A DNA stretch of 64,000 nucleotides, taken from contig JANSXE010000003.1 of assembly GCA_024743195.1 (NCBI GenBank), positions 62,001 through 126,000 on the forward strand. The letters run 5' to 3'. The translations under genes and the position numbers were made by a program. Under the pieces are notes generated by a model. It worked only from the letters and a program-made list of their open reading frames with translations, did not search any database and was not told the origin of the DNA. Source of the DNA: Alphaproteobacteria bacterium. GTDB lineage: Bacteria; Pseudomonadota; Alphaproteobacteria; UBA8366; Aestuariispiraceae. This document shows, in pieces, positions 1-64,000 of the stretch (positions are counted from its first letter, which is position 1; the number at the start of each line of letters is the position of its first letter).

Positions 1-117
1 GCGGAATGTCAATTTCCGAGGGGCCGATTGCCTTTTGGCCGCCCCGGCTGTAGAGGAAACCCGGCCGCCGGCGCCCGGCCTTGTGCGTCGGAAGCGGAGC
101 TGAGCCAGGATGGGTCG

Positions 118-1287
118 ATGACGCCGGACCGCGCGCCGTACGCCACCTTCTGGGAGGAGAGCCGCGGGCGCTTCCACGCCGAAGCGCCGTCGGCGACGCG
201 CACCCCCTTCCAGCGCGACCGCGACCGCATCGTCCACTGCGCCGCCTTCCGGCGACTGGGCCACAAGACCCAGGTCTTCATCTCGCCCGAAGGCGATCAC
301 ATCCGCACCCGCTTGACCCATTCGCTGGAAGTGGCGCAGATCGCCCGCTCGATCGCCCGCACGCTGGGCGCCGACGAGGATCTGACGGAGGCGATCGCGC
401 TCGCCCACGATCTCGGCCACACGCCGTTCGGCCATGTCGGGGAGGACGCGCTGGACGACCTGATGCATCCCTTCGGCGGCTTCGACCACAACGATCAGGC
501 GCTGCGCATCCTGACGCGCCTCGAACTGCGCTACCCGAGCCATCCCGGGCTCAACCTCACCTGGGAGACGCTGGAAGGGGTCGTGAAGCACAACGGGCCG
601 GTGCGCGGCGATCTCCCGCTGACCCTGTCGGAGGTCAATGCGGTCTTCGATCTGGAGGTCGACACCCACGCCGGGCTGGAGGCGCAGGTCGCGGCGATCT
701 CCGACGACATCGCCTACAACCATCACGACATGGACGACGGGCTGCGCGCGCGGCTCTTCACCATCGGCCAGGTGCGCGAGGCGGTGCCGCATGTGGACGA
801 GGCCTTCGCGGGCGTCGACAGGGACCATCCCGACGCCCCGCGTCCGGTGCGCATCGCGGAGGCCGTGCGCCGGTTGATCGGGGCGATGGTGGCGGACGTG
901 CTGGCCGAGACGCGCCGACGGCTCGCCGAGACGGCGCCCGCGGACGCGCCGGCCCTGCGCCGCGCCGGGCGCCAGACGGTCGCCTTCTCCGAGGCGATGG
1001 CGCGCCGCGAAAAGGCGTTGAAGGCCTTTCTCTTCGCGAATATGTACCGGGCGCCGTCGGTCAACGCCGAGCGGTCGGACGGGGTCCGCGTGATCGGCGA
1101 CCTGTTCCGCTATTACGTCAACCGTCCGGATCGGCTGCCGGAGGTCTGGCGCGACGGCTGCGACGCCGCCTTCGGGCGCGAGACGGCCCGAACCGTCGCC
1201 GACTACATCGCCGGCATGACCGACCGGTTCGCGCGCCGCCAGCACGCCCATCTCTTCGCCGGCTCGCCCCGGACGCGCTTGGGCTGA
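118..1287 (+). CDS. dgt: deoxyguanosinetriphosphate triphosphohydrolase-like protein
   Basis: A 389-residue HD-superfamily dNTP triphosphohydrolase, predicted to hydrolyse dGTP or other dNTPs to the nucleoside and tripolyphosphate in the cytoplasm. The metal site is visible as THSLEVAQ (His about 68), the HDLGH motif (His97-Asp98) and a later [10 protein letters not shown] segment near residue 195. Length matches the shorter bacterial dGTPase-like subfamily. The ATG at 118 is chosen because homologues begin close to the RAPYA segment; the reading frame extends further upstream, but that part is low-complexity. Twenty bases separate it from argS, so the two are probably cotranscribed. Bases 1-117 show no gene; a TTGACA on the minus strand at 8-13 could serve a divergent gene outside the window. 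Confidence 0.93.
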
Positions 1288-1306
1288 CAGCAGGAAACGT
1301 ACAAGA

Positions 1307-3091
1307 ATGAATGTTTTCAAGGAAATGACGCGCGAGATTGAAGCGTGTCTGACAGGGTTTCAGGCGGAGGGGCTGCTGCCCGCCGAGGTCGATTTCTCGC
1401 GCGTCGCGGTCGAGCCGCCGCGCGATCCCGCGCATGGCGACATGGCGACCAACGCCGCGATGGTGTTGGCCAAGCCGGCCGGCCTGAAGCCCCGCGATCT
1501 GGCCGAGCGTCTCGCCGCCGCGCTGGCCGCCGGCGATCGGATCGAGAGCGCGGAGGTCGCCGGGCCGGGCTTCATCAATCTGCGCCTGAAGCCGGACGTC
1601 TGGCGGGGCGTGGTTGGCGCGGTCCTGGCGGCGGGAACCGCCTTCGGCGACGGCGACGCCGGCCAGGGCCGGCCGGTGAATGTCGAATACGTCTCCGCCA
1701 ACCCGACCGGCCCCCTGCATATCGGCCACGCCCGCGGCGCCGTCGTCGGCGACGTGCTGGCGCGGCTCCTCGCCAAGGCCGGCTATGCGGTGACCAAGGA
1801 ATACTGGGTCAACGACGCCGGCGCCCAGGTGGACGAGCTGGGGTGGTCCGTTTATTGGCGCTATCTCAACGCCTTGTCGCCAAATGCTGAGGCGGAGAAC
1901 GAAGCGCGGGCGCTGGCGAAACGGCCGGGCGGCGCGCCGCTGCAATACAAGGGCGACTATCTGATCCCCGTCGGCGAGGCGCTGGCGGCTGAGCATGGCG
2001 ACGCGCTTCTGGCGATGGAGGCGGAGACCCTCCTGCCCATCGTACGCGACAAGGCGGTCGCGATGATGATGGAGGAGGTGAAGGCGACGCTGGCCGCGCT
2101 TGGCGTCGAGCAGGAGGTCTTCACCTCCGAGCGCTGGGTGATCGAGAGCGGCAAGGTCGACGCCGCGCTCGCCTTCCTGGAGGAGCGCGGCCTGCTCTAT
2201 GTCGGCGTCCTGGAGCCGCCCAAGGGCAAGAAGCCGGAGGATTGGGAGCCGCGCCCGCAGACCCTCTTCAAGGCGACGCAATTCGGCGATGACGTCGATC
2301 GGCCGCTCAAGAAGTCGGATGGGAGTTGGACCTATTTCGCCTCCGACATCGCCTATCACCGCTACAAGTTCGAGCGCGGCTTCACGCGCCAGATCGACGT
2401 CTGGGGCGCCGACCACGGCGGCTATGTGAAGCGCATGCAGGCGGCCCTGAAGGCGGTCAGCGACGGCGAGGCGGCCTTGACCATCAAGCTCTGCCAGATG
2501 GTGAAGCTGCTGGATCGCGGGCAGCCGGTGAAGATGTCGAAGCGCGCCGGCTCCTTCGTCACGCTGCAGGATTTGATCGACGCGGTCGGCCGCGACGTGG
2601 TGCGCTTCTTCCTGCTGACGCGCAAGAACGACGCGCCGATGGATTTCGACCTGAGCGCGGTCACGGAGCAGTCGCGCGACAACATGGTCTTCTACGTGCA
2701 CTATGCGCACGCCCGCTGCCGCTCGGTCTTCCGGCAGGCGGCGGAGGCCGGGATCGAGGCCTCGCCGGCGGCGTTGGCGGCGGCGGACTTCGCGCTGTTG
2801 GAGGCCGAGCCGGAGCTCGAGCTGATGAAGCGGCTGGCGGAATGGCCGCGGGCGGTCGAAGCGGCCGCGGAGGCGGAGGAGCCGCACCGAATCGCCTATT
2901 ATCTCTATGAGACCGCCTCGGCCTTTCACGCCTTGTGGACTCGGGGCAAGGAGGATGCGGCGCTGCGCTTCATCCAGACCGACGAGCCCGCGCGCACGGT
3001 CGCGCGGCTCGCGCTGGTGGAGGCGGTGCGCACGGTGATCGCGTCCGGCCTCGACGTGATCGGCGTGACGCCGGTCGAGGAATTGACCTGA
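1307..3091 (+). CDS. argS: arginyl-tRNA synthetase
   Basis: A 594-residue class I aminoacyl-tRNA synthetase that charges tRNA-Arg in the cytoplasm. An N-terminal additional domain (about 1-110) precedes the catalytic signature [13 protein letters not shown], with HIGH starting at residue 138. The KMSKRAG loop lies at about 408-414, and the C-terminal helical anticodon-binding domain fills the rest. Length is normal for the family. The ATG at 1307 follows a GGAAA stretch, just after dgt. The stop codon lies inside the first unit of a 17-bp tandem repeat (3084-3151) that fills the gap to the SPOR gene. Confidence 0.97.
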
Positions 3092-3151
3092 GGGCCGGAC
3101 TGACCCGAGGGGCGGACTGACCCGAGGGGCGGACTGACCTGAGGGGCGGAT
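3084..3151 (+). repeat. 17-bp tandem repeat, four copies, across the argS stop
   Basis: Four head-to-tail units start at 3084, 3101, 3118 and 3135. Units two and three are identical (TGACCCGAGGGGCGGAC), and units one and four differ at one to three bases. The first unit supplies the last argS codons including its TGA. Because 17 is not a multiple of 3, each added copy shifts the frame. The array fills nearly the whole argS-SPOR gap, so copy number sets the intergenic spacing. Seen directly; any role is unknown. Confidence 0.9.
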
Positions 3152-3188
3152 GACGCGGCCCGAGAGCCGCGGGAGGATGAAGGCGGCC

Positions 3189-4139
3189 ATGTCGCGGGAA
3201 CTGGACGATCTGGAGCGGGAGTTCGCCGACCTCGAACAGGAAACGGGCCCGGACCACGGCCCGGAAAGCCGGCTCAGCCGGAGCGACGGCGGGGGCTTGC
3301 GGACGCTGCCGATCGCGGTTGCGGTGATCGCGCTCGTCGCCTTCGGCGCCATCGTCTGGTACGCCTACAGCCAGGGCGTGCGCTCCGGCAGCGAGGAGGC
3401 GGCGCCGCTGCTCGCGCCGGAAGGCGCCGCCAAGGTGCAGCCCGACGATCCGGGCGGGATGGAGATCCCGCACACCGACAAGCAGGTCTTCAATCGCATT
3501 TCCGGGGACGAGGAGGCGGCCGACCGGGTCGAGCGCATCCTGCCCCCGCCGGAGGACCCGATGCAGCCGCCCGCGCCGCAGCCGGAAGCGCAGGCTGCGG
3601 CCCAGGCCCCCGCGCCGGCGGCTCAGGACCCGGTCCCGCCCTCGATCACGGAGAGCCCGGCCGAAGACGCGCCGGCCGATCCGCCGCTGCCGGACGAGAA
3701 ACTGGCCGCGCCGGCGGAGGAGCCGCCGACCGCCGCGCCGGCTCCGGCGGCGGCGCCCGCCGAGGAGCAGACCGCCGCGGCGCCCCAGCCCGCCCCCGCC
3801 GCCGAGCCCGCTCCCGCTCCGGAGCCCGAACCTGCGGTCGAGCCCGAGCCCGCTCCCGAGCCGGCGCCCGCCGCCGCCGATCCGACCAGCGGATGGCAGG
3901 TGCAGATCGCGGCCCTGCGCTCGGAAGCCGGCGCCCGCACCGCCTGGGACCGCGCGCAGGAGGCCCATGGCGCGTTGCTGGGGGATCTGAGCCTTGCCGT
4001 TCAGCGCGCGGTGGTGAACGGCGTGACCTATTTCCGGGTGCGCGGCGGGCCGCTGCCGTCCCGTGAGGCGGCGACAGATCTGTGCAATGCCTTGAAGGCC
4101 GAGGACCAGCCCTGCCTGGTGGCGCCTCCCGGCGGCTGA
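3189..4139 (+). CDS. SPOR-domain membrane protein
   Basis: A 316-residue bitopic inner-membrane protein: short charged cytoplasmic N-terminus, one membrane segment at about 38-58 (LPIAVAVIALVAFGAIVWYA), a long Pro/Ala/Glu-rich periplasmic linker and a C-terminal SPOR domain from about 235 (SGWQVQIAALRSEAGA). SPOR domains bind denuded peptidoglycan at the division site, so a role in the divisome or cell wall is likely. The ATG at 3189 is preferred to the one at 3177 because GGGAGG at 3171-3176 directly abuts 3177. The PAPEPEP linker is highly repetitive. It lies between argS and nagZ, the usual alphaproteobacterial place for this gene. Confidence 0.85.
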   Translation: MSRELDDLEREFADLEQETGPDHGPESRLSRSDGGGLRTLPIAVAVIALVAFGAIVWYAYSQGVRSGSEEAAPLLAPEGAAKVQPDDPGGMEIPHTDKQVFNRISGDEEAADRVERILPPPEDPMQPPAPQPEAQAAAQAPAPAAQDPVPPSITESPAEDAPADPPLPDEKLAAPAEEPPTAAPAPAAAPAEEQTAAAPQPAPAAEPAPAPEPEPAVEPEPAPEPAPAAADPTSGWQVQIAALRSEAGARTAWDRAQEAHGALLGDLSLAVQRAVVNGVTYFRVRGGPLPSREAATDLCNALKAEDQPCLVAPPGG

Positions 4140-4162
4140 GCGGCGCGCGAGGAGCCTTGATC

Positions 4163-5197
4163 GTGAGCGACTTGGAAGGCGGCCGCGCGGCGGCGATCCT
4201 CGGATGCGCCGGCCCTGTGCTGGAGGCGGAGGAGCGCGCCTTCTTCCGCGCCGTGCGGCCTTTGGGCTTCATCCTGTTCGCGCGCAACGTCGAAACCCCG
4301 GACCAACTGCGTCGGCTCACCGACGCCCTGCGCGAGTGCGTGGAGGACGCGGCGGCGCCGATCCTGATCGACCAGGAGGGCGGCCGGGTTCAGCGTCTGC
4401 GCCCGCCCCATTGGCGCGCCATGCCGGCGATGGCGCCGTTCGGCGCGCTTTATCGGCGCGACCCCGCGGCGGCCGCGGAGGCGCTGCGGCTCGACGTCGC
4501 GCTGATCGCGGCCGAATTGCGCGCGGTGGGCGTCGACGTCGATTGCGCCCCGGTGCTCGACGTGCCCGCGCCGGACGGGCATGAGATCATCGGCGACCGC
4601 GCTTTCGCGGACGATCCGGAGACGGTGGCGGCGTTGGGGCGCGTCGCGCACGACGCCTTTCTCGCCAACGGCGTCTTGCCGGTGGTGAAGCATATGCCCG
4701 GCCACGGCCGCGCCGTCGTCGACACCCATCACGACCTGCCGCGGGTCGGCGCGCCCCTGGAGGCGTTGGAGGCGCGCGATTTCGCGCCTTTCCGGGCCCT
4801 CGCCGACGCGCCTTTGGGGATGACCGGCCACATCGTCTTCGAGGCGCTGGACCCGGAGCGCCCGGCGACCGATTCCGAAGCGGTGATCCGGGGCCTGATG
4901 CGCGAGGGCTGGGGCTTCGACGGGCTGTTGATGACGGACGATCTGTCGATGAAGGCGCTCAGCGGCTCCTTCGCCGAGCGCGCGCGGCGCGCCCGCGCCG
5001 CCGGCTGCGACGTGATTCTGCACTGCAATGGAGAGCGCGCCGAGATGGAGGCGGCGATCGAGGGTGCGGGCGCGCTGGACGCGGACGGCGCCCGGCGCTG
5101 GCGCGCGGCGGGCGCGCGCAAGGCCGCCGATCCGGCCGCCATCGATGTGCAGGAGGCCGCTCGGCGCCTGGACGCGCTGCTTGCCGGCGCCGGGTGA
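4163..5197 (+). CDS. nagZ: beta-N-acetylhexosaminidase NagZ
   Basis: A 344-residue glycoside hydrolase family 3 enzyme of the NagZ type. It removes N-acetylglucosamine from anhydro-muropeptides in cytoplasmic cell-wall recycling. The catalytic loop KHMPGHGR at 176-183 is followed by VDTHHDLP, which carries the Asp-His dyad typical of NagZ; the Asp nucleophile is in MTDDLSMKAL near residue 260. GTG at 4163 is chosen because a GAGGAG site lies about nine bases upstream and the resulting length matches the family. The gene follows the SPOR gene by 23 bases and precedes scpA, suggesting one envelope/chromosome operon. Confidence 0.93.
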   Translation: MSDLEGGRAAAILGCAGPVLEAEERAFFRAVRPLGFILFARNVETPDQLRRLTDALRECVEDAAAPILIDQEGGRVQRLRPPHWRAMPAMAPFGALYRRDPAAAAEALRLDVALIAAELRAVGVDVDCAPVLDVPAPDGHEIIGDRAFADDPETVAALGRVAHDAFLANGVLPVVKHMPGHGRAVVDTHHDLPRVGAPLEALEARDFAPFRALADAPLGMTGHIVFEALDPERPATDSEAVIRGLMREGWGFDGLLMTDDLSMKALSGSFAERARRARAAGCDVILHCNGERAEMEAAIEGAGALDADGARRWRAAGARKAADPAAIDVQEAARRLDALLAGAG

Positions 5198-5252
5198 TCG
5201 GGCTATGGCCTAGCAGTGCGCCACGGAGCGTCGCCAGAGGCCGGGAGCCGCA

Positions 5253-6293
5253 TTGAGCAACGAGCCCCACCCGCCTGAGGCGGAAACCGCCGGGCCGGCC
5301 GCGCCCGGGGCCGCCGACTTCGAGGAGGACGGCGCAGACCGCCTGCGCCGGCCGGAGGACGCGCTCGTCCTCGCGCTCGACGGGTTCGAGGGGCCGATCG
5401 ACCTTCTGCTGACCCTGGCGCGCGATCAGAAGGTCGATCTCGCCGGCATCTCCATCCTGCAGCTCGCCGACCAGTATCTCGGCTATATCGAGCGCGCCCG
5501 CGAGCTCAAGCTGGAGATCGCGGCCGACTATCTGGTGATGGCGGCTTGGCTCGCCTATCTGAAGTCGCGCATCCTGCTGCCCAAGCCCGAGACGACGGAG
5601 GAGGCGGAAGACCCGGCCGAGATGGCCGCCCGCCTGGCCTTCCAGCTGCAGCGGCTGGAGGCGATGCAGAACGTCTCCAAGTTGTTGATGCAGCGCACGC
5701 AACTGGGCCAGGACTTCTTCGCGCGCGGCATGCCGGAGGCGCTCAAGGTCGAGCGCCGGGCCCGCTTCGAGGCGGCGCTCTACGATCTGCTCAAGGCCTA
5801 TGGCGCGATCCGCTCGCGCCAGTATCACGGCGGGCAGTTGCGCATCCTGCCGACGCGCCTCTATTCGATGGAGCAGGCGCTGGAGCGGCTGCGCCACATC
5901 ATCGGCCAGCGCACCGACTGGCAGACCTTGGAGGCCTTCCTGCCGGCGGACGCCAAGGGCGAGGACCGGCTGCTGTCGCGCTCGATGCTGGCTGGCACCT
6001 TTGCGGCCATGTTGGAACTGACCCGGGAGGGGCTGGCCGAAGTGCATCAGGCGGGCGCTTTCGAGCCGATCTACGTGCGCGGCGTGCAGCGCGTCGACAA
6101 TCCGACGCTCAAGGGCGAGGAGGCGGACGAGCCGCCGCCGCGCTCGGAGGCGGATGCGCTCGACGGGCTCGACGAGGAGGCGATCGGCGCGCTCTTGGAT
6201 GCGGAGGAGTGGGACGCCGAAGAGTGGGGCGAGGACTGGGACGACGCGCCGGCGGAGGGCGACGGGCCTTCCGATGACGACGGCGCGCGGTGA
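5253..6293 (+). CDS. scpA: segregation and condensation protein A
   Basis: A 346-residue kleisin subunit of the SMC-ScpAB condensin complex. It has a Pro/Ala/Glu-rich N-terminal extension (about 1-45), the ScpA N-terminal SMC-neck-binding region around ALDGFEGPIDLLLTLARDQK, and a C-terminal winged-helix portion before an acidic tail (DDAPAEGDGPSDDD). The start is TTG at 5253 with GGGAG at 5242-5246; no in-frame ATG lies nearby. The stop overlaps the upstream edge of scpB, indicating translational coupling. The acidic tail and N-terminal extension are longer than in Bacillus ScpA, as is common in alphaproteobacteria. Confidence 0.94.
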   Translation: MSNEPHPPEAETAGPAAPGAADFEEDGADRLRRPEDALVLALDGFEGPIDLLLTLARDQKVDLAGISILQLADQYLGYIERARELKLEIAADYLVMAAWLAYLKSRILLPKPETTEEAEDPAEMAARLAFQLQRLEAMQNVSKLLMQRTQLGQDFFARGMPEALKVERRARFEAALYDLLKAYGAIRSRQYHGGQLRILPTRLYSMEQALERLRHIIGQRTDWQTLEAFLPADAKGEDRLLSRSMLAGTFAAMLELTREGLAEVHQAGAFEPIYVRGVQRVDNPTLKGEEADEPPPRSEADALDGLDEEAIGALLDAEEWDAEEWGEDWDDAPAEGDGPSDDDGAR

Positions 6294-6301
6294 GGGAGCG
6301 A

Positions 6302-6976
6302 ATGGATCATTTTCAACAAATTCGGCTGCTCGAGGCGATCCTGTTCGCCAGCGACAAGCCGTTGGGCCTGGACGTGTTGGCGGAGCGGCTGCCGGACGGC
6401 GCCGACGCGTCGGCGCTGTTGGAGGAGGTGCAGGGCCTCTACGCCAACCGCGGCGTGACGCTGGCGCAGGTCGGCGACGGCTGGGCTTTCCGCACGGCGG
6501 ACGATCTCGCCCCCTACATGACGATCGAGCGCGAGGCGCCGCGCAAGCTCTCGCGCGCGGCGATGGAGACGCTCGCCATCGTCGCCTATCACCAGCCGGT
6601 GACCCGCGCCGAGATCGAGGAAGTGCGCGGCGTGGCGCTCAGCCGCGGAACCATCGACACGCTGCTGGAGGCGGGCTGGATCCGCCCGAAAGGCCGCCGG
6701 CGCGCGCCGGGCAAACCGGTCACCTGGGGCACGACGCCGGCTTTCCTGGATCATTTCGGCCTGCCGGACCTGACCGCGCTGCCGGGCGTCGAGGAGCTGA
6801 AGGCGGCCGGGCTGTTGGAGATGCGCTCCGGCGCGCTCGCCATGCGCCGGGAGGACGATGCGCCCGAGGACGAGGAGGAAGACGAGGAATCCGTCGACGA
6901 ACGCACCGCCTTCCTGGAGAACGACGAAGTCTTCGAGGCGTTGGAAACCGACGATCACATCGCGCTGGACGAATGA
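6302..6976 (+). CDS. scpB: segregation and condensation protein B
   Basis: A 224-residue ScpB, the dimeric winged-helix partner of ScpA in the SMC condensin. The N-terminus IRLLEAILFASDKPL and the central segment RAAMETLAIVAYHQPVTRAE are family signatures, followed by the second winged helix (GRRRAPGKPVTWGTT). The C-terminus is strongly acidic (about 180-224). The ATG at 6302 follows GAGGGAG at 6292-6298, which overlaps the scpA stop; a GTG at 6290 is a less likely start. The gene is coupled to scpA. Confidence 0.94.
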   Translation: MDHFQQIRLLEAILFASDKPLGLDVLAERLPDGADASALLEEVQGLYANRGVTLAQVGDGWAFRTADDLAPYMTIEREAPRKLSRAAMETLAIVAYHQPVTRAEIEEVRGVALSRGTIDTLLEAGWIRPKGRRRAPGKPVTWGTTPAFLDHFGLPDLTALPGVEELKAAGLLEMRSGALAMRREDDAPEDEEEDEESVDERTAFLENDEVFEALETDDHIALDE

Positions 6977-7008
6977 GCGGCGTCGACGAGCGCCCCTGTC
7001 GGTTGGGC

Positions 7009-7037
7009 TTGTCCTTGCGAACGCTTCTCAATATCTT
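7009..7037 (+). promoter_or_regulatory. promoter with Fur-like operator before the FbpC-type ATPase
   Basis: A -35 candidate TTGTCC (7009-7014) and a -10 candidate TATCTT (7032-7037) are separated by exactly 17 bases. Those 17 bases (7015-7031) are TTGCGAA-CGC-TTCTCAA, a near-perfect inverted repeat (6 of 7 positions) resembling proteobacterial Fur boxes. A repressor bound there would cover the whole spacer. The predicted transcription start coincides with the ATG at 7044, so the mRNA may be leaderless. Elements are seen; Fur control is inferred. Confidence 0.55.
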
Positions 7038-7043
7038 GATGTC

Positions 7044-8126
7044 ATGAAACAGACCGCGCCCCCCAAACTGGAACTCCGCGGGATCCGCTGTCTCTATGAC
7101 GAGACGGTGGCGGTGGACGACCTCGACCTCGCCGTCCGGGCGGGGGAGGTGGTCTGTCTGCTCGGCCCCTCGGGCTGCGGCAAGACCACCGCGCTGCGCG
7201 TCGCCGCCGGTCTGGAGCCGGCCGCGGCGGGCGAGGTGCTGCTGGACGGGCAGGTTGTCTCCTCGACGAGCGTCCACGCCCCGCCGGAGCGGCGCAGCGT
7301 CGGCCTCGTCTTCCAGGATTATGCGCTGTTTCCGCACCTGACGATCGCGGACAACATCGCGTTCGGCCTCGAGCGCCTGCCGGCCGCGGAGAGGGCGGAG
7401 CGCGTCGAGCGCATCCTGCAGCGCGTCGGTCTGGCGGAGTACGGCGCGTCCTACCCGCACGAACTGTCGGGCGGGCAGCAGCAGCGCGTCGCGCTGGCGC
7501 GGGCGTTGGCGCCGGATCCGGCGATCGTGCTGATGGACGAGCCGTTCTCGGGCCTGGACGCGCGGCTGCGCGACCGGGTTCGCGACAAGACGCTGCATGT
7601 CCTGAAGCAGTCCGGCGCCGCCTGCCTGATGGTCACCCACGATGCGGAGGAGGCGATGTATATGGCCGACCGCATCGCCGTCATGCGCGAGGGGCGCTTG
7701 ATCCAGGTCGGCGCCCCGGACGAGCTTTATTGCCGGCCCGCCGACGCCTTCGTCGCCGCGTTCTTCGGGGAGGTGAACCACATCTACTCCGCCGTCTCGA
7801 ACGGAGCGGCCGAGACGCCGATCGGCAACATCCGCGCCGAAGGCTTCAAGGAGGGGGAGGCGGTCGACGTCGTCGTCCGGCCGGAGGCGATTACGCTGAC
7901 GCCGGCGGACCGCAGCTCCTACGGGCCGGGCTACGCGAAGGTGCTCGCCGCGCGCATGTTGGGGCGCACCAGCCTCGTCCATCTGTGCACCTGCAAGACC
8001 ACCGGCGAGGACCTGCATCTTCACGCCCGCATCCCCGGCCGCTACCTGCCGGAGGAGGACTCCATCCAATCGGTCGTCCTGGACCGAAGTCAGGCCTTTG
8101 TTTTTCCGGTCGAAGGGGCTAAATAG
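7044..8126 (+). CDS. Fe3+-type ABC transporter ATP-binding protein
   Basis: A 360-residue ABC ATPase of the FbpC/PotA-like family, which energises import of ferric iron or similar substrates at the inner membrane. It shows Walker A GPSGCGKTT (about 36-44), Q-loop FQDYALFPHLT, signature LSGGQQQR, Walker B IVLMDEPFSGLD and H-loop VTHDAEEAMYMAD. A C-terminal TOBE-like region begins around residue 280. The ATG at 7044 is the only good start and has no ribosome binding site, which fits a leaderless mRNA. No permease or binding protein is encoded nearby, so this is an orphan subunit or serves a transporter elsewhere. The Fur-like operator supports iron, but the substrate is not proven. Confidence 0.85.
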   Translation: MKQTAPPKLELRGIRCLYDETVAVDDLDLAVRAGEVVCLLGPSGCGKTTALRVAAGLEPAAAGEVLLDGQVVSSTSVHAPPERRSVGLVFQDYALFPHLTIADNIAFGLERLPAAERAERVERILQRVGLAEYGASYPHELSGGQQQRVALARALAPDPAIVLMDEPFSGLDARLRDRVRDKTLHVLKQSGAACLMVTHDAEEAMYMADRIAVMREGRLIQVGAPDELYCRPADAFVAAFFGEVNHIYSAVSNGAAETPIGNIRAEGFKEGEAVDVVVRPEAITLTPADRSSYGPGYAKVLAARMLGRTSLVHLCTCKTTGEDLHLHARIPGRYLPEEDSIQSVVLDRSQAFVFPVEGAK

Positions 8127-8277
8127 CGGGTCGCGTTGCGGGGTCGGAGCGCATCTGCCATGATCCCCGCGCGATCGCATCCTCCGGGCGCTTGTCACCT
8201 GCGCGTCGATCGGGACGCGATCCCCATAAAGTGAGCGCTGCGAGGGTCGGCGGCGCGTGATGCAGGGAATATCGGGA

Positions 8278-8532
8278 ATGGGCACTTTCAGCATCTGGCA
8301 CTGGCTAATCGTCCTGGCGGTCGTGCTGCTCCTGTTCGGCGGGCGCGGCAAGATCTCCCAGATCATGGGCGACTTCGGCAAGGGCCTGAAGAGCTTCAAG
8401 AAGAACGTCAAGGACGAAGGCGGCGAGGACGATGGCGAGGGCCAGCAGGCCAAGCGCATCGCCGAAGAGCCGGCCTCCGCTGCGGACTCGTCCGCGTCCG
8501 AGACGAAGCAGGACAAGGCCGCCAACGGCTGA
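8278..8532 (+). CDS. tatA: Sec-independent translocase subunit TatA
   Basis: An 84-residue TatA, which forms the pore-like oligomers of the twin-arginine translocase in the inner membrane. One N-terminal membrane helix ([19 protein letters not shown]) is followed by the FGGRGK hinge, the amphipathic helix [16 protein letters not shown] and an acidic, Ala/Ser-rich tail. The ATG at 8278 gives the usual MGTFSIWHW start, with AGGGAA about nine bases upstream. First gene of tatABC; a 172-base gap with a hairpin separates it from tatB. The 150 bases before it hold no gene. Confidence 0.95.
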
Positions 8533-8617
8533 GGTCTGACGCGCGGCCCGGCGCGCGCGAAGGCGCGAGGCGGGCGGCGCTTCCTCTCCCGGTCCGCGGC
8601 GCGGTCCTTCGGCCGGT

Positions 8618-8632
8618 CCTGGGCCTCCCAGG
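8618..8632 (+). other. hairpin between tatA and tatB
   Basis: CCTGGG-CCT-CCCAGG is a perfect 6-bp stem within the 172-base tatA-tatB gap, which is otherwise GC-rich with several weaker inverted repeats. No T-tract follows. It could cause partial termination or stabilise the tatA message, consistent with the known excess of TatA over TatB, but this is inference. Confidence 0.4.
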
Positions 8633-8704
8633 CGGCCGGACGGCTACGACCCCACGCGGCGGGGTTCTCTTGCAGTCTCGATGAGGCGGTGAAGGCGGCG
8701 TTCT

Positions 8705-9322
8705 ATGCTGGACATCGGCTGGCCGGAGTTGATGCTGATCGCGGCGATCACCGTCGTCGTGGTCGGACCGCGGGAGATCCCCCGCGTCTTGCGCACGGTC
8801 AACGGCTATGTGCGCAAGGCGCGCTCGCTCGCCTCCGAGTTCCACAGCTCAATCGAGGACATGGCCCGTGAGGCCGACCTCGAGGATCTCAAGAAACAGA
8901 TGAAGAGCACGACCGACGACTTCTCGGGCGATTTCGAGAAGAGCGTCGATCCGACCGGCGACGTCACCAAGTCGATGCGCGATCTCAAGGATACGATGAA
9001 CGCGCGCTACAGCGACGAGAAGGCGCGCGCGCCCGGCAACAGCGTCACCCCGCCGCCGCCCGAGGAAAGCGCCGCCCAACCGATCGCCGAACCGTCCGCC
9101 GACAAGGCGGCCGGGGCGGCGCCGGCGCCGGCGAAGAAGAGCGCTGCGAAGAAAGCGGCGCCCAAGAAGACGGCCGCGAAGACGGATGGGGCCAAGACCG
9201 GCGCCAAGAAGACGGCGGCCAAGACGGCGGCCAAGACGGCGGCTAAGGCGGCGGCGAAGAAGACGGCGGCCAAGAAGACGGCCGCCAAGAAGCCCGGCGA
9301 GGCCGGAGCGGCCTCGTCATGA
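8705..9322 (+). CDS. tatB: Sec-independent translocase subunit TatB with Lys/Ala tail
   Basis: A 205-residue TatB, the partner of TatC in the twin-arginine signal receptor complex. The N-terminus MLDIGWPELMLIAAITVVVV and the GPREIPRVLRTV amphipathic start are diagnostic. A helical cytoplasmic region (about 30-100) follows. From about residue 138 to 200 the protein becomes a histone H1-like Lys/Ala repeat with many AAKK and KTAAK units. The tail is much more basic than in typical TatB, although Ala/Lys-rich tails occur in some alphaproteobacteria. The stop overlaps the tatC start by 4 bp (ATGA). Confidence 0.92.
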   Translation: MLDIGWPELMLIAAITVVVVGPREIPRVLRTVNGYVRKARSLASEFHSSIEDMAREADLEDLKKQMKSTTDDFSGDFEKSVDPTGDVTKSMRDLKDTMNARYSDEKARAPGNSVTPPPPEESAAQPIAEPSADKAAGAAPAPAKKSAAKKAAPKKTAAKTDGAKTGAKKTAAKTAAKTAAKAAAKKTAAKKTAAKKPGEAGAASS

Positions 9323-10191
9323 CCGCGGGCGGGTACGATCCGGACGTCGAGGCCTCGAAGGCGCCGCTGCTCGAGCACATGGTCGAGTTGCGCAAGCGCC
9401 TGATGTGGTCGGGCATCGCGCTGATCGCGGCCTTCGTCCTGTCCTTCCCCTTCGCGGCTTCGATCTTCAACTTCCTGGTCGCGCCGCTGCAGGATCTCTG
9501 GCATGACCAGACCGGCCGACGACTGATCTACACGGCGCTGCACGAAAAGTTCTTCACCGAGATCAAGGTGGCCTTCTTCGCGGGCTTCTGCCTGTCCTTC
9601 CCCTTTATCGCGGGCCAGATGTGGCTGTTCATCGCGCCGGGCCTCTACCGGCACGAGAAGCGGGCCTTTCTGCCCTTCCTGCTGGCGACGCCGGTGCTGT
9701 TCCTCGTGGGCGCCGCCTTCGTCTACTATCTGGTGCTGCCGGTCGCCTGGCAGTTCTTCGCCGGCTTCGAACAGGCCGGCGGGGACAACGTGCTGGCGAT
9801 CGAGCTGGAGCCGAAGGTCAACGAGTACCTGTCGCTCGTCATGCGGTTGATCTTCGCCTTCGGCATCAGCTTCGAATTGCCTGTGGCGCTGACCTTGATG
9901 GCGCGCGTCGGGATGGTGTCGGCCGCCGGACTGCGTCAGAAGCGCCGCTATGCGATCGTCATCGCCTTCATCGCGGCGGCGATCCTGACGCCGCCGGACC
10001 CGCTGAGCCAGCTCGGGCTCGCCATCCCGATCATCCTGCTCTACGAAATCTCCATTCTGTGCGCCGACGTGATCGAAAAGGGGCGTCGCAAGCGCGAGGA
10101 AGAGCTCGGCCTCGTCGACGAGGAAGAGGAAGGGGACGATCTGGACGCCGCGGAGGGGAGCGGAAGCGACGGATCGCGCGACCGATCTTGA
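9319..10191 (+). CDS. tatC: Sec-independent translocase subunit TatC
   Basis: A 290-residue polytopic TatC that recognises twin-arginine signal peptides. Six membrane segments can be read, the first at about 31-51 (SGIALIAAFVLSFPFAASIF). The N-terminal LLEHMVELRKRL matches the conserved cytoplasmic E/R-rich motif, and FAFGISFELPVAL lies in a conserved later region. A charged, acidic C-terminal tail follows residue 260. The start overlaps the tatB stop (ATGA), so translation is probably coupled. Confidence 0.96.
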   Translation: MTAGGYDPDVEASKAPLLEHMVELRKRLMWSGIALIAAFVLSFPFAASIFNFLVAPLQDLWHDQTGRRLIYTALHEKFFTEIKVAFFAGFCLSFPFIAGQMWLFIAPGLYRHEKRAFLPFLLATPVLFLVGAAFVYYLVLPVAWQFFAGFEQAGGDNVLAIELEPKVNEYLSLVMRLIFAFGISFELPVALTLMARVGMVSAAGLRQKRRYAIVIAFIAAAILTPPDPLSQLGLAIPIILLYEISILCADVIEKGRRKREEELGLVDEEEEGDDLDAAEGSGSDGSRDRS

Positions 10192-10280
10192 CGCGCCGCG
10201 CGCCGTCGGGCCGCGCGGCCCCGTCTTCAAGGCGGGCGACCCCGTCTTCTCCCAACGCTTCCTATTGATGAGCCAGAGCG

Positions 10281-11558
10281 ATGCATGACCTGAAATTTAT
10301 TCGCGACAATCCCGACGCTTTCGACGCCGGGCTCAAGGCCCGCGGTCTTGATCCGCTGTCGGCGGAGATTCTCGACCTCGACCGCCGCCGGCGCGCGGCC
10401 CAGACCGAGATGCAGGAGCTGCAGAGCCGCCGCAACGCGGCCTCGCGCGACATCGGCGCGAAGAAGAAGGCGGGCGAGGACGCCGACGCCCTCGTCGCCG
10501 AGGTGCAGCGGATCAAGCAGCGCCTCGTCGAGCTGGAGGGCGAGGAGGCCGATTGCGGCGAAACGCTGGAGGCGCATCTCGTCGGTCTGCCGAACCTGCC
10601 GTTCGAGGATGTGCCCGTCGGCCCGGACGAGAGCGCGAACGAGGAGACACGGCGCGTCGGCGCGCCGCGCGCCTACGATTTCGAGCCCAAACAGCATTTC
10701 GAGATCGGCGAGGCGTTGGGCCTGATGGATTTCGAGACGGCGGCGCGCATGTCCGGCGCGCGCTTCGTATTGCTGAAGGGTGCGCTGGCGCGCATGGAGC
10801 GGGCCCTGGCCAACTTCATGCTCGACGTGCATACGAGCGAGAACGGCTACAGCGAGACGATCCCCCCCTTCCTGGTGCGCGACAACGCGCTGTTCGGCAC
10901 CGGTCAGTTGCCGAAGTTCGCGGAGGATCTGTTCCGCACCACGTCCGAGCATTGGCTGATCCCAACCGCCGAGGTGCCGCTGACCAACATCGGCGCCGAG
11001 ACGGTGTGGGAGGAGACGGACCTGCCGATGCGCTTCACCGCCTGGACGCCCTGCTTCCGCTCGGAAGCGGGCGCGGCGGGGCGCGACACCCGCGGCATGA
11101 TCCGCCAGCACCAGTTCTCGAAGGTGGAGATGGTCTCGATCGTCCATCCCGACCGCTCGGCCGAGGAGCTGGAGCGCATGACCGCCTGCGCCGAGGGAAT
11201 CCTGAAGCGGCTGGACCTGCCGTTCCGCACGGTCGTGCTGTCGACGGGCGACATGGGCTTCGGCGCGCGCAAGACGCACGACATCGAGGTCTGGCTGCCC
11301 GGCCAGGGGCAGTATCGCGAGATTTCGAGCTGCTCCAACTGCGGCGACTTCCAGGCCCGGCGCATGAAGGCCCGCTTCAAGACGCCGGGCGAGAAGGGGA
11401 CCCGCTTCGTCCACACGCTGAACGGCTCCGGCCTCGCGGTCGGACGCACGCTGATCGCCGTGCTGGAGACCTATCAGGAGGCTGACGGCGCCGTCGCGAT
11501 TCCCGACGCGCTGAAGCCCTATATGGGCGGCCTGACGCGCATCGAGGCGCCGAAATGA
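10281..11558 (+). CDS. serS: seryl-tRNA synthetase
   Basis: A 425-residue class II aminoacyl-tRNA synthetase that charges tRNA-Ser (and tRNA-Sec where present). The N-terminal coiled-coil arm spans about 30-105. Motif 2 is [20 protein letters not shown] followed by QHQFSKVEM, and motif 3 is [16 protein letters not shown] near the C-terminus. Length is normal. The start [15 protein letters not shown] is canonical. The stop overlaps the surE start by 4 bp. The 89-base gap before it has no clear terminator. Confidence 0.97.
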
Positions 11559-12346
11559 CCGCGCAAGACGACGCGCCGCGGCGCGTCGACCTCGCCGGGG
11601 CGCGGGTGCTCTTGACCAACGACGACGGGATCGAGGCGGAGGGCCTCGCCGTGCTGGAGCGCGCGGTCGCGCCGCATGTCGGGGAGCTCTGGGTCGTCGC
11701 GCCGGCGAGCGGGCGCAGCGCGGCCTCCGTCATGACCTCGCTGCGTCGGCGCATCAAGCCGGAGGCGCGCGGCGCCCGCCGCTTCGCCGTCGACGGCTCG
11801 CCGGCCGACTGCATGCTGATCGCGCTGCAGCGCCTGATGGCCGATACGCCGCCGGACCTCGTGCTCTCCGGCGTCAATCACGGGGCCAATCTGGGGGACG
11901 ATCTGAACTTCTCCGGCACGGTGGGGGCGGCCGTCGCGGCGGCGCTGGAAGGCGCGCCGGCGATCGCGCTGTCCGTGGCGCACGGGCCGGGGGGCTATGC
12001 GGCCGGCCATGATTGGCGCCAGGCCGAGGCGCGCAGCGCCGACCTGATCGCCCGGCTATGCGACGCCGGCTTCGCGCCGGGCGGCCTCTACGCCGTCAAC
12101 TACCCGCACGATCCGTCCGATCCCGATGCGCCGGCGCTGGTGCGGCCGGCCGGCAGGCAGGGCGGCAGCTTCCGCTTGGAGGAGGACGGCGACGGCGGCG
12201 TCATCGTCCGCCACCAGGGCGACCGCGGGGTCGACCGCAGCGCCTCGGACTATGACGCCGTCCGGCAGGGCCGTATCGCGATCACGCCGGTGACCGTCGA
12301 CCGAACCGACTGGCGGGTCTTGCAGCGGCTGGGCGAAGCGGTCTAG
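11555..12346 (+). CDS. surE: 5'/3'-nucleotidase SurE
   Basis: A 263-residue metal-dependent nucleotidase (SurE family) acting on nucleoside monophosphates in the cytoplasm, often linked with stationary-phase survival. The metal-binding motif [13 protein letters not shown] lies near residue 23, with SPADCML and [20 protein letters not shown] further on. Its order serS-surE-pcm-nlpD is conserved in many proteobacteria. Translationally coupled to serS through an ATGA overlap. An N-terminal extension of about 15 residues precedes the usual SurE start. Confidence 0.95.
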
Positions 12347-12388
12347 GAACGCCTCGTCCCCGATTCGCTGACGGAGCCTCCTTCTGCC

Positions 12389-13066
12389 ATGCCCGGCGAC
12401 CCGACCGCGCCCGATCCCTATTCCGAGGCCAAGGCCCGCCTGATCCTGGAGCTGCGCCGCGGCGGGGTGACGGACGATGCGGTGCTCGACGCGATCGAGC
12501 AGACCCCGCGCGAGCTCTTCGTGCCCGAGACTTTCCGCGGCCACGCCTACGACAATGCGGCGCTGCCCATTTCCCAGGGCCAGACCATCAGCCAGCCGCT
12601 GATCGTGGGGATGATGAGCCAGGCGCTGAAGCTCGACCGGCGCTGCAAGGTGCTGGAGATCGGGACAGGCTCCGGCTACCAGGCCGTGGTGCTGTCCCAC
12701 CTCTGCCGCCGGGTCTACACGATCGAGCGGTGGAAGCCGCTGCTGCGCCAGGCGGAGGCGGTGTTCCACGCGCTGCACCGCGGCAACATCCACACCCGCT
12801 TCGGCGACGGCATGAAGGGCTGGCCCGAACAGGCGCCGTTCGACCGCATTATGGTGACGGCGGCGGCCGAGGAGGTCCCGCCCGCGCTCTTCGAGCAGTT
12901 GAAGCCGGGCGGAATCCTGGTCGCGCCGATCGGCCGGCCGCTGGATCAGGACCCGCTGGGCGCGCAGACGCTGAAGCGTTTCACCAAGGGCGCGGACGGC
13001 GGGGTCGCGGTCGAGGATCTGGGCGGCGTGCGCTTCGTGCCCCTGAAGCCCGGCACCGAAAACTGA
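12389..13066 (+). CDS. pcm: protein-L-isoaspartate O-methyltransferase
   Basis: A 225-residue SAM-dependent methyltransferase that methylates L-isoaspartyl residues in damaged proteins, starting their repair. ALPISQGQTISQPLIVGMM is the conserved substrate-binding region, and VLEIGTGSGYQAVVLS is the SAM-binding glycine-rich motif I. The C-terminus (PIGRPLDQDPLGAQTLKRF) continues the family pattern. Located 42 bases after surE and before the nlpD-like gene, as in many proteobacteria. Confidence 0.95.
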   Translation: MPGDPTAPDPYSEAKARLILELRRGGVTDDAVLDAIEQTPRELFVPETFRGHAYDNAALPISQGQTISQPLIVGMMSQALKLDRRCKVLEIGTGSGYQAVVLSHLCRRVYTIERWKPLLRQAEAVFHALHRGNIHTRFGDGMKGWPEQAPFDRIMVTAAAEEVPPALFEQLKPGGILVAPIGRPLDQDPLGAQTLKRFTKGADGGVAVEDLGGVRFVPLKPGTEN

Positions 13067-13135
13067 GATGCGACGCACGCCCGCGTCCCGTCGCGCATGG
13101 CGCGGCCCCGAATCTTGGGCATAATCTCAGGCGCT

Positions 13136-14263
13136 ATGAAACGCCCCTCAACCCTGGTCGTTCTGCTGTTCGTCGCCGGCTCCCTGGCGCTCGGCGCCTG
13201 TTCGCGCGGCGGCGGGCCGGTGGTGCGGATCTATGACGGCTCAGTCCAGACCGGGTCGGCCGCCGGCGCCGCCAGCGCGACGCCGCAGCGCGAGACCGGG
13301 GCGGTTCCGGTCGCGGTCTCGCCGAACGGCGTCCACATCGTGCGGCGCGGCCAGACGCTCTATTCCATCGCGCGGGCCTACAACGCGCCCTTGCGCGCGC
13401 TGATCGTGGAGAACGGCCTGGCGCCGCCCTATCGGCTTGAGATCGGCGACCGGTTGCGCGTGCCCCAGGCCGAGAGCTATCGCGTCCGCCCGGGCGACAC
13501 GGTCTATGGCGTCAGCCGCGATTTCGGCGTCTCGATGACCGAGCTGGTGCGGCTCAACGGCATCGCGGCGCCCTATACGATCCGCGTGGGACAGCGCCTG
13601 CTGATCCCGGGTCGGGTCAGCGTCGAGCCGGCGCGGGCCGACGCGCCGCCCACCCCGGATGCGAAGGAAGTGGCGGAGCGGACGCAAGCGGCCCTGCGCG
13701 CGCCCGACCCCGAACCCGCCCCGGCGCGGGAGGCCGCGGCGTCCCGTCCCCGGCCGCCGGACCCGCCCGACGCCTTGCCGGACCGGCCGTTCCGGATGAC
13801 CGACGCCGGCGATCCGCGCCCGCGGGTCAAGCCGGAGCCGCCGCGGCGCGCGCTCGCCTCGATCGCACAGCCGCCGGCGCGCGCGGCCTCGCGCTTTCTC
13901 TGGCCGGTGGAGGGGCGGGTCGTCTCGCGCTTCGGGCCGAAGGGGAAGGGGCTGCATAATGACGGGCTGAACATCGCCGCCCCGCGCGGCGCGGCGGTCC
14001 GCGCTGCGGAAAACGGCGTCGTCGCCTATGCGGGGACGGAGCTGAAAGGCTTCGGCAACGGCGTCCTGGTGAAGCACGCGGACGGCTACATGACCTTCTA
14101 CGCGCATAACGACGCGGTCCTGGTCGCGCGCGGCCAGACGATCAGCCGCGGCCAGACCATCGCGCGGGTCGGCTCCAGCGGCAATGTCGACCAGCCGCAA
14201 TTGCATTTCCAGATTCGGCGCGGCCGCGAGGCGCTGAATCCCGAACGACTGCTGGGAGGCTGA
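13136..14263 (+). CDS. nlpD: NlpD-like LysM/LytM lipoprotein
   Basis: A 375-residue envelope protein with a lipoprotein signal peptide (lipobox LGAC, Cys22), two LysM peptidoglycan-binding repeats (about 66-109 and 113-157), a Pro-rich linker and a C-terminal M23/LytM domain. The LytM zinc ligands look degenerate: GLNIAAP has Asn where active enzymes have Asp, and QLHFQ lacks the first His of the HxH pair. It is therefore probably an amidase activator like NlpD/EnvC rather than an active endopeptidase. ATG at 13136 is chosen because it starts the signal peptide. Position after surE-pcm supports the NlpD assignment. Confidence 0.9.
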   Translation: MKRPSTLVVLLFVAGSLALGACSRGGGPVVRIYDGSVQTGSAAGAASATPQRETGAVPVAVSPNGVHIVRRGQTLYSIARAYNAPLRALIVENGLAPPYRLEIGDRLRVPQAESYRVRPGDTVYGVSRDFGVSMTELVRLNGIAAPYTIRVGQRLLIPGRVSVEPARADAPPTPDAKEVAERTQAALRAPDPEPAPAREAAASRPRPPDPPDALPDRPFRMTDAGDPRPRVKPEPPRRALASIAQPPARAASRFLWPVEGRVVSRFGPKGKGLHNDGLNIAAPRGAAVRAAENGVVAYAGTELKGFGNGVLVKHADGYMTFYAHNDAVLVARGQTISRGQTIARVGSSGNVDQPQLHFQIRRGREALNPERLLGG

Positions 14264-14267
14264 TCGC

Positions 14268-14627
14268 ATGGCGACGGGAATCGGCGCGACGGGCTCTTGC
14301 CATTGCGGCGCGGTGCGGTTCCGCGTCGTGCTGCCGGAAGAGCCGGAGGCCTATCGCTGCAACTGCTCGCTGTGCCGGCGCAAGGGCGCGGCGATCACGC
14401 CGGTTCCGAAATCGGCGCTGACGCTGCTGAGCGATTGGGCCGCGATGGGCGTCTATCAATTCAACACGCGCGTCGCGAAGCACTATTTCTGCAAGACCTG
14501 CGGAATCTACACCTTCCACCAGCGCCGCATCGATCCGGAGAGCTATGGGATCAACATCGGTTGCCTGGACGACCTGCCGCCCGAAACCTTCGAGCCGATC
14601 GGCGAGGCCGACGGCGCGAACGAGTAG
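14268..14627 (+). CDS. GFA-family zinc protein
   Basis: A 119-residue protein of the glutathione-dependent formaldehyde-activating enzyme (GFA/CENP-V) fold. Zinc-binding cysteines are seen in SCHCGAVRF, RCNCSLCRRKG and FCKTCGIYTFH, the usual order for this family. Members are mostly of unknown activity; formaldehyde-glutathione adduct chemistry has been claimed for some. It starts 4 bases after the nlpD-like gene and may be cotranscribed. It is convergent with the DUF815 ATPase gene, and both stop codons lie in one hairpin. Confidence 0.85.
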   Translation: MATGIGATGSCHCGAVRFRVVLPEEPEAYRCNCSLCRRKGAAITPVPKSALTLLSDWAAMGVYQFNTRVAKHYFCKTCGIYTFHQRRIDPESYGINIGCLDDLPPETFEPIGEADGANE

Positions 14628-14645
14628 GGCGCGCCGTCCGCCCTA
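14625..14645. terminator. inverted repeat spanning two convergent stop codons
   Basis: TAGGGCG (14625-14631) and CGCCCTA (14639-14645) form a perfect 7-bp stem with a 7-base loop. The stop codon of the GFA gene is the first three bases and that of the DUF815 gene the last three (reverse strand). It may act as a bidirectional terminator or 3'-end stabiliser; no T-tract is present. Confidence 0.5.
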
Positions 14646-15527
14646 GCCGAGCGTCAGCGGCTTGCCCAGCCGCCCGGCCAGATCCTGCACGAACTGCCAG
14701 GCGACGCGGCCGGAGCGCGCGCCGCGGGTCACCGACCATTCGATCGCCTGCGGGCGCCAGTCCTCCTCCGTGGCGGGCAGGTCGTAGGCCTCGACATAGG
14801 CCCGGATCATGGCGAGGAAGGTCTCCTGATCGCAATTGTGGAAACCGAGCCAGAGGCCGAAGCGGTCGGACAGCGAGACCTTCTCCTCGACCGCTTCGGA
14901 GGGGTTGATGGCGGTGCTGCGCTCGTTCTCGATCATGTCGCGCGGCATCAGGTGGCGGCGGTTGGAGGTGGCGTAGAAGACGACGTTCTCCGGCCGCCCC
15001 TCGACGCCGCCCTCGAGCACGGCTTTCAGCGACTTGTAGGCCGCGTCCTGCCCGTCGAAGCTGAGATCGTCGCAGAACAGGATGAAGCGCCGGTCCAACC
15101 GCTTGAGCAGCGTCAGCAGCGTCGGCAGGGTCGGGATGTCCTCCCGGTGGATTTCGACCAGGGCCAGCGCGCCCGCGCGCTCGGCGTTGATCTCCGCATG
15201 CACGGCCTTCACCAGCGAGCTCTTGCCCGCGCCGCGCGCGCCCCAGAGCAGCGCGTTGTTGGCCGGCAGGCCGTCGGCGAAGCGCCTGGTGTTCTCGTAG
15301 AGCTGGCGGCGCTGGCTTTCGATCCCCTGCAGGAGGTCGAGCGGGATGCGATTGACCGTCGCCACCGGCTCCAGCCGCGGCCCCGCCGGCTGCCAGACGA
15401 AGGCGTCGCCGGCGTTGGCGTCCGGCGCCGACGGCGGCGGTGGGGCGAGACGCTCGAGCGCGTCGGCGATCCGGGTCAGGACCGCGCTCAGTTCTGCATC
15501 GGCGGCCGGTCGTTCGGGGTCGGTCAT
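14643..15527 (-). CDS. DUF815-family AAA-type ATPase
   Basis: A 294-residue P-loop ATPase of the DUF815 family, of uncertain function. The Walker A motif is LLWGARGAGKSSL, the Walker B-like segment is RRFILFCDDLSFD, and the region YATSNRRHLMPRDMIENE matches the family's sensor region. The N-terminus is variable and Pro-rich. The start at 15527 has a GGGAAC sequence upstream and avoids a low-complexity extension. The gene is often near yajC in alphaproteobacteria, as here, on the opposite strand. Bases 15528-15797, between the two divergent genes, hold no other gene that I see. Confidence 0.88.
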   Translation of the reverse strand: MTDPERPAADAELSAVLTRIADALERLAPPPPSAPDANAGDAFVWQPAGPRLEPVATVNRIPLDLLQGIESQRRQLYENTRRFADGLPANNALLWGARGAGKSSLVKAVHAEINAERAGALALVEIHREDIPTLPTLLTLLKRLDRRFILFCDDLSFDGQDAAYKSLKAVLEGGVEGRPENVVFYATSNRRHLMPRDMIENERSTAINPSEAVEEKVSLSDRFGLWLGFHNCDQETFLAMIRAYVEAYDLPATEEDWRPQAIEWSVTRGARSGRVAWQFVQDLAGRLGKPLTLG

Positions 15528-15797
15528 CGGGCGGGTTCCCAGCGAAGTGAAGGCGGCTCGGACGGCCGGCGCGGCGGGGCGGGACGATAGCAGAGGGCGC
15601 GCGCCGGTCAACGCCGTGTGCGGGGCCGCGCGCGGGTGCGGGAACCCCGCGCCATCCGCCCGTCGGAGGCCGGCCGTCCGTCATTGCATTCCCGCCTCTG
15701 GCGGGTATAGTCCCGCGCGGTTTTCGGGGGCGACGCCCCTCGCTTGCAAGAGATGCGGCCGAGCCCAAGATAGGGCGGGGCTTTTGAGGAGACGGCG

Positions 15798-16280
15798 ATG
15801 TTCATTTCGACCGCGTGGGCGCAGTCCGGCGGCGGCGATGCGGGAAGCGCGCTCACCGCTTTCCTGCCGCTGATCCTGATCTTCGTGATCTTCTATTTCC
15901 TGCTGATCCGCCCGCAGCAGAAGCGCCAGAAGCAGCACCAGCAGAAGCTGCAGGCGATCCGTCGCGGCGACAAGATCCTGACCGGCGGCGGCCTGTTCGC
16001 GTCCGTCACCAAGGTGATCGACGACAATGAACTGCAGGCCGAGATCGCCGACGGCGTGAAGGTGCGCGTCGCCCGCAGCATGGTGGCGGACGTGATCTCC
16101 AAGACCGAGCCCGCCAAGGACCAGGCGCCCGCGAACGACGGCGCCAAAAAGGGCGGCCTGCTCGGCGGCCTGCTGGGCGGCGGCAAGTCGCAAGGCGGCG
16201 CCGACGCGGCGGACAAGACCGTCGAGGGTAAGGCGGAGGGCGGCCAGTCCGGCGGCAAGAAGGGCGGCGGCGAGAAGTAG
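15798..16280 (+). CDS. yajC: preprotein translocase subunit YajC
   Basis: A 160-residue YajC, the small accessory of the SecDF complex in the inner membrane. One membrane segment lies at about 19-38 (LTAFLPLILIFVIFYFLLIR), followed by the conserved RPQQKRQKQHQQKL and the soluble domain IRRGDKILTGGGLFASV. The C-terminus is unusually long and rich in Gly/Lys (about 110-160). ATG at 15798 follows GAGGAG. It heads yajC-secD-secF, followed by an Mth938-type gene. Confidence 0.95.
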   Translation: MFISTAWAQSGGGDAGSALTAFLPLILIFVIFYFLLIRPQQKRQKQHQQKLQAIRRGDKILTGGGLFASVTKVIDDNELQAEIADGVKVRVARSMVADVISKTEPAKDQAPANDGAKKGGLLGGLLGGGKSQGGADAADKTVEGKAEGGQSGGKKGGGEK

Positions 16281-16334
16281 CGGCCGCCTTTCGCGCATTT
16301 CTGCGCCCCATACGCCATCTGAACCGAGGAGCCG

Positions 16335-17909
16335 ATGCTTCAGTTTCCCGTCTGGAAGAAGGTGCTGATCGGCGTCATCTGCGCGCTGGGCGTCCTCTAT
16401 GCGGCGCCCAACTTCGCGCCGGGCGTGTTCAAGGACCTGCCGAGCTGGGCCCCGAGCAAGACCGTCAATCTCGGCCTGGACCTGCAGGGCGGCGCGCATC
16501 TGCTGATGCAGGTGGAGGTCGAGGCGGTGGTCGAAGAGCGCCTGCAGTCGACCGAGGAGCTGATCCGCGGCGAACTGCGCGAGGCGCGCGTGCGCGCCCG
16601 CGGCCTCGGCGTGGACGGGAACACGGTGACCTTCCGCCTGACCGATCCGACGCAGCGCGACGAGGTCTTGGCGCTGGTGCGGGAGTTGGACCAGGAACTT
16701 GTGGTCGAGGCGAGCGAGGCCGGCGCCTTCCGACTGACGCTCACCGACGCCGCGCGCGACGAGATGATCAACAACGCGATCGAGCAGTCGATCGAGATCG
16801 TCCGCCGCCGCGTCGACGAGTTCGGCACGACCGAGCCGACGATCCAACGTCAGGGCGAGGACCGGATCCTGGTGCAGGTGCCCGGCGTCGGCGACACCGA
16901 GCGCCTGAAGGAGGTGCTCAACACCACCGCCAAGCTGAGCTTCCATCTGGTCGACCGCTCGGTTCCCGTGCAGCAGGCCTTGCAGGGCCGCACCCCGCCG
17001 GGCACGGACCTGTTGCCGACCAGGGAGAAGCTGGCGAGCGGCGAGCCCGCCGGCTACTACCTCGTCGGGCGGCGCGTAATCGTCAGCGGCGAGAATCTGA
17101 CCAACGCCCAGTCGACCTTCCAGGAAGGCCGTCCCGTCGTCGCCTTCAGCTTCGACAGCCGCGGCGCCAAGCGCTTCGGCGACGCGACCCGCGACAATGT
17201 GGACGAACTGCTCGCCATCGTGCTGGACGATCAGGTGGTCAGCGCGCCGCGCATCAACGAGCCGATCCTGGGCGGCAGCGGCATCATCACCGGCGACTTC
17301 TCGCTGCAGGAGACGGAGGATCTGGCGATCCTCTTGCGCGCCGGCGCGCTGCCCGCGCCCTTGAGCTATATCGAGGAGCGCAGCGTCGGCCCCGGCCTCG
17401 GCCAGGATTCGATCGACGCCGGGCGGCTCGCCGCGATCATCGGTTTCGTCGGCGTCGCCCTCTTCATGGCGGCGAGTTACGGGCTGTTCGGCGCCATGAC
17501 GGTTTTGGCGCTGGTGCTGAACCTGTGCCTGATCCTGGCGATCCTGAGCGCGATCCAGGCGACGCTGACCCTGCCGGGCATCGCCGGCATCGTGCTCACC
17601 GTCGGCATGGCGGTCGACGCGAACGTGCTGATCTTCGAACGAATACGCGAGGAGTCGCGTCAGGGGCGAACGCCCATATCGGCGGTCGACGCCGGCTATC
17701 GCGGCGCCTTGTCGACCATCATCGACGCGAACCTGACCACGCTGATCGCGGCGGTGCTGCTGTTCGCCTTCGGGTCCGGCCCCATTCGCGGCTTCGCGGT
17801 GACGCTGTCGGTCGGCATCGTGACCTCGATGTTCACGGCGATCATGATCACGCGGCTCTTCGTGGTGAGCTGGCTGCGCGCCAAGCGGCCGCAGGCGTTG
17901 CCGATCTGA
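16335..17909 (+). CDS. secD: protein translocase subunit SecD
   Basis: A 524-residue SecD that, with SecF, uses the proton gradient to complete Sec export. It has an N-terminal membrane segment, a large periplasmic region with the LGLDLQGGAHLLMQVEV motif (P1 base), and five further C-terminal membrane segments starting with the RLAAIIGFVGVALFM helix. GMAVDANVLIFERIREE is the conserved transmembrane 4-5 signature. Length is typical of alphaproteobacterial SecD. 58 bases separate it from secF. Confidence 0.97.
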   Translation: MLQFPVWKKVLIGVICALGVLYAAPNFAPGVFKDLPSWAPSKTVNLGLDLQGGAHLLMQVEVEAVVEERLQSTEELIRGELREARVRARGLGVDGNTVTFRLTDPTQRDEVLALVRELDQELVVEASEAGAFRLTLTDAARDEMINNAIEQSIEIVRRRVDEFGTTEPTIQRQGEDRILVQVPGVGDTERLKEVLNTTAKLSFHLVDRSVPVQQALQGRTPPGTDLLPTREKLASGEPAGYYLVGRRVIVSGENLTNAQSTFQEGRPVVAFSFDSRGAKRFGDATRDNVDELLAIVLDDQVVSAPRINEPILGGSGIITGDFSLQETEDLAILLRAGALPAPLSYIEERSVGPGLGQDSIDAGRLAAIIGFVGVALFMAASYGLFGAMTVLALVLNLCLILAILSAIQATLTLPGIAGIVLTVGMAVDANVLIFERIREESRQGRTPISAVDAGYRGALSTIIDANLTTLIAAVLLFAFGSGPIRGFAVTLSVGIVTSMFTAIMITRLFVVSWLRAKRPQALPI

Positions 17910-17967
17910 GCACGGCCGCGCCCGGCGGTTCGACGGACGGGATAGAGAAGGGAAGGCGGAAGCGCCC

Positions 17968-18918
17968 ATGCTGCTGAAACTGGTTCCGGCCGAGACGAAG
18001 GTCCGCTTCATGCGCTGGCGGCGCGTGGGCTTCATCCTGTCGGCGGCGCTGCTGATCGGTTCGCTGGCGCTGGTGGGCGTGCGCGGGCTCAATCTGGGGA
18101 TCGACTTCCTGGGCGGCACGCTGATCGAGGTGCAGACCGACGGCCCCGCCGATCTCGGCTGGTTCCGCGGCGAACTGAACGGCCTCAATCTCGGCGAGGT
18201 CTCGTTGCAGGAGTTTGGCGCGCCCGACACCGTCCTGATCCGCATCCAGCGCCAGGAGGGCGGCGAGGAGGCCCAACTCGCGGCGCTCCAGATCGCCAAG
18301 GACGCGATCGACGAACGGGTGGTCGAGTACCGGCGCCAGGAGTTCGTCGGCCCGACGATCGGCGCCGAGCTGCAGGAGGCCGCGATCTACGCGGTGCTCA
18401 GCGCGCTCGCCGCCATCATGCTCTATATCTGGTTCCGCTTCGAATGGCAGTTCGGGCTGGGCGCGATCATCGCCCTGACCCACGATGTGATCGCGACGAT
18501 GGGGCTGTTCGCGCTCCTACAGCTCGAATTCAACCTATCCACCGTCGCCGCGGTGCTGACCATCGCCGGCTATTCGATCAACGACACCGTCGTGGTGTAC
18601 GACCGCGTGCGCGAGAAGATTCGGAAATACAAGCGCATGCCGTTCGAGGAGCTGTTCGACTTCGCGCTGAACAAGACGCTGTCGCGCACCTTGATGACCA
18701 GCGCGACGACGCTGCTGGCGCTGACCGCGCTCGCGCTGTTCGGCGGCGAGGTGATCCGCGGCTTTGCGATCGCGCTGATCTTCGGCGTGGTGATCGGCAC
18801 CTATTCCTCGGTCATGGTGGCGGTGCCGCTGTTGCTCTATCTGCGCCCGCGCCGCGGCGACGAGGAGGCGGCGCCGGGGGAAGGGAGCGGCTCCGGCCCC
18901 GCGGCCTCCGAGGCCTAG
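17968..18918 (+). CDS. secF: protein translocase subunit SecF
   Basis: A 316-residue SecF, partner of SecD in the inner membrane. LNLGIDFLGGTLIEV is the conserved P1 motif. Six membrane segments can be read, with TIAGYSINDTVVVYDRVRE as the transmembrane 4-5 signature. The C-terminal tail is Gly/Ser/acidic. The ATG at 17968 follows GGAAGG. It is followed after 19 bases by the Mth938-type gene. Confidence 0.97.
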   Translation: MLLKLVPAETKVRFMRWRRVGFILSAALLIGSLALVGVRGLNLGIDFLGGTLIEVQTDGPADLGWFRGELNGLNLGEVSLQEFGAPDTVLIRIQRQEGGEEAQLAALQIAKDAIDERVVEYRRQEFVGPTIGAELQEAAIYAVLSALAAIMLYIWFRFEWQFGLGAIIALTHDVIATMGLFALLQLEFNLSTVAAVLTIAGYSINDTVVVYDRVREKIRKYKRMPFEELFDFALNKTLSRTLMTSATTLLALTALALFGGEVIRGFAIALIFGVVIGTYSSVMVAVPLLLYLRPRRGDEEAAPGEGSGSGPAASEA

Positions 18919-18937
18919 GGACCCAAAGCCCGCGCCG

Positions 18938-19312
18938 ATGGAGATAACGCCCGCCATCCCCGAGGACCGCCAGGTCGTCGACAGCTACGGCCCCGGGCGT
19001 TTCCGCATCGCCAGGACGGACTATGAGGGGCCGGTCATCGTGCTGCCGGGCCGGGTGCTGGCCTGGGACGTGTCCGACCTTTCGCAGCTCGCGCCGGAGC
19101 GCCTGGCCCCCGCCTTCGAGACGGAGGAGGCGGTAGAGCTTCTGCTGATCGGCCTCGGGCCCCGCATGGCGCCGCCTCCCAAGGGCTTGCGCGAAGCGGC
19201 CCGCGCCCGCGGCGCGGCGATCGATTTCATGGAGACCGGCGCAGCCTGCCGGACCTACAACGTCCTGCTGGCGGAAGGCCGTCAGGTCGCCGCGGCGCTG
19301 ATCCCGCTCTGA
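18938..19312 (+). CDS. Mth938-like (NDUFAF3-family, DUF498) protein
   Basis: A 124-residue protein of the Mth938/DUF498 fold, which includes the mitochondrial complex I assembly factor NDUFAF3. The core SYGPGRFRIARTDYEGPVIV and the segment ELLLIGLGPRMAPPPKGLRE followed by GAAIDFMETGAACRTYNVL are typical. Alphaproteobacterial homologues commonly follow secF, as here, 19 bases downstream. Biochemical function in bacteria is unknown. A weak 4-bp hairpin at 19309-19322 spans its stop and that of the convergent kinase gene. Confidence 0.88.
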   Translation: MEITPAIPEDRQVVDSYGPGRFRIARTDYEGPVIVLPGRVLAWDVSDLSQLAPERLAPAFETEEAVELLLIGLGPRMAPPPKGLREAARARGAAIDFMETGAACRTYNVLLAEGRQVAAALIPL

Positions 19313-19318
19313 GGCGTT

Positions 19319-20914
19319 TCAGTCCGCACGGTGGGCCGGCCCTGCGCTAGGCAGGACGAGCCGCGCGGTGGTTCCCCTATCCGGTTCGCTCTCGATCGTG
19401 ACGTCGCCGCCATGGGCGCGGGCGAGATCGCGGGCCAGCGGCAGGCCGAGGCCGGCCCCTTCCATCGCCCGTCCGACGGCGCTCTCGCTCCGCTCGAAAG
19501 GCTCGAAGATGCGCGCGAGGTCGTCCGGGGCGACGCCGATGCCGGTGTCGGCGACGGTGATGACGGCCCGATCGGCTTCCTGCGCGGCGGTCACACGAAC
19601 GCGCCCGCCATCCTCGGTGAATTTTACCGCGTTGCCGATCAGGTTCAGCAGGATCTGGCGCAGGCGCTGCGGGTCCGCCTGGATGGAGAGGGGCGGATCG
19701 GGGGCGTCGAGGTGCAGCGAGACGCCGCCCTGCGCGGCGCGCGGCGCCATCAGCCGCACCGTCTGCTCCAGCGCCTCGCCCAAGGCGACCGCCTCCGGGC
19801 GGACGCTCAGTCTGCCGGCGTCGTGCTTGGCGATGTCGAGGATGTCGTCGATCAGTTGCAGCAGCATTGAGGCGCTGGCGTGGATGTCGGCGACATAACT
19901 CTCATACCGGTCGTTCGCCAACGACCCGAAGACGCGCGATTGCATCAGGTCTGAGAAGCCGATGATGCTGTTGAGCGGCGTGCGCAATTCATGGCTGACA
20001 TTGGCGAGGAAGCGGGACTTTGACCGATTGGCCGCCTCCGCCGATTCCTTCGCGCCCTGCAGGTCGGCCAGGGTCGCGCGCCGCTCGGTCACGTCCTGCA
20101 CCATGCCTTCGTAGTACAGCAGCGCGCCGGTCTCGTCGCGGATCGCCCGCATGGTCTCGCTGACCCAGAGGCGTTCGCCGGTCGCGATGCGGTAGACCTC
20201 GCTTTCGAAGCGCTGCACAGAGCCGGACTCCGCAACCGCCGCCATGAACTCCCGACGACGCGCCGGATCGACATAGAATTGCCGACCCGCGTCCTCGACG
20301 GCAGCGATCAGATCCGCTTCGCGCTCGAACCCCATCATCTGGACGAAGGCGGGGTTTGCGCGCAGCAGCCGGCCGCCGGGGCTGCTGCGGACGATCCCTT
20401 CCGACACCCGGTCGAACAGGGCGCGAAAACTCTCCTCCGCCGCGACGCGGCGGGTCACGTCGATCAGCGCGCCGGCGTAGCCGACCACCGCTCCGGTCGC
20501 GTCGCGGATCGCGTTCGAGGTCTCGCTGACCCAGAAAAGCGTCCCGTCGCGCCGCCGACACTTGATCAGATAGTCGTGGACGCGGCCGTCCCTCGCCATC
20601 AGGCGCTGAAACTCGCCGCGCTGGGCCGCGTCGGCGTAGAAGCGCTCTCCGACCTTCGGATCGTCGGCGAAGAGCGCCTCGATATCCGGATAGCCGAGCA
20701 TCTGCGCCAACGTCTCGTTGGCGAAGACATAGCGTCCGTCGAGGCGGGTCTCGAACAGACCCACGCCCGCATTGGCGATCACCCGGCGGTAGGTCGCCGG
20801 GTCCCAGTCGGGGCGGTCGGAAGTCTTGCCTGTCACCCTCAAGGCCTTCAAATCAGAGGCGTGCCGCCGCAGTCTGGGCCTGTGAACGGGCCGCGGCTGG
20901 ACGCGCGCCGTCAT
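19319..20914 (-). CDS. soluble double-PAS sensor histidine kinase
   Basis: A 531-residue cytoplasmic histidine kinase with no membrane segment. Two PAS/PAC units lie at about 45-155 and 165-285; both PAC motifs are clear (SNAIRDATGAVVGYAGALID, MRAIRDETGALLYYEGMVQD). The HisKA dimerisation domain follows with FLANVSHELRTPLNSIIGFS as phospho-acceptor, then an HATPase domain with NLIGNAVKFTEDGG, VADTGIGV and GAGLGLPLAR. The HisKA sequence resembles the alphaproteobacterial PleC/DivJ group. No response regulator is nearby. The ATG at 20914 is preferred over an upstream start. The gene is divergent from the squalene-synthase-like gene. Confidence 0.9.
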   Translation of the reverse strand: MTARVQPRPVHRPRLRRHASDLKALRVTGKTSDRPDWDPATYRRVIANAGVGLFETRLDGRYVFANETLAQMLGYPDIEALFADDPKVGERFYADAAQRGEFQRLMARDGRVHDYLIKCRRRDGTLFWVSETSNAIRDATGAVVGYAGALIDVTRRVAAEESFRALFDRVSEGIVRSSPGGRLLRANPAFVQMMGFEREADLIAAVEDAGRQFYVDPARRREFMAAVAESGSVQRFESEVYRIATGERLWVSETMRAIRDETGALLYYEGMVQDVTERRATLADLQGAKESAEAANRSKSRFLANVSHELRTPLNSIIGFSDLMQSRVFGSLANDRYESYVADIHASASMLLQLIDDILDIAKHDAGRLSVRPEAVALGEALEQTVRLMAPRAAQGGVSLHLDAPDPPLSIQADPQRLRQILLNLIGNAVKFTEDGGRVRVTAAQEADRAVITVADTGIGVAPDDLARIFEPFERSESAVGRAMEGAGLGLPLARDLARAHGGDVTIESEPDRGTTARLVLPSAGPAHRAD

Positions 20915-20990
20915 TAGCCTATCCTTGCGGCCAGAATGCAATGCGCTGGCGGTTGCAAACAGGCCCCGCCCGTCCCTTGGTTGAGACGTG

Positions 20991-22043
20991 ATGACCAGAT
21001 CCTCCGCCGGCTTTCCCGGCTTCTCGATCGCCTGCGGCGTCGACGACGATCCGGAGAACGCCGCGCTGGCCGTGACCCGCGCCAGCGCGTCGACTCTCTG
21101 GGCCGTGGGCCGATTCCTGCCGCGCGAGAAGCGCCGTCTCTTCGAGGCCGCCTACGCGACCATGCGCATCGTCGACGATTTGGTCGACGACGGCTTCCTG
21201 GCGGCGCCGCCGGCGGTTCGCGATCGCGAGCGCCAGGCGGTTCGGACCGCCGTCGACGACTGGTTGGCCCGGTGCCGGGCCGCCCTGGCGGGGACGGCGT
21301 GGCGCGCCGCGCCGGCCGGCGCGGGCGGGGCGTCCGACCCGTTGCTGGCCGCCGGGGCCGGCCCGCTCTATGACGCGCTGACGCAGGCGGCCCGCGCGGG
21401 TGGGCCGGGGGACCGGGCCTGGCGTCTGCTCGCCGGCGCCATGCGGCGCGACGCGGCGGAACGGCCGATCGACGACTGGCCCGACTTCCTGAGCTATTGC
21501 GAGGGCGCGACGGTGGCGCCGGCGGCGGTTTTCCTGTTCGTGCTGACCGCCCGCGCGCAAGACGGCCGCCTCGCCTCGACGCTGGACGAGGAGGCGCTGT
21601 TCGATGCGGCGCGGCCGATGGCGCTCTTCTGCTATCTGGTGCACATCCTGCGCGATCTGGCGAAGGACGCGCCGCGCGGCGGCCAACTCGTCACCCTGCC
21701 GGCGGATCTGTTGGCGGCGCATGGGCTGACGCGCGAGGCCGTCGCGGCGGCCGTTGCAGCGCGCGCGCCCGAGGCGTTGGGGCTCGCCGCCGATCTGGCG
21801 GGCCGCGCGGCCGCCTATCGCGCGGAGACCGAGGCGGTGCGCGAGCGCCTCGCCCCCGATCTGGGCCCGCGCGAGCGCGCGATCCTCGCCGCGCTCACGA
21901 CCGTCTACGCGCGGCTCCATGACGGCCTCGCCGCCGCGCCGGAGCGCGCGCTTGACCCGCAGGCCGCAGCCGGCAAGGGCGAGGCGGCGGCCGTCTTCGC
22001 CGCGGAAGGGCTGACCCCCGACTTGGTGGAGCCCGGGGCGTGA
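20991..22043 (+). CDS. squalene/phytoene synthase family protein (both Asp motifs)
   Basis: A 350-residue head-to-head prenyl synthase family protein. The two Mg-diphosphate-binding motifs are present: VDDLVDD (Asp62, Asp63, Asp66, Asp67) and HILRDLAKD (Asp222, Asp226), so it may be catalytically competent. Bacterial relatives (HpnC/HpnD, CrtB) join C15 or C20 prenyl diphosphates into hopanoid or carotenoid precursors, but no other terpenoid gene is nearby. ATG at 20991 is used; a GTG directly before it (20988) is possible. The stop overlaps the next gene by 4 bp (GTGA), so the two homologous proteins are coupled. Confidence 0.8.
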   Translation: MTRSSAGFPGFSIACGVDDDPENAALAVTRASASTLWAVGRFLPREKRRLFEAAYATMRIVDDLVDDGFLAAPPAVRDRERQAVRTAVDDWLARCRAALAGTAWRAAPAGAGGASDPLLAAGAGPLYDALTQAARAGGPGDRAWRLLAGAMRRDAAERPIDDWPDFLSYCEGATVAPAAVFLFVLTARAQDGRLASTLDEEALFDAARPMALFCYLVHILRDLAKDAPRGGQLVTLPADLLAAHGLTREAVAAAVAARAPEALGLAADLAGRAAAYRAETEAVRERLAPDLGPRERAILAALTTVYARLHDGLAAAPERALDPQAAAGKGEAAAVFAAEGLTPDLVEPGA

Positions 22044-22939
22044 CCGAGCCTCCGCATGCTCCCGCCGGCGGCGCCGACAGCGATCCCGAGGCCGAGCGGC
22101 GCGGCGTCGGACCCTGCGCCCGGATCGTGCGCCGGGCCGATCCCGACCGGTTCCTGTCGGCGATCGCCGCGCCGGCCGCCGCGCGCCCGGCGCTCTTCGC
22201 GCTCTACGCTCTCAACGCCGAGGTCGCCAAGGTCCGCGACGTCGTCAGCGAGGCCATGCTCGGCGACATCCGCCTGCAATGGTGGCGGGAGGCGGTCGAG
22301 GAGTGCTTCGCCGGCCGCCCGCGCCGGCACGAGGTGGTGCGCGCGCTGGCGGATGCGGTCGCCGCCGCGCGGCCCGACCCGGCCCTGTTCGAGGCGTTGA
22401 TCGACGCCCGCGCCCGCGACCTGGACGACGCGCCGATCGAGTCGCTGGCGGACTACGAAGCCTACGCCCGCGCCACCAGCGGCGGGGTGATCCGTCTGGC
22501 GGTCCAGATGCTGGGGCTCGCGGAGACGGCGGAGAGCGTCGCGGCGGCGGAGCATCTGGGGATCGGCTATGCGCTGATCGGCCATGTCCGCGCGCTGCCC
22601 TACAGTCTGGCGCAGCGGCGCACGCTGCTGCCGCGCGCGGTCCTGCGCGGCGCGGGCGCCGACGAGGCGCTGCTCTACAAAGCGAAGCCGGCCGCGGAGA
22701 TCGCGCGCGGCGCGGCGACGCTGCTCGACCTGGCGGACGCGCATCTGAAGGCGGCGCGCCGGGCCCGGGGGGCGGTTCCGAAAAAGGCGGCGCCGGCCTT
22801 CCTGGGCGCGCGGCTGGCGGCCTCCCATCTGGCGCAGCTCAGGCGCGCCGGCTGCGACCCGTTCGACGGGCGCCTCGCGCATCCGCCGCCCTGGCGCGCG
22901 CTGTCGCTCGCCTGGGGCGCCCGGACCGGACGCTGGTGA
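22040..22939 (+). CDS. NDUFAF6-like squalene/phytoene-synthase-fold protein
   Basis: A 299-residue squalene/phytoene-synthase-fold protein. The segment ALFALYALNAEVAKVRDVVS followed by MLGDIRLQWWREAVEE is characteristic of the group containing the mitochondrial complex I assembly factor NDUFAF6. The paired DxxxD motifs of active synthases are not visible: the first-motif position reads ALNAEVAKVRD. It is probably not a prenyl synthase. The start is GTG at 22040, overlapping the stop of the upstream paralogue. With the Mth938/NDUFAF3-type gene at 18938, two homologues of complex I assembly factors lie within 4 kb. Confidence 0.8.
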   Translation: MTEPPHAPAGGADSDPEAERRGVGPCARIVRRADPDRFLSAIAAPAAARPALFALYALNAEVAKVRDVVSEAMLGDIRLQWWREAVEECFAGRPRRHEVVRALADAVAAARPDPALFEALIDARARDLDDAPIESLADYEAYARATSGGVIRLAVQMLGLAETAESVAAAEHLGIGYALIGHVRALPYSLAQRRTLLPRAVLRGAGADEALLYKAKPAAEIARGAATLLDLADAHLKAARRARGAVPKKAAPAFLGARLAASHLAQLRRAGCDPFDGRLAHPPPWRALSLAWGARTGRW

Positions 22940-22943
22940 CAGG

Positions 22944-23456
22944 ATGCAGGAGCGAGGCGTGACCGCGATCCGCCCCTTCGAGGAGGCCGACTGGCCCGCC
23001 GTCTGGGCGGTCCTGGAGCCGGTGTTCCGCGCCGGCGACACCTATCCCTATTCGCCGGATCTGAGCGAGGCCGAGGCGCGGCGGCTTTGGATCGATCAGC
23101 CCGAGGCGACCTTCGTCGCGCTGGACGCGGCGGGCCGCGTCCTCGGCACCTTCTATCTGAAGCCCAACCAGCCGGGGTTGGGCGATCATGTGTGCAATTG
23201 CGGCTATGTCACAGCGGCCGAAGCGCGCGGGCGCGGCGTGGCGCGTGCGATGTGCGCCGACTCGCAGGCGATCGCCCGCGCGCGCGGCTATCGCGCGATG
23301 CAGTTCAATTTCGTGGTGGCCAGCAACGAGGGCGCGGTCGCGCTCTGGCGCAAGCTCGGCTTCGAGATCGTCGGAACCGTCCCGGAGGTCTTCCGCCACC
23401 CGCGCCTCGGCTTTGTCGACGCGCACGTCATGCACAAGAAGCTGGCGGCGGACTGA
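22944..23456 (+). CDS. GNAT-family N-acetyltransferase
   Basis: A 170-residue GCN5-related acetyltransferase. The acetyl-CoA-binding motif A is read as CNCGYVTAAEARGRGVARAM near residues 90-109, followed by NFVVASNEGAVALWRKLGFE, the usual motif B region. The substrate cannot be predicted. ATG at 22944 is used; GTG at 22959 (VTAIRPFEEADW) is an alternative with GGAG upstream. It starts four bases after the NDUFAF6-like gene and is convergent with trmFO. Confidence 0.85.
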   Translation: MQERGVTAIRPFEEADWPAVWAVLEPVFRAGDTYPYSPDLSEAEARRLWIDQPEATFVALDAAGRVLGTFYLKPNQPGLGDHVCNCGYVTAAEARGRGVARAMCADSQAIARARGYRAMQFNFVVASNEGAVALWRKLGFEIVGTVPEVFRHPRLGFVDAHVMHKKLAAD

Positions 23457-23471
23457 CCGGCGGGGTGCGGC

Positions 23472-24842
23472 CTATTCCGCGGCTGCAGCCGGCCGGCCGA
23501 GCCATTGATCGAGCGCGGCGAGCGCCCGGCGGCTCAGCAGCTGCTTGCGCGCGCGACCGCGCGGGCGCTGCTTCTTGTCGGTCACGCCGATCTCCTCCGC
23601 CAGTGGCGGGAAGAGGCCGAAATTGACGTTCATCGGCTGGAAGGTCTCGGCCTCCGCGCCGGTCGTGATGTGGGCCAGAAGCGCGCCCAGCGCCGTCGTC
23701 TCCGGCGGCGCCGGCTGGTCGAGACCGAGCCGTTCGGCCGCCGCGAAGCGCCCGGCCAGAAGCCCGATCGCCGCGCTCTCCACATACCCCTCGACGCCGG
23801 TCACCTGCCCGGCGAAGCGCAGGCGCGGGTCGGCCTTGAGGCGCAGGCGCGGGTCCAGGAGCCGCGGGCTGTTCAGGAAGGTGTTGCGGTGAATGCCGCC
23901 GAGGCGCGCGAACTCCGCCTTCTCCAGCCCGGGGATCATGCGGAAGATCTCCGTCTGGGCGCCGTATTTGAGCTTGGTCTGGAAGCCGACGAGATTGTAG
24001 AGCGTGCCGAGCTGGTTGTCCTGGCGAAGCTGGACCACGGCGTAGGGCCGCCTGTCGGTATGCGGGTCGGTCAGCCCGACGGGCTTCATCGGCCCGAAGC
24101 GCAGCGTGTCGACCCCGCGCTCCGCCATCACCTCGATCGGCAGGCAGCCCTCGAAATAGGGCGTGTCCTTTTCCCAGTCCTTGAATTCGGTCTTCTCGCC
24201 GTCGATCAGCGCCTGGATGAAGGCCTCGTACTGCGCCTTGTCCATGGCGCAGTTGATGTAGTCGGCGCCTTCGCCCTTGTCGTAGCGCGACTGGCGCCAG
24301 GCGCGGGAGAAGTCGATGCTCTCGTGATGGACGATCGGCGCGATGGCGTCGAAGAAGGCGAGCTGCGTCTCCCCCGTCAGGTCGAGGATCGCCTGCGCGA
24401 GCGCGGGCGAGGTGAGGGGGCCGGTCGCGACCACCACGCTGTCCCACTCCGCCGGCGGCAGGCCGGCGACCTCCTCCCGGCGGATCTCGATCATCGGGTG
24501 GGCCTCGACCGCCGCGCTGACGCGGCCGGCGAATGCGTCCCGGTCGACGGCCAGCGCGCCGCCGGCGGGCAGCCGCGCCTCGTCGCCGCAGCGCAGGATC
24601 AACGAGCCGGCGCGGCGCATCTCCTCATGCAGCAGGCCGACCGCGTTGAACTCGGCGTCGTCCGAGCGGAAGGAGTTGGAGCAGACCAGCTCCGCCAGCC
24701 GGTCGGTGTGGTGCGCGTCGGTGCGGCGCACGGGCCGCATCTCGTGCAGCACCACCCGTGCGCCCATCTCCGCCGCCTGCCAGGCGGCTTCCGAGCCCGC
24801 CAGCCCGCCGCCCACGATATGGACCGTGCGGTCGTCGCTCAT
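23472..24842 (-). CDS. trmFO: methylenetetrahydrofolate-tRNA-(uracil-5-)-methyltransferase TrmFO
   Basis: A 456-residue FAD protein that makes ribothymidine at position 54 of tRNA using methylenetetrahydrofolate. The N-terminal Rossmann motif [19 protein letters not shown] and the following [20 protein letters not shown] with CSNSFRSDD are diagnostic, as is the later [12 protein letters not shown]. Length matches the family. The ATG at 24842 has an AAGGAG site about 11 bases upstream; longer readings of this frame are spurious. It is divergent from an SDR gene across 90 bases. Confidence 0.95.
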
Positions 24843-24932
24843 CGCGATTTCCTCTCCTTGCATCCCGTGAGAGGGGAGATATCGTCGAGCCCGCGCCGCT
24901 GCAAGGGCCGCGCGGAAAAGAGGAGCCAGGCG

Positions 24933-25700
24933 ATGAGCGAACGGGACTTCGACGGCAAGGCGGCGATCGTCACCGGCGCAAGCCGCGGGATCGGGGAAGC
25001 GACCGCGCGGGAGCTGGCCGCGCGCGGCGCCGGCGTGGTGCTGCTGGCGCGCGACCGGGCGGCGATCGACGCCCTGTCGGCGGAGATCGAAGCGGCGGGC
25101 GGCCGGGCGGCGGCGCAGCCCTGCGACGTCGCGGACTACGCGCAGATGGAGGCGGCGGTTGCGCTGTGCCGGGAGCACTTCGGAGCCCCCGACATCCTGG
25201 TCAACAACGCCGGCCTGATCGAGCCGATCGCCCATCTGGCCGACAGCGATCCCGCCGCCTGGGGTCAGGTGATCGACGTCAATGTGAAGGGCGTCTATCA
25301 CGGGCTGCGCGCGGTGCTGCCGGAGATGGCGGCGCGCGGGTCCGGCGTGGTGGTGACCATCAGTTCCGGGGCCGCGACCAGCGCGCTCGAGGGCTGGAGC
25401 CACTATTGCGCCAGCAAGGCGGCGGCGCTGATGCTGACGCGTTGCGCCGATCTGGAGTACGGCGCCAAGGGCGTGCGGGTCGTGGGCCTGAGCCCCGGCA
25501 CGGTGGCGACGCATATGCAGGTCGCGATCAAGGCCTCGGGGATCAATCCGGTGAGCCAGCTCGACCCCTCGGTCCACATCCCGCCGGAATGGGTCGCCAA
25601 GGCGGTGGCCTATCTGTGCACGCCGGCCGGGGCCGCCTATGCCGGTGGCGACATGTCGCTGCGCGAGCCGTCGGTGCGCGCGGCGATCGGCCTCGGCTAA
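24933..25700 (+). CDS. short-chain dehydrogenase/reductase
   Basis: A 255-residue classical SDR. The cofactor motif TGASRGIG starts near residue 16, NNAG lies near 91, and the catalytic Ser...Tyr-xxx-Lys set is visible as [20 protein letters not shown]. Basic residues after the glycine motif (LLARDR) suggest NADP(H). The substrate is not identifiable. AGGAG at 24921-24925 supports the ATG at 24933. The final TAA overlaps the TAG of the convergent LysR gene. Confidence 0.88.
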
Positions 25701-26644
25701 AGCGTTCGGTCGGCGGCGGGCGCCGGGCTGCGCTCGGAGAGCGCCGCCAGCAGCCAATCGCACACGGCCTCGGCGACGGGCTGCGTCTCGGCGTCGTTGC
25801 GCCAGACCAGATGATAGCCCATCGCCGGGTTCTCAACCGCCGGGCCGATCCGCGCGAGCGCGCCCGTCGCCAGCAATTCATCCGCCAACGGCCGCCAGGC
25901 CAGCGCGACGCCTCGGCCCGCCAGCGCCTCCTGCAGCACCAGCGGATAGTTGTTGTAGAGCACCCGGGGCGCCGGGGGCTTGGGCAGGCCGCGCGCGCGG
26001 AACCAGTCGGCCCAGGTCATCCAGGGCTCGTCCCCCTGGTCCATATGCAGCAGTGGGGCGGCGCGCAGCGCCGTCGGATCGCCCGCGGCCAGCCGCGCGT
26101 CGGCGGCCAGCAGCGCCGGCGCGGCGACTGGCTCCACCGTCTCGGTGACGAGGCGATGGGCGCGGCGCCCGGCCCAGGGTCCGCGCCCGACCAAGATCGC
26201 CAGATCGACCTCCGTCGGGTCGGTCGGGGCGTCGGGGCTGTCGGCGATGGCCAGCCGGATGTCGTAGCCGCCCAGCACCTGCCGCAGCGCGTCGAACCGC
26301 CGGATCAACCAGTGCTGGGCGAAGCCGGGATGAACGGTCAGCGTCAGTCGGGGGCGCGGCCCGGCGGCCTTCAGTGCGTCCAGCGCCTCCGCCACCTCGC
26401 CGAAGCCCTGCTGGACGCTGGCCAGCAGACGCCGCCCGGCCTCGGTCAGGATCAGGCGGTTGTTGCGCCGCTCGAACAGGGGCTGGCCGGCCATCGCCTC
26501 CACCGTGCGCACATGGTGGGTGACGGAGGGCTGGCTGACGCCCAACTCCTCGGCCGCGCGGGTGAAGCCGCCGAGCCGGGCGGCGCTTTCGAAGACCAGA
26601 AGGGCGTTGGCGTTCGGGATCGCCCGGCGCAGGGATTTCGACAT
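25697..26644 (-). CDS. LysR-family transcriptional regulator (likely controls the 26778 dioxygenase)
   Basis: A 315-residue LysR regulator. The N-terminal helix-turn-helix is [20 protein letters not shown] with [18 protein letters not shown], followed by a linker helix and a LysR substrate-binding domain (about 95-300). It belongs to the GcvA-like part of the family. The start at 26644 is chosen over one ten codons upstream. It is divergent from a TauD/GBBH-like dioxygenase gene, and a perfect T-N11-A palindrome lies between them at 26683-26699, so control of that enzyme is likely. Confidence 0.88.
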
Positions 26645-26682
26645 GGGGCCTCCGGCGCCTCGATCACCGTGCATAAAGCAAG

Positions 26683-26699
26683 CCTATGGGGCGCATAGG
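26683..26699. promoter_or_regulatory. LysR-type operator palindrome
   Basis: CCTATG-GGGCG-CATAGG is a perfect 6-bp inverted repeat with a 5-base centre. It contains the LysR consensus T-N11-A (T26685, A26697). It sits in the 133-base gap between the divergent LysR and dioxygenase genes, 39 bases from the regulator start and 79 from the enzyme start. Site seen; binding inferred. Confidence 0.65.
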
Positions 26700-26777
26700 A
26701 ATTTAGCGGATTGCCCGCGCCCGTCGGCGCGAAGATCGTACGCGCCCGAACAGGCCCCGACCAGACGGAGGATCAGG

Positions 26778-27922
26778 ATGACGCGGATTGTTTCGGTGCG
26801 GCTTTTGGAAGCGGGCGGGCTCGTCGCGGCGGCGGCGGACGGCCGCGAGGCGGCGCTGCACCCGATCTGGCTGCGCGAGCGCACGCCGCAACCGGACGCC
26901 TTCGACGCGGTCAATCGCCAACGCCTTTTCGATCCGGCGGAGTTGCCGGACGATCTCGCCGTGCGCGAGGCCTCGGTCGATCCGGCCTTGGGGCAGCTCT
27001 CGCTGCGCTTCAGCGACGGACACGTCTGCGCGCTCGACGCGGCGGCGCTGGCCGGCGAGTTGGGCTGGATCCAGCCGTCGGAAGAACCGCCGCAGCCCGA
27101 GCCCTGGGACGGGGCGCTCGTCGAACGCCCGACGGCCCCCTGGGCGGCGCTGGACGATCCGGGGACGCTCCGCGACCTGCTGGCCGGATTCTTCCGCACG
27201 GGGTTCTGTCTTCTGACCGAATGCGGTCGCGAGCGGGGAACTCTGGAGCGCGTCGCGGAGCGCTTCGGCTATCTGCGCGAGACCAATTTCGGCCGCCTCT
27301 TCGACGTCGAGACCAAGCCGAACCCGATCGATCTCGCCTATACCGGCCGGGCGCTGACGGCGCATGCGGACAATCCGTACCGCAAGCCGATTCCCGGCAT
27401 CCAGCTTCTGCACTGCGTGGAAAGCGAGGTTGCGGGCGGTCTCTCGACCCTGGTCGACGGGCTGGCGGTCGCCGAGCGCTTGCAGCGGGACCATCCGGCG
27501 GAAGCCGAGGCGCTTGCCCGGCTGCCGGTGCGCTTCCGCTACGAATCGGCCTGCGCCATCTTCGAATCGCACGGACCCTTGATCGAGCGCGGCCGCGACG
27601 GGCGGGTCGAGCGGGTCCGCTTCAGCACCCGCCTCGACTACCCGCCGCCGGCGGATCCGGAGACGCTGAGCCTCTTCTATCGCGGCCGACGCCTGTTCCA
27701 CCGGTTGGCGTCGGACCCCGCGAACCGGATCGCGTTCCGGATCGATCCGGGCGCCGTGCTGATGATGGACAATCACCGGCTGTTGCACGGCCGCACGGCC
27801 TTCGAGGGGGAAGGCGGTCGGCGGCTGCTGCAGGGCTGCTACATCGACCATGACGGGCCGGACAGCCTCTATCGCGTGCTGGCGCGGGACGGGGCGGCCC
27901 GCGCGGTGGGGCGGGAGGCGGC

Positions 27923-27926
<4 letters not shown>
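26778..27926 (+). CDS. gamma-butyrobetaine-hydroxylase-like Fe(II)/2-oxoglutarate dioxygenase
   Basis: A 382-residue protein with an N-terminal GBBH-like domain (about 1-95) and a TauD-type dioxygenase domain. The iron triad is readable: HAD (His196, Asp198) and the distal His337 in NHRLLHGRTAF, with Arg339 suited to 2-oxoglutarate. Length matches gamma-butyrobetaine hydroxylase (last step of carnitine synthesis) and trimethyllysine dioxygenase. However, the zinc-binding CPCxxC of canonical enzymes is replaced by TPQPDA (36-41), so the zinc site appears lost and the substrate may differ. ATG at 26778 follows GGAGGA. Probably regulated by the divergent LysR. Confidence 0.8.
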
Positions 27927-29176
<1,250 letters not shown>

Positions 29177-29315
29177 AACCGTCTTCGTTTGGGGTTGCGA
29201 CGCGCCGCTCGAGCGAGAGCGCGGTGGATTAAGCCGTCCGTCTGCAGCTTGAGCGCGCCACCTTAAGAAACCGATAACAGGAAACCGACAGCGCTGGACG
29301 ATGGCAAGCGGGGCG

Positions 29316-29900
29316 TCACCAGGGGCGGTTCGCGTAGCGCCGCCACCCCTCGAGCGCCCAGGCGAGCCCCTCCAGATCGACCGCCGGGCCCGTCGGCATC
29401 ACGTCGTGGACGGGCGGCGCAGGCGGCCGGCCGGGGGTCGACGAAAGGCGGATCACCCGATGCTCCGGACCGCCCGGCCGCAGGCTCAGCCCGCGGGGCA
29501 TGTCGACCAGATCCACCGCCGTCACATCGGTCCATTTGAGACGGCGCGGCGGGCGGGCGCCGACGAATTCGATCCCTTCGCGGGTCAGGCGCAGGGCCGA
29601 GGGCTCGCCCTGCACCCGGACGATGGAGCCGGCGGCGAGCGCCAGCAGCAGCACCGCCAGGGCCCAGCCCAGGACAGCGCCGCCGCCGACCGCGACATAG
29701 GCCGCGACCCCGAGGGCGCCGGCGACGAGAAGGGTGACGCCGTTGCGCCGCCCCCGCCCCGGATCGAGCGCGAGATCGACCGGGCCCGGCCAGCCTTCCG
29801 GCGCATGGGTGCGCGGGATGCGGCCGGGGACGCGCACGCCGCGCACCATATCGAGCGGGGCGTCGCGCGGGTCCGCGTCATCTGGAGGATCGGCGGTCAT
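29316..29900 (-). CDS. hypothetical two-helix membrane protein
   Basis: A 194-residue protein I do not recognise by family. A hydrophilic N-terminus (about 1-50) is followed by two closely spaced membrane helices (VTLLVAGALGVAAYVAVGG and VLGWALAVLLLALAAGSIV) and a cytoplasmic C-terminal region whose pattern (LRLTREGIEFVGARPPRRLK, WTDVTAVDLVDMPRG) resembles bacterial PH-like domains. It begins 12 bases after the uvrA stop on the same strand, so it is probably transcribed with uvrA. Confidence 0.7.
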   Translation of the reverse strand: MTADPPDDADPRDAPLDMVRGVRVPGRIPRTHAPEGWPGPVDLALDPGRGRRNGVTLLVAGALGVAAYVAVGGGAVLGWALAVLLLALAAGSIVRVQGEPSALRLTREGIEFVGARPPRRLKWTDVTAVDLVDMPRGLSLRPGGPEHRVIRLSSTPGRPPAPPVHDVMPTGPAVDLEGLAWALEGWRRYANRPW

Positions 29901-29912
29901 GGCCCCGGCCCG

Positions 29913-32762
29913 TCAGCTCGCCTTCTTCTTGGCGGCGACTTTCGGCAGATAGGGGGCGAGATAGCGCCCGGTGTAGCTGCGCTCCTCGAGCGCGACCTCC
30001 TCCGGCGTTCCCTGGGCGACGATCTCGCCGCCGCCGGAGCCGCCTTCCGGGCCCAGGTCGATCAGCCAGTCGGCGGACTTGATGACCTCCAGATTATGCT
30101 CGATCACGACGACGGTGTTGCCGCTCTCGACCAGCGTCTGCAGCACCTCCAAGAGCTTGTGCACGTCGGCGAAATGCAGGCCCGTCGTCGGCTCGTCGAG
30201 GATGTAGAGGGTGCGGCCGGTCGCCTTCTTCGAAAGCTCCTTGGCGAGTTTCACCCGCTGCGCCTCGCCGCCGGACAGCGTCGTCGCCTGCTGGCCCACC
30301 TTGATGTAGCCGAGCCCGACGCGCTGCAGCGTCGTCATCTTGTCGCGGATGGCGGGCACGGCCTTGAAGAACTCCGCGGCCTCGTCGACCGTCATCTCCA
30401 GCACGTCGGAGATCGACTTGTCGCGATACCTCACCTCCAGCGTTTCGCGGTTGTAGCGCTTGCCCTCGCACTGGTCGCAGGTGACGTAGACGTCGGGCAG
30501 GAAATGCATCTCGATCTTGATCACGCCGTCGCCCTGGCAGGCCTCGCAGCGCCCGCCCTTGACGTTGAAGCTGAAGCGGCCGGGCTGATAGCCGCGCGCC
30601 TTCGCCTCCGGCAGGCCCGCGAACCAGTCGCGGATCGGCGTGAAGGCGCCGGTGTAGGTCGCCGGGTTGGAGCGCGGCGTGCGCCCGATCGGCGACTGGT
30701 CGATGTCGATCACCTTGTCGAGGAACTTCAGCCCCTCGATCTTGTCGTGCGCGCCGGGATGCGCCTTCTCGCCCATCAGCGCGCGGCCCAGCGCGCGCTG
30801 CATGGTCTCGATGATCAGGGTCGATTTCCCGGAGCCGGAGACGCCGGTCACGCAGGTGAAGGTCCCGAGCGGGATCGTCGCGCTGACGTCCTTCAGATTG
30901 TTCTCGCGCGCGCCGATCACCTTCAGCGCCTGCCGCTTGTGGCCGGTGCGGCGGGTCGTCGGCACCGCGATCCGCCGCACGCCGGTCAGATACTGCGCCG
31001 TGACGCTCTCCGGGCACTTGAGGACGTCTTCCGGCGTCCCCGCCGCGACCAGCCGGCCGCCGTTGACGCCGGCGCCCGGGCCCATGTCGACGAGATAGTC
31101 GGCGGCGCGGATCGCCTCCTCGTCATGCTCGACCACGATGACCGTGTTGCCGAGGTCGCGCAGCCGCTTCAGCGTCTCCAGCAGGCGGTCGTTGTCCCGC
31201 TGGTGCAGGCCGATCGAGGGCTCGTCCAGCACGTAGAGCACGCCGGTCAGGCCGGAGCCGATCTGCGAGGCGAGCCGGATGCGCTGGCTCTCCCCGCCCG
31301 AGAGCGTGCCGGAGTTGCGGCTGAGCGTCAGATATTCCAGCCCGACATTGACCAGGAAGCCGAGACGCTCGTTGATCTCCTTCAGGATGCGGTGGGCGAT
31401 CTCCGCCTGCTGGGCGGTCATGTGCTCCTCGACCCCGCCGAACCAGCGGTGCGCGTCGGCGATCGACATCTGGGCCGCCTCGCCGATATGCCGCCCGCCG
31501 ACCTTGACCGCCAGCGCCTCCGGCTTGAGGCGATGGCCGCCGCAGGCCTCGCACGGGGTGGAGGTCATGTATTTCGAGAGCTCCTCTCGGCTCCAGTTGC
31601 TCTCCGTTTCCCGATACCGGCGCTGCATGTTGGGGATGACGCCCTCGAAGCTCTTCTCGGTCTTGTAGCTTCTCAGCCCGTCGTCGTAGCGGAAGGTCAC
31701 GATCTCGTCGGTGCCGTAGAGGATGGCGCTGCGCGCCGCCGGCGGCAGATCCGCGAAGGGCGCCGTCATCGAGGCCCCGAAATGCTTCGCCAGCGCGGAG
31801 AGCGTCTGGCGGTAGTAGGGGCTGGAGCTGCGCGACCAGGGGTCGATGGCGCCCTGCTGCAGGCTTTTCGCGGCGTCGGGGACGACCAGCTCCTCGTCGA
31901 AGGTCATCTCGGTGCCGATGCCGTCGCATTCGGGGCAGGCGCCGAAGGGATTGTTGAAGCTGAACAGCCGCGGCTCGATCTCCGGGATGGTGAAGCCGCT
32001 CACGGGACAGGCGAACTTGGCCGACAGCACCGTCTGGTCGCCGCTGGTCGCGTCCTCCGCGATCAGCAGCCCGTCCGAGATGCCGAGCGCCGTCTCCACC
32101 GAATCGGCGAGCCGCCCGGCCAGCCCCTCGCGCACCACGACCCGGTCGACCACCACGTCGATGGTGTGCTTCAGCTTCTTGTCGAGGGCCGGCGCCTCTT
32201 CGACCTCGTAGAACTTGCCGTCGACCTTGACCCGCTGAAACCCCTTCTTCTGAAGCTCCGCGAACTCCTTGCGGTACTCGCCTTTGCGGCCGCGCACCAG
32301 GGGGGCCATGAGATAGAGCTTCGTCCCCTCCGGCATGGCCAGGATCCGGTCGACCATCTGGCTGACCGTCTGGCTCTCGATCGGCAGGCCGGTGGCGGGC
32401 GAGAAGGGAACGCCCGTTCGCGCCCACAGGAGACGCATGTAGTCGTAAATCTCCGTCACCGTGCCGACGGTCGAGCGCGGGTTCTTGCTGGTCGTCTTCT
32501 GCTCGATCGAAATCGCGGGCGACAGGCCCTCGATCGAGTCGACGTCCGGCTTCTGCATCATCTCCAGGAATTGCCGGGCGTAGGCGGAGAGGCTCTCCAC
32601 ATAGCGGCGCTGGCCGTCGGCGTAGATCGTGTCGAAGGCGAGCGAGCTCTTGCCCGAGCCCGACAGGCCGGTGACCACCACCAGCTTGTCCCGGGGCAGG
32701 TCGACGTCGACGTTCTTGAGATTGTGCTCGCGCGCGCCGCGCACTCGAATGCTGACGGTCAT
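29913..32762 (-). CDS. uvrA: excinuclease ABC subunit A
   Basis: A 949-residue UvrA, the damage-recognition ATPase of nucleotide excision repair. Two ABC ATPase modules are present: [20 protein letters not shown] near residue 31 and [10 protein letters not shown] around 640, each with later signature ([26 protein letters not shown]) and Walker B ([20 protein letters not shown]). Zinc-finger cysteines are visible in [19 protein letters not shown] and [17 protein letters not shown]. Length is canonical. Bases 32763-32872 upstream contain a 15-bp palindrome (CTCAT-GCTAT-ATGAG, 32774-32788) but no clear alphaproteobacterial LexA box. Confidence 0.98.
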
Positions 32763-32872
32763 GGAACCCTGCGCTCATGCTATATGAGAGGCCCGGCCGG
32801 CGCCGGGAGAACCAGTCGGCTACTATAGGGGGGGCGGGCCGCGCCCGCATCCCCGGAGGATGAGATAGCGCG

Positions 32873-33496
32873 ATGAAATTTTTCCGCCAGGGGCTCGCGG
32901 CGCTGCTGCTCGCGCTGTCCGTTGCGCCGTGGCCCGCACCGTCGGCGGCGCAGGCGGAGGCCCCGTCCTGCGCGCTGGGCGCGCCGGGGCTCAGCGCGAC
33001 CGAGCCGCCGGTGAACCGGGCCCACCTGTTCTGCGGCGAGGTCAATCGCCGCGATCGGGGGACCGGCTTCCACCACCGGCCGGACGGCGTCGATCCGTCC
33101 AGCGCCCGCCTCGGTCAGGTGATCGAGCGGAACATGAAGACCGGCGTTTATGTCGCCAACCGCATTGAGGTTTTCGACGGAGAGCGCTGGCGGGGAAAGC
33201 GCGGGATTTCCAGTTTTTTCCCCGATAGCTGCCGGCCGGCGGAGGTGATCGCCTCCATCGCGCACGCGGCGCGGACCGCGCTCTGCGCCTATCCGAACGG
33301 CAAGTGGCGCGGGCTGTCGGCGCCCGTAGGCGACGCGCCCGGCTATTGCCGCGGCGACGACGGCTCTATCCTGACCCTCGAAGGCTATTGGCGCAGCCGC
33401 GCGCGCCGCATCGTGCGCACGGCCTGGCCGCTGGCGAACCCGGCGCCGGCGCCAGCCTGCCGGCAACGGTCGATTGAACGGGAGGGGGAAGAATGA
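32873..33496 (+). CDS. secreted EndoU-like nuclease
   Basis: A 207-residue protein with a Sec signal peptide (about 1-27, ending SAAQA) and a region resembling the bacterial EndoU RNase domain. AHLFCGEVN, GTGFHHRPDG, TGVYVANRIEV and GKRGISSFFPDSC follow the family order, with histidines, a Lys and a terminal EGYW Tyr that could form the active site. EndoU enzymes cleave RNA, and the domain is known as a toxin tip in bacterial competition systems; here it is standalone and probably periplasmic or secreted. The stop overlaps the next start (ATGA), coupling it to an NTF2-fold protein. The nuclease assignment is from sequence pattern only. Confidence 0.68.
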   Translation: MKFFRQGLAALLLALSVAPWPAPSAAQAEAPSCALGAPGLSATEPPVNRAHLFCGEVNRRDRGTGFHHRPDGVDPSSARLGQVIERNMKTGVYVANRIEVFDGERWRGKRGISSFFPDSCRPAEVIASIAHAARTALCAYPNGKWRGLSAPVGDAPGYCRGDDGSILTLEGYWRSRARRIVRTAWPLANPAPAPACRQRSIEREGEE

Positions 33497-33846
33497 CGCC
33501 GAAGCAGGTGATCCGCGCCTGGATCGACGCCTTCAACCGGGCGGACGTCGATGCGCTGTGCGCGCTTTACCACGAGGACGCGGTCAACCATCAGATTGCC
33601 AATGGACCGGTCGTGGGACGCGCGGCCATCCGCGCCGACTTCGAGCGCGAATTCGCGCAGGCGGAGATGACCTGCATCCCGGAAGCCCTGTTCGAGGATG
33701 GCGCGTGGGCGATCCTTGAGTGGCGCGATCCCAATGGCTTGCGGGGATGCGGTTTCTTTCGGTGCGAGGCGGGGCGCATCCGGTTTCAGCGCGGGTATTG
33801 GGATAAACTCGCATTCCTTAGACTGCACGGCCTGCCCGTCGACTAG
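33493..33846 (+). CDS. NTF2/SnoaL-like protein
   Basis: A 117-residue cone-shaped NTF2-fold protein. The pattern VIRAWIDAFNRADVDALCAL followed by YHEDAVNHQIANGPVVGRAA is typical of SnoaL-like polyketide cyclase/isomerase relatives, many with unknown activity. No signal peptide, so it is cytoplasmic. It overlaps the EndoU-like gene by 4 bp. NTF2-fold proteins include known immunity proteins, which makes a role in protecting against the neighbouring nuclease possible but unproven. A simple enzyme role is equally possible. Confidence 0.8.
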   Translation: MTPKQVIRAWIDAFNRADVDALCALYHEDAVNHQIANGPVVGRAAIRADFEREFAQAEMTCIPEALFEDGAWAILEWRDPNGLRGCGFFRCEAGRIRFQRGYWDKLAFLRLHGLPVD

Positions 33847-33862
33847 AGGCCGGCCCACCCCG

Positions 33863-33921
33863 TTGCAGCCCCCCGCGCGATGGGTCATAGTGCGCGCGCA
33901 AGGATTGTCCGACAAACGGAC
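33863..33921 (+). promoter_or_regulatory. promoter plus GntR-type operator before the acyl-CoA ligase
   Basis: A -35 candidate TTGCAG (33863-33868) and -10 CATAGT (33886-33891) are 17 bases apart. About 13 bases downstream lies TTGTCCGACAA (33905-33915), which fits the FadR-subfamily consensus TnGTnnnACnA. It is part of TGTCCGACAAACGGAC (33906-33921), found identically before the GntR gene at 40006-40021. Placement just after the predicted start of transcription suggests repression. The CDS starts at 33979. Confidence 0.65.
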
Positions 33922-33978
33922 GACAGCGTTCCAAGGCCCCGTTGCAGCGAGGGCCGGCCGGGGAGGAGCAGTGCGCGC

Positions 33979-35613
33979 ATGGCCGATCAGCCGTCCATCT
34001 TCGAAACCGACCTGCCGCGGCGCGCGGCCAACTTCCAGCCGCTGACGCCGATCACCTTCCTGACGCGCTCCGCCCGGGTCGTGCCCGACCAGACCGCGGT
34101 CGTCGACGGCGCGCAATCCTGGACCTATGCGCAGACGCTTGAGCGCTGCGTGCGCCTCGCCCATGCGCTCGACCGGTTGGGCGTGGCGGCGGGGGACTGC
34201 GTCGCCGCGCTGGCTTTCAACTCCCACGCCATGCTGGAGGCGCATTACGGCGTTCCCATGGCCGGCGCGGTGCTGAACGCGATCAACACGCGTCTCGACG
34301 CCCAGACGGTCGCCTTCATCCTGGATCACGGCGAGGCCAAGGTCCTGCTGGTCGATCCGGGCTTGGCGGAGCTGGCGCGCGAGGCGTTGGCGCTGGCGAA
34401 CAACCGGCCGGTCGTCGTCGATCTGGACAGCGACAGCTATCCCGAGGCCCCACGCCTCGGCGCGCACGGCTACGAGGGGCTCTTGGCCGCCGCCGATCCG
34501 GCCTACGCCTGGCCGGGGACCGACGACGAATGGCGGGCGATCGCGCTCAACTACACCAGCGGCACGACGGGCGAGCCCAAGGGCGTCGTCTATCACCATC
34601 GCGGGGCCTATCTGAACGCGCTGGCCAACCATATGGGCTTCCGGCTGGCGCCGCATGCGGTCTATCTCTGGACCCTGCCGATGTTCCATTGCAACGGCTG
34701 GTGCAACACATGGGCGATCACGGCCTTGATGGGGACACACATCTGCCTGCGCGCGGTCGATCCGGCGGAGATCTTCCGGCTGATCGACGAATACGGCGTC
34801 ACCCATATGTCGGGCGCGCCGGTGGTGCTGAACATCCTGATGAACGCGCCGGAGGGGGTGGGGCGGAGCTCCACCCACACGGTCGCCTATACGGTCGGCG
34901 GCGCGGCGCCGCCGGCGGCGCTGTTGGAGCGGGCGGAGGCGCTCAATTTCGACGTGCTGCACGGTTACGGCCTGACGGAGACCTATGGGCCCGCGTCGTG
35001 CTGCGACTGGCGCGACGACTGGTCGGACCTGCCGATCCGCGATCAGGCGGAGATCAAGAAGCGCCAGGGCGTGCCGACGCTGGGCCTCGTCGACATGACG
35101 GTGCTGGATCCGGAGACGCTGGCGCCCGTTCCCGCCGACGGCGCGACCCTGGGCGAGATCGCCATGCGCGGCAACACGGTCATGAAGGGGTATCTGAAGG
35201 AGCCCGCGGCGAGCGAGACGGCGCTCGGCCGCGGCTGGTTCCTCTCCGGCGACCTGGGCGTCCTGCATCCGGACGGGTATGTCGAGCTGCGCGACCGCTC
35301 CAAGGACATCGTCATCTCCGGCGGCGAGAACATCTCGAGCCTGGAGGTCGAGGGCGCGCTCTATCGCCATCCGGCGGTCCTCGAATGCGCCGTCGTGGCC
35401 ATGCCGGACGACAAGTGGGGCGAGACCCCGTGCGCCTTCGTGACCCTGAAACCCGGCGCCAGCCTGACGGAAGCGGAGGCGATCGCGTGGGTGCGCGAGC
35501 ATCTGGCCCGCTTCAAGGCGCCGCGCCGGGTGCTGTTCGACGACCTGCCCAAGACCTCGACCGGCAAGGTGCAGAAACATCTGCTGCGCGAGCGCGTGCG
35601 CGGCGGCCTGTGA
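33979..35613 (+). CDS. AMP-dependent acyl-CoA synthetase
   Basis: A 544-residue ANL-superfamily ligase that activates a carboxylic acid to its CoA thioester through an acyl-adenylate. The P-loop YTSGTTGEPKG lies near residue 192, GYGLTETYGP is the A5 motif, YVELRDRSKDIVISGGENIS contains the A8 hinge, and TSTGKVQKHLLRE is A10 with the catalytic Lys. It resembles medium-chain or aromatic acyl-CoA ligases; the exact acid is unknown. ATG at 33979 has GGAGGAG ten bases upstream. First gene of the operator-controlled string that continues with an SDR and an acyl-CoA dehydrogenase. Confidence 0.92.
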   Translation: MADQPSIFETDLPRRAANFQPLTPITFLTRSARVVPDQTAVVDGAQSWTYAQTLERCVRLAHALDRLGVAAGDCVAALAFNSHAMLEAHYGVPMAGAVLNAINTRLDAQTVAFILDHGEAKVLLVDPGLAELAREALALANNRPVVVDLDSDSYPEAPRLGAHGYEGLLAAADPAYAWPGTDDEWRAIALNYTSGTTGEPKGVVYHHRGAYLNALANHMGFRLAPHAVYLWTLPMFHCNGWCNTWAITALMGTHICLRAVDPAEIFRLIDEYGVTHMSGAPVVLNILMNAPEGVGRSSTHTVAYTVGGAAPPAALLERAEALNFDVLHGYGLTETYGPASCCDWRDDWSDLPIRDQAEIKKRQGVPTLGLVDMTVLDPETLAPVPADGATLGEIAMRGNTVMKGYLKEPAASETALGRGWFLSGDLGVLHPDGYVELRDRSKDIVISGGENISSLEVEGALYRHPAVLECAVVAMPDDKWGETPCAFVTLKPGASLTEAEAIAWVREHLARFKAPRRVLFDDLPKTSTGKVQKHLLRERVRGGL

Positions 35614-35665
35614 GCCGCCGCTCCGCGTCCGACCGATCAAATAGTTGCTGAGGAGACGCCCGCCC

Positions 35666-36426
35666 ATGAGCGCGCCCGACATCTTCGACCTGACCGGCAA
35701 GACCGCCCTGGTGACCGGGGCGAGCCAGGGGCTCGGCGAGCGCTTCGCCGAGGTGCTGGCCCAGCGCGGGGCCGCCGTCTGCGTGGCCGCGCGCCAGACC
35801 AAGAAGCTCGAGAAGCTGAAGGCCCGGATCGAGAAGGCCGGCGGTCGGGCCCACGCCGTCGCGCTGGACGTGACGGCGCCGGAGGCGGTGGAGGCCGCGG
35901 TGGCGGAGGCCGAGGAGGCGCTCGGCCCGCTCGACATCCTGGTCAACAACGCCGGCGTCGCGGTCACCAACAACTTCCTCGACCAGACGATCGAGGAGTG
36001 GGATCAGGTGCTCGACACCAATCTGCGCGGCGCCTTCCTGGTGGCCCAGACCGTCGCCAAGCGCATGGCGGAGCGCGGCTCCGGCTCGATCATCAACATC
36101 GAATCCGTGCTTGGCTACGGCGTGATGAAGGGGCTTGCGCCCTATTGCGCCTCGAAGGGCGGGCTGGCGCAGCTCACCCGCGCGATGGCGGGCGAACTCG
36201 CGCGCTTCGGCGTGCGGGTCAACGGCGTCGCGCCCGGTTACATCGAGACCGACATCAACCGCGCCTTCTTCGCGACCGAGGCGGGCGACCGGCTGCGCAA
36301 GACGATTCCCTTCCGTCGCACCGGCGCGCCGGGGGAGCTGGACGGCGCGCTGCTGCTGCTCGCCTCCGACGCCGGCAGCTACATGTCCGGCGGGGTGATC
36401 ACGGTCGACGGCGGATTCCTGGTGCG

Positions 36427-36430
<4 letters not shown>
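35666..36430 (+). CDS. short-chain dehydrogenase/reductase (beta-oxidation context)
   Basis: A 254-residue classical SDR with TGASQGLG near residue 18, NNAG near 92, and the catalytic NIESVLGYGVMKGLAPYCASK segment (Ser, Tyr-xxx-Lys). Family members in such clusters oxidise hydroxyacyl-CoA or hydroxy acids; the substrate is not determined here. The ATG at 35666 follows GAGGAG. The stop overlaps the following acyl-CoA dehydrogenase start by 4 bp (ATGA), so the two proteins are probably made together. Confidence 0.9.
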
Positions 36431-38238
<1,808 letters not shown>

Positions 38239-38245
38239 CGATTTT

Positions 38246-38290
38246 CCTTCTCCCCTAGACGGGAGAGGGCGGTTCTGGTGCGGGAGAAGG
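38246..38290 (+). other. alternative hairpins that can hide the 38294 ribosome binding site
   Basis: CCTTCTCCC (38246-38254) is the exact complement of GGGAGAAGG (38282-38290), which is the ribosome binding site of the gene starting at 38294. Part of the same arm can instead pair with GGGAGA (38261-38266), which would leave the binding site free. The sequence also resembles the dispersed CTCCC/GGGAG intergenic repeats common in proteobacteria. Pairing is seen; a regulatory switch is inferred. Confidence 0.5.
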
Positions 38291-38293
38291 CGT

Positions 38294-39157
38294 ATGGATA
38301 TCAAGACAGTCGGCGTCGTCGGCGCCGGGATGATGGGCTCGGAGATCGCGCTGGTCTTCGCATTGGCCGGCGCGGACGTCGTGCTGGCGGATAAGGGCGC
38401 CGAAGCGCTGGAGCGCGCGCGATCGAAGCTGGCCGGCGTCCTGGAGAAAGGCGTCGCCAAGGGCGCCTACGATCAGGCCGCGGCGGACGAGACGCTGGCG
38501 CGCCTGACCTTCACCGAGGATCTGCAGACCTTCGCGGATCGCGACCTCGTCATCGAGGCGGTGTTCGAGGATGAGGGCGTGAAGGCCGACCTCTACCGCC
38601 GGCTGGAGCCGGTTCTGCCGGCGGACTGCCTGATCGCCAGCAACACCTCCTCGATCTCGATCTCCGTCCTGGCGAGCCATTGGCCGGAGGCTCGACGCGC
38701 GCGCTTCATGGGGCTGCATTTCTTCTCCCCCGTCAGCCGCATGAAGCTGGTGGAGGTGATCCCCGGCTTCGATACGGACCCGGAGGCGTTGGCGCGCGCG
38801 CGGGCCGCCTGCGAGGCGGCGGGCAAGGTCGCGGTCCCGGTCAAGGACGTCGTCGGCTTCGCCGTGAACCGGCTGCTGATGGCCTTCTTCATCGAGGCCA
38901 ACAAGCTGGTGGAGGAGGGCGTCGCGACGCCCGAGGACATCGACACGGCCTGCCGCCTGGGCCTCGGCCACCCTGTCGGACCCTTCAAGCTGTTGGACGA
39001 GGTGAGCAATCCGCTGGCGCTGCAGGTCATGGAGATCCTGCACGAGGCCTACGGCCCGCGGTTCCAGCCGCCGCTGCTGATGAAGCAGATGGTGGGCGCC
39101 GGCCGGCACGGCCGCAAGGCCGGCCGCGGCTGGTACGATTATCGGGAGGAGAGTTGA
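38294..39157 (+). CDS. 3-hydroxyacyl-CoA dehydrogenase
   Basis: A 287-residue NAD-dependent 3-hydroxyacyl-CoA dehydrogenase (HBDH/PaaH/FadB C-domain type). The Rossmann motif is VGVVGAGMMGSEIA, the catalytic His lies in GLHFFSPVSRMKLVEVIPG, and DVVGFAVNRLLMAFFIEANK opens the C-terminal dimerisation domain. It ends with HGRKAGRGWYDY, as in the family. It oxidises 3-hydroxyacyl-CoA to 3-oxoacyl-CoA. The GGGAG binding site at 38282-38286 can be sequestered by a hairpin. Four bases separate it from the enoyl-CoA hydratase gene. Confidence 0.93.
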   Translation: MDIKTVGVVGAGMMGSEIALVFALAGADVVLADKGAEALERARSKLAGVLEKGVAKGAYDQAAADETLARLTFTEDLQTFADRDLVIEAVFEDEGVKADLYRRLEPVLPADCLIASNTSSISISVLASHWPEARRARFMGLHFFSPVSRMKLVEVIPGFDTDPEALARARAACEAAGKVAVPVKDVVGFAVNRLLMAFFIEANKLVEEGVATPEDIDTACRLGLGHPVGPFKLLDEVSNPLALQVMEILHEAYGPRFQPPLLMKQMVGAGRHGRKAGRGWYDYREES

Positions 39158-39160
39158 GCC

Positions 39161-39952
39161 ATGGACGGGTCCGATACGGTTCTGATCGCCAATGACGGCG
39201 CAGTGCGCACCCTGATCCTGAACCGCCCCGCGGTGATGAACGCCCTGAACGAGGCGATGGCGGATGCGCTGTTCGCCGCCGTCAGCGCCGCGGCCGACGA
39301 TCCGGCCGTGCGATGCGTCGTGCTGCGCGGCGCGGGCCGCGGCTTCTTCGCCGGCGGCGACGTGGCGGAATTCGTTCGTCATGGCGAGGATATCGGAGAT
39401 TTCGCCGGCGCGCTGATCGACCGCTACCATCCGACCATCGAACGGCTGCGGTCGATGGAGAAGCCGGCGCTCGCCGCGCTGCATGGGCCGGTGGCGGGGG
39501 CGGGGCTCAGCCTCGCCATGGCCGCCGATCTGGCGATCGCGGAGGAGGGGGCGGTCTTCTCGCTCGCCTACACGCTGATCGGCGCCTCGCCAGACGGCGG
39601 CTCCACCTATTTCCTGCCGCGCATCGTCGGTCAGCGGAAGGCGTTGGAAATCGCCCTGCTGTCCGACCGGTTCGACGCCGAGACTGCGCTGTCCCTCGGC
39701 CTGATCAACCGGGTGACGCCGGCCGACGCCTTCGAGGCGGAGGTCGGGGCCCTGGCTGCGCGCCTCGCGGCGGGGCCGACGAAGGCCTATGGGCGGGTCA
39801 AGCGGCTGATCGAGCGCTCGCTGGGCTCCGACCTTGCGGACCAGCTCGCCGCTGAGCGGGCGGCCTTCGTCGAGGGGGCCGCGACACGCGATTTCCGGGA
39901 AGGGATCGCCGCTTTCACAGGCAAGCGGAAGCCCGATTTCATGGGCGAATGA
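39161..39952 (+). CDS. enoyl-CoA hydratase/isomerase
   Basis: A 263-residue crotonase-family enzyme. RGFFAGGDVAEFVRHGEDIG and the oxyanion-hole segment PALAALHGPVAGAGLSLAMA are visible. At the second catalytic region the sequence reads IGASPDGGSTYFLPRIVG, where canonical hydratases have a Glu in GxxPEGG; Asp replaces it here, as in several isomerase-like members. It may therefore be an isomerase or a modified hydratase. Four bases after the 3-hydroxyacyl-CoA dehydrogenase gene. Confidence 0.88.
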   Translation: MDGSDTVLIANDGAVRTLILNRPAVMNALNEAMADALFAAVSAAADDPAVRCVVLRGAGRGFFAGGDVAEFVRHGEDIGDFAGALIDRYHPTIERLRSMEKPALAALHGPVAGAGLSLAMAADLAIAEEGAVFSLAYTLIGASPDGGSTYFLPRIVGQRKALEIALLSDRFDAETALSLGLINRVTPADAFEAEVGALAARLAAGPTKAYGRVKRLIERSLGSDLADQLAAERAAFVEGAATRDFREGIAAFTGKRKPDFMGE

Positions 39953-39970
39953 CGAAGAGGGCGGCGTCGC

Positions 39971-40021
39971 TTGACGCAAGCGGGAGCCGGCGCCTAAACT
40001 CCAACTGTCCGACAAACGGAC
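39971..40021 (+). promoter_or_regulatory. promoter plus GntR-type operator before the GntR gene
   Basis: A strong -35 TTGACG (39971-39976) and -10 TAAACT (39995-40000) lie 18 bases apart. The operator TGTCCGACAAACGGAC (40006-40021) starts at the predicted transcription start; CTGTCCGACAA within it is close to the FadR-subfamily consensus, and GTCCG-ACAAA-CGGAC is a perfect 5-bp inverted repeat. The identical 16 bases occur at 33906-33921. Autoregulation by the adjacent GntR protein is inferred. Confidence 0.7.
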
Positions 40022-40088
40022 TTTAACGCCACATGCGGGCGAACGACCCGGGGAACCGGGCGATGATGTGCAGGGAATGGATCGGCCG

Positions 40089-40934
40089 ATGACAGCGAAG
40101 AACGCCGCGCAGCGGCGCCGTGCAGAGCCGGCGCCGGCGGCCGTGACCGACGGTGAAGCCGTCGGTGAGGCCGGGCTCAACCTGCGCAAGCTGGCGGTGT
40201 CGCCGACCTATCGCGTGGTGGCCGAGACCATCGAACGCGAGATCATGGAAGGGCGCCTGTTGCCGGGCGACCGTCTGCCGTCCGAGACGGCGTTGGCCGA
40301 CCAGCTCGGCGTCAATCGCTCGACCGCGCGCGAGGGGCTTCGGCTCCTGGAGCAGACCGGCCTCGTCGTGCGCAAGTCGGGCCGACGCCTGCACGCCGCG
40401 ATCCCCGGGCACGAGGAGCTGAGCACCCGGGCGAGCCGCGCCCTCCTCTTGCAGAAGGTCACCTTCACCGATCTGCACCAGCTCCTGATGGTGCTGGAGC
40501 CGAGTGCGGCGGCGCTCGCCGCCAAGGCGATCTCCGAGGCGGACCTGAAGGCGTTGGAGGAGAACGTGGCCCGCACCGACCGCGCGGTCCAGGCGGGCGA
40601 GAGCGAGAGCGTGACCCAACTCGATCTCGAGTTCCACGACATCGTCGGCGCCGCGATCGGCAATCCCGCCTGGCTGTTGGCGCGGGAGCCGGCGGCGAAA
40701 CTGATGTTCCCGGCGGCCGCCCCGATGATCAACGCCCTGCCGCAGGCGTCCCGGCGTCTGGTCGAGGCGCACCGGCGCATCTTCGAGGCGCTGCGCGACG
40801 GCGACGCGTCGGAGGCCGAGCTCTGGATGCGCAAGCATGTGATCGACTTCAAACGCGGCTACGAATTGGCCGGCCTGTCGCTGGACCAGCCGGTCCGCTC
40901 GGATGCGACCTGGAAGAAGGAAGGACTGTCTTGA
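40089..40934 (+). CDS. GntR-family regulator, FadR/FCD type
   Basis: A 281-residue repressor-type regulator. An N-terminal winged helix (SETALADQLGVNRSTAREGL, RLLEQTGLV) precedes an all-helical FCD ligand domain whose metal-binding pattern is visible in QLDLEFHDIVGAAIGN and EAHRRIFEALRDGD, with a His in WMRKHVIDF. Such FCD domains bind carboxylic acids, often the substrate of the regulated pathway. Several in-frame starts exist (GTG 40068, ATG 40077, ATG 40089); 40089 is chosen for spacing from the purine-rich sequence. The stop overlaps the thiolase TTG start. Its likely operators are at 40006 and 33906. Confidence 0.9.
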   Translation: MTAKNAAQRRRAEPAPAAVTDGEAVGEAGLNLRKLAVSPTYRVVAETIEREIMEGRLLPGDRLPSETALADQLGVNRSTAREGLRLLEQTGLVVRKSGRRLHAAIPGHEELSTRASRALLLQKVTFTDLHQLLMVLEPSAAALAAKAISEADLKALEENVARTDRAVQAGESESVTQLDLEFHDIVGAAIGNPAWLLAREPAAKLMFPAAAPMINALPQASRRLVEAHRRIFEALRDGDASEAELWMRKHVIDFKRGYELAGLSLDQPVRSDATWKKEGLS

Positions 40935-42124
40935 GTACGCGGGAGATCTGTCTGGCGGGCGGCATGCGCACGCCGTTCGGCGACTACGGCAAATCGCTGC
41001 GCAACACGCGCATGGTCGATCTGGGAATCACCGCCGCCAAGGCCTGCATCGAGAAGGCCGGCATAGATCCGCAGACGCTCGATCACTCGGTCTGGGGCAA
41101 CGTCCTGCCGGTGGACCATGACGGCTTCTACGCCAGTCGCGCCGTCGCCCTCGGCGTCGGCATGCGTGAGGAGAGCTGCGCGCTCAATGTCAGCCGCGCC
41201 TGCGGCTCCGGCACCCAGGCGATCATCACCGCGGCCGAGCAAATTCTGAGCGGCCATGGCGAGCTGGCGCTGGCCGGCGGCGGCGAGAACTTCTCGCGCG
41301 GGCCCTATATGGACGTGAAATCGCGCTGGGGCGCGATCCGGGGCCCCAGCGTCATGGAGGACAGTCTGGATTGGGCCTATCGCGACCCGTTCAGCCGCGA
41401 GCTGATGGGCGAGACGGCGGAGAACCTGTCCGACGACTTCCAGTACACCCGCGAGCAGATGGACGAGTACGCGCTGATGAGCCAACAGCGCGCCGGCGCG
41501 GCCATCGAGAGCGGCTTCCTCGCCAAGCAGATCGCCCCGATCGAGGTGAAAGACGGCAAGAGCACCCGCATGATGGCGGTCGACGAGTTCCCGCGGCCGA
41601 CGGTCACGGCGGATAAGTTGGCCAAACTGAAGCCCGTGTTCCGCGAAGGCGGGCGCGTGACGCCCGGAAACTCCTCGGGCGTGACGGACGGCGCGGCGAT
41701 GGTGGTCGTCGGCGACCGGGCGGCCTTGGAGCGCCAGGGCGTTGCGCCCCGCGTCCGCTTGAAGGACTGGGCGATCGTCGGCGTGCCGCCGCGCATCATG
41801 GGCTGCGGTCCGGTGCCGGCGATCCGCGCGCTGTTGGAGCGGAACGACCTGACCCTCGGCGACATCGACTATTTCGAGATCAACGAGGCCTTCGCGGCGG
41901 TCAACCTGCACACCGAGCGACAACTGGGCGTCAGCCGCGAGACCACCAATCTCTATGGCGGCGGAATTTCGATCGGCCATCCGCCGGGCGCAACCGGCGC
42001 GCGGATGACGCTGGTTGCGATGCAGCATCTCGAGGATACGGATCAGCGTTGCGCCGTGGTCAGCATGTGCATGGGCGCAGGCCAGGGCATGGCGGTGCTG
42101 TTGGAGAACATCGGCCGCGCATAA
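40931..42124 (+). CDS. thiolase (acetyl-CoA acyltransferase)
   Basis: A 397-residue thiolase that cleaves 3-oxoacyl-CoA or condenses acyl-CoAs. The nucleophilic Cys91 lies in NVSRACGSGTQA, His350 in GGGISIGHPPGATGARM, and the second catalytic Cys380 in SMCMGAGQGMAVLLE. The usual GGAIALGHPLG text is altered (GGGISIGHPPG), but the catalytic residues are retained. The start is TTG at 40931, overlapping the GntR stop as TTGA, so it is coupled to the regulator. It would complete a beta-oxidation cycle with the dehydrogenase and hydratase genes upstream. Confidence 0.92.
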   Translation: MSTREICLAGGMRTPFGDYGKSLRNTRMVDLGITAAKACIEKAGIDPQTLDHSVWGNVLPVDHDGFYASRAVALGVGMREESCALNVSRACGSGTQAIITAAEQILSGHGELALAGGGENFSRGPYMDVKSRWGAIRGPSVMEDSLDWAYRDPFSRELMGETAENLSDDFQYTREQMDEYALMSQQRAGAAIESGFLAKQIAPIEVKDGKSTRMMAVDEFPRPTVTADKLAKLKPVFREGGRVTPGNSSGVTDGAAMVVVGDRAALERQGVAPRVRLKDWAIVGVPPRIMGCGPVPAIRALLERNDLTLGDIDYFEINEAFAAVNLHTERQLGVSRETTNLYGGGISIGHPPGATGARMTLVAMQHLEDTDQRCAVVSMCMGAGQGMAVLLENIGRA

Positions 42125-42191
42125 GGCCGGTTCGGACTGCTTCCGGCACGTCCGGCGAACGGGCGGCCTTTCAGGGAAGCGGCGTGTGAAG

Positions 42192-42234
42192 CGGGGCGAC
42201 GACGCCGGCGGATGGGTCCGCCGGGGCCGCCCCG
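42192..42234 (+). other. two-tier hairpin in the leader of the binding-protein gene
   Basis: An outer stem CGGGGCG (42192-42198) / CGCCCCG (42228-42234) encloses an inner perfect 8-bp stem CCGGCGGA (42205-42212) / TCCGCCGG (42217-42224) with a TGGG loop. The structure ends 8 bases before the AGGGAGGA ribosome binding site (42243-42250). No T-tract, so it looks like a stabilising leader structure rather than a terminator. The rest of 42125-42259 holds no gene. Confidence 0.6.
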
Positions 42235-42259
42235 ACCCAAAAAGGGAGGAAAGCAACTG

Positions 42260-43573
42260 ATGTCCGGTACCCCCCTCAAACAGGCCCTCAAAGGGCTGAT
42301 GGCGGGCGCGGCTCTGGCCGCGTTCGGCGTCGGCGCGGCGGGGCAGGCTTCGGCCGAAGAGACCTTCAAGATCGGCGTGGTGACGTTCCTGTCCGGTCAG
42401 GCGGCGGAAAGCTTCGGCGTTCCGGCCTGGGACGGCGGCCGTCTGCTGATCGAGAAGTTGAACGCCGGAGAGGTCCCGGCGCCGTACGACACGGTCGGCT
42501 TCGGCGGCATGAAGATCGAGGCGATTCCGATCGACGAGGCCGGCGGCGCCACCAAGCAGGTGCAGGAGTTCCGCAACCTGGTGCAGCGCGAGCAGGTCGA
42601 CGCGGTCGTCGGGTACGTCTCCTCCGGCGACTGCCTGGCGGTCGCGCCGGTTGCCGACGAGTTGAAGGCGCTGACCATCCTTTATGACTGCGGCACGCCG
42701 CGCATCTTCGAGGACGGCCAGTACGAGTACGCCTTCCGCACGGCCGCCCATGCGACGATGGACAATGTCTCGATCGCCCGCTACCTGCAGGCGCGCGGCG
42801 TCGAGATCGACTCCATCGCCGGGCTGAACCAGGACTACGCCTGGGGTCACGACAGCTGGCGCGATTTCACGGCTTCGATGGGCCAGCTCTATCCCGACGC
42901 CGACGTGGTGGCCGAGTTGTTCCCGGCCTTCGGCGCCGGCCAGTACGGCACCGAGATCTCGGCCCTGATGCGCGAGCGCGCCGACGTGGTGCACAGTTCG
43001 AACTGGGGCGGCGATCTGCAGTCCTTCATCCTGCAGTCGATGCCGCGCGGTCTGTTCCAGCGCAGCCAGGTTGTCTTCTCGGCCGGCGACCACGTGATCC
43101 CGGCCTTGGGCAACAACTTCCCCGAAGGCGTGATCCTGGGCGCCCGCGGCGCCTATGGTCTGATGTCGCCGGATACGCCGCTCAACAACTGGTGGTTCGA
43201 GACCTACCAGGAGCGCTACGGCGTGATCCCGGTGCAGGCGCCCTATCGCATGGCGCAGGCGCTGCTCGGCCTGAAGTCGGCGATCGAAAAGGCGATGGCG
43301 GCCAATGGCGGCGCTCGCCCGACGACGGACGAGATCCGCATGGCCATGAAGGGCCATGAGTGGGAGGCGCCCGGCGGCCTGATCCAGATGAAGCTGGGCA
43401 ACGGCCACCAGGCGATCCAGCCGACCGCCATCGGGACCACCGCCAAGGACTCGGACGGCAACATCACCGTTGTCGACATCGAGCGCTTCGCGGCGGAGTG
43501 CGTGAACCCGCCCGCGGGGCAGAACAGCGTCGATTGGATCAACGCCGGTTTCCCCGGCGCCCAGTGCGAGTGA
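42260..43573 (+). CDS. Liv-type (HAAT) ABC transporter substrate-binding protein
   Basis: A 437-residue periplasmic binding protein of the branched-chain amino acid/amide family. A signal peptide spans about 1-32 (ending QASAEE), followed by FKIGVVTFLSGQAAESFGVP and the bilobed Peripla_BP_6 fold. A Cys pair (GDCLAVAPV, LYDCGTP) and a C-terminal Cys are visible. The family binds amino acids, amides, urea or aromatic and fatty acids; the adjoining acyl-CoA genes favour an acid. AGGGAGGA at 42243-42250 supports ATG at 42260. Flanked by strong hairpins on both sides, which may raise its expression relative to the permease genes. Confidence 0.9.
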   Translation: MSGTPLKQALKGLMAGAALAAFGVGAAGQASAEETFKIGVVTFLSGQAAESFGVPAWDGGRLLIEKLNAGEVPAPYDTVGFGGMKIEAIPIDEAGGATKQVQEFRNLVQREQVDAVVGYVSSGDCLAVAPVADELKALTILYDCGTPRIFEDGQYEYAFRTAAHATMDNVSIARYLQARGVEIDSIAGLNQDYAWGHDSWRDFTASMGQLYPDADVVAELFPAFGAGQYGTEISALMRERADVVHSSNWGGDLQSFILQSMPRGLFQRSQVVFSAGDHVIPALGNNFPEGVILGARGAYGLMSPDTPLNNWWFETYQERYGVIPVQAPYRMAQALLGLKSAIEKAMAANGGARPTTDEIRMAMKGHEWEAPGGLIQMKLGNGHQAIQPTAIGTTAKDSDGNITVVDIERFAAECVNPPAGQNSVDWINAGFPGAQCE

Positions 43574-43609
43574 TCCTGGGCGACTGATCCGACCCGCCTG
43601 ACGGCGGAC

Positions 43610-43646
43610 GGCGCGCCGGCCCGCAGCGATGCGGCGCCGGCGCGCC
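43610..43646 (+). other. strong intercistronic hairpin after the binding-protein gene
   Basis: GGCGCGCCGGC (43610-43620) pairs perfectly with GCCGGCGCGCC (43636-43646). The loop itself holds CCGC-AGCGAT-GCGG, giving about 15 bp of stem with one bulged C. No T-tract follows. Such hairpins between a binding-protein gene and its permeases typically protect the upstream message from 3' decay. Confidence 0.7.
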
Positions 43647-43677
43647 GGCCGCCGGTCCCGGACGGACCGCGCCCTTG

Positions 43678-43716
43678 CCCGGTGCATGTGCCCGGTGCAC
43701 TTCCCCGGTGAAGGGG
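43678..43716 (+). repeat. three 13-bp tandem units before livH
   Basis: Units begin at 43678, 43691 and 43704 and share CCCGGTG: CCCGGTGCATGTG, CCCGGTGCACTTC, CCCGGTGAAGGGG. The array ends 24 bases before the livH start, within the same 167-base gap as the strong hairpin. A role in livH translation or a chance duplication cannot be distinguished. Confidence 0.7.
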
Positions 43717-43740
43717 CGCCGATGGGGATGAGACCCAACC

Positions 43741-44637
43741 ATGTATGACGTCCTGACGATCCTGGTCGACGGCGTGGTCTACGCGTCGTGGCTTTTCATC
43801 GTGGCGCTGGGCCTGACGCTGATCTTCGGGGTGCTGCGCATCCTGAACATCGCGCATGGCAGCATGTACGCGATCGGCGCCTATGCGGCCGTTACGCTGG
43901 CGCCGTTGGCCCCTGCGCTCGGCTTGCCGCCGGTCTTCTCGCTGCTGGCGATGCTGATCGCGGCGCTGGCCGTCGCCATCGTGCTCGCGCCGCTCATGGA
44001 GCGCGGCTTGTTGCGGCTTTTCTACGGCCGCGACGAGGTGCTGATCCTGTTGATCACCTACGCCGTCTTCCTGATTCTGGAGGACGTCAGCAAGCTGATC
44101 TGGGGCGTCAATCCCTATTACCTGTTCGAACCGCGCAACCTGTTCGGCACGGTGGAGATCGGCGATCTCTTCTATGTCGGCTACGATCTGATGCTGATCG
44201 CGCTGGCGGCGGTCTGCGGCTTGGCCGTGTGGCTGGGCCTCAACAAGACCAAGGTCGGCAAGATCGTGCTGGCGGTCATCCACAATCCGGACGTCAGCGC
44301 CTGCATGGGCGTCAACATCGCGCGCATCTATCTGCTCGCCTTCTTCGTGGGCGTGTTCCTGGCGGCGCTCGCGGGCGCCTTCACCGCGCCGCTGATTTCG
44401 GTCCAGCCGGGCATCAGCGTCAGCGTCATCATCCTGAGCTTCGCGGTCGTCATCATCGGCGGGCTGGGCAGCATTCCGGGTGCGGCGATCGGGGCCGTGG
44501 TGGTCGGGATCGTGCGCGCCGCCGCCGTCTACGAACTGCCCGAGGCGGAGATCTTCATCGTCTATCTGGTGATGGCGATCGTCCTGGTCTTCCGTCCGGA
44601 GGGCCTGTTCCAACGCACCCAGGCGAGGAAGATCTAG
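43741..44637 (+). CDS. livH: Liv-type ABC transporter permease LivH
   Basis: A 298-residue inner-membrane permease of the LivH type, with about eight membrane segments and the family segments TLIFGVLRILNIAHGSMYAI (near 25) and ILSFAVVIIGGLGSIPGAAI near the C-terminus. It forms the translocation path with LivM. First permease gene after the binding-protein gene, separated by a 167-base structured gap. LivM follows after two bases. The symbol reflects family type, not a proven amino acid substrate. Confidence 0.92.
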   Translation: MYDVLTILVDGVVYASWLFIVALGLTLIFGVLRILNIAHGSMYAIGAYAAVTLAPLAPALGLPPVFSLLAMLIAALAVAIVLAPLMERGLLRLFYGRDEVLILLITYAVFLILEDVSKLIWGVNPYYLFEPRNLFGTVEIGDLFYVGYDLMLIALAAVCGLAVWLGLNKTKVGKIVLAVIHNPDVSACMGVNIARIYLLAFFVGVFLAALAGAFTAPLISVQPGISVSVIILSFAVVIIGGLGSIPGAAIGAVVVGIVRAAAVYELPEAEIFIVYLVMAIVLVFRPEGLFQRTQARKI

Positions 44638-44639
44638 CC

Positions 44640-45635
44640 ATGCACGCTTCGACGCGCCGGACCTATCTGTCCGGTCTGATCCTCGCCGCCGCGCTGTTGG
44701 TCGTGGGCTTCCTGCTCCCGGCGTGGCTTCTCTTCACCGTCACCAAGGCGATCGGCTACGGGCTGGTCGCGCTCGGCATCATCACGCTGATGCGCGGCGG
44801 GCTGGTGAGCTTCGGTCAGGGCCTCGTCTATTGCATCGGCGCCTACGCGGCCGGATTGCTGGCGACCCGCATCGGCGTGACCGAGGCGCCGTTGCTGCTG
44901 CTGGTCGGCATGGTCGCGTCCGGGCTCGTGGGCCTGCTGGTCGGGCCGCTGATCGCGCGCTATCGCGGCATCTTCTTCGCCATGCTGACGGTCGCGCTCT
45001 CGATGGTGCTTTACGGAATTCTGGTCAAGATGAACGCGATCGGCGGCTCCGACGGCTTCACCCTGCCGGAGCCCACCTTCTTCGGCTGGCAGCCGGACGT
45101 CGGGACGTCCGATCTGGCGCTCTACGTCACGGCGGTGATCGTCGCCTGCGCGGCGGCGACCGCCTGCCGGCTCTACTACGACTCGATGGCCGGCATGATG
45201 GCGCTGGCGGTGCGCGAGAACGAGCTTCGGGTCGAGTATCTCGGCTCCTCGGTCTTCAACGTCACCGTGCGCAACTTCGCGATCGCGGCCGCGCTCGGCG
45301 GGCTCGGCGGATCGCTCAACGCGATGGCGCTGGGCCATATCGACCCGCTGTTCAGCTTCTGGACGACGTCGGGCGAGTTCGTCTTCATTTCCGTCCTGGC
45401 AGGCCATCTGAGCGTGGGCGCGGTGTTCGTCTCGGCGCTGATCCTGGAGCTCGTGCGGTCCTTCTCCAACCGCTACTTCCCAGAGACCTGGCAGATGATC
45501 ATCGGCATCTTTCTGATCGCCACCATCATCTTCCTGCCGGGCGGCGTCGGATCGCTGTTCCAGCGGGTCCTGAAGCGCGGACCGGCCGCCGGCCGCGGCG
45601 AGAGCGCCGAGAACGAGGGGAGGGCTGCGCCGTGA
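44640..45635 (+). CDS. livM: Liv-type ABC transporter permease LivM
   Basis: A 331-residue inner-membrane permease of the LivM type, with about nine or ten membrane segments. LMRGGLVSFGQGLVYCIGAYAA and the cytoplasmic loop CRLYYDSMAGMMALAVRENE, followed by RVEYLGSSVFNV (EAA-like region), are typical. The C-terminal tail is charged. The ATG at 44640 lies two bases after the livH stop; the stop overlaps the livG GTG start (GTGA), so livH-M-G-F form one coupled operon. Confidence 0.92.
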   Translation: MHASTRRTYLSGLILAAALLVVGFLLPAWLLFTVTKAIGYGLVALGIITLMRGGLVSFGQGLVYCIGAYAAGLLATRIGVTEAPLLLLVGMVASGLVGLLVGPLIARYRGIFFAMLTVALSMVLYGILVKMNAIGGSDGFTLPEPTFFGWQPDVGTSDLALYVTAVIVACAAATACRLYYDSMAGMMALAVRENELRVEYLGSSVFNVTVRNFAIAAALGGLGGSLNAMALGHIDPLFSFWTTSGEFVFISVLAGHLSVGAVFVSALILELVRSFSNRYFPETWQMIIGIFLIATIIFLPGGVGSLFQRVLKRGPAAGRGESAENEGRAAP

Positions 45636-46429
45636 CGAGCGATACCGTCATCCTTGAGGCCCGGGACCTGCAGAAGCGCTTCGGCGCGGTGGTCGCGGCG
45701 CAGGACATCAACGTCAAGGTGGCCTCGGGCGAGAAGCTCTCGCTCATCGGCGCCAACGGGGCCGGCAAGACCACCTTCATGAACATGGTCACCGGCTATC
45801 TGAAGCCGGATTCGGGCGCCATCCTGCTGGAGGGCGGCGACGTCACCAAACTGAACCCGCGCCAGATCACGCAGCGCGGCGTGTGCCGGTCGTTCCAGAT
45901 CCCGCAGCTCTACGAGCCGATGACGGCGCTGGAGAATGTGATGGTGGCGATCGGCGCCTCCGGCCGGCGCTTCTCGTTCTTCCAGCCGGCCGACCTGAAC
46001 GAGACGGTCGAGCAGGCGCGCGCGATGCTGAAGCGCTTTGCGCTCGATCCGTACGCGCACCGGCCTGTCAGCGAATTGCCGGGCGGGGTGCGCAAGCTCC
46101 TCGACATCGCCATGGCGCTGGTGCGCAACCCGAAGATCCTGCTGCTCGACGAGCCGACCAGCGGCGTCAGCGTCGACGAGAAGTTCCCGCTGATGGAGAC
46201 GGTGATGGAGGCGTTGGCCGCCGAGGCCGTCACCGTCATCTTCGTGGAGCACGACATGGACATCGTGACCCGCTACTCCGACCGGGTGCTGGCCTTCTAT
46301 CAGGGGCAGGTGATCGCCGACGACGATCCGAGCGAGGTGCTGTCCGATCCGGCGGTGCAGAAATACGTCACCGGAACCGCGGGTCCCGCGACCGCTCCGG
46401 CCGGCGCGGAGAAGGAGGCCGAGGCATGA
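45632..46429 (+). CDS. livG: Liv-type ABC transporter ATPase LivG
   Basis: A 265-residue ABC ATPase of the LivG type. Walker A is IGANGAGKTTFMNMVTGYLK, Walker B is KILLLDEPTSGVS, and the H-loop is FVEHDMDIV. The signature segment reads SELPGGVRKLLDIAMAL: LPGG replaces LSGG and the usual following Gln is absent, an unusual variant. The C-terminal tail is Ala/Glu-rich. Start GTG at 45632 overlaps livM; the stop overlaps the livF ATG. Confidence 0.9.
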   Translation: MTSDTVILEARDLQKRFGAVVAAQDINVKVASGEKLSLIGANGAGKTTFMNMVTGYLKPDSGAILLEGGDVTKLNPRQITQRGVCRSFQIPQLYEPMTALENVMVAIGASGRRFSFFQPADLNETVEQARAMLKRFALDPYAHRPVSELPGGVRKLLDIAMALVRNPKILLLDEPTSGVSVDEKFPLMETVMEALAAEAVTVIFVEHDMDIVTRYSDRVLAFYQGQVIADDDPSEVLSDPAVQKYVTGTAGPATAPAGAEKEAEA

Positions 46430-47085
46430 TCCTTTCCGTCGAGAACGCTCATGTCCGCATCGGCGCGATCACGGCGCTGCGCGGCTTCTCGCTCTCCCTC
46501 GAAGCGGGCGAGATGGTCGGGCTCACCGGCCGCAACGGCGCCGGTAAGTCGACCTTCATGAAGACCGTCATGGGGCTGCATAAGCCGCGCGAGGGCTCCG
46601 TCGTCTTCGACGGCCAGGATTTGACCCGCACGCCGATCCACGAGCGCGCGGCGATGGGCATCGGCTACATGCCGGAGGATCGCGGCCTCATCCCCGAACT
46701 GTCGGTGGAGGAGAACATCCTGCTGCCGACCTGGGTGACGCCCAGCCTCCACGCGTCCAAGCGCCTGGAGGCGGTCTACGAAATCCTGCCGGAATTGCAG
46801 GAGATGCGGGACCGCAAGGCGCTGCTGCTCTCCGGCGGGCAGCAGAAGATGGCGGCCATGGCGCGCGCCTTGGCGGTCGGCACGCGGCTGCTGCTGCTGG
46901 ACGAGCCGTTCGAGGGCGTCGCTCCGGCGCTCAGCCAACGTCTGACGGAGGTCATCGCCGGGCTGCGCGGGCAGGGCATGGCGATGATCCTGAGCCAGTC
47001 CGAGCTGAACCATTCGTTCAACATCTTCGACCGCGACTTCGTCATCGAGCGCGGCGCCAATGTAGAGGCCGACGAAGCGGCATGA
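46426..47085 (+). CDS. livF: Liv-type ABC transporter ATPase LivF
   Basis: A 219-residue ABC ATPase of the LivF type. Walker A is LTGRNGAGKSTFMKTVMGL, the signature is LLSGGQQKMAAMARAL, and Walker B is RLLLLDEPFEGVAP. It lacks the usual Asp/His pair at the end of the H-loop: the sequence reads ILSQSELNHSF, where LivF proteins often have VEQN. Slightly shorter than typical LivF (about 235). Stop overlaps the APH-fold kinase start by 4 bp, tying the transporter to the kinase gene. Confidence 0.9.
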   Translation: MILSVENAHVRIGAITALRGFSLSLEAGEMVGLTGRNGAGKSTFMKTVMGLHKPREGSVVFDGQDLTRTPIHERAAMGIGYMPEDRGLIPELSVEENILLPTWVTPSLHASKRLEAVYEILPELQEMRDRKALLLSGGQQKMAAMARALAVGTRLLLLDEPFEGVAPALSQRLTEVIAGLRGQGMAMILSQSELNHSFNIFDRDFVIERGANVEADEAA

Positions 47086-48122
47086 GCGTGGACGCATCCG
47101 AACGACCCGCCAAGCTGGAGTTCGATCCCGACCGGCTTGGCGGCTATTTGAAGGGCCGATTGCCTGCCCTGGGCGAATTGAGCGCGGTGGAGCGCTTCTC
47201 CGGCGGTCAGTCCAACCCGACCTTCAAGCTGATCGGGACCGCGGGCGCGGCCGTCCTGCGCAAACAGCCGCCGGGGGAAATCCTGCCTTCGGCGCATGCG
47301 GTGGATCGCGAGTACCGCGTCATGGCGGCGCTCGCCGACACCGACGTGCCGGTGCCGACGATGCTGCATTTCTGCGAGGACCGCGAGATCGTCGGCACGC
47401 CCTTCTATGTGATGGAGTATCTGGAGGGGCGCGTGTTCCACGATTGCGCGCTGCCGGACCTGTCGCCGGACGAGCGCGCGGCCGTCTATGACGGCATGAA
47501 CAAGGTGATGGCCGCGCTGCATCTGATCGATCCCGACGCGGTCGGGCTCTCGGACTACGGCAAGCACGGCGGCTATTTCGAGCGCCAGATCCGCCGCTGG
47601 TCGAAGCAGTTGGAGCTTTCCAAGACCCGCGACGTCAGCGTGCATGAGCGGGTCCGCGATTGGCTGACCGCCAACAAGGCGGCCGACGACGAGACGCGCA
47701 TCTGCCACGGCGACTTCCGGCTCGGCAACCTGCTCTATGCGCCGGACCGGCCCGAACCGGTTGCGCTCTTGGATTGGGAATTGTCGACGCTGGGCCATCC
47801 GCTGGCCGACGTCGCCTTCAACTGCATCACCTATCATTCGACGCCGGAAGAGTATGGCGGCGTGATGGGTCTCCCGCTCGCGCGGATGGGCGTACCCGAC
47901 GAGGCGTCCTATCTCGCCCGCTACTACGAACGCACCGGCCGCGCCGACAAGGTGGAGACCTTTCATCTGGCCTTTTCGCTGTGGCGCTTCGCGGTGATCT
48001 TCGAGGGGATTTCGGCCCGCGCGAAGTCCGGCAACGCGGCGGCGGAGAATGCGGAGAAGGTCGGCGAACTGAGCCTCGCCTTCGCGCAGCGCGCGGCCGA
48101 TCTGATCGACGCGACCGGCTGA
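47082..48122 (+). CDS. APH-fold phosphotransferase (ACAD10/11-kinase-like)
   Basis: A 346-residue aminoglycoside-phosphotransferase-fold kinase. The catalytic loop ICHGDFRLGNLLYAP and the metal-binding VALLDWELSTLGHPLADVAF are intact, as is the N-terminal nucleotide region (RFSGGQSNPTFKL, LRKQPPG). This subgroup matches the kinase half of animal ACAD10/ACAD11 and LvaA of the Pseudomonas levulinate pathway, which phosphorylate 4-hydroxyacyl-CoA; an antibiotic-modifying role is unlikely. It overlaps livF (ATGA) and is followed, after 102 bases without another gene, by an ACAD10/11-type dehydrogenase. Confidence 0.85.
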   Translation: MSVDASERPAKLEFDPDRLGGYLKGRLPALGELSAVERFSGGQSNPTFKLIGTAGAAVLRKQPPGEILPSAHAVDREYRVMAALADTDVPVPTMLHFCEDREIVGTPFYVMEYLEGRVFHDCALPDLSPDERAAVYDGMNKVMAALHLIDPDAVGLSDYGKHGGYFERQIRRWSKQLELSKTRDVSVHERVRDWLTANKAADDETRICHGDFRLGNLLYAPDRPEPVALLDWELSTLGHPLADVAFNCITYHSTPEEYGGVMGLPLARMGVPDEASYLARYYERTGRADKVETFHLAFSLWRFAVIFEGISARAKSGNAAAENAEKVGELSLAFAQRAADLIDATG

Positions 48123-48224
48123 GGACAAGCCGGCGCGACCGGGGAGAAGAGCGCTCCGAGGGGCGCCGCGCCGCGCGCGGCCCCCATCACAGGACGAACT
48201 GGTTTCGAAGAGGAACGACGCGAG

Positions 48225-49490
48225 ATGGATTTCGGCTATTCCCCCAAGGTCGAGGAGCTGCGCGGCCGCGTGCAGCGCTTCATGGACGACTACATCGTGC
48301 CGGCCAACCCCGAATGGATTCGCGAGACGGAGAACGGCGTCTACCCGCCCGCCATCGTCGAGGCGCTGAAGGAGAAGGCGAAGGAGGAGGGCCTCTGGAA
48401 CCTGTTCCTGCCCGGTCTGAAGGACGACGAGCCCGGCACGCGGCTGACCAATCTGGAATACGCGCCGCTGGCCGAGATCATGGGCCGGATCTTCTGGGCG
48501 TCGGAGGTCTTCAACTGCAACGCGCCGGACACGGGCAATATGGAGCTCCTGCATCTGTTCGCTTCCGAGCAGCAGCATGAGGAGTATCTCAAGCCGCTGC
48601 TGAACGGCGAGTGCCGCTCCAGCTTCTCGATGACGGAGCCGGATGTCGCTTCGTCCGACGCCACCAACATCGAGACCACCATCCTGCGCGACGGCGACGA
48701 CTATGTGATCAACGGCCGCAAGTGGTTCATCACGGGCGCCGCCGATCCGCGCTGCAAGTTCACCATCGTGCTCGGCGTGTCCGATCCGGGTCCGGACGCC
48801 GACCCGCACAACAAACACTCCATGGTCATCGTGCCGATGAACGCGCCGGGCCTGACCGTGGTGCGCAACCCGGCGGTCATGCATCACGTGGCGCCGGAAG
48901 GGCACTGCGAGCTCAAGTTCGAGAATGTGCGCGTGCCCAAGGAGAACCTGCTGCATGAGGAGGGCAAGGGCTTCATGCTGGCGCAGGCGCGCCTGGGGCC
49001 GGGCCGCATCCATCACTGCATGCGCTCCATCGGCCAGTGCGAACTGGCCCTTGAGATGGCCTGCGAGCGGGCGCTGGAGCGCAAGGCCTTCGGCAAGCAT
49101 CTGGCCGATCACGGGCAGGTCGCGGAATGGATCGCGCTGTCGCGCATGGAGATCGATCAGGCCCGGCTGATGGTGCTGCAGGCCGCCTGGAAGATCGATC
49201 AATACGGCAACAAGGCGGCGCGCACCGACGTCTCGGCCATCAAAGTCGTCGTGCCCCGCCTTCAGACGACCGTGCTCGACCGGGCGATGCAGGTCTTCGG
49301 GGCCGCCGGCCTGACGCCGGACACGCCGCTCAGCTTCCTGTGGACCTGGGGCCGCGCGCTGCGCTTCATCGACGGGCCGGACGAGGTGCATATCCGCTCC
49401 GTCGCCCGGCGCGAATTGAAGGAGGCCAAGGAAAAGCGCGGCCGCACGCTGCCCTACATGACCACGCCAGACATGCTGCACGGGCGGTGA
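48225..49490 (+). CDS. acyl-CoA dehydrogenase, ACAD10/11-like
   Basis: A 421-residue flavin acyl-CoA dehydrogenase. SFSMTEPDVASSDATNIETT is the conserved substrate/FAD motif, HCMRSIGQCELALEMACERA is in the C-terminal helical domain, and IDGPDEVHIRSVARREL is the ACAD10/11-type active-site region in place of the YEGT motif. In the levulinate-type pathway such enzymes act on 4-phosphoacyl-CoA made by the neighbouring kinase. Its pairing with the APH-fold gene reproduces as two proteins what animal ACAD10/11 carry as one. Confidence 0.9.
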   Translation: MDFGYSPKVEELRGRVQRFMDDYIVPANPEWIRETENGVYPPAIVEALKEKAKEEGLWNLFLPGLKDDEPGTRLTNLEYAPLAEIMGRIFWASEVFNCNAPDTGNMELLHLFASEQQHEEYLKPLLNGECRSSFSMTEPDVASSDATNIETTILRDGDDYVINGRKWFITGAADPRCKFTIVLGVSDPGPDADPHNKHSMVIVPMNAPGLTVVRNPAVMHHVAPEGHCELKFENVRVPKENLLHEEGKGFMLAQARLGPGRIHHCMRSIGQCELALEMACERALERKAFGKHLADHGQVAEWIALSRMEIDQARLMVLQAAWKIDQYGNKAARTDVSAIKVVVPRLQTTVLDRAMQVFGAAGLTPDTPLSFLWTWGRALRFIDGPDEVHIRSVARRELKEAKEKRGRTLPYMTTPDMLHGR

Positions 49491-49500
49491 GGGCGCGGGC

Positions 49501-51090
49501 GTGACGGCGGCGGAGGACCCCCCGCGCATCCGGCGCGAGGCGCATTTCGGCGGGCGCGTCGTCGCCTGCTTCGCGGAGCGGGCGGCGACGGCCGACGCGA
49601 TGCTGCGCGCCGCCGCGGCGGAGAATCCGTCCGGCGATGCGGTGGTGGACGGCGCGCTGCGGCTCAGCCACGCGGAGCTGGACGCCGCCGCAACGCGCCT
49701 CGCCGCCGGCTTCGCCGCGCAGGGGTTGAAGCCGGGGGAGCGCCTGGCGCTGCTCGTCGGCAATGAGTGGCGCTTCGTGCTGACGCTGCTTGCGGCGATC
49801 CGGGCGGGGTTGATCGTGGTTCCGGTCAGCACCCGCTCGCAGGCGCCGGAGCTCGCCTACATTCTGGACGACTGCGGCGCGGCCGGCCTCGTCTATGGCG
49901 AGGCGTACGCCGGGATTCTGCCGACCCTCGACGCGGCGCCCGACCTGCGGGTCCGCCTCGCCGCGCAGGGCGAGGCCTTCGCGGCGCTGGCCGAGACCGA
50001 CCCCGCGGCCTTCGTTCCGCCGCCGCTGGAGGAGGAGGGGACGGCCGTCATCCTCTACACCTCCGGCACGACGGGCCAGCCGAAGGGGGCGATGCTGACC
50101 CATCTCAACATCGTCCATTCCTGCAAGCATTTCGAGACCGCCTTCGACCTGAGCGCGGCGGACCGCAGCCTGCTGGCCGTGCCGGCGACGCATGTGACGG
50201 GGCTCGTCGCGATCCTCTTCGCCGTCCTCTCCGTCGGGGGCGCGGCGCTGATCCTGCCGAAGTTCGAGGTGGAGGCCTTCCTCGATCTCGCCGCGCGCGA
50301 GCGGCTGACCTACACCGTCATGGTGCCGGCCATGTACAATCTCTGCCTGATCCGGGCGGAGCTTTCGGACTACGACCTCTCCGCCTGGCGGATCGGCGGC
50401 TTCGGCGGCGCGCCGATGCCGGAGGCGACGATCGCGGCCCTGGCCGGGAAGCTGCCCGGGCTGCATCTGTGCAACGCCTACGGCGCGACGGAGACGACCT
50501 CGCCGACGACCATCACGCCGCCGGACCGGTCCGAACGGCCGGACAGCGTGGGCCGCGTCGTCGCCTGCGGCGACGTGCGCATCATGGATTCCGACGGGCG
50601 CGAGGTTCCGCCGGGCGAGCCGGGCGAGGTCTGGATCGCCGGCCCTATGGTGGTTCCCGGCTATTGGAACAAGCCGGACAAGACGGCGGAGAGCTTCGTC
50701 GCCGGCTATTGGCGCTCGGGCGACGTCGGCTCGATGGACGCGGACGGCTGGCTCAGCGTCTTCGACCGGTTGAAGGACATGATCAACCGTGGCGGCTACA
50801 AGATCTATTCGGCGGAGGTGGAGAACGTGCTCTCCCACCATCCGGCCGTCGCCGAGGCCGCGGTGGTGCCCCAGGCCGATCCGGTGCTGGGGGAGCGGGT
50901 GCACGCCTTCGTCCACCCGAAGCCGGGCGCGGCCGCCGACGCGGCCGCGCTCAAGGCGTTCTGCGCCGAGCGGCTGTCCGACTACAAGGTCCCGGACGGG
51001 TTCACGCTGACCGACGAGCCGCTGCCGCGCAACGCCAACGGCAAGCTGCAGAAGCGCGCGCTGCGCGAGCGGGTCGCCCCGCATGGCTGA
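49501..51090 (+). CDS. AMP-dependent acyl-CoA synthetase (second)
   Basis: A 529-residue ANL-superfamily acyl-CoA ligase. The P-loop is ILYTSGTTGQPKGAM (about 184-198), the A5 motif is NAYGATETTSPT, the A8 region is SVFDRLKDMINRGGYKIYSA, and the A10 Lys is in RNANGKLQKRALRE. It differs clearly from the ligase at 33979, so two different acids or chain lengths may be handled. Start is GTG at 49501, 10 bases after the dehydrogenase stop. The stop lies 8 bases inside the PaaI-like gene. Confidence 0.92.
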   Translation: MTAAEDPPRIRREAHFGGRVVACFAERAATADAMLRAAAAENPSGDAVVDGALRLSHAELDAAATRLAAGFAAQGLKPGERLALLVGNEWRFVLTLLAAIRAGLIVVPVSTRSQAPELAYILDDCGAAGLVYGEAYAGILPTLDAAPDLRVRLAAQGEAFAALAETDPAAFVPPPLEEEGTAVILYTSGTTGQPKGAMLTHLNIVHSCKHFETAFDLSAADRSLLAVPATHVTGLVAILFAVLSVGGAALILPKFEVEAFLDLAARERLTYTVMVPAMYNLCLIRAELSDYDLSAWRIGGFGGAPMPEATIAALAGKLPGLHLCNAYGATETTSPTTITPPDRSERPDSVGRVVACGDVRIMDSDGREVPPGEPGEVWIAGPMVVPGYWNKPDKTAESFVAGYWRSGDVGSMDADGWLSVFDRLKDMINRGGYKIYSAEVENVLSHHPAVAEAAVVPQADPVLGERVHAFVHPKPGAAADAAALKAFCAERLSDYKVPDGFTLTDEPLPRNANGKLQKRALRERVAPHG

Positions 51091-51514
51091 GGCCGCGCTC
51101 GCCGGGTTGACGCCGGCCGTGGAGCAGCGCGTCGCCGGCGTGCTCGAGGTCCCGCTGCACCGCTTCCTCGGCTTCGAAGCGACGGCGATCGGCGCGGGGG
51201 CCGCCGCGGGCCGCTTTAGGGTGGGCGAGGCGGCGCGCAGCAATATCGGCATGTTGCATGGCGGCGTGCTCTACAGCCTGCTGGACGCGACCAGCTATCT
51301 GGCGCTGGCGTCGGATCTGGCGGCGGGGACCACCGCCTCGACCGTGGACGTCAGCTTCTCGATGCTGCGCCCGGTCGCGGCCGGGGCGACGGTGGAGATG
51401 ACGGCGCGGCTCGACCGGCTTGGCCGGAGCCTCGCCTTCCTGCAGGCGGAAGCCCGCGTCGAGGGAAAGCTCGTCGCCAAGGCGCAACTCACCAAGGCCG
51501 TCGTGACGCTCTGA
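51083..51514 (+). CDS. PaaI-type hotdog thioesterase
   Basis: A 143-residue hotdog-fold thioesterase of the PaaI family, which hydrolyses acyl- or aroyl-CoA, often to free CoA trapped in dead-end intermediates. GMLHGGVLYSLLDATSYLAL contains the conserved HGG and the catalytic acidic residue (Asp in LLDA), and VDVSFSMLRPVAAGATVEMT is the following strand pair. It overlaps the preceding ligase gene by 8 bases and is coupled to it. Confidence 0.88.
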   Translation: MAEAALAGLTPAVEQRVAGVLEVPLHRFLGFEATAIGAGAAAGRFRVGEAARSNIGMLHGGVLYSLLDATSYLALASDLAAGTTASTVDVSFSMLRPVAAGATVEMTARLDRLGRSLAFLQAEARVEGKLVAKAQLTKAVVTL

Positions 51515-51552
51515 CGCGGCGGTCGAGACAGTCGAGAAAGAGGAGACGCCCG

Positions 51553-52542
51553 ATGCGCGCGCTGCTGTGCAAGGATTATGGCGGAATCGACGCCCTGGTG
51601 CTGGAGGAGGCGGCGCCCCCCGCCCTCAAGCCCGGCGAGGTGCGCCTCAAGGTGCAGGCCTGCGGGGTGAATTTCCCCGACACGCTGATCGTCGAGGGCA
51701 AGTACCAGTTCAAGCCCGAGCCGCCCTTCAGCCCCGGCGGGGAGGTCGCCGGGATCGTGACCGAACTGGGCGAGGGGGTGGAGGAGGCTGGAGGCGTCGC
51801 CGTCGGCGACCCGGTCATCGCGGTGACCATCTGGGGCGGCTTCGCGGAGGAGATCGCGGTTCCCGCCGCCCAACTGCTGCCCTATCCGGCCGCGATGGAC
51901 CCGGCGGTCGCGGCCGGATTCGCCATGACCTACGGGACGGCCATGCATGCGCTGACCCAGCGCGCGCGGCTCGACGAGGGGGAGACGCTCCTCGTCCTGG
52001 GCGCGGCCGGCGGCGTCGGCCTCGCGGCGGTGGAGATCGGCAAACGCCTCGGCGCGCGCGTGATCGCGGCGGCCAGCACGCCGGAGAAGCTGGAGGTCGC
52101 CCGACGCGCCGGCGCGGACGATGGGATCGATTACAGCGCCCGGCCGCTCAAGGACGCGGTGAAGGACTTGACCGGCGGCCGCGGCGCCGATGTGGTCTTC
52201 GACCCCGTGGGCGGCGACCTGACCGAGCAGGCGCTGCGCGCCACCGGTTGGGGCGGCCGGCATCTGATCGTCGGCTTCGCAGCCGGCGCGATCCCGAAGA
52301 TCCCGGCCAATCTGACGCTGCTCAAGGGCTGTTCGGTGGTCGGCGTCTTCTGGGGCGATTTCGTGAAGCGCGAGCCGGCGGCCAATCGGGCGAATTTCGA
52401 CACCCTGTTCCGCTGGGTCGCGGAGGGTGCGCTGAAGCCGCTGGTGAGCGAGCGCTTCGCGCTCGCCGACGCGGGCCAAGCGCTGCACCGCCTCGCGGAC
52501 CGCAAGGCCGTCGGCAAGCTGGTGGTCGACCTGTCGCGGTGA
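51553..52542 (+). CDS. NAD(P)H:quinone oxidoreductase-like MDR protein
   Basis: A 329-residue zinc-free medium-chain dehydrogenase/reductase of the quinone oxidoreductase/enoyl reductase group. The N-terminal GroES-like domain contains CGVNFPDTLIVEGKY and PFSPGGEVAG; the nucleotide-binding motif is LVLGAAGGVGLAAVEIGK near residue 140. No zinc ligands are seen. Family members reduce quinones, enones or enoyl-CoAs. It is 38 bases after the thioesterase gene and may be the last gene of the catabolic island. Confidence 0.88.
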   Translation: MRALLCKDYGGIDALVLEEAAPPALKPGEVRLKVQACGVNFPDTLIVEGKYQFKPEPPFSPGGEVAGIVTELGEGVEEAGGVAVGDPVIAVTIWGGFAEEIAVPAAQLLPYPAAMDPAVAAGFAMTYGTAMHALTQRARLDEGETLLVLGAAGGVGLAAVEIGKRLGARVIAAASTPEKLEVARRAGADDGIDYSARPLKDAVKDLTGGRGADVVFDPVGGDLTEQALRATGWGGRHLIVGFAAGAIPKIPANLTLLKGCSVVGVFWGDFVKREPAANRANFDTLFRWVAEGALKPLVSERFALADAGQALHRLADRKAVGKLVVDLSR

Positions 52543-52559
52543 GGCGCGACGCCTGGCTA

Positions 52560-52588
52560 TTGATCGCCGGGCGCGGGCTCGCTAACTG
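52560..52588 (+). promoter_or_regulatory. candidate promoter of tRNA-Pro
   Basis: TTGATC (52560-52565) and TAACTG (52583-52588) are 17 bases apart and fit a sigma-70-type promoter, with a GC-rich discriminator after the -10 element as is common for stable RNA genes. The tRNA begins 40 bases later. No other -35/-10 pair this good lies between 52543 and the tRNA. Confidence 0.45.
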
Positions 52589-52628
52589 TGAGCGTCGGCC
52601 CGGCGGGAAATCGCAGCGGGCCGCCGGT

Positions 52629-52705
52629 CGGGGCGTAGCGCAGCCTGGTAGCGCATCTGCTTTGGGAGCAGAGGGTCGTTGGTTCAAATCCAGCCGCCCC
52701 GACCA
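52629..52705 (+). tRNA. tRNA-Pro (anticodon TGG)
   Basis: A 77-nt gene with all arms readable. Acceptor CGGGGCG pairs with CGCCCCG; the D arm is GCGC...GCGC; the anticodon stem TCTGC/GCAGA encloses the loop TTTGGGA, giving anticodon TGG (reads CCA and other CCN codons). The T arm is GTTGG-TTCAAAT-CCAGC. The ACCA end is encoded in the DNA. No other tRNA is nearby. Confidence 0.96.
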
Positions 52706-52861
52706 TTTCTCCTGTCCAACGGCGCCGTGCTCGCATTGAGCGCGTGGACCTGCGATCGCGCTGCGCGTGCGCGCGGCGTGCGACGGCCGGGCGCGCTGGG
52801 CTCGGCGTTGGCTTGCCGACGGCGTCTTTCGGGGGGCGGATCGGTGAGGGGAGGCTCCGCC

Positions 52862-53104
52862 TCAGCCCACATCCGCGCCGTTGGCGAGGCGGCGTTCGGC
52901 GCGCCAGGCTTCGCGGCCGACCCAGAGGGCGGCGAGCAGGGCCGGGACGCCGGCGGCGGCGAAGGCGAGCTGCTTGGCCTCGGCGCTGAGGCCGAGTTGG
53001 TGGGCCACCGCCCAGTCCAGCACGCCGATCAGGCCGAAGACGTCGGCGCCGACCAGAAGGGCGGCGGCGAGCGCGGTGAGGCCGGAGGTGAGCTTGTTCG
53101 TCAT
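52862..53104 (-). CDS. small two-helix membrane protein
   Basis: An 80-residue protein I do not recognise. Two hydrophobic helices are visible (GLTALAAALLVGADVFGLIG and QLAFAAAGVPALLAALWVG), the second followed by a basic/Glu-rich end (REAWRAERRLAN). A short membrane protein is likely. It lies after the dehydrogenase at 53194 on the same strand, 89 bases downstream. Bases 52706-52861, between the tRNA and this gene, hold no gene I can support. Confidence 0.6.
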   Translation of the reverse strand: MTNKLTSGLTALAAALLVGADVFGLIGVLDWAVAHQLGLSAEAKQLAFAAAGVPALLAALWVGREAWRAERRLANGADVG

Positions 53105-53193
53105 CGCATGCGATCCATCGAAATGAGCGGTCGACAGCGCGCATCATCCTCCCGCCGCCGGCTTCCGTCCAGCCCGGATTTCCAATCCGACGC

Positions 53194-55611
53194 TCACGCC
53201 TTGAGGCGCGCGTTCTCCGGGTCGTAGGCCGGTTCGGCCCGCACCGCGGCGCGCCGGCGCTCGCCCAGGATCCAGATGTCGAATTCCGCGCCCGGCGCGG
53301 CGTAAGCGGGCTCGACATAGGCGAAGGCGAGGCTCTTGCCCGCGCGATGGCCGAAGCCGCCGGAGGTGGCGATGCCGATGGGCTTCTCGCCGTCCAGCAC
53401 GGCCTCGCCGCCGGCGACGTCTGCGTCGTCGGCTTCCACCTCGCAATAGACGAGCTGTTGGGCGACGCCCTGCTGCTTGCGGGCCAGCGTCGCTTGCTTG
53501 CCGACGAAGTCCGGCTTGTCCCAACCGACGAAGCGCTCCATCGCCGCCTCGACCAGGGTGATCTCGTTGGTCAGCTCCGCCCCGTAGCCGCGATAGGCTT
53601 TTTCCAATCGCATCGAATTGACGGCGTAGGTCCCGACGGGCTTCAGGCCGTGCGGCGCGCCGGCCTGGACCAGCGCGGCGTGGAGTTCCGGCAGACGCTC
53701 CATCGGGCAGTGCAGCTCCCAGCCCAACTCGCCCACATAGTTGACCCGCAACGCGCGCACCGGGACGCCGGCGACGGCGATCTCCCGCGCCGACAGCCAG
53801 GGGAAGGCGGCGTTGGAGAGGTCCTGCTCCGTCAGCCCCTGCAGGATCTCGCGCGCCTTCGGGCCGATCAGCACCAGATTGCCCCAGGCGTCGCTGACAT
53901 TGGCGATCTCGACGCGCGCGCCCTCGCGGACCGACTGGAGCAGCCGGTCGAGGTCGCGCAGTTCCGCCGCCGCGCCGGACAGCAGATAATAGCGGTCGGC
54001 GGCGAGCCGGGTCACCGTGACCTCGCCTTCGATCACGCCGTTCTCGTTCAACAGATGGGCGAGCCCGATGCGCCCGTCCTTGGAGGGCAGGCGGTTCGCC
54101 AGCGCCCGGTCGAGGAAGGGGCCTGCGTCCGCGCCCGTCACTTCGAACTTGGCGAAGCTCGAGAGCTCGATCAGGCCCGCCGCCTCCATCGCGGCCTTGC
54201 ATTCGGCGGCGACGATGTCGAAGGCGTCGTTACGGCGGTAGCTCGGCGTCTCGGCCGGGCCGAAATACTTCGCGCGCTCCCAGCCGGCGGCGGCGGTGAA
54301 CTGCGCGTCGGCCGCCGCCAGCGCATCATGCAACGGCGTCTTGCGCGCGCCGCGCCCGGCCGGCCGCTCCTCGCCGCGCACATGCAGCGCGTACATGTGC
54401 TGGTAGCCCTCGATCGAGCGGGCGACCGTATGCTCCCGGTCCGCCCAGGCGCCGAAGCGCCGCGGGTCGAGGCCGGTCATGTTGATCTCCGCCTGACCGT
54501 GCACCATCCACTGGGCCAGATACTTGCCGATGCCGCCGCCCTGGGCGATGCCGATCGAAGAGCCGCAGCACTGCCAGAAGTTTCGCAGGCCCGGCGCTGG
54601 GCCGACCAGCGGGTTGTCGTCCGGCGTGTGCGGGATCGCCCCGTTGACGATGCGCCGCACGCCCTTGTCCGCGAACAGCGGCAGCCGCTCCATCACGCGC
54701 GCGACCCAGGGGTCGGCGATGCGGTCGAGCTCGTCGGTGAAGAGCTCGTTCTCCGACTGCCATTCGGGGTCGTTGTCGCTGTCGGGCCAGGCCAGCTGCG
54801 CGTCCGCCGTCTCGTAGATGCCGATCAGCCCCGCCTTCTGCTCCTGCCGGTAATAGGCGTTGGGGTAGGGGTCGCGCATCACCACCATTTCCTCGTCCCG
54901 CGCCTGGAATTCGGGGATCGGGTCGGTGACGATGTAGTGATGCGTCATGTTGGCGATCGGCGTCGGCGCGCCGGCCATCTGCGAGACGCGGCGCGCATAG
55001 CAGCCGGCGGCGTTCACCACATGCTCGGCCCGCACGTCGCCCTCGGTGGTGCGCACCAGCCAGTCGTCTCCTGCGCGCTCGATCCCCGTCACCAGGGTGC
55101 GCAGCTGGATCTTGGCGCCCAGGTCGCGCGCGCCCTTCGCCATGGCGTTGGTCGCGCCGGACGGGTCGACATGGCCGTCGTCCAGCGTCCAGACCCCGGC
55201 CAGCACGCCGGTGGTGTCGACGAAGGGATTGATGCGCTTGATCTCGTCGGGCCCGACGACCTGCATGCGAAAGCCGATCAGCTTGGCGACGCCCTCCACA
55301 TGGCGGAAGTAATCCAGCTCATCCTGGGTGGTCGCGAAGCGGATCCCGCCGCAGCCGTGCCAGCTCACATACTGGCCGGTGATCTCCTCCAGCTTCGGGT
55401 AGAGCGTGTTGCTGTGATGATGGATCTTCGCCATCGAGAAATCGGCGATGAAGCTCGGACACTGCCCGGCCGCGTGCCAAGTGGAGCCGGAGGTGAGCTC
55501 GCCCTTCTCGATCAGCAGGCAGTCCGACCACCCCTCCAACGCCAGATGATAGAGCAACCCGCAGCCGAGAATGCCCCCGCCGACGATCACAACACGCGCC
55601 TGATCCTGCAT
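53194..55611 (-). CDS. dimethylglycine/sarcosine dehydrogenase-like flavoprotein
   Basis: An 805-residue protein with an N-terminal DAO-type FAD domain (VVIVGGGILGCGLLYHLALE, then SGSTWHAAGQCPSF with the His that carries FAD covalently in dimethylglycine and sarcosine dehydrogenases) and a C-terminal GcvT-like aminomethyl/folate domain (from about 430). This architecture oxidatively demethylates N-methylated glycines and passes the C1 unit to tetrahydrofolate. The ATG at 55611 gives the standard N-terminus. It begins 52 bases after the MttB-family gene on the same strand, so the two probably act on a shared methylated amine. Substrate not proven. Confidence 0.9.
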   Translation of the reverse strand: MQDQARVVIVGGGILGCGLLYHLALEGWSDCLLIEKGELTSGSTWHAAGQCPSFIADFSMAKIHHHSNTLYPKLEEITGQYVSWHGCGGIRFATTQDELDYFRHVEGVAKLIGFRMQVVGPDEIKRINPFVDTTGVLAGVWTLDDGHVDPSGATNAMAKGARDLGAKIQLRTLVTGIERAGDDWLVRTTEGDVRAEHVVNAAGCYARRVSQMAGAPTPIANMTHHYIVTDPIPEFQARDEEMVVMRDPYPNAYYRQEQKAGLIGIYETADAQLAWPDSDNDPEWQSENELFTDELDRIADPWVARVMERLPLFADKGVRRIVNGAIPHTPDDNPLVGPAPGLRNFWQCCGSSIGIAQGGGIGKYLAQWMVHGQAEINMTGLDPRRFGAWADREHTVARSIEGYQHMYALHVRGEERPAGRGARKTPLHDALAAADAQFTAAAGWERAKYFGPAETPSYRRNDAFDIVAAECKAAMEAAGLIELSSFAKFEVTGADAGPFLDRALANRLPSKDGRIGLAHLLNENGVIEGEVTVTRLAADRYYLLSGAAAELRDLDRLLQSVREGARVEIANVSDAWGNLVLIGPKAREILQGLTEQDLSNAAFPWLSAREIAVAGVPVRALRVNYVGELGWELHCPMERLPELHAALVQAGAPHGLKPVGTYAVNSMRLEKAYRGYGAELTNEITLVEAAMERFVGWDKPDFVGKQATLARKQQGVAQQLVYCEVEADDADVAGGEAVLDGEKPIGIATSGGFGHRAGKSLAFAYVEPAYAAPGAEFDIWILGERRRAAVRAEPAYDPENARLKA

Positions 55612-55663
55612 CCGTCCACCCCTCAACCCGTCAACCGTTTCCTCGTACGCCGACCGCGTCTCC

Positions 55664-57280
55664 TCACCCGCCGGCCCGCGTCGCCGCCTCCGGCAGGCGG
55701 ACCGGAAAGTCGCGTCGGATCTCCGCGTCGACCGCCGGCTCGATATGCGTCGGATAATAGCCGCCCAAAATCTCCGCCGTCTTGCGCCGCGCGCGGGTGA
55801 GCGCGTCGGTCGAGCCCTGCTCGACCCATTCCTTCGGGCTCGTCCGGTCGCCGATCAGGGGATAGACGTAATCCTTCTGCATCCGCGCCAGCGTCTGCGC
55901 ATGGCCCAGATAATGGCCCGGCCCGTTGAGGCAGACGTCGCGGATGGTCTCCACCGAGAGCGAATCCGCATCGCACTCGATCCCCCGGATGGTGCGGTTG
56001 ACCGCGCCGAGCGCGTCGTTGTCGAGCACCAGGCTCTCCAGCGAGAAGCCCAACAGGCTGGCGTGCATGCCCGCCGCCTCATAGACGAGGTTGGCCCCGG
56101 AATGGCCGACCAGCGCGTAGTTCAGCCCCTTTTCCGCGCCGGCCTGCGCGTCCGGCAGCTTGCTGTCGCTCATGCCCGCGCAGACGCCGCCTGTCAGGCC
56201 GTAGAACTGGGCCATCTGGGCGCAGGCGGACATCAGCAGCGCCTGCTCGCCGCTGCCGCCGGACATGGCGCCGGTGCGCAGGTCGGACACGAAAGGCCAG
56301 GTCCCGAAGATCGCCGGGTGGCCGGGCTTCAGGGCGTTGACGTAGGCGAGGCCCGCCAGCACCTCCGCCGTCTCCTGCACCACCGCGCCGGCGAGTGCGG
56401 CCGGGCTGGTCGCGCCCGCTTGGCCGGCGGCCAACAGCAGGACCGGCATGCCGCCCGCGACCGCCGCCTCCAGGCAGCGGCAGGCGTCCTCCGCGAACTT
56501 CATTGGCGGCACCACGAAGCAGTTCGACATGCTGACGAACGGGCGCGCGCGCCAAGCCTCCTCGCCGCCGGCGATGCGGTGCAGCATGGCGAGCGACTCC
56601 TCGACATGCTCCGGCAGCACCCAGCTCGACCCGACATGCTTGGTCGTGCCCGAAACCGCGGCGTAGCAGGTGTTGAAGTCCATCTCGCGCGGGTCCGGCA
56701 GGTCGCGGCAGACCAGCGGGCGTTGGAAGAAGTGGATGTGGTCCAGCCGGTCGACCAGCCGGGCGGCGTCGTAGAGGTCGCGCACCTCGGAGTTGCGGTA
56801 GACGCCGGTTTCCGGATCGACCACGTGCACGGCCGCGCCGGCGGTGCCGAAATAGACCCGGCCGTCATGGGGCTGCATGTCGCGCTCCGGCGCCTGGCCG
56901 TGGAGCGTGAAGCCGCGCGCCGCGACGGCCAGCGTCTCCTCGATCAGGGCGCGCGGGAAACGCAGGCGCCCGTCATCGCCCATCACGCCGCCCTTGGCGG
57001 TGACGGCTGCGACGCAACTCGGGATCGGATCGGCAAGGCCGATCGTCTCCAAGACCTCCAACACGGCCTCGTTAATCGCTTCGATCTGGGGCGGGTCCAG
57101 CGCCCTGTAGCGTCCGCCGACGAGACCCGGGCGGACCGGCCGATCGTCGACCGCCGGCTCCGCCGCCCGGAGCGCCTGACGGGCCGCCCGTCCGCCGCGC
57201 CGGCCGGAGATCGCGGCCTCGCGTGAGCCGCTGGCCGCATCGCGCGCCGCCTCGGCCCGCGCCGTCAGACTTTCGACCAT
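55664..57280 (-). CDS. MttB-family (trimethylamine methyltransferase-like) protein, no pyrrolysine
   Basis: A 538-residue COG5598-type methyltransferase with a variable, basic N-terminus (about 1-50). The family pattern is visible in LETIGLADPIPSCVAAVTAK, RVYFGTAGAAVHVVDPETG and a C-terminal GPGHYLGHAQTLARMQKDYV followed by YPLIGDRTSPKEWVEQG. The reading frame has no internal UAG, so it is not the pyrrolysine enzyme; non-pyrrolysine members include the glycine betaine methyltransferase MtgB. No corrinoid protein is encoded in this window. First gene of an operon with the folate-linked demethylase, divergent from a LysR gene. Confidence 0.88.
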   Translation of the reverse strand: MVESLTARAEAARDAASGSREAAISGRRGGRAARQALRAAEPAVDDRPVRPGLVGGRYRALDPPQIEAINEAVLEVLETIGLADPIPSCVAAVTAKGGVMGDDGRLRFPRALIEETLAVAARGFTLHGQAPERDMQPHDGRVYFGTAGAAVHVVDPETGVYRNSEVRDLYDAARLVDRLDHIHFFQRPLVCRDLPDPREMDFNTCYAAVSGTTKHVGSSWVLPEHVEESLAMLHRIAGGEEAWRARPFVSMSNCFVVPPMKFAEDACRCLEAAVAGGMPVLLLAAGQAGATSPAALAGAVVQETAEVLAGLAYVNALKPGHPAIFGTWPFVSDLRTGAMSGGSGEQALLMSACAQMAQFYGLTGGVCAGMSDSKLPDAQAGAEKGLNYALVGHSGANLVYEAAGMHASLLGFSLESLVLDNDALGAVNRTIRGIECDADSLSVETIRDVCLNGPGHYLGHAQTLARMQKDYVYPLIGDRTSPKEWVEQGSTDALTRARRKTAEILGGYYPTHIEPAVDAEIRRDFPVRLPEAATRAGG

Positions 57281-57338
57281 GTGCGCCGCTCCTCGATCCC
57301 AGCAGACGACCCGTCCGACGTCGATGATGGGCGCGAAT

Positions 57339-57353
57339 TTGTCGCGAACACAA
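57339..57353. promoter_or_regulatory. possible LysR-type operator
   Basis: TTGT-CGCGAAC-ACAA, an inverted repeat containing the LysR consensus T-N11-A (TGT-N7-ACA), lies 58 bases before the MttB-family start and 106 before the LysR start. It is the best palindrome in the 179-base gap (57281-57459). Binding is inferred. Confidence 0.45.
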
Positions 57354-57459
57354 TTGCGGCTTTTTCACGCGAGCGTTAGATGGGCTCACCGATCAAGCGC
57401 GCGGCGGGCGCGTAATCGGCTGGTTATGCTGCAACTGCGAAGAGGGTGGCTCGGGCGTC

Positions 57460-58380
57460 ATGAATGAGACTAACAGCAGGGCCGGCGGAATCCGGCGACG
57501 GCGCCGTCTGCCTTCGCTTCGCGCGCTGCAAGCTTTCGAGGCGGCGGGACGGCTCGGCAGCTTCCGCAGCGCGGCGGAGGAGTTGAACGTCACGCACTCC
57601 GCGATCAGCCACCAGGTCAAGGCCTTGGAGGAGGATCTCGGCGCTTCGCTGTTCGTGCGCGGCGGCCGGGCGGTGGCGCTCACCACGGAGGGGCGGATCC
57701 TTCTTCCCATCCTGCGCGACGCCTTCGATTCGATCGGGGCGGGCGCCGACCTCATCGGACGGCGTCGCGGCGGCGGGGCGCTGACGGTGCAGGTCTATGT
57801 GACGGTCGCCGTCAAATGGCTGATGCCGCGACTGGGCGACTTCCAGGCGCGCCGGCCCGGCGCCGGCGTGGCGCTCGCCACGTCGATCAGCGATTGGGGT
57901 TTCGCCCGGGACGTTGCCGACGCGGCGATCGTCTTCGCCGCCGCGGAGGTCGAGGGGTTGGACGTCACCCCGCTGCATCGCGGGGAGATGTTCCCCGTGT
58001 GCGCGCCGGATTTGCTCGAAGCGGGGGAACCGCTCAGGACGCCCGCTGATCTTAGCCGCTATCGCCTTCTCAACGTCTACACCTCGCCGGACGACTGGCC
58101 GCGCTGGCTGGCCGCCGCCGGGGTGGAGGGGCTGGGCCCGACCCAACTGGTCAGCTACGACAGCTATCTGCTGGCGCTGGAGGCGGCGATGCGCGGTGAG
58201 GGTGTGGCGATTTCGTACGATCTCTACGCCGCGCCGGATCTGGCCGACGGGCGCCTTGTCCGCCCGTTCGAGATCGCCACCCCGGCGAGCGCCGCGCTCA
58301 GTTTCGTCTGCCCGAAAGAGCGTGCACGCGATCCGCGAATCGCCGGGTTTCGGGACTGGCTGGTCGAGCAGATGCGGTAG
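57460..58380 (+). CDS. LysR-family regulator (GcvA-like)
   Basis: A 306-residue LysR regulator. The helix-turn-helix is SLRALQAFEAAGRLGSFRSA with AEELNVTHSAISHQVKALEE, and a ligand domain (about 100-300) follows. The HxAISHQV pattern and basic N-terminus resemble GcvA, the glycine cleavage regulator, which fits the neighbouring methyltransferase and dimethylglycine-dehydrogenase-like genes. It is divergent from them. A rho-independent terminator lies just after its stop. Confidence 0.9.
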   Translation: MNETNSRAGGIRRRRRLPSLRALQAFEAAGRLGSFRSAAEELNVTHSAISHQVKALEEDLGASLFVRGGRAVALTTEGRILLPILRDAFDSIGAGADLIGRRRGGGALTVQVYVTVAVKWLMPRLGDFQARRPGAGVALATSISDWGFARDVADAAIVFAAAEVEGLDVTPLHRGEMFPVCAPDLLEAGEPLRTPADLSRYRLLNVYTSPDDWPRWLAAAGVEGLGPTQLVSYDSYLLALEAAMRGEGVAISYDLYAAPDLADGRLVRPFEIATPASAALSFVCPKERARDPRIAGFRDWLVEQMR

Positions 58381-58413
58381 CCTGTTCTGCGGTCAGGCGG
58401 TGCCGCTGCGCAT

Positions 58414-58444
58414 CTCATTACCGCATTGGGATTAGTGAGTTTTT
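58414..58444 (+). terminator. rho-independent terminator after the LysR gene
   Basis: CTCATTACC (58414-58422) pairs with GGGATTAGTGAG (58428-58439): seven outer pairs including one G-U, a two-base bulge and two inner C-G pairs. TTTTT (58440-58444) follows directly. It is the clearest factor-independent terminator in the window, 34 bases after the LysR stop. Confidence 0.65.
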
Positions 58445-58543
58445 AAAGATTTCGGGCGTAGACTCATCTCGTCGAACGCGCGCGGCGACAGCGCCGGCAG
58501 AGTTCGCGCGACGCGCGTCCTTTCGGGATAGGAGACGGATCAG

Positions 58544-58948
58544 GTGATCGGCCGGAAATCGAGTGGATGGGAACAGAGAACCGCGGGGGACGCCGCGCCC
58601 CGGCCCCGGCCGCGCGGCGCCTTGGGGTTCGTGCGCATTCCGGCGCCGGGCCCGGGCGAACGCTTCGCCTGGCGTTTCGCGCGCGGCGACCGGCTGGCCT
58701 TGGAGTTCGATCCCGATTCGGGGTTCGGCGGACGCTTCGAGGACCGGCTCGTCTTTCGCATCGGCGGCGGCGAGGTCAGCCTGTTGGGGCCGTGCGACGC
58801 CGACAGCCTGCGCAGCGTGACGGTGCGCCTGCCCGACGGGCGGGTCCTGACGCTGGACTCCCTGGTGTCCGACGACGACACCATCGACCGGATCGCGGAA
58901 ACCCTATCGGGCGAGAGTGACGACGCCGGCGGCGCGACGCCGATCTGA
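58544..58948 (+). CDS. hypothetical protein
   Basis: A 134-residue protein that I do not recognise. After a Pro/Arg-rich N-terminus it reads FAWRFARGDRLALEFDPDSG and EDRLVFRIGGGEVSLLGPCD, an all-beta pattern, then VRLPDGRVLTLDSLVSDDDT. No signal peptide or membrane helix. GTG at 58544 is supported by GGAGA about ten bases upstream. It precedes the M23 peptidase gene by 195 bases, a gap with no gene that I can support. Confidence 0.55.
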   Translation: MIGRKSSGWEQRTAGDAAPRPRPRGALGFVRIPAPGPGERFAWRFARGDRLALEFDPDSGFGGRFEDRLVFRIGGGEVSLLGPCDADSLRSVTVRLPDGRVLTLDSLVSDDDTIDRIAETLSGESDDAGGATPI

Positions 58949-59143
58949 CGGCCCGGCTCAACGCGCGCGCGGGAGATTCGGACTGGCCTGCGAAGACCGG
59001 TTCGGGTAGAACGAACAAACTATGAGGGAGAAAGCCCGGCCACCGCAAGGCGGGCGTTGGGACGCTCGGCCGGGCGTCCCGTTGCATCGTAGCGTCGAGG
59101 CTGCTCGGGCCTGCGTTCGGGGAACGGCCGGGCGTTGGAACGG

Positions 59144-61117
59144 ATGCGGCGATGGGATGATGGGGAGCCCGTGATCGCACAGGGCCGAAGCCGAGGAGAA
59201 GACGGCGGGACGCGCAGGTCGGCGCGGCTGCTTCGACGTGTTTTCCGGCAGCGCGAACTGCTGCTGCGCAGCGACGGGCGCGTCCGCTATGTCCGCCTTC
59301 GACCTTGGTTTCAGATGACCGCCGCGGGCGGCGCCCTGGCGTTGGTCGGTTGGGCCTCGATCGGGACCGGCGTCTCTCTCTGGCAACACCATCAACTGGT
59401 CGACCAGCGCGCCGAGATCGCCGAGGCGAAGATCGCCTATGACCGGGTGCGCGCGGATCTCGAGCAGTATCGGGTGCGCGTGGGCGAGTTGGCGCGCGGC
59501 ATCTTCGCGCGTCAACGCGCCATCGAGGCCGGCGACGCGCCGCCCGCGGATCTGGCCGACGCCGAGGCGGGCTCCGATCGGCTGGAGGTGGATCTGGAAG
59601 CGTTGGCGGAGATCGGCGCGCGCATTGAAGGCGCCTTCGATCGGATCGCGACGGACCTCGATCTGACGGAGGCCGATCGGCGCCGCATCGTGCAGAGCCG
59701 GGACGCGCTGCACGACCGCATCCGGGCGCTCGAAAGCGCGCTTGCCGCCGCCAACGAACGAGGCGACGCCTTGGGCGCCGAGGCGGCGTCGCTCACCGAT
59801 GCATTGGCCGAGGCGCGCGCGGCTGAGGATGCGGCGCAGATTCGCGCCGACGGGCTGGAGCGCCTGCTGGGCGACGCGCGCGTCGCCCTGGCCGCGTCGG
59901 AGCGGCGCGAGACGGCCCTGCGCGGTCGGGTGTCCGCCCTGGCGGACGCGCTGGACGGAGCCGAGCGCCAGACCCGCAGCGTATCGGACGAGCGCGATGG
60001 GCTGCGCCGCCGGTTGGACGGTTTGCGCCATGACTTGGCCGAAAGTCGCAGGCAGAGGCAGGCCGCCACCCGGCGCATCGAGGGGGTGGTGCGCGAGTTG
60101 GCGGAGATTTCCGAGCGCGGCCTGACCCTGGACGGCCGGCGCGATGCGCTGCAGGCCCTGGAGCTGCAGGCCGGCGGCGTCGTCAGCGACCTGCAGCACG
60201 CGCGCCGACGCGCCGATTCCGCCGAGACGACGCTGGCGGAGGTCGTGTTCGGTCTCGCGCGGCTGGCGGAAGAGTCCGGCGCGGTGCGCGCCGCCGCGAC
60301 GGATGATGTCGACGGCGCCGCGACGCCGGAACTGCTCGCGGCGCTTTCCCCGCAGGCCGGCGGCGCCGGCGCCGACAGCTTGCCGAGCGGGCGCGATCCC
60401 GTCGCGCGCGCGGAATCGCTGCTCGACGAAATCGAGGGGCTGCATGCGAGCCAGCGCTCGCTGGTGGAGCGCCTGTCGACCGAGACGGAGGCGAACCTGG
60501 TGCAGACCGAGGCGCTGCTGCGTCTCGCCGGGCTCGACATCGACGATCTGCTGCGCCGCGTCGGGTTCGCCGGCGGCCAGGGCGGTCCGATGATCGCAGC
60601 CGACATGCATCTCGTCGCCGCCGCGTCGGAGACCTTCGCCGACGACGTGAAGCTCCTCGAATCGCGCATCCAGCGCTGGCGGGCGTTGCAGGAGGTGGTG
60701 CGCTGCGTGCCGCTGATCGCCCCTGTGGACAACTACCACGTCACCAGCGCCTTCGGGAAACGCAAGGACCCGTTCAACGGCAAATGGGCGATGCATGAGG
60801 GGGTCGATCTGGGCGGCTGGCCCGGGACGCGGGTTCTCGCCGCCGCGCCGGGAACCGTCGTGGAGGCCGGACGCCAGAACGGATACGGCAACAAGGTCGT
60901 AATCGACCATGGCTGCGGCATCCGCACCGTCTACGCCCATCTGCGCAAGATCACGGTGAAGAATGGCCAGACGGTCGACCACCGGGAGGTGATCGGCAAG
61001 CTCGGCAGCACCGGTCGGTCCACCGGCCCGCATGTGCACTACGAGGTGCAGGTCGACGGCGCGCCGCTCGATCCCGAAAAGTTCATCGAAGCGGGCAAGC
61101 ATGTTTTCAAAATCTAA
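59144..61117 (+). CDS. membrane-anchored M23 peptidase with coiled coil
   Basis: A 657-residue type II membrane protein: basic cytoplasmic N-terminus, one membrane helix at about 60-80 (FQMTAAGGALALVGWASIGT), a long periplasmic coiled coil (about 88-400, rich in Ala/Arg/Glu heptads) and a C-terminal M23 metallopeptidase. The zinc ligands are intact: MHEGVDLGG (HxxxD) and GPHVHYEVQV (HxH), so it is probably an active peptidoglycan endopeptidase, unlike the NlpD-like protein at 13136. ATG at 59144 is chosen; TTG 59135 and GTG 59171 are alternatives. It overlaps the bactofilin gene by 17 bases, an M23-bactofilin morphogenetic module. Confidence 0.9.
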   Translation: MRRWDDGEPVIAQGRSRGEDGGTRRSARLLRRVFRQRELLLRSDGRVRYVRLRPWFQMTAAGGALALVGWASIGTGVSLWQHHQLVDQRAEIAEAKIAYDRVRADLEQYRVRVGELARGIFARQRAIEAGDAPPADLADAEAGSDRLEVDLEALAEIGARIEGAFDRIATDLDLTEADRRRIVQSRDALHDRIRALESALAAANERGDALGAEAASLTDALAEARAAEDAAQIRADGLERLLGDARVALAASERRETALRGRVSALADALDGAERQTRSVSDERDGLRRRLDGLRHDLAESRRQRQAATRRIEGVVRELAEISERGLTLDGRRDALQALELQAGGVVSDLQHARRRADSAETTLAEVVFGLARLAEESGAVRAAATDDVDGAATPELLAALSPQAGGAGADSLPSGRDPVARAESLLDEIEGLHASQRSLVERLSTETEANLVQTEALLRLAGLDIDDLLRRVGFAGGQGGPMIAADMHLVAAASETFADDVKLLESRIQRWRALQEVVRCVPLIAPVDNYHVTSAFGKRKDPFNGKWAMHEGVDLGGWPGTRVLAAAPGTVVEAGRQNGYGNKVVIDHGCGIRTVYAHLRKITVKNGQTVDHREVIGKLGSTGRSTGPHVHYEVQVDGAPLDPEKFIEAGKHVFKI

Positions 61118-61637
61118 GGCCGCGTCAGACGCGCCCGCGCCGCGCTCCCTCGGCGCGGCGGCGGCCGACGAACGGCCCGGCAAGCCTTCCGCGCCCTCCA
61201 TCCTGTCGGGGTCGCTCACGATCCGCGGCGATCTGGACTCGACCGGCGACATCCAGATCGACGGCGTCGTCGAAGGCGACATCCGCTCCCACAAGGTGAC
61301 GGTCGGGGAGTCGGCCCGGGTCATCGGCGCGGTCATCGCGGACCATATCCGCATCGCCGGCGCGGTCGAGGGCGAGATTACCGGCCGCGAGGTGACCTTG
61401 ACCGCCTCCGCGCGGGTCGCCGGCGACATCTATCACGACCGGCTGGCGATCGAAGCGGACGCGCACATGCAGGGCCTCTGCCGACGGGTCGAGGACGTCG
61501 AGACCCGCCTCGCCGCCGCGCGCGACAAGGGGCAGGGGGCGAACCGGCCGGCCGACAAGCCTGCGACGGAGACGTCGGCCCCGGAGCCAACCCCGCAACC
61601 GGCCCCGCAACCGGCCCCGCAACCGGCCGACGACTGA
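61101..61637 (+). CDS. bactofilin
   Basis: A 178-residue bactofilin, a polymerising beta-helix scaffold protein. The core (about 35-125) shows the repeat SILSGSLTIRGDLDSTGDIQ, IDGVVEGDIRSHKVTVGESA, IGAVIADHIRIAGAVEGEI. A disordered Pro/Gln/Ala tail ends in a PQPA repeat encoded by three perfect 12-bp DNA copies. The short basic N-terminus (MFSKSKAAS) may contact membrane. It starts inside the M23 peptidase gene, an association known from LmdC-BacA type pairs, where the bactofilin positions the peptidase to shape the cell. Confidence 0.93.
   Translation: MFSKSKAASDAPAPRSLGAAAADERPGKPSAPSILSGSLTIRGDLDSTGDIQIDGVVEGDIRSHKVTVGESARVIGAVIADHIRIAGAVEGEITGREVTLTASARVAGDIYHDRLAIEADAHMQGLCRRVEDVETRLAAARDKGQGANRPADKPATETSAPEPTPQPAPQPAPQPADD
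61593..61628 (+). repeat. 12-bp tandem repeat in the bactofilin tail
   Basis: Three perfect copies of CCGCAACCGGCC (61593-61604, 61605-61616, 61617-61628), each encoding PQPA. Copy number can change without a frameshift, so tail length could vary between strains. Confidence 0.9.
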
Positions 61638-61652
61638 GCCGGCGCGGCTCAG
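61634..61652. terminator. inverted repeat spanning two convergent stop codons
   Basis: CTGAGCC (61634-61640), loop GGCGC, GGCTCAG (61646-61652): a perfect 7-bp stem. It contains the bactofilin stop TGA (61635-61637) and the dehydratase stop on the other strand (61649-61651). Possible bidirectional terminator; no T-tract is present. Confidence 0.5.
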
Positions 61653-62650
61653 GGCTCGCGCAAGACCTCCGCGAACATCTCCGGATCCACGTTGCCGCCG
61701 GAAATCACCACAACCGTGGTCCGCCCCGCCGCCTCGACGCGTCCGGCCAGCAGGGCTGCGAGCGCGATCGCGCCGCCCGGCTCCACCACGAGCTTCAGCG
61801 TCTCGAAAGCGACCCGCATGGCGGTCCGCACCTCCGCGTCGCTGGCGGTCAGACCGCCGGCGAGCGTTCGGCGGTTGATCGCGAAGGTCAGAACGCCGGG
61901 CTCCGGCGCCAGCAGGGCGTCGCAGATCGAGCGCGCGTTGGGCGCGACCCGCTCCCGCGCGCCGCGTTCCAGCGACCGCTTGGTGTCGTCGAAGCCGTCC
62001 GGCTCGCAGGCGTAGATCGGCAGGTCCGGGCGCCGCTCCGACAGCGCCAGCGACGTCCCGGCGATCAGCCCGCCCCCGCCGCAGCAACAGAGCAGCTGAT
62101 CCGGCGTCGCGCCCAACGCGCTCAGTTGCCGGTCGATCTCCAATCCGATCGTCCCCTGGCCGGCGATCACGTCCGGATCGTCATAGGGGGGCGCGAGGAC
62201 GGCGCCGCGGCGTTCGGCCTCCTGTTCGGCGATGGCCACGCGGTCCTCGGCGTAGCGGTCGCAGAGCCGCACCTCCGCCCCATAGGCGCGGGTGTTCGCG
62301 ATCTTGATGGCGGGTGCGTCCGCCGGCATGACGATCAGCGCCGGGCAGCCCGCGTCGCGCGCGGCCAGCGCGACCCCTTGCGCGTGGTTGCCGCTCGAGA
62401 AGGCGACAACGCCGCGGGCGCGGGCCTCCGGCGGCAGGCTGCGGATCTTGTTGCTGGCGCCGCGATACTTGAAGGAGCCAGTGCGCTGCAGGCTTTCCGG
62501 CTTGACCAGCACCCGCCCGCCGACCCGCTCGTTGAGGAGCGGGGCCTCCAAGAGCGGCGTCTCCACCACGACGCCGGCGAGGCGCTCGGCCGCGGCTTCC
62601 ACCGCCCGGACGTCCGGCGCGTGCTTAGGCGAGGGTTTCGAGCAGCTCAT
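61649..62650 (-). CDS. threonine dehydratase/serine racemase-family PLP enzyme
   Basis: A 333-residue fold-type II PLP enzyme. The Lys that binds PLP is in QRTGSFKYRGASNKI, SSGNHAQGVALAA binds substrate, and LLCCCGGGGLIAG contains the glycine-rich phosphate loop. Without an ACT regulatory domain it matches catabolic threonine dehydratase, serine racemase or hydroxyaspartate ammonia-lyase; these cannot be separated by eye. It starts 26 bases inside the end of the upstream alpha/beta hydrolase gene on the same strand, so they form an operon. Confidence 0.85.
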   Translation of the reverse strand: MSCSKPSPKHAPDVRAVEAAAERLAGVVVETPLLEAPLLNERVGGRVLVKPESLQRTGSFKYRGASNKIRSLPPEARARGVVAFSSGNHAQGVALAARDAGCPALIVMPADAPAIKIANTRAYGAEVRLCDRYAEDRVAIAEQEAERRGAVLAPPYDDPDVIAGQGTIGLEIDRQLSALGATPDQLLCCCGGGGLIAGTSLALSERRPDLPIYACEPDGFDDTKRSLERGARERVAPNARSICDALLAPEPGVLTFAINRRTLAGGLTASDAEVRTAMRVAFETLKLVVEPGGAIALAALLAGRVEAAGRTTVVVISGGNVDPEMFAEVLREP

Positions 62651-63533
62651 CGACAGCCTCCAGGCTTTGCGGTTCGTCGAGGGTGGGCGCGTGCCCCTTG
62701 GTCGGCAGGGTGAGCGTGCGAAGCCGCGGATGGGCGGCTTCCATACGCTCGAGCGTTTCGGCGCTCAGGATGTCGGAGCGGCCGCCGCGGATCACAAGGC
62801 AAGGCAGGCGGCGCAGGCTTGCGAACAGCGGCCAGAGGTCCGGCGGCGGATCGCCGCGCAGGAGCGGACGCGCGATCGCCGGGTCCCAGTTGGGATGCAG
62901 CCGGCCGTCGTCGGCGCGGTGGTAGGTGGCTTCCGCGGCGCGCCGCCAATCCTCAGGCCGCGCCGTCTCGCCCGGGCCCGGATTGAGGTCCGGCGTCAAC
63001 TCCTGCAGGGCCGCGGTCGCTTCCTCCCAATCCGCGTAGCTGCGACCCGAGGCGATGTAGCCCGCAACCCGGCCCACGCCGTCGGTCGGGACGTCGGGTC
63101 CGATGTCGTTGATCACAACGGCGCGCAGCCGCGTCGGCAGGGCGACGCCCAGCGCCATCGCCAGCCCGCCGCCGAGCGACGTGCCGACGACCGCCATCGG
63201 CGCGACGTCCAGCGCGGTCACCGCATGGCGCAGATCGTCGAGATAGACCTCGGGTCGATAGCGATCCGGATCCGGCGATCGCTCCGACCGGCCGCGGCCG
63301 CGATAGTCGGGCGCGATCACCCGGTGGCCGCGCGCGGCTAGGCGCCGGGCGAGCGCGTCGAAATCCGCCGAGGTGCGCGCGATCCCGCTGAGGCACAGGA
63401 CCGGCGTCTTCGGCCCGGCGCCGGGCGCTGCCGGATAGTCCCTGACGAACAGCCCGCATCCGTCCTGCGCGCGCACATGGCGCGGCCTGTAGGGGACGGG
63501 CGCAGGTTCGGCGACAGCAGGGCGGGCGGTCAT
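62625..63533 (-). CDS. alpha/beta hydrolase
   Basis: A 302-residue alpha/beta hydrolase. The oxyanion/HG-like region is LCLSGIARTSADFDALARRL, the nucleophile elbow is GTSLGGGLA (Ser), the Asp lies in RGGRSDILS and the His in TKGHAPTLDE, so the catalytic triad is complete. Relatives are esterases, lactonases or haloperoxidase-like enzymes; the substrate is unknown. It overlaps the start of the dehydratase gene. Bases 63534-63781 upstream hold no gene; they contain an AT-rich stretch around 63630-63660. Confidence 0.85.
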   Translation of the reverse strand: MTARPAVAEPAPVPYRPRHVRAQDGCGLFVRDYPAAPGAGPKTPVLCLSGIARTSADFDALARRLAARGHRVIAPDYRGRGRSERSPDPDRYRPEVYLDDLRHAVTALDVAPMAVVGTSLGGGLAMALGVALPTRLRAVVINDIGPDVPTDGVGRVAGYIASGRSYADWEEATAALQELTPDLNPGPGETARPEDWRRAAEATYHRADDGRLHPNWDPAIARPLLRGDPPPDLWPLFASLRRLPCLVIRGGRSDILSAETLERMEAAHPRLRTLTLPTKGHAPTLDEPQSLEAVDELLETLA

Positions 63534-63661
63534 CGGGACTCCATTGAGGCGGGGACGATTCCGGTCAGACTAGGGACCGTTCAGCGTCGCGGCAACGCGC
63601 TCCAGCGACGAAGGCGGAGGGTTGAGGTTTTCAGAAGAAAGAAAGCAATGATTATTTGGCG

Positions 63662-63689
63662 TTGCGCCGATTCGCTAACGTGGTACTTT
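63662..63689 (+). promoter_or_regulatory. possible promoter for the gene at 63782
   Basis: TTGCGC (63662-63667) and TACTTT (63684-63689), 16 bases apart, lie downstream of an AT-rich stretch unusual for this window. They point toward the secreted-protein gene starting at 63782. Weak match to consensus; no test is possible from sequence. Confidence 0.25.
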
Positions 63690-63781
63690 GCCCGGCCCCG
63701 GTCGGTCAAGTGAAGCGCGACGCGGGGATTGTGCAAGCCTTTGCCGGCCTTCGGCGAAGGGGTCGGTGAGCGGGGGACGTC

Positions 63782-64000
63782 TTGCGGAGACGGACAGGTC
63801 TGAACGGAGCGGTCTGGGCGCGGACCCGGACGGCCCTGTGCGGCGCAACGGCTTGCCTGTGGGTTCTGGCGGGGTCGGCGGTCGCCCAGACCGTTGTCGT
63901 CGATTCGCAGGGAACGCGGGTGATCGGCGGAGCGCCCGCGGCTGATGCGACGCCGACGCGGACCGAGGGCGCACAGGTCGCCCCGATCGTCATCGGCGGG
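63782..64000 (+). CDS. secreted protein, 5' part only (cut by window end)
   Basis: An open frame of 73 codons runs to the window edge without a stop. It opens after an in-frame TGA (63767-63769). The likely start is TTG at 63782 with GGGGGA five to ten bases upstream. The peptide begins LRRRTGLNGAVWARTRTALC, then a hydrophobic core ATACLWVLAGSAVA before Q, a good Sec signal peptide cleaved after AVA. The mature start reads QTVVVDSQGTRVIGGAPAAD. I do not recognise the family; the product is probably periplasmic or outer-membrane. Confidence 0.6.
   Translation, partial: MRRRTGLNGAVWARTRTALCGATACLWVLAGSAVAQTVVVDSQGTRVIGGAPAADATPTRTEGAQVAPIVIGG

Follow-up and report, generated by a model that had tools for sequence, protein, structure and literature searches.

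Degradation of 4-hydroxyacyl-CoAs by a kinase and a phosphate-eliminating acyl-CoA dehydrogenase (ACAD) is published chemistry, described for LvaA/LvaC of the Pseudomonas levulinate (lva) operon, for ACAD10 and ACAD11 of mammals and for an LvaB-free pair from Burkholderia. In mammals the two activities are fused in one protein, in ACAD10 together with a HAD domain. Separate kinase and ACAD proteins of Burkholderia pseudomallei (Q63VL0/Q63VL1) were active on 4-hydroxyhexanoyl-CoA and replaced the ACAD10 domains in vitro, and the available part of that text does not mention LvaB (PMC11342911). The levulinate cluster of Pseudomonas citronellolis LA18T, in the available part of its description, also lacks LvaB; it joins an importer, a ligase, a kinase, an ACAD and an SDR to a histidine phosphatase family gene, with an ActP importer and an LvaR-type regulator (PMC6692424).

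Here we analysed a window of 64,000 nucleotides of alphaproteobacterial DNA (contig JANSXE010000003.1, family Aestuariispiraceae), to which all positions refer. Seventeen same-strand genes at 33979–52542 form an island that contains a kinase–ACAD–ligase trio at 47082–51090. The island holds the same enzyme classes as the lva operon in the same proposed step order, as far as the available parts of the reports describe it (PMC6692424, PMC12440821, PMC11342911). It differs from lva in lacking LvaB, in having a GntR/FCD regulator with the site TTGTC[C/G]GACAA instead of the sigma54-type LvaR, in its ABC importer in place of ActP, and in carrying its own hydratase, 3-hydroxyacyl-CoA dehydrogenase, thiolase, FadE and two ligases. 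As in the Burkholderia pair, to which we liken it by description, kinase and ACAD are two proteins; the Burkholderia loci examined place the kinase with a histidine phosphatase or SDR and an ACAD but, unlike the island, lack GntR and the site. The pair shares catalytic and phosphate-binding residues with mammalian ACAD10/ACAD11, but sits in an inducible-looking import island. What would be new, judging from sequence, is therefore a version of a known pathway type with importer, GntR and operator, together with its substrate.

Gene content and order of the island

The features are as follows.

33905–33921, +, candidate operator copy 1, TTGTCCGACAAACGGAC; 57 bp upstream of the ligase 2 ATG, same 17-mer at the equivalent congener promoter (L035:1610)
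33979–35613, +, acyl-CoA ligase 2, 544 aa; PRK08162-type acyl-CoA synthetase (NF006020, 820 bits, cut-off 677)
35645–36430, +, SDR; PF13561, 209 bits; listed start TTG, may begin later; 75% identical to the congener copy
36427–38238, +, ordinary acyl-CoA dehydrogenase of FadE/DmdC type, 603 aa; PF12806 C-terminal domain, without HCMR motif
38294–39157, +, 3-hydroxyacyl-CoA dehydrogenase
39161–39952, +, enoyl-CoA hydratase/isomerase
40005–40021, +, candidate operator copy 2, CTGTCCGACAAACGGAC, with one mismatch that is absent from the congener copy (L035:7736); lies 46 bp upstream of the GntR gene
40068–40934, +, GntR/FCD-family regulator; shares its last 4 bp with the thiolase start
40931–42124, +, acetyl-CoA acyltransferase (thiolase, BktB-like); TIGR01930, 386 bits, cut-off 240.55
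42212–43573, +, periplasmic substrate-binding protein (SBP), Liv/HAAT type; Peripla_BP_6
43741–44637, +, LivH-like permease
44640–45635, +, LivM-like permease, 331 aa; ATG at 44640
45632–46429, +, LivG-like ATPase
46426–47085, +, LivF-like ATPase; 4-bp overlap with the kinase start
47082–48122, +, ACAD10/11-type APH kinase, 346 aa, proposed 4-hydroxyacyl-CoA kinase; Pfam APH, 167 bits
48225–49490, +, ACAD10/11-type acyl-CoA dehydrogenase, 421 aa, proposed 4-phosphoacyl-CoA phosphate-eliminating enzyme; N, M and C domains
49501–51090, +, acyl-CoA ligase 1 (AMP-forming, AMP-binding domain), 529 aa
51083–51514, +, hotdog-fold thioesterase (PaaI-like superfamily)
51553–52542, +, PIG3/quinone-oxidoreductase-like MDR enzyme

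A preliminary description had singled out the trio, and all three reading frames are open at the positions it gave. Kinase ATG and LivF stop share 4 bp, and only 10 bp separate ACAD from ligase 1; all 17 genes recur in unchanged order in a congener (L035), and a locus from a different family (L070) keeps the order SBP–LivHMGF–kinase–ACAD–ligase at 55–72% identity, all of which argues that the grouping is not due to chance. Further 4-bp overlaps link GntR with the thiolase and the SDR with FadE. A GC-rich inverted repeat lies at 48161–48185, between kinase and ACAD; the corresponding gap in the congener is only 40 bp.

The acid importer and beta-oxidation genes reported for the same island are both present, the beta-oxidation set being complete and the island conserved. 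LvaB, likewise not seen in the earlier reading, has no room between the island genes, because the largest gap between neighbours (167 bp) is too small for the gene of a 12-kDa protein. Its absence, judged in this way by gap size, is no obstacle: the P. citronellolis cluster also lacks it, and the Burkholderia pair took over from the ACAD10 domains in vitro. The SDR, the role of ligase 2, FadE, the thioesterase, the quinone-oxidoreductase-like gene, and the regulator and operator go beyond that description. The quinone-oxidoreductase-like gene, whose product possibly serves enoyl reduction, also adjoins kinase–ACAD in L047, L081 and L127.

Kinase and dehydrogenase: family, residues and relatives

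Assignment of kinase and dehydrogenase to the ACAD10/11 type agrees with their closest solved relatives, which are ACAD11-type for both. The kinase matches best to 3dxp (332 bits) and mouse ACAD11 (8v3v/8v3u, 210/207 bits), and the ACAD to ACAD11 (8v3u/8v3v, 400/398 bits), 2wbi (398) and 4hr3 (388), with the best ordinary ACAD among solved relatives far behind at 129 bits. Kinase residues D211, N216 and R168 correspond to the catalytic Asp (mouse D220), Asn (N225) and CoA-side Arg (R176), and D231 is also present; this D-N-R-D pattern occurred in all 118 distinct matches. Mouse R86 was left out of the scoring, its placement being uncertain in PDB chain numbering, which runs one lower than that of PMC12440821. 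In the ACAD, D383 is the catalytic Asp that replaces Glu (mouse D753), and the mutated position of 8v3v aligns to it; R256, H264 and R267 match the phosphate-binding R626, H634 and R637 (HCMR motif), with R261 also kept. Mutating the three ACAD residues in mouse ACAD11 abolished activity, according to the available part of the report (PMC12440821). Of 106 distinct ACAD matches at ≥34% identity, 105 showed the resulting R-R-H-R-D pattern and the remaining one ends before the Asp; none of the 13 below 34% had it. By homology with the published enzymes, kinase and ACAD would thus catalyse the corresponding reactions in the island.

The genome itself has one HCMR-type ACAD among 13 ACAD matches (next best 31% identity) and a single kinase match, making this the sole kinase/ACAD pair found there. 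Searching genome contigs with the single kinase as query gave no match, and the best 80 loci were taken from a search with a 3-row kinase alignment; the loci named here thus sample the nearest kinases and are no census. Among those listed with 6 kb on both sides, kinase and ACAD lay within 6 kb of each other in 56 of 76, and importers near the kinase were uncommon (Liv genes in 7 of 76, TRAP genes in 6 of 76). The kinase is kept with an ABC importer in L035 and L070, with a binding protein in L081 and L127, and with a TRAP importer in L082, L083 and L257; another genus has the arrangement kinase–DctP–DctM–DctQ–GntR, with TRAP instead of ABC. In a quick tree that gave long-branch warnings and is used solely for this statement, a single 13-row clade (SH-aLRT 97) unites the ACADs of five GntR loci (window, L035, L081, L127 and L047); the tree was built from sequences other than LvaC, ACAD10, ACAD11 and the divergent ACADs beside GntR in L243, L246, L247, L255 and L256.

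A conserved palindrome and the GntR regulator

Both island promoters carry the conserved TTGTC[C/G]GACAA, and the window contains two sites of the 17-mer against 0.08 expected. Among 112 kinase/ACAD loci listed, the perfect 11-mer was present in five of six with a GntR relative and in none of 106 without one; the count includes the discovery congener L035 (four of five versus 0 of 106 without it), and L082 and L083 represent one genus. Of 15 further GntR loci, 13 had the 11-mer when any middle base was allowed. The site thus stands upstream of the GntR gene itself and of putative target genes, and is kept with the regulator. Azospirillum agricola (L127), a culturable relative, carries this regulator together with its sites. 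The island looks like a regulon under GntR, which would bind TTGTC[C/G]GACAA.

In the same genomes the 11-mer also lies near pathway-unrelated genes (a different FCD/GntR, TRAP binding proteins, gluconolactonase-like and MFS genes), and FCD regulators in general probably share this core. Nine of 19 class genomes with a GntR relative had no kinase or HCMR-type ACAD within the examined stretch. L070, which keeps importer, kinase, ACAD and ligase, has no GntR and no operator, its promoter region containing palindromes only.

The only other exact 14-mer site in both genus genomes searched precedes phaZ, encoding a polyhydroxyalkanoate (PHA) depolymerase. The 27 other relatives hold four exact 14-mers, each inside or bordering a predicted coding region that has no connection with the island. 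Since TTGTCNGACAA was absent from the seven phaZ loci of other lineages examined, the phaZ link is genus-specific on present evidence.

Pathway readings and substrate

We consider it probable (about 0.77) that the locus is a self-contained, regulated island for import and catabolism of 4-hydroxy, and probably also 4-oxo, carboxylic acids. The Liv-type ABC system would bring in the acid, ligase 1 and/or 2 would form the CoA ester, and the SDR would reduce a 4-oxo group where present. The kinase would then phosphorylate the 4-hydroxyl, and phosphate elimination by the HCMR-type ACAD would leave a 2-enoyl-CoA, which hydratase, 3-hydroxyacyl-CoA dehydrogenase and thiolase would carry through the rest of the round. 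FadE would serve later rounds, and the thioesterase would free trapped CoA. The FCD-type GntR would regulate both transcription units through TTGTC[C/G]GACAA and, in the genus, also the PHA depolymerase. The preliminary claim of 4-hydroxyacid catabolism is thus upheld by family identity, residues and the accompanying importer and beta-oxidation genes; its label of an uncharacterised pathway is not, as the type is already published.

Clues to the substrate are few. The binding protein has orthologues at 83% (L035) and 65% (L070), but its resemblance to binding proteins of solved structure is remote (best E 4e-15), so its ligand is not readable from relatives; AlphaFold, given four aligned rows, produced a low-quality model (mean pLDDT 51). 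Reading the substrate from the ligases was ruled out, as they match only broad acyl-CoA ligase families. The best solved relatives of the SDR are generic, and an LvaD-like 4-oxoacyl-CoA reductase is a candidate role. We only infer the roles of the ligases, SDR, thioesterase and quinone-oxidoreductase-like enzyme, and likewise the importer cargo. The cargo of importer and ligase may be wider, because one genome (G387, locus L244) keeps GntR–SBP–LivHMGF–ligase without kinase or ACAD.

A more specific version of the preferred reading is tentative. In a hydroxyalkanoate regulon of this kind, GntR at its site would couple 4-hydroxyalkanoate uptake and phosphate-dependent breakdown to PHA mobilisation, phaZ bearing the third site in both genus genomes. 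The true substrates would be PHA-type hydroxy acids (4-hydroxyvalerate, 4-hydroxybutyrate and longer) from the cell or its neighbours, and across Alphaproteobacteria this regulator type would have acquired differing importers (ABC, TRAP) as well as two HCMR-type ACAD lineages that parted long ago. No description of such a regulon was found in the literature searched.

A plain operon for levulinate (4-oxopentanoate), equivalent to lva but in Alphaproteobacteria, is unlikely. The enzyme set (ligase, SDR, kinase, ACAD, importer) is that of lva, and LvaB-free levulinate clusters exist, as the available part of PMC6692424 shows; however, the regulator is not LvaR, the importer is not the ActP-type LvaF/LvaG, and the extra FadE, 3-hydroxyacyl-CoA dehydrogenase, hydratase and thiolase exceed what a C5 acid needs, suggesting more than one turn of beta-oxidation. 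Still less probable is housekeeping clearance of endogenous 4-hydroxyacyl-CoAs arising from lipid peroxidation, with the importer carrying other cargo such as an amino acid. Mammalian ACAD10/11 act in this way (PMC12440821, in its available part), importer-free kinase–ACAD pairs are common among the loci listed, and G387 has GntR, importer and ligase without kinase; yet the kinase is translationally coupled to LivF, an importer, or a binding protein of one, stays beside it in L035, L070, L081, L127 and L082/L083/L257, and the ACAD at E≤1e-120 occurs in 3 of 14 genomes family-wide, which is not a housekeeping pattern. A resistance-type phosphotransferase merely adjoining an ordinary fatty acyl-CoA dehydrogenase is highly improbable: the kinase is of the APH superfamily and weakly matches APH(3') in NCBIfam, but at 31 bits against a cut-off of 205, its best relatives are ACAD11-type, the ACAD bears the HCMR motif and an Asp in place of Glu, and the closeness of the two genes across the loci listed argues against chance neighbours.

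With an island of this kind, the bacterial ACAD10/11 branch gains an importer of its own, along with a candidate regulator and a candidate operator of defined sequence, and the question of which 4-hydroxy acids bacteria handle by ACAD10/11 chemistry becomes directly testable. R-R-H-R-D offers a simple motif test, useful for mending annotation, that in our sample told phosphate-handling from ordinary ACADs even at 34–39% identity, and further regulon members, phaZ among them, can be predicted from the operator.

A 17-gene island around a kinase–dehydrogenase–ligase trio

The island spans 33979-52542 on one strand, with a tRNA-Pro at 52629 just 3' of it. Its first block comprises, in order, ligase 2, an SDR, FadE, a 3-hydroxyacyl-CoA dehydrogenase and an enoyl-CoA hydratase; the second opens with GntR/FCD, thiolase, binding protein, LivH, LivM, LivG and LivF, and continues with the kinase, the acyl-CoA dehydrogenase (ACAD), ligase 1, a thioesterase and a quinone-oxidoreductase-like (QOR) gene. 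Overlaps of 4 bp join SDR-FadE, GntR-thiolase, LivM-LivG, LivG-LivF and LivF-kinase. The preliminary description had proposed a kinase-dehydrogenase-ligase trio sharing an island with an acid importer and beta-oxidation genes; the three genes are indeed all present, complete and adjoining, and importer and beta-oxidation genes both lie inside the same 17-gene island.

Central genes of the island
47082-48122, + strand: kinase of the APH family; best solved relatives 3dxp and the kinase half of mouse ACAD11
48225-49490, + strand: ACAD10/11-type dehydrogenase, about 400 bits to ACAD11 structures
49501-51090, + strand: ligase 1, AMP-forming

The proposed ACAD10/11 affiliation of both enzymes also held, with the best ordinary acyl-CoA dehydrogenase reaching 129 bits against the roughly 400 bits of the ACAD11 structures, and with 3dxp and mouse ACAD11 closest to the kinase. 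In the available text of PMC12440821, on the mammalian enzymes, R626, H634 and R637 hold the 4-phosphate and are unique to ACAD10/11 and LvaC, activity is lost when they are changed, and Asp753 replaces the usual base; R256, H264, R267 and D383 of the window ACAD occupy these places. Excluding window copies, the R-R-H-R-D set (these four plus R261) occurs in 105 of 106 distinct ACAD matches of at least 34% identity, the remaining match ending before the Asp, and in none of 13 below 34%, and the kinase D, N, R and second D are conserved in 118/118 distinct matches; because the sample was collected around kinases and ACADs of this kind, these counts speak for class consistency, with the 13 weaker matches as internal contrast. 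On testable sequence features, the window proteins are members of the matching kinase type and the LvaC/ACAD10-11 type.

A further ACAD lineage, which has diverged from the window ACAD to 34-39% identity, lies near a kinase or GntR in loci including L094, L096, L100, L101, L108, L111, L122, L132, L135, L138, L140, L152, L154, L156, L163, L243, L246, L247, L255 and L256 (list not exhaustive). It keeps the full set of phosphate-pocket residues, most of its members have DGADEVH replacing DGPDEVH, and the lineage may act on a different hydroxyacyl-CoA. Elsewhere in the window, a sarcosine-oxidase/GcvT-like FAD fusion protein (53194-57280, - strand) and an MttB-like methyltransferase (57460-58380, + strand; trimeth_pyl 334 bits, cut-off 525), both in frames without an in-frame stop, adjoin a LysR-type gene and probably form a non-pyrrolysine methylamine or betaine demethylation unit.

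Distribution of the island and its parts

In the window's own genome, the kinase query matched one place and the ACAD query 13, of which only the window's is of the ACAD10/11 type (next best, 31% identity). The ACAD was found at E<=1e-120 in 28 of 79 relatives (own genome included) and 3 of 14 same-family genomes, and the kinase at E<=1e-90 in 93 of 385 sampled genomes of the class Alphaproteobacteria.

The congener G001 retains all 17 genes in order (ACAD 91%, SDR 75% identity). In G225, from another family, binding protein-LivHMGF-kinase-ACAD-ligase follow the same order at 55-72% identity without GntR. G394 carries hydratase-thiolase-dehydrogenase-binding protein-kinase-ACAD-QOR-ligase-GntR, Azospirillum agricola has binding protein-kinase-ACAD-QOR-MaoC-type hydratase-ligase-GntR, and Salipiger plasmid pPABY1 holds FCD-GntR, kinase, ACAD and QOR. 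In three genomes of one genus (G075, G203, G300), a hydratase diverges from kinase-DctP-DctM-DctQ-GntR, a TRAP importer standing where the ABC importer would be.

Among 76 loci with 6 kb either side of a kinase, ACAD (at least 33%) was present in 56, ligase in 29 and SDR in 41; Liv genes were called in seven (the calls in L082 and L083 being another kind of ABC system) and TRAP genes in six, so that, beyond the GntR group, most kinases have no importer beside them, which counts against the import reading. In 13/76 loci (L044, L045, L046 and ten more), a histidine-phosphatase-family gene is found no more than 6 kb from the kinase, and the P. citronellolis levulinate cluster has a similar gene; none is named as such in the window island. 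The Comamonadaceae locus L117 combines Liv genes, ligase, QOR, kinase and two hydratases with no match to an ACAD bearing the R-R-H-R-D residues (HCMR type) in its 21 kb, and the kinase can thus accompany an importer set without its usual ACAD partner.

A candidate operator shared with phaZ

Comparing intergenic regions of the window and its congener yielded a candidate operator, the 17-mer TTGTCCGACAAACGGAC. The window has an exact copy at 33905 and one with a single mismatch at 40005, with 0.08 expected, and the congener's island locus (L035) has two exact copies; in both loci, one copy lies 5' of ligase 2 and the other 5' of GntR. Genome-wide, at up to two mismatches, the window's genome (G000) has three sites (reversed control, 0) and G001 five (control, 1). 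Downstream of the third G000 site (~200 bp) and of one G001 site (~140 bp) lies phaZ (TIGR01849, 540 and 556 bits, respectively; cut-off 301), and both genomes have a PHA synthase N-domain match above cut-off.

Sites associated with phaZ (PHA depolymerase)
G000:C29:17936 (L174)
G001:C15:54660 (L175)

The 14-mer TGTCCGACAAACGG has exactly three exact copies in each of the two genomes, all at the ligase-2, GntR and phaZ promoters; the four exact copies in 27 other relatives are in or at unrelated predicted genes. No operator preceded phaZ in seven phaZ loci of other lineages.

We examined 112 loci, mostly of 10-29 kb (L035-L050, L070-L165), of which 106 hold a kinase (104 distinct) and six an ACAD or flank only. 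A perfect TTGTC[C/G]GACAA occurred in five of the six loci with a relative of the window GntR and in 0/106 without one (4/5 versus 0/106 leaving out L035, the discovery locus); the sixth GntR locus, L047, has GTGTCCGACAA 115 bp 5' of its FCD gene. In L081 and L127 (A. agricola), sites lie 68-92 bp ahead of the first gene of each unit. With GntR as query (E<=1e-45), relatives were found in 19 of the 385 genomes, spanning 13 genera, and TTGTCNGACAA in 13 of 15 further GntR loci, in two of them within predicted frames with uncertain starts. Kinase and/or HCMR-type ACAD lie within the stretch in 10/19 GntR genomes (6/13 genera): both in G000, G394, G276, G176, G357 and G418, kinase only in G075, G203 and G300, and ACAD only in G258. 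The ACADs of G276, G176, G357, G418 and G258 belong to the 36-38% lineage and retain R-R-H-R-D.

Other observations argue against a tight link. Kinase or HCMR-type ACAD is missing from the fetched stretch in 9/19 GntR loci; in G387, the series GntR-binding protein-LivHMGF-ligase (50-75% identity) lacks an adjoining kinase or ACAD, and a kinase is encoded elsewhere in the genome. In G317, which shares its genus with G394, the GntR stretch contains no site and no kinase. The 11-mer is probably also read by other FCD regulators: genes close to such sites include an unrelated FCD/GntR and those for TRAP binding proteins. In G423, an Azospirillum genome, the pattern gave three matches and its reversed control nine.

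Predicted pathway and substrate

From family, residues and a separate bacterial pair whose activity is reported in the available text of PMC11342911, kinase and ACAD very probably convert 4-hydroxyacyl-CoA to 2-enoyl-CoA. PHA-type hydroxy acids are a possible, still tentative main substrate, with phaZ in the regulon. Levulinate in that role appears unlikely. The island would work like lva and ACAD10/11, but it is not the lva operon proper, because it leaves no room for an LvaB gene, in line with the absence first reported, and differs in both regulator and importer. Clusters without LvaB are already described in the available text of PMC6692424; a literature search, with most subscription journals outside its reach, did not turn up a version under GntR control and linked to an ABC or TRAP importer. 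We put at about 0.77 the probability that the island in its entirety is dedicated to a 4-hydroxy or 4-oxo acid taken up by the cell.
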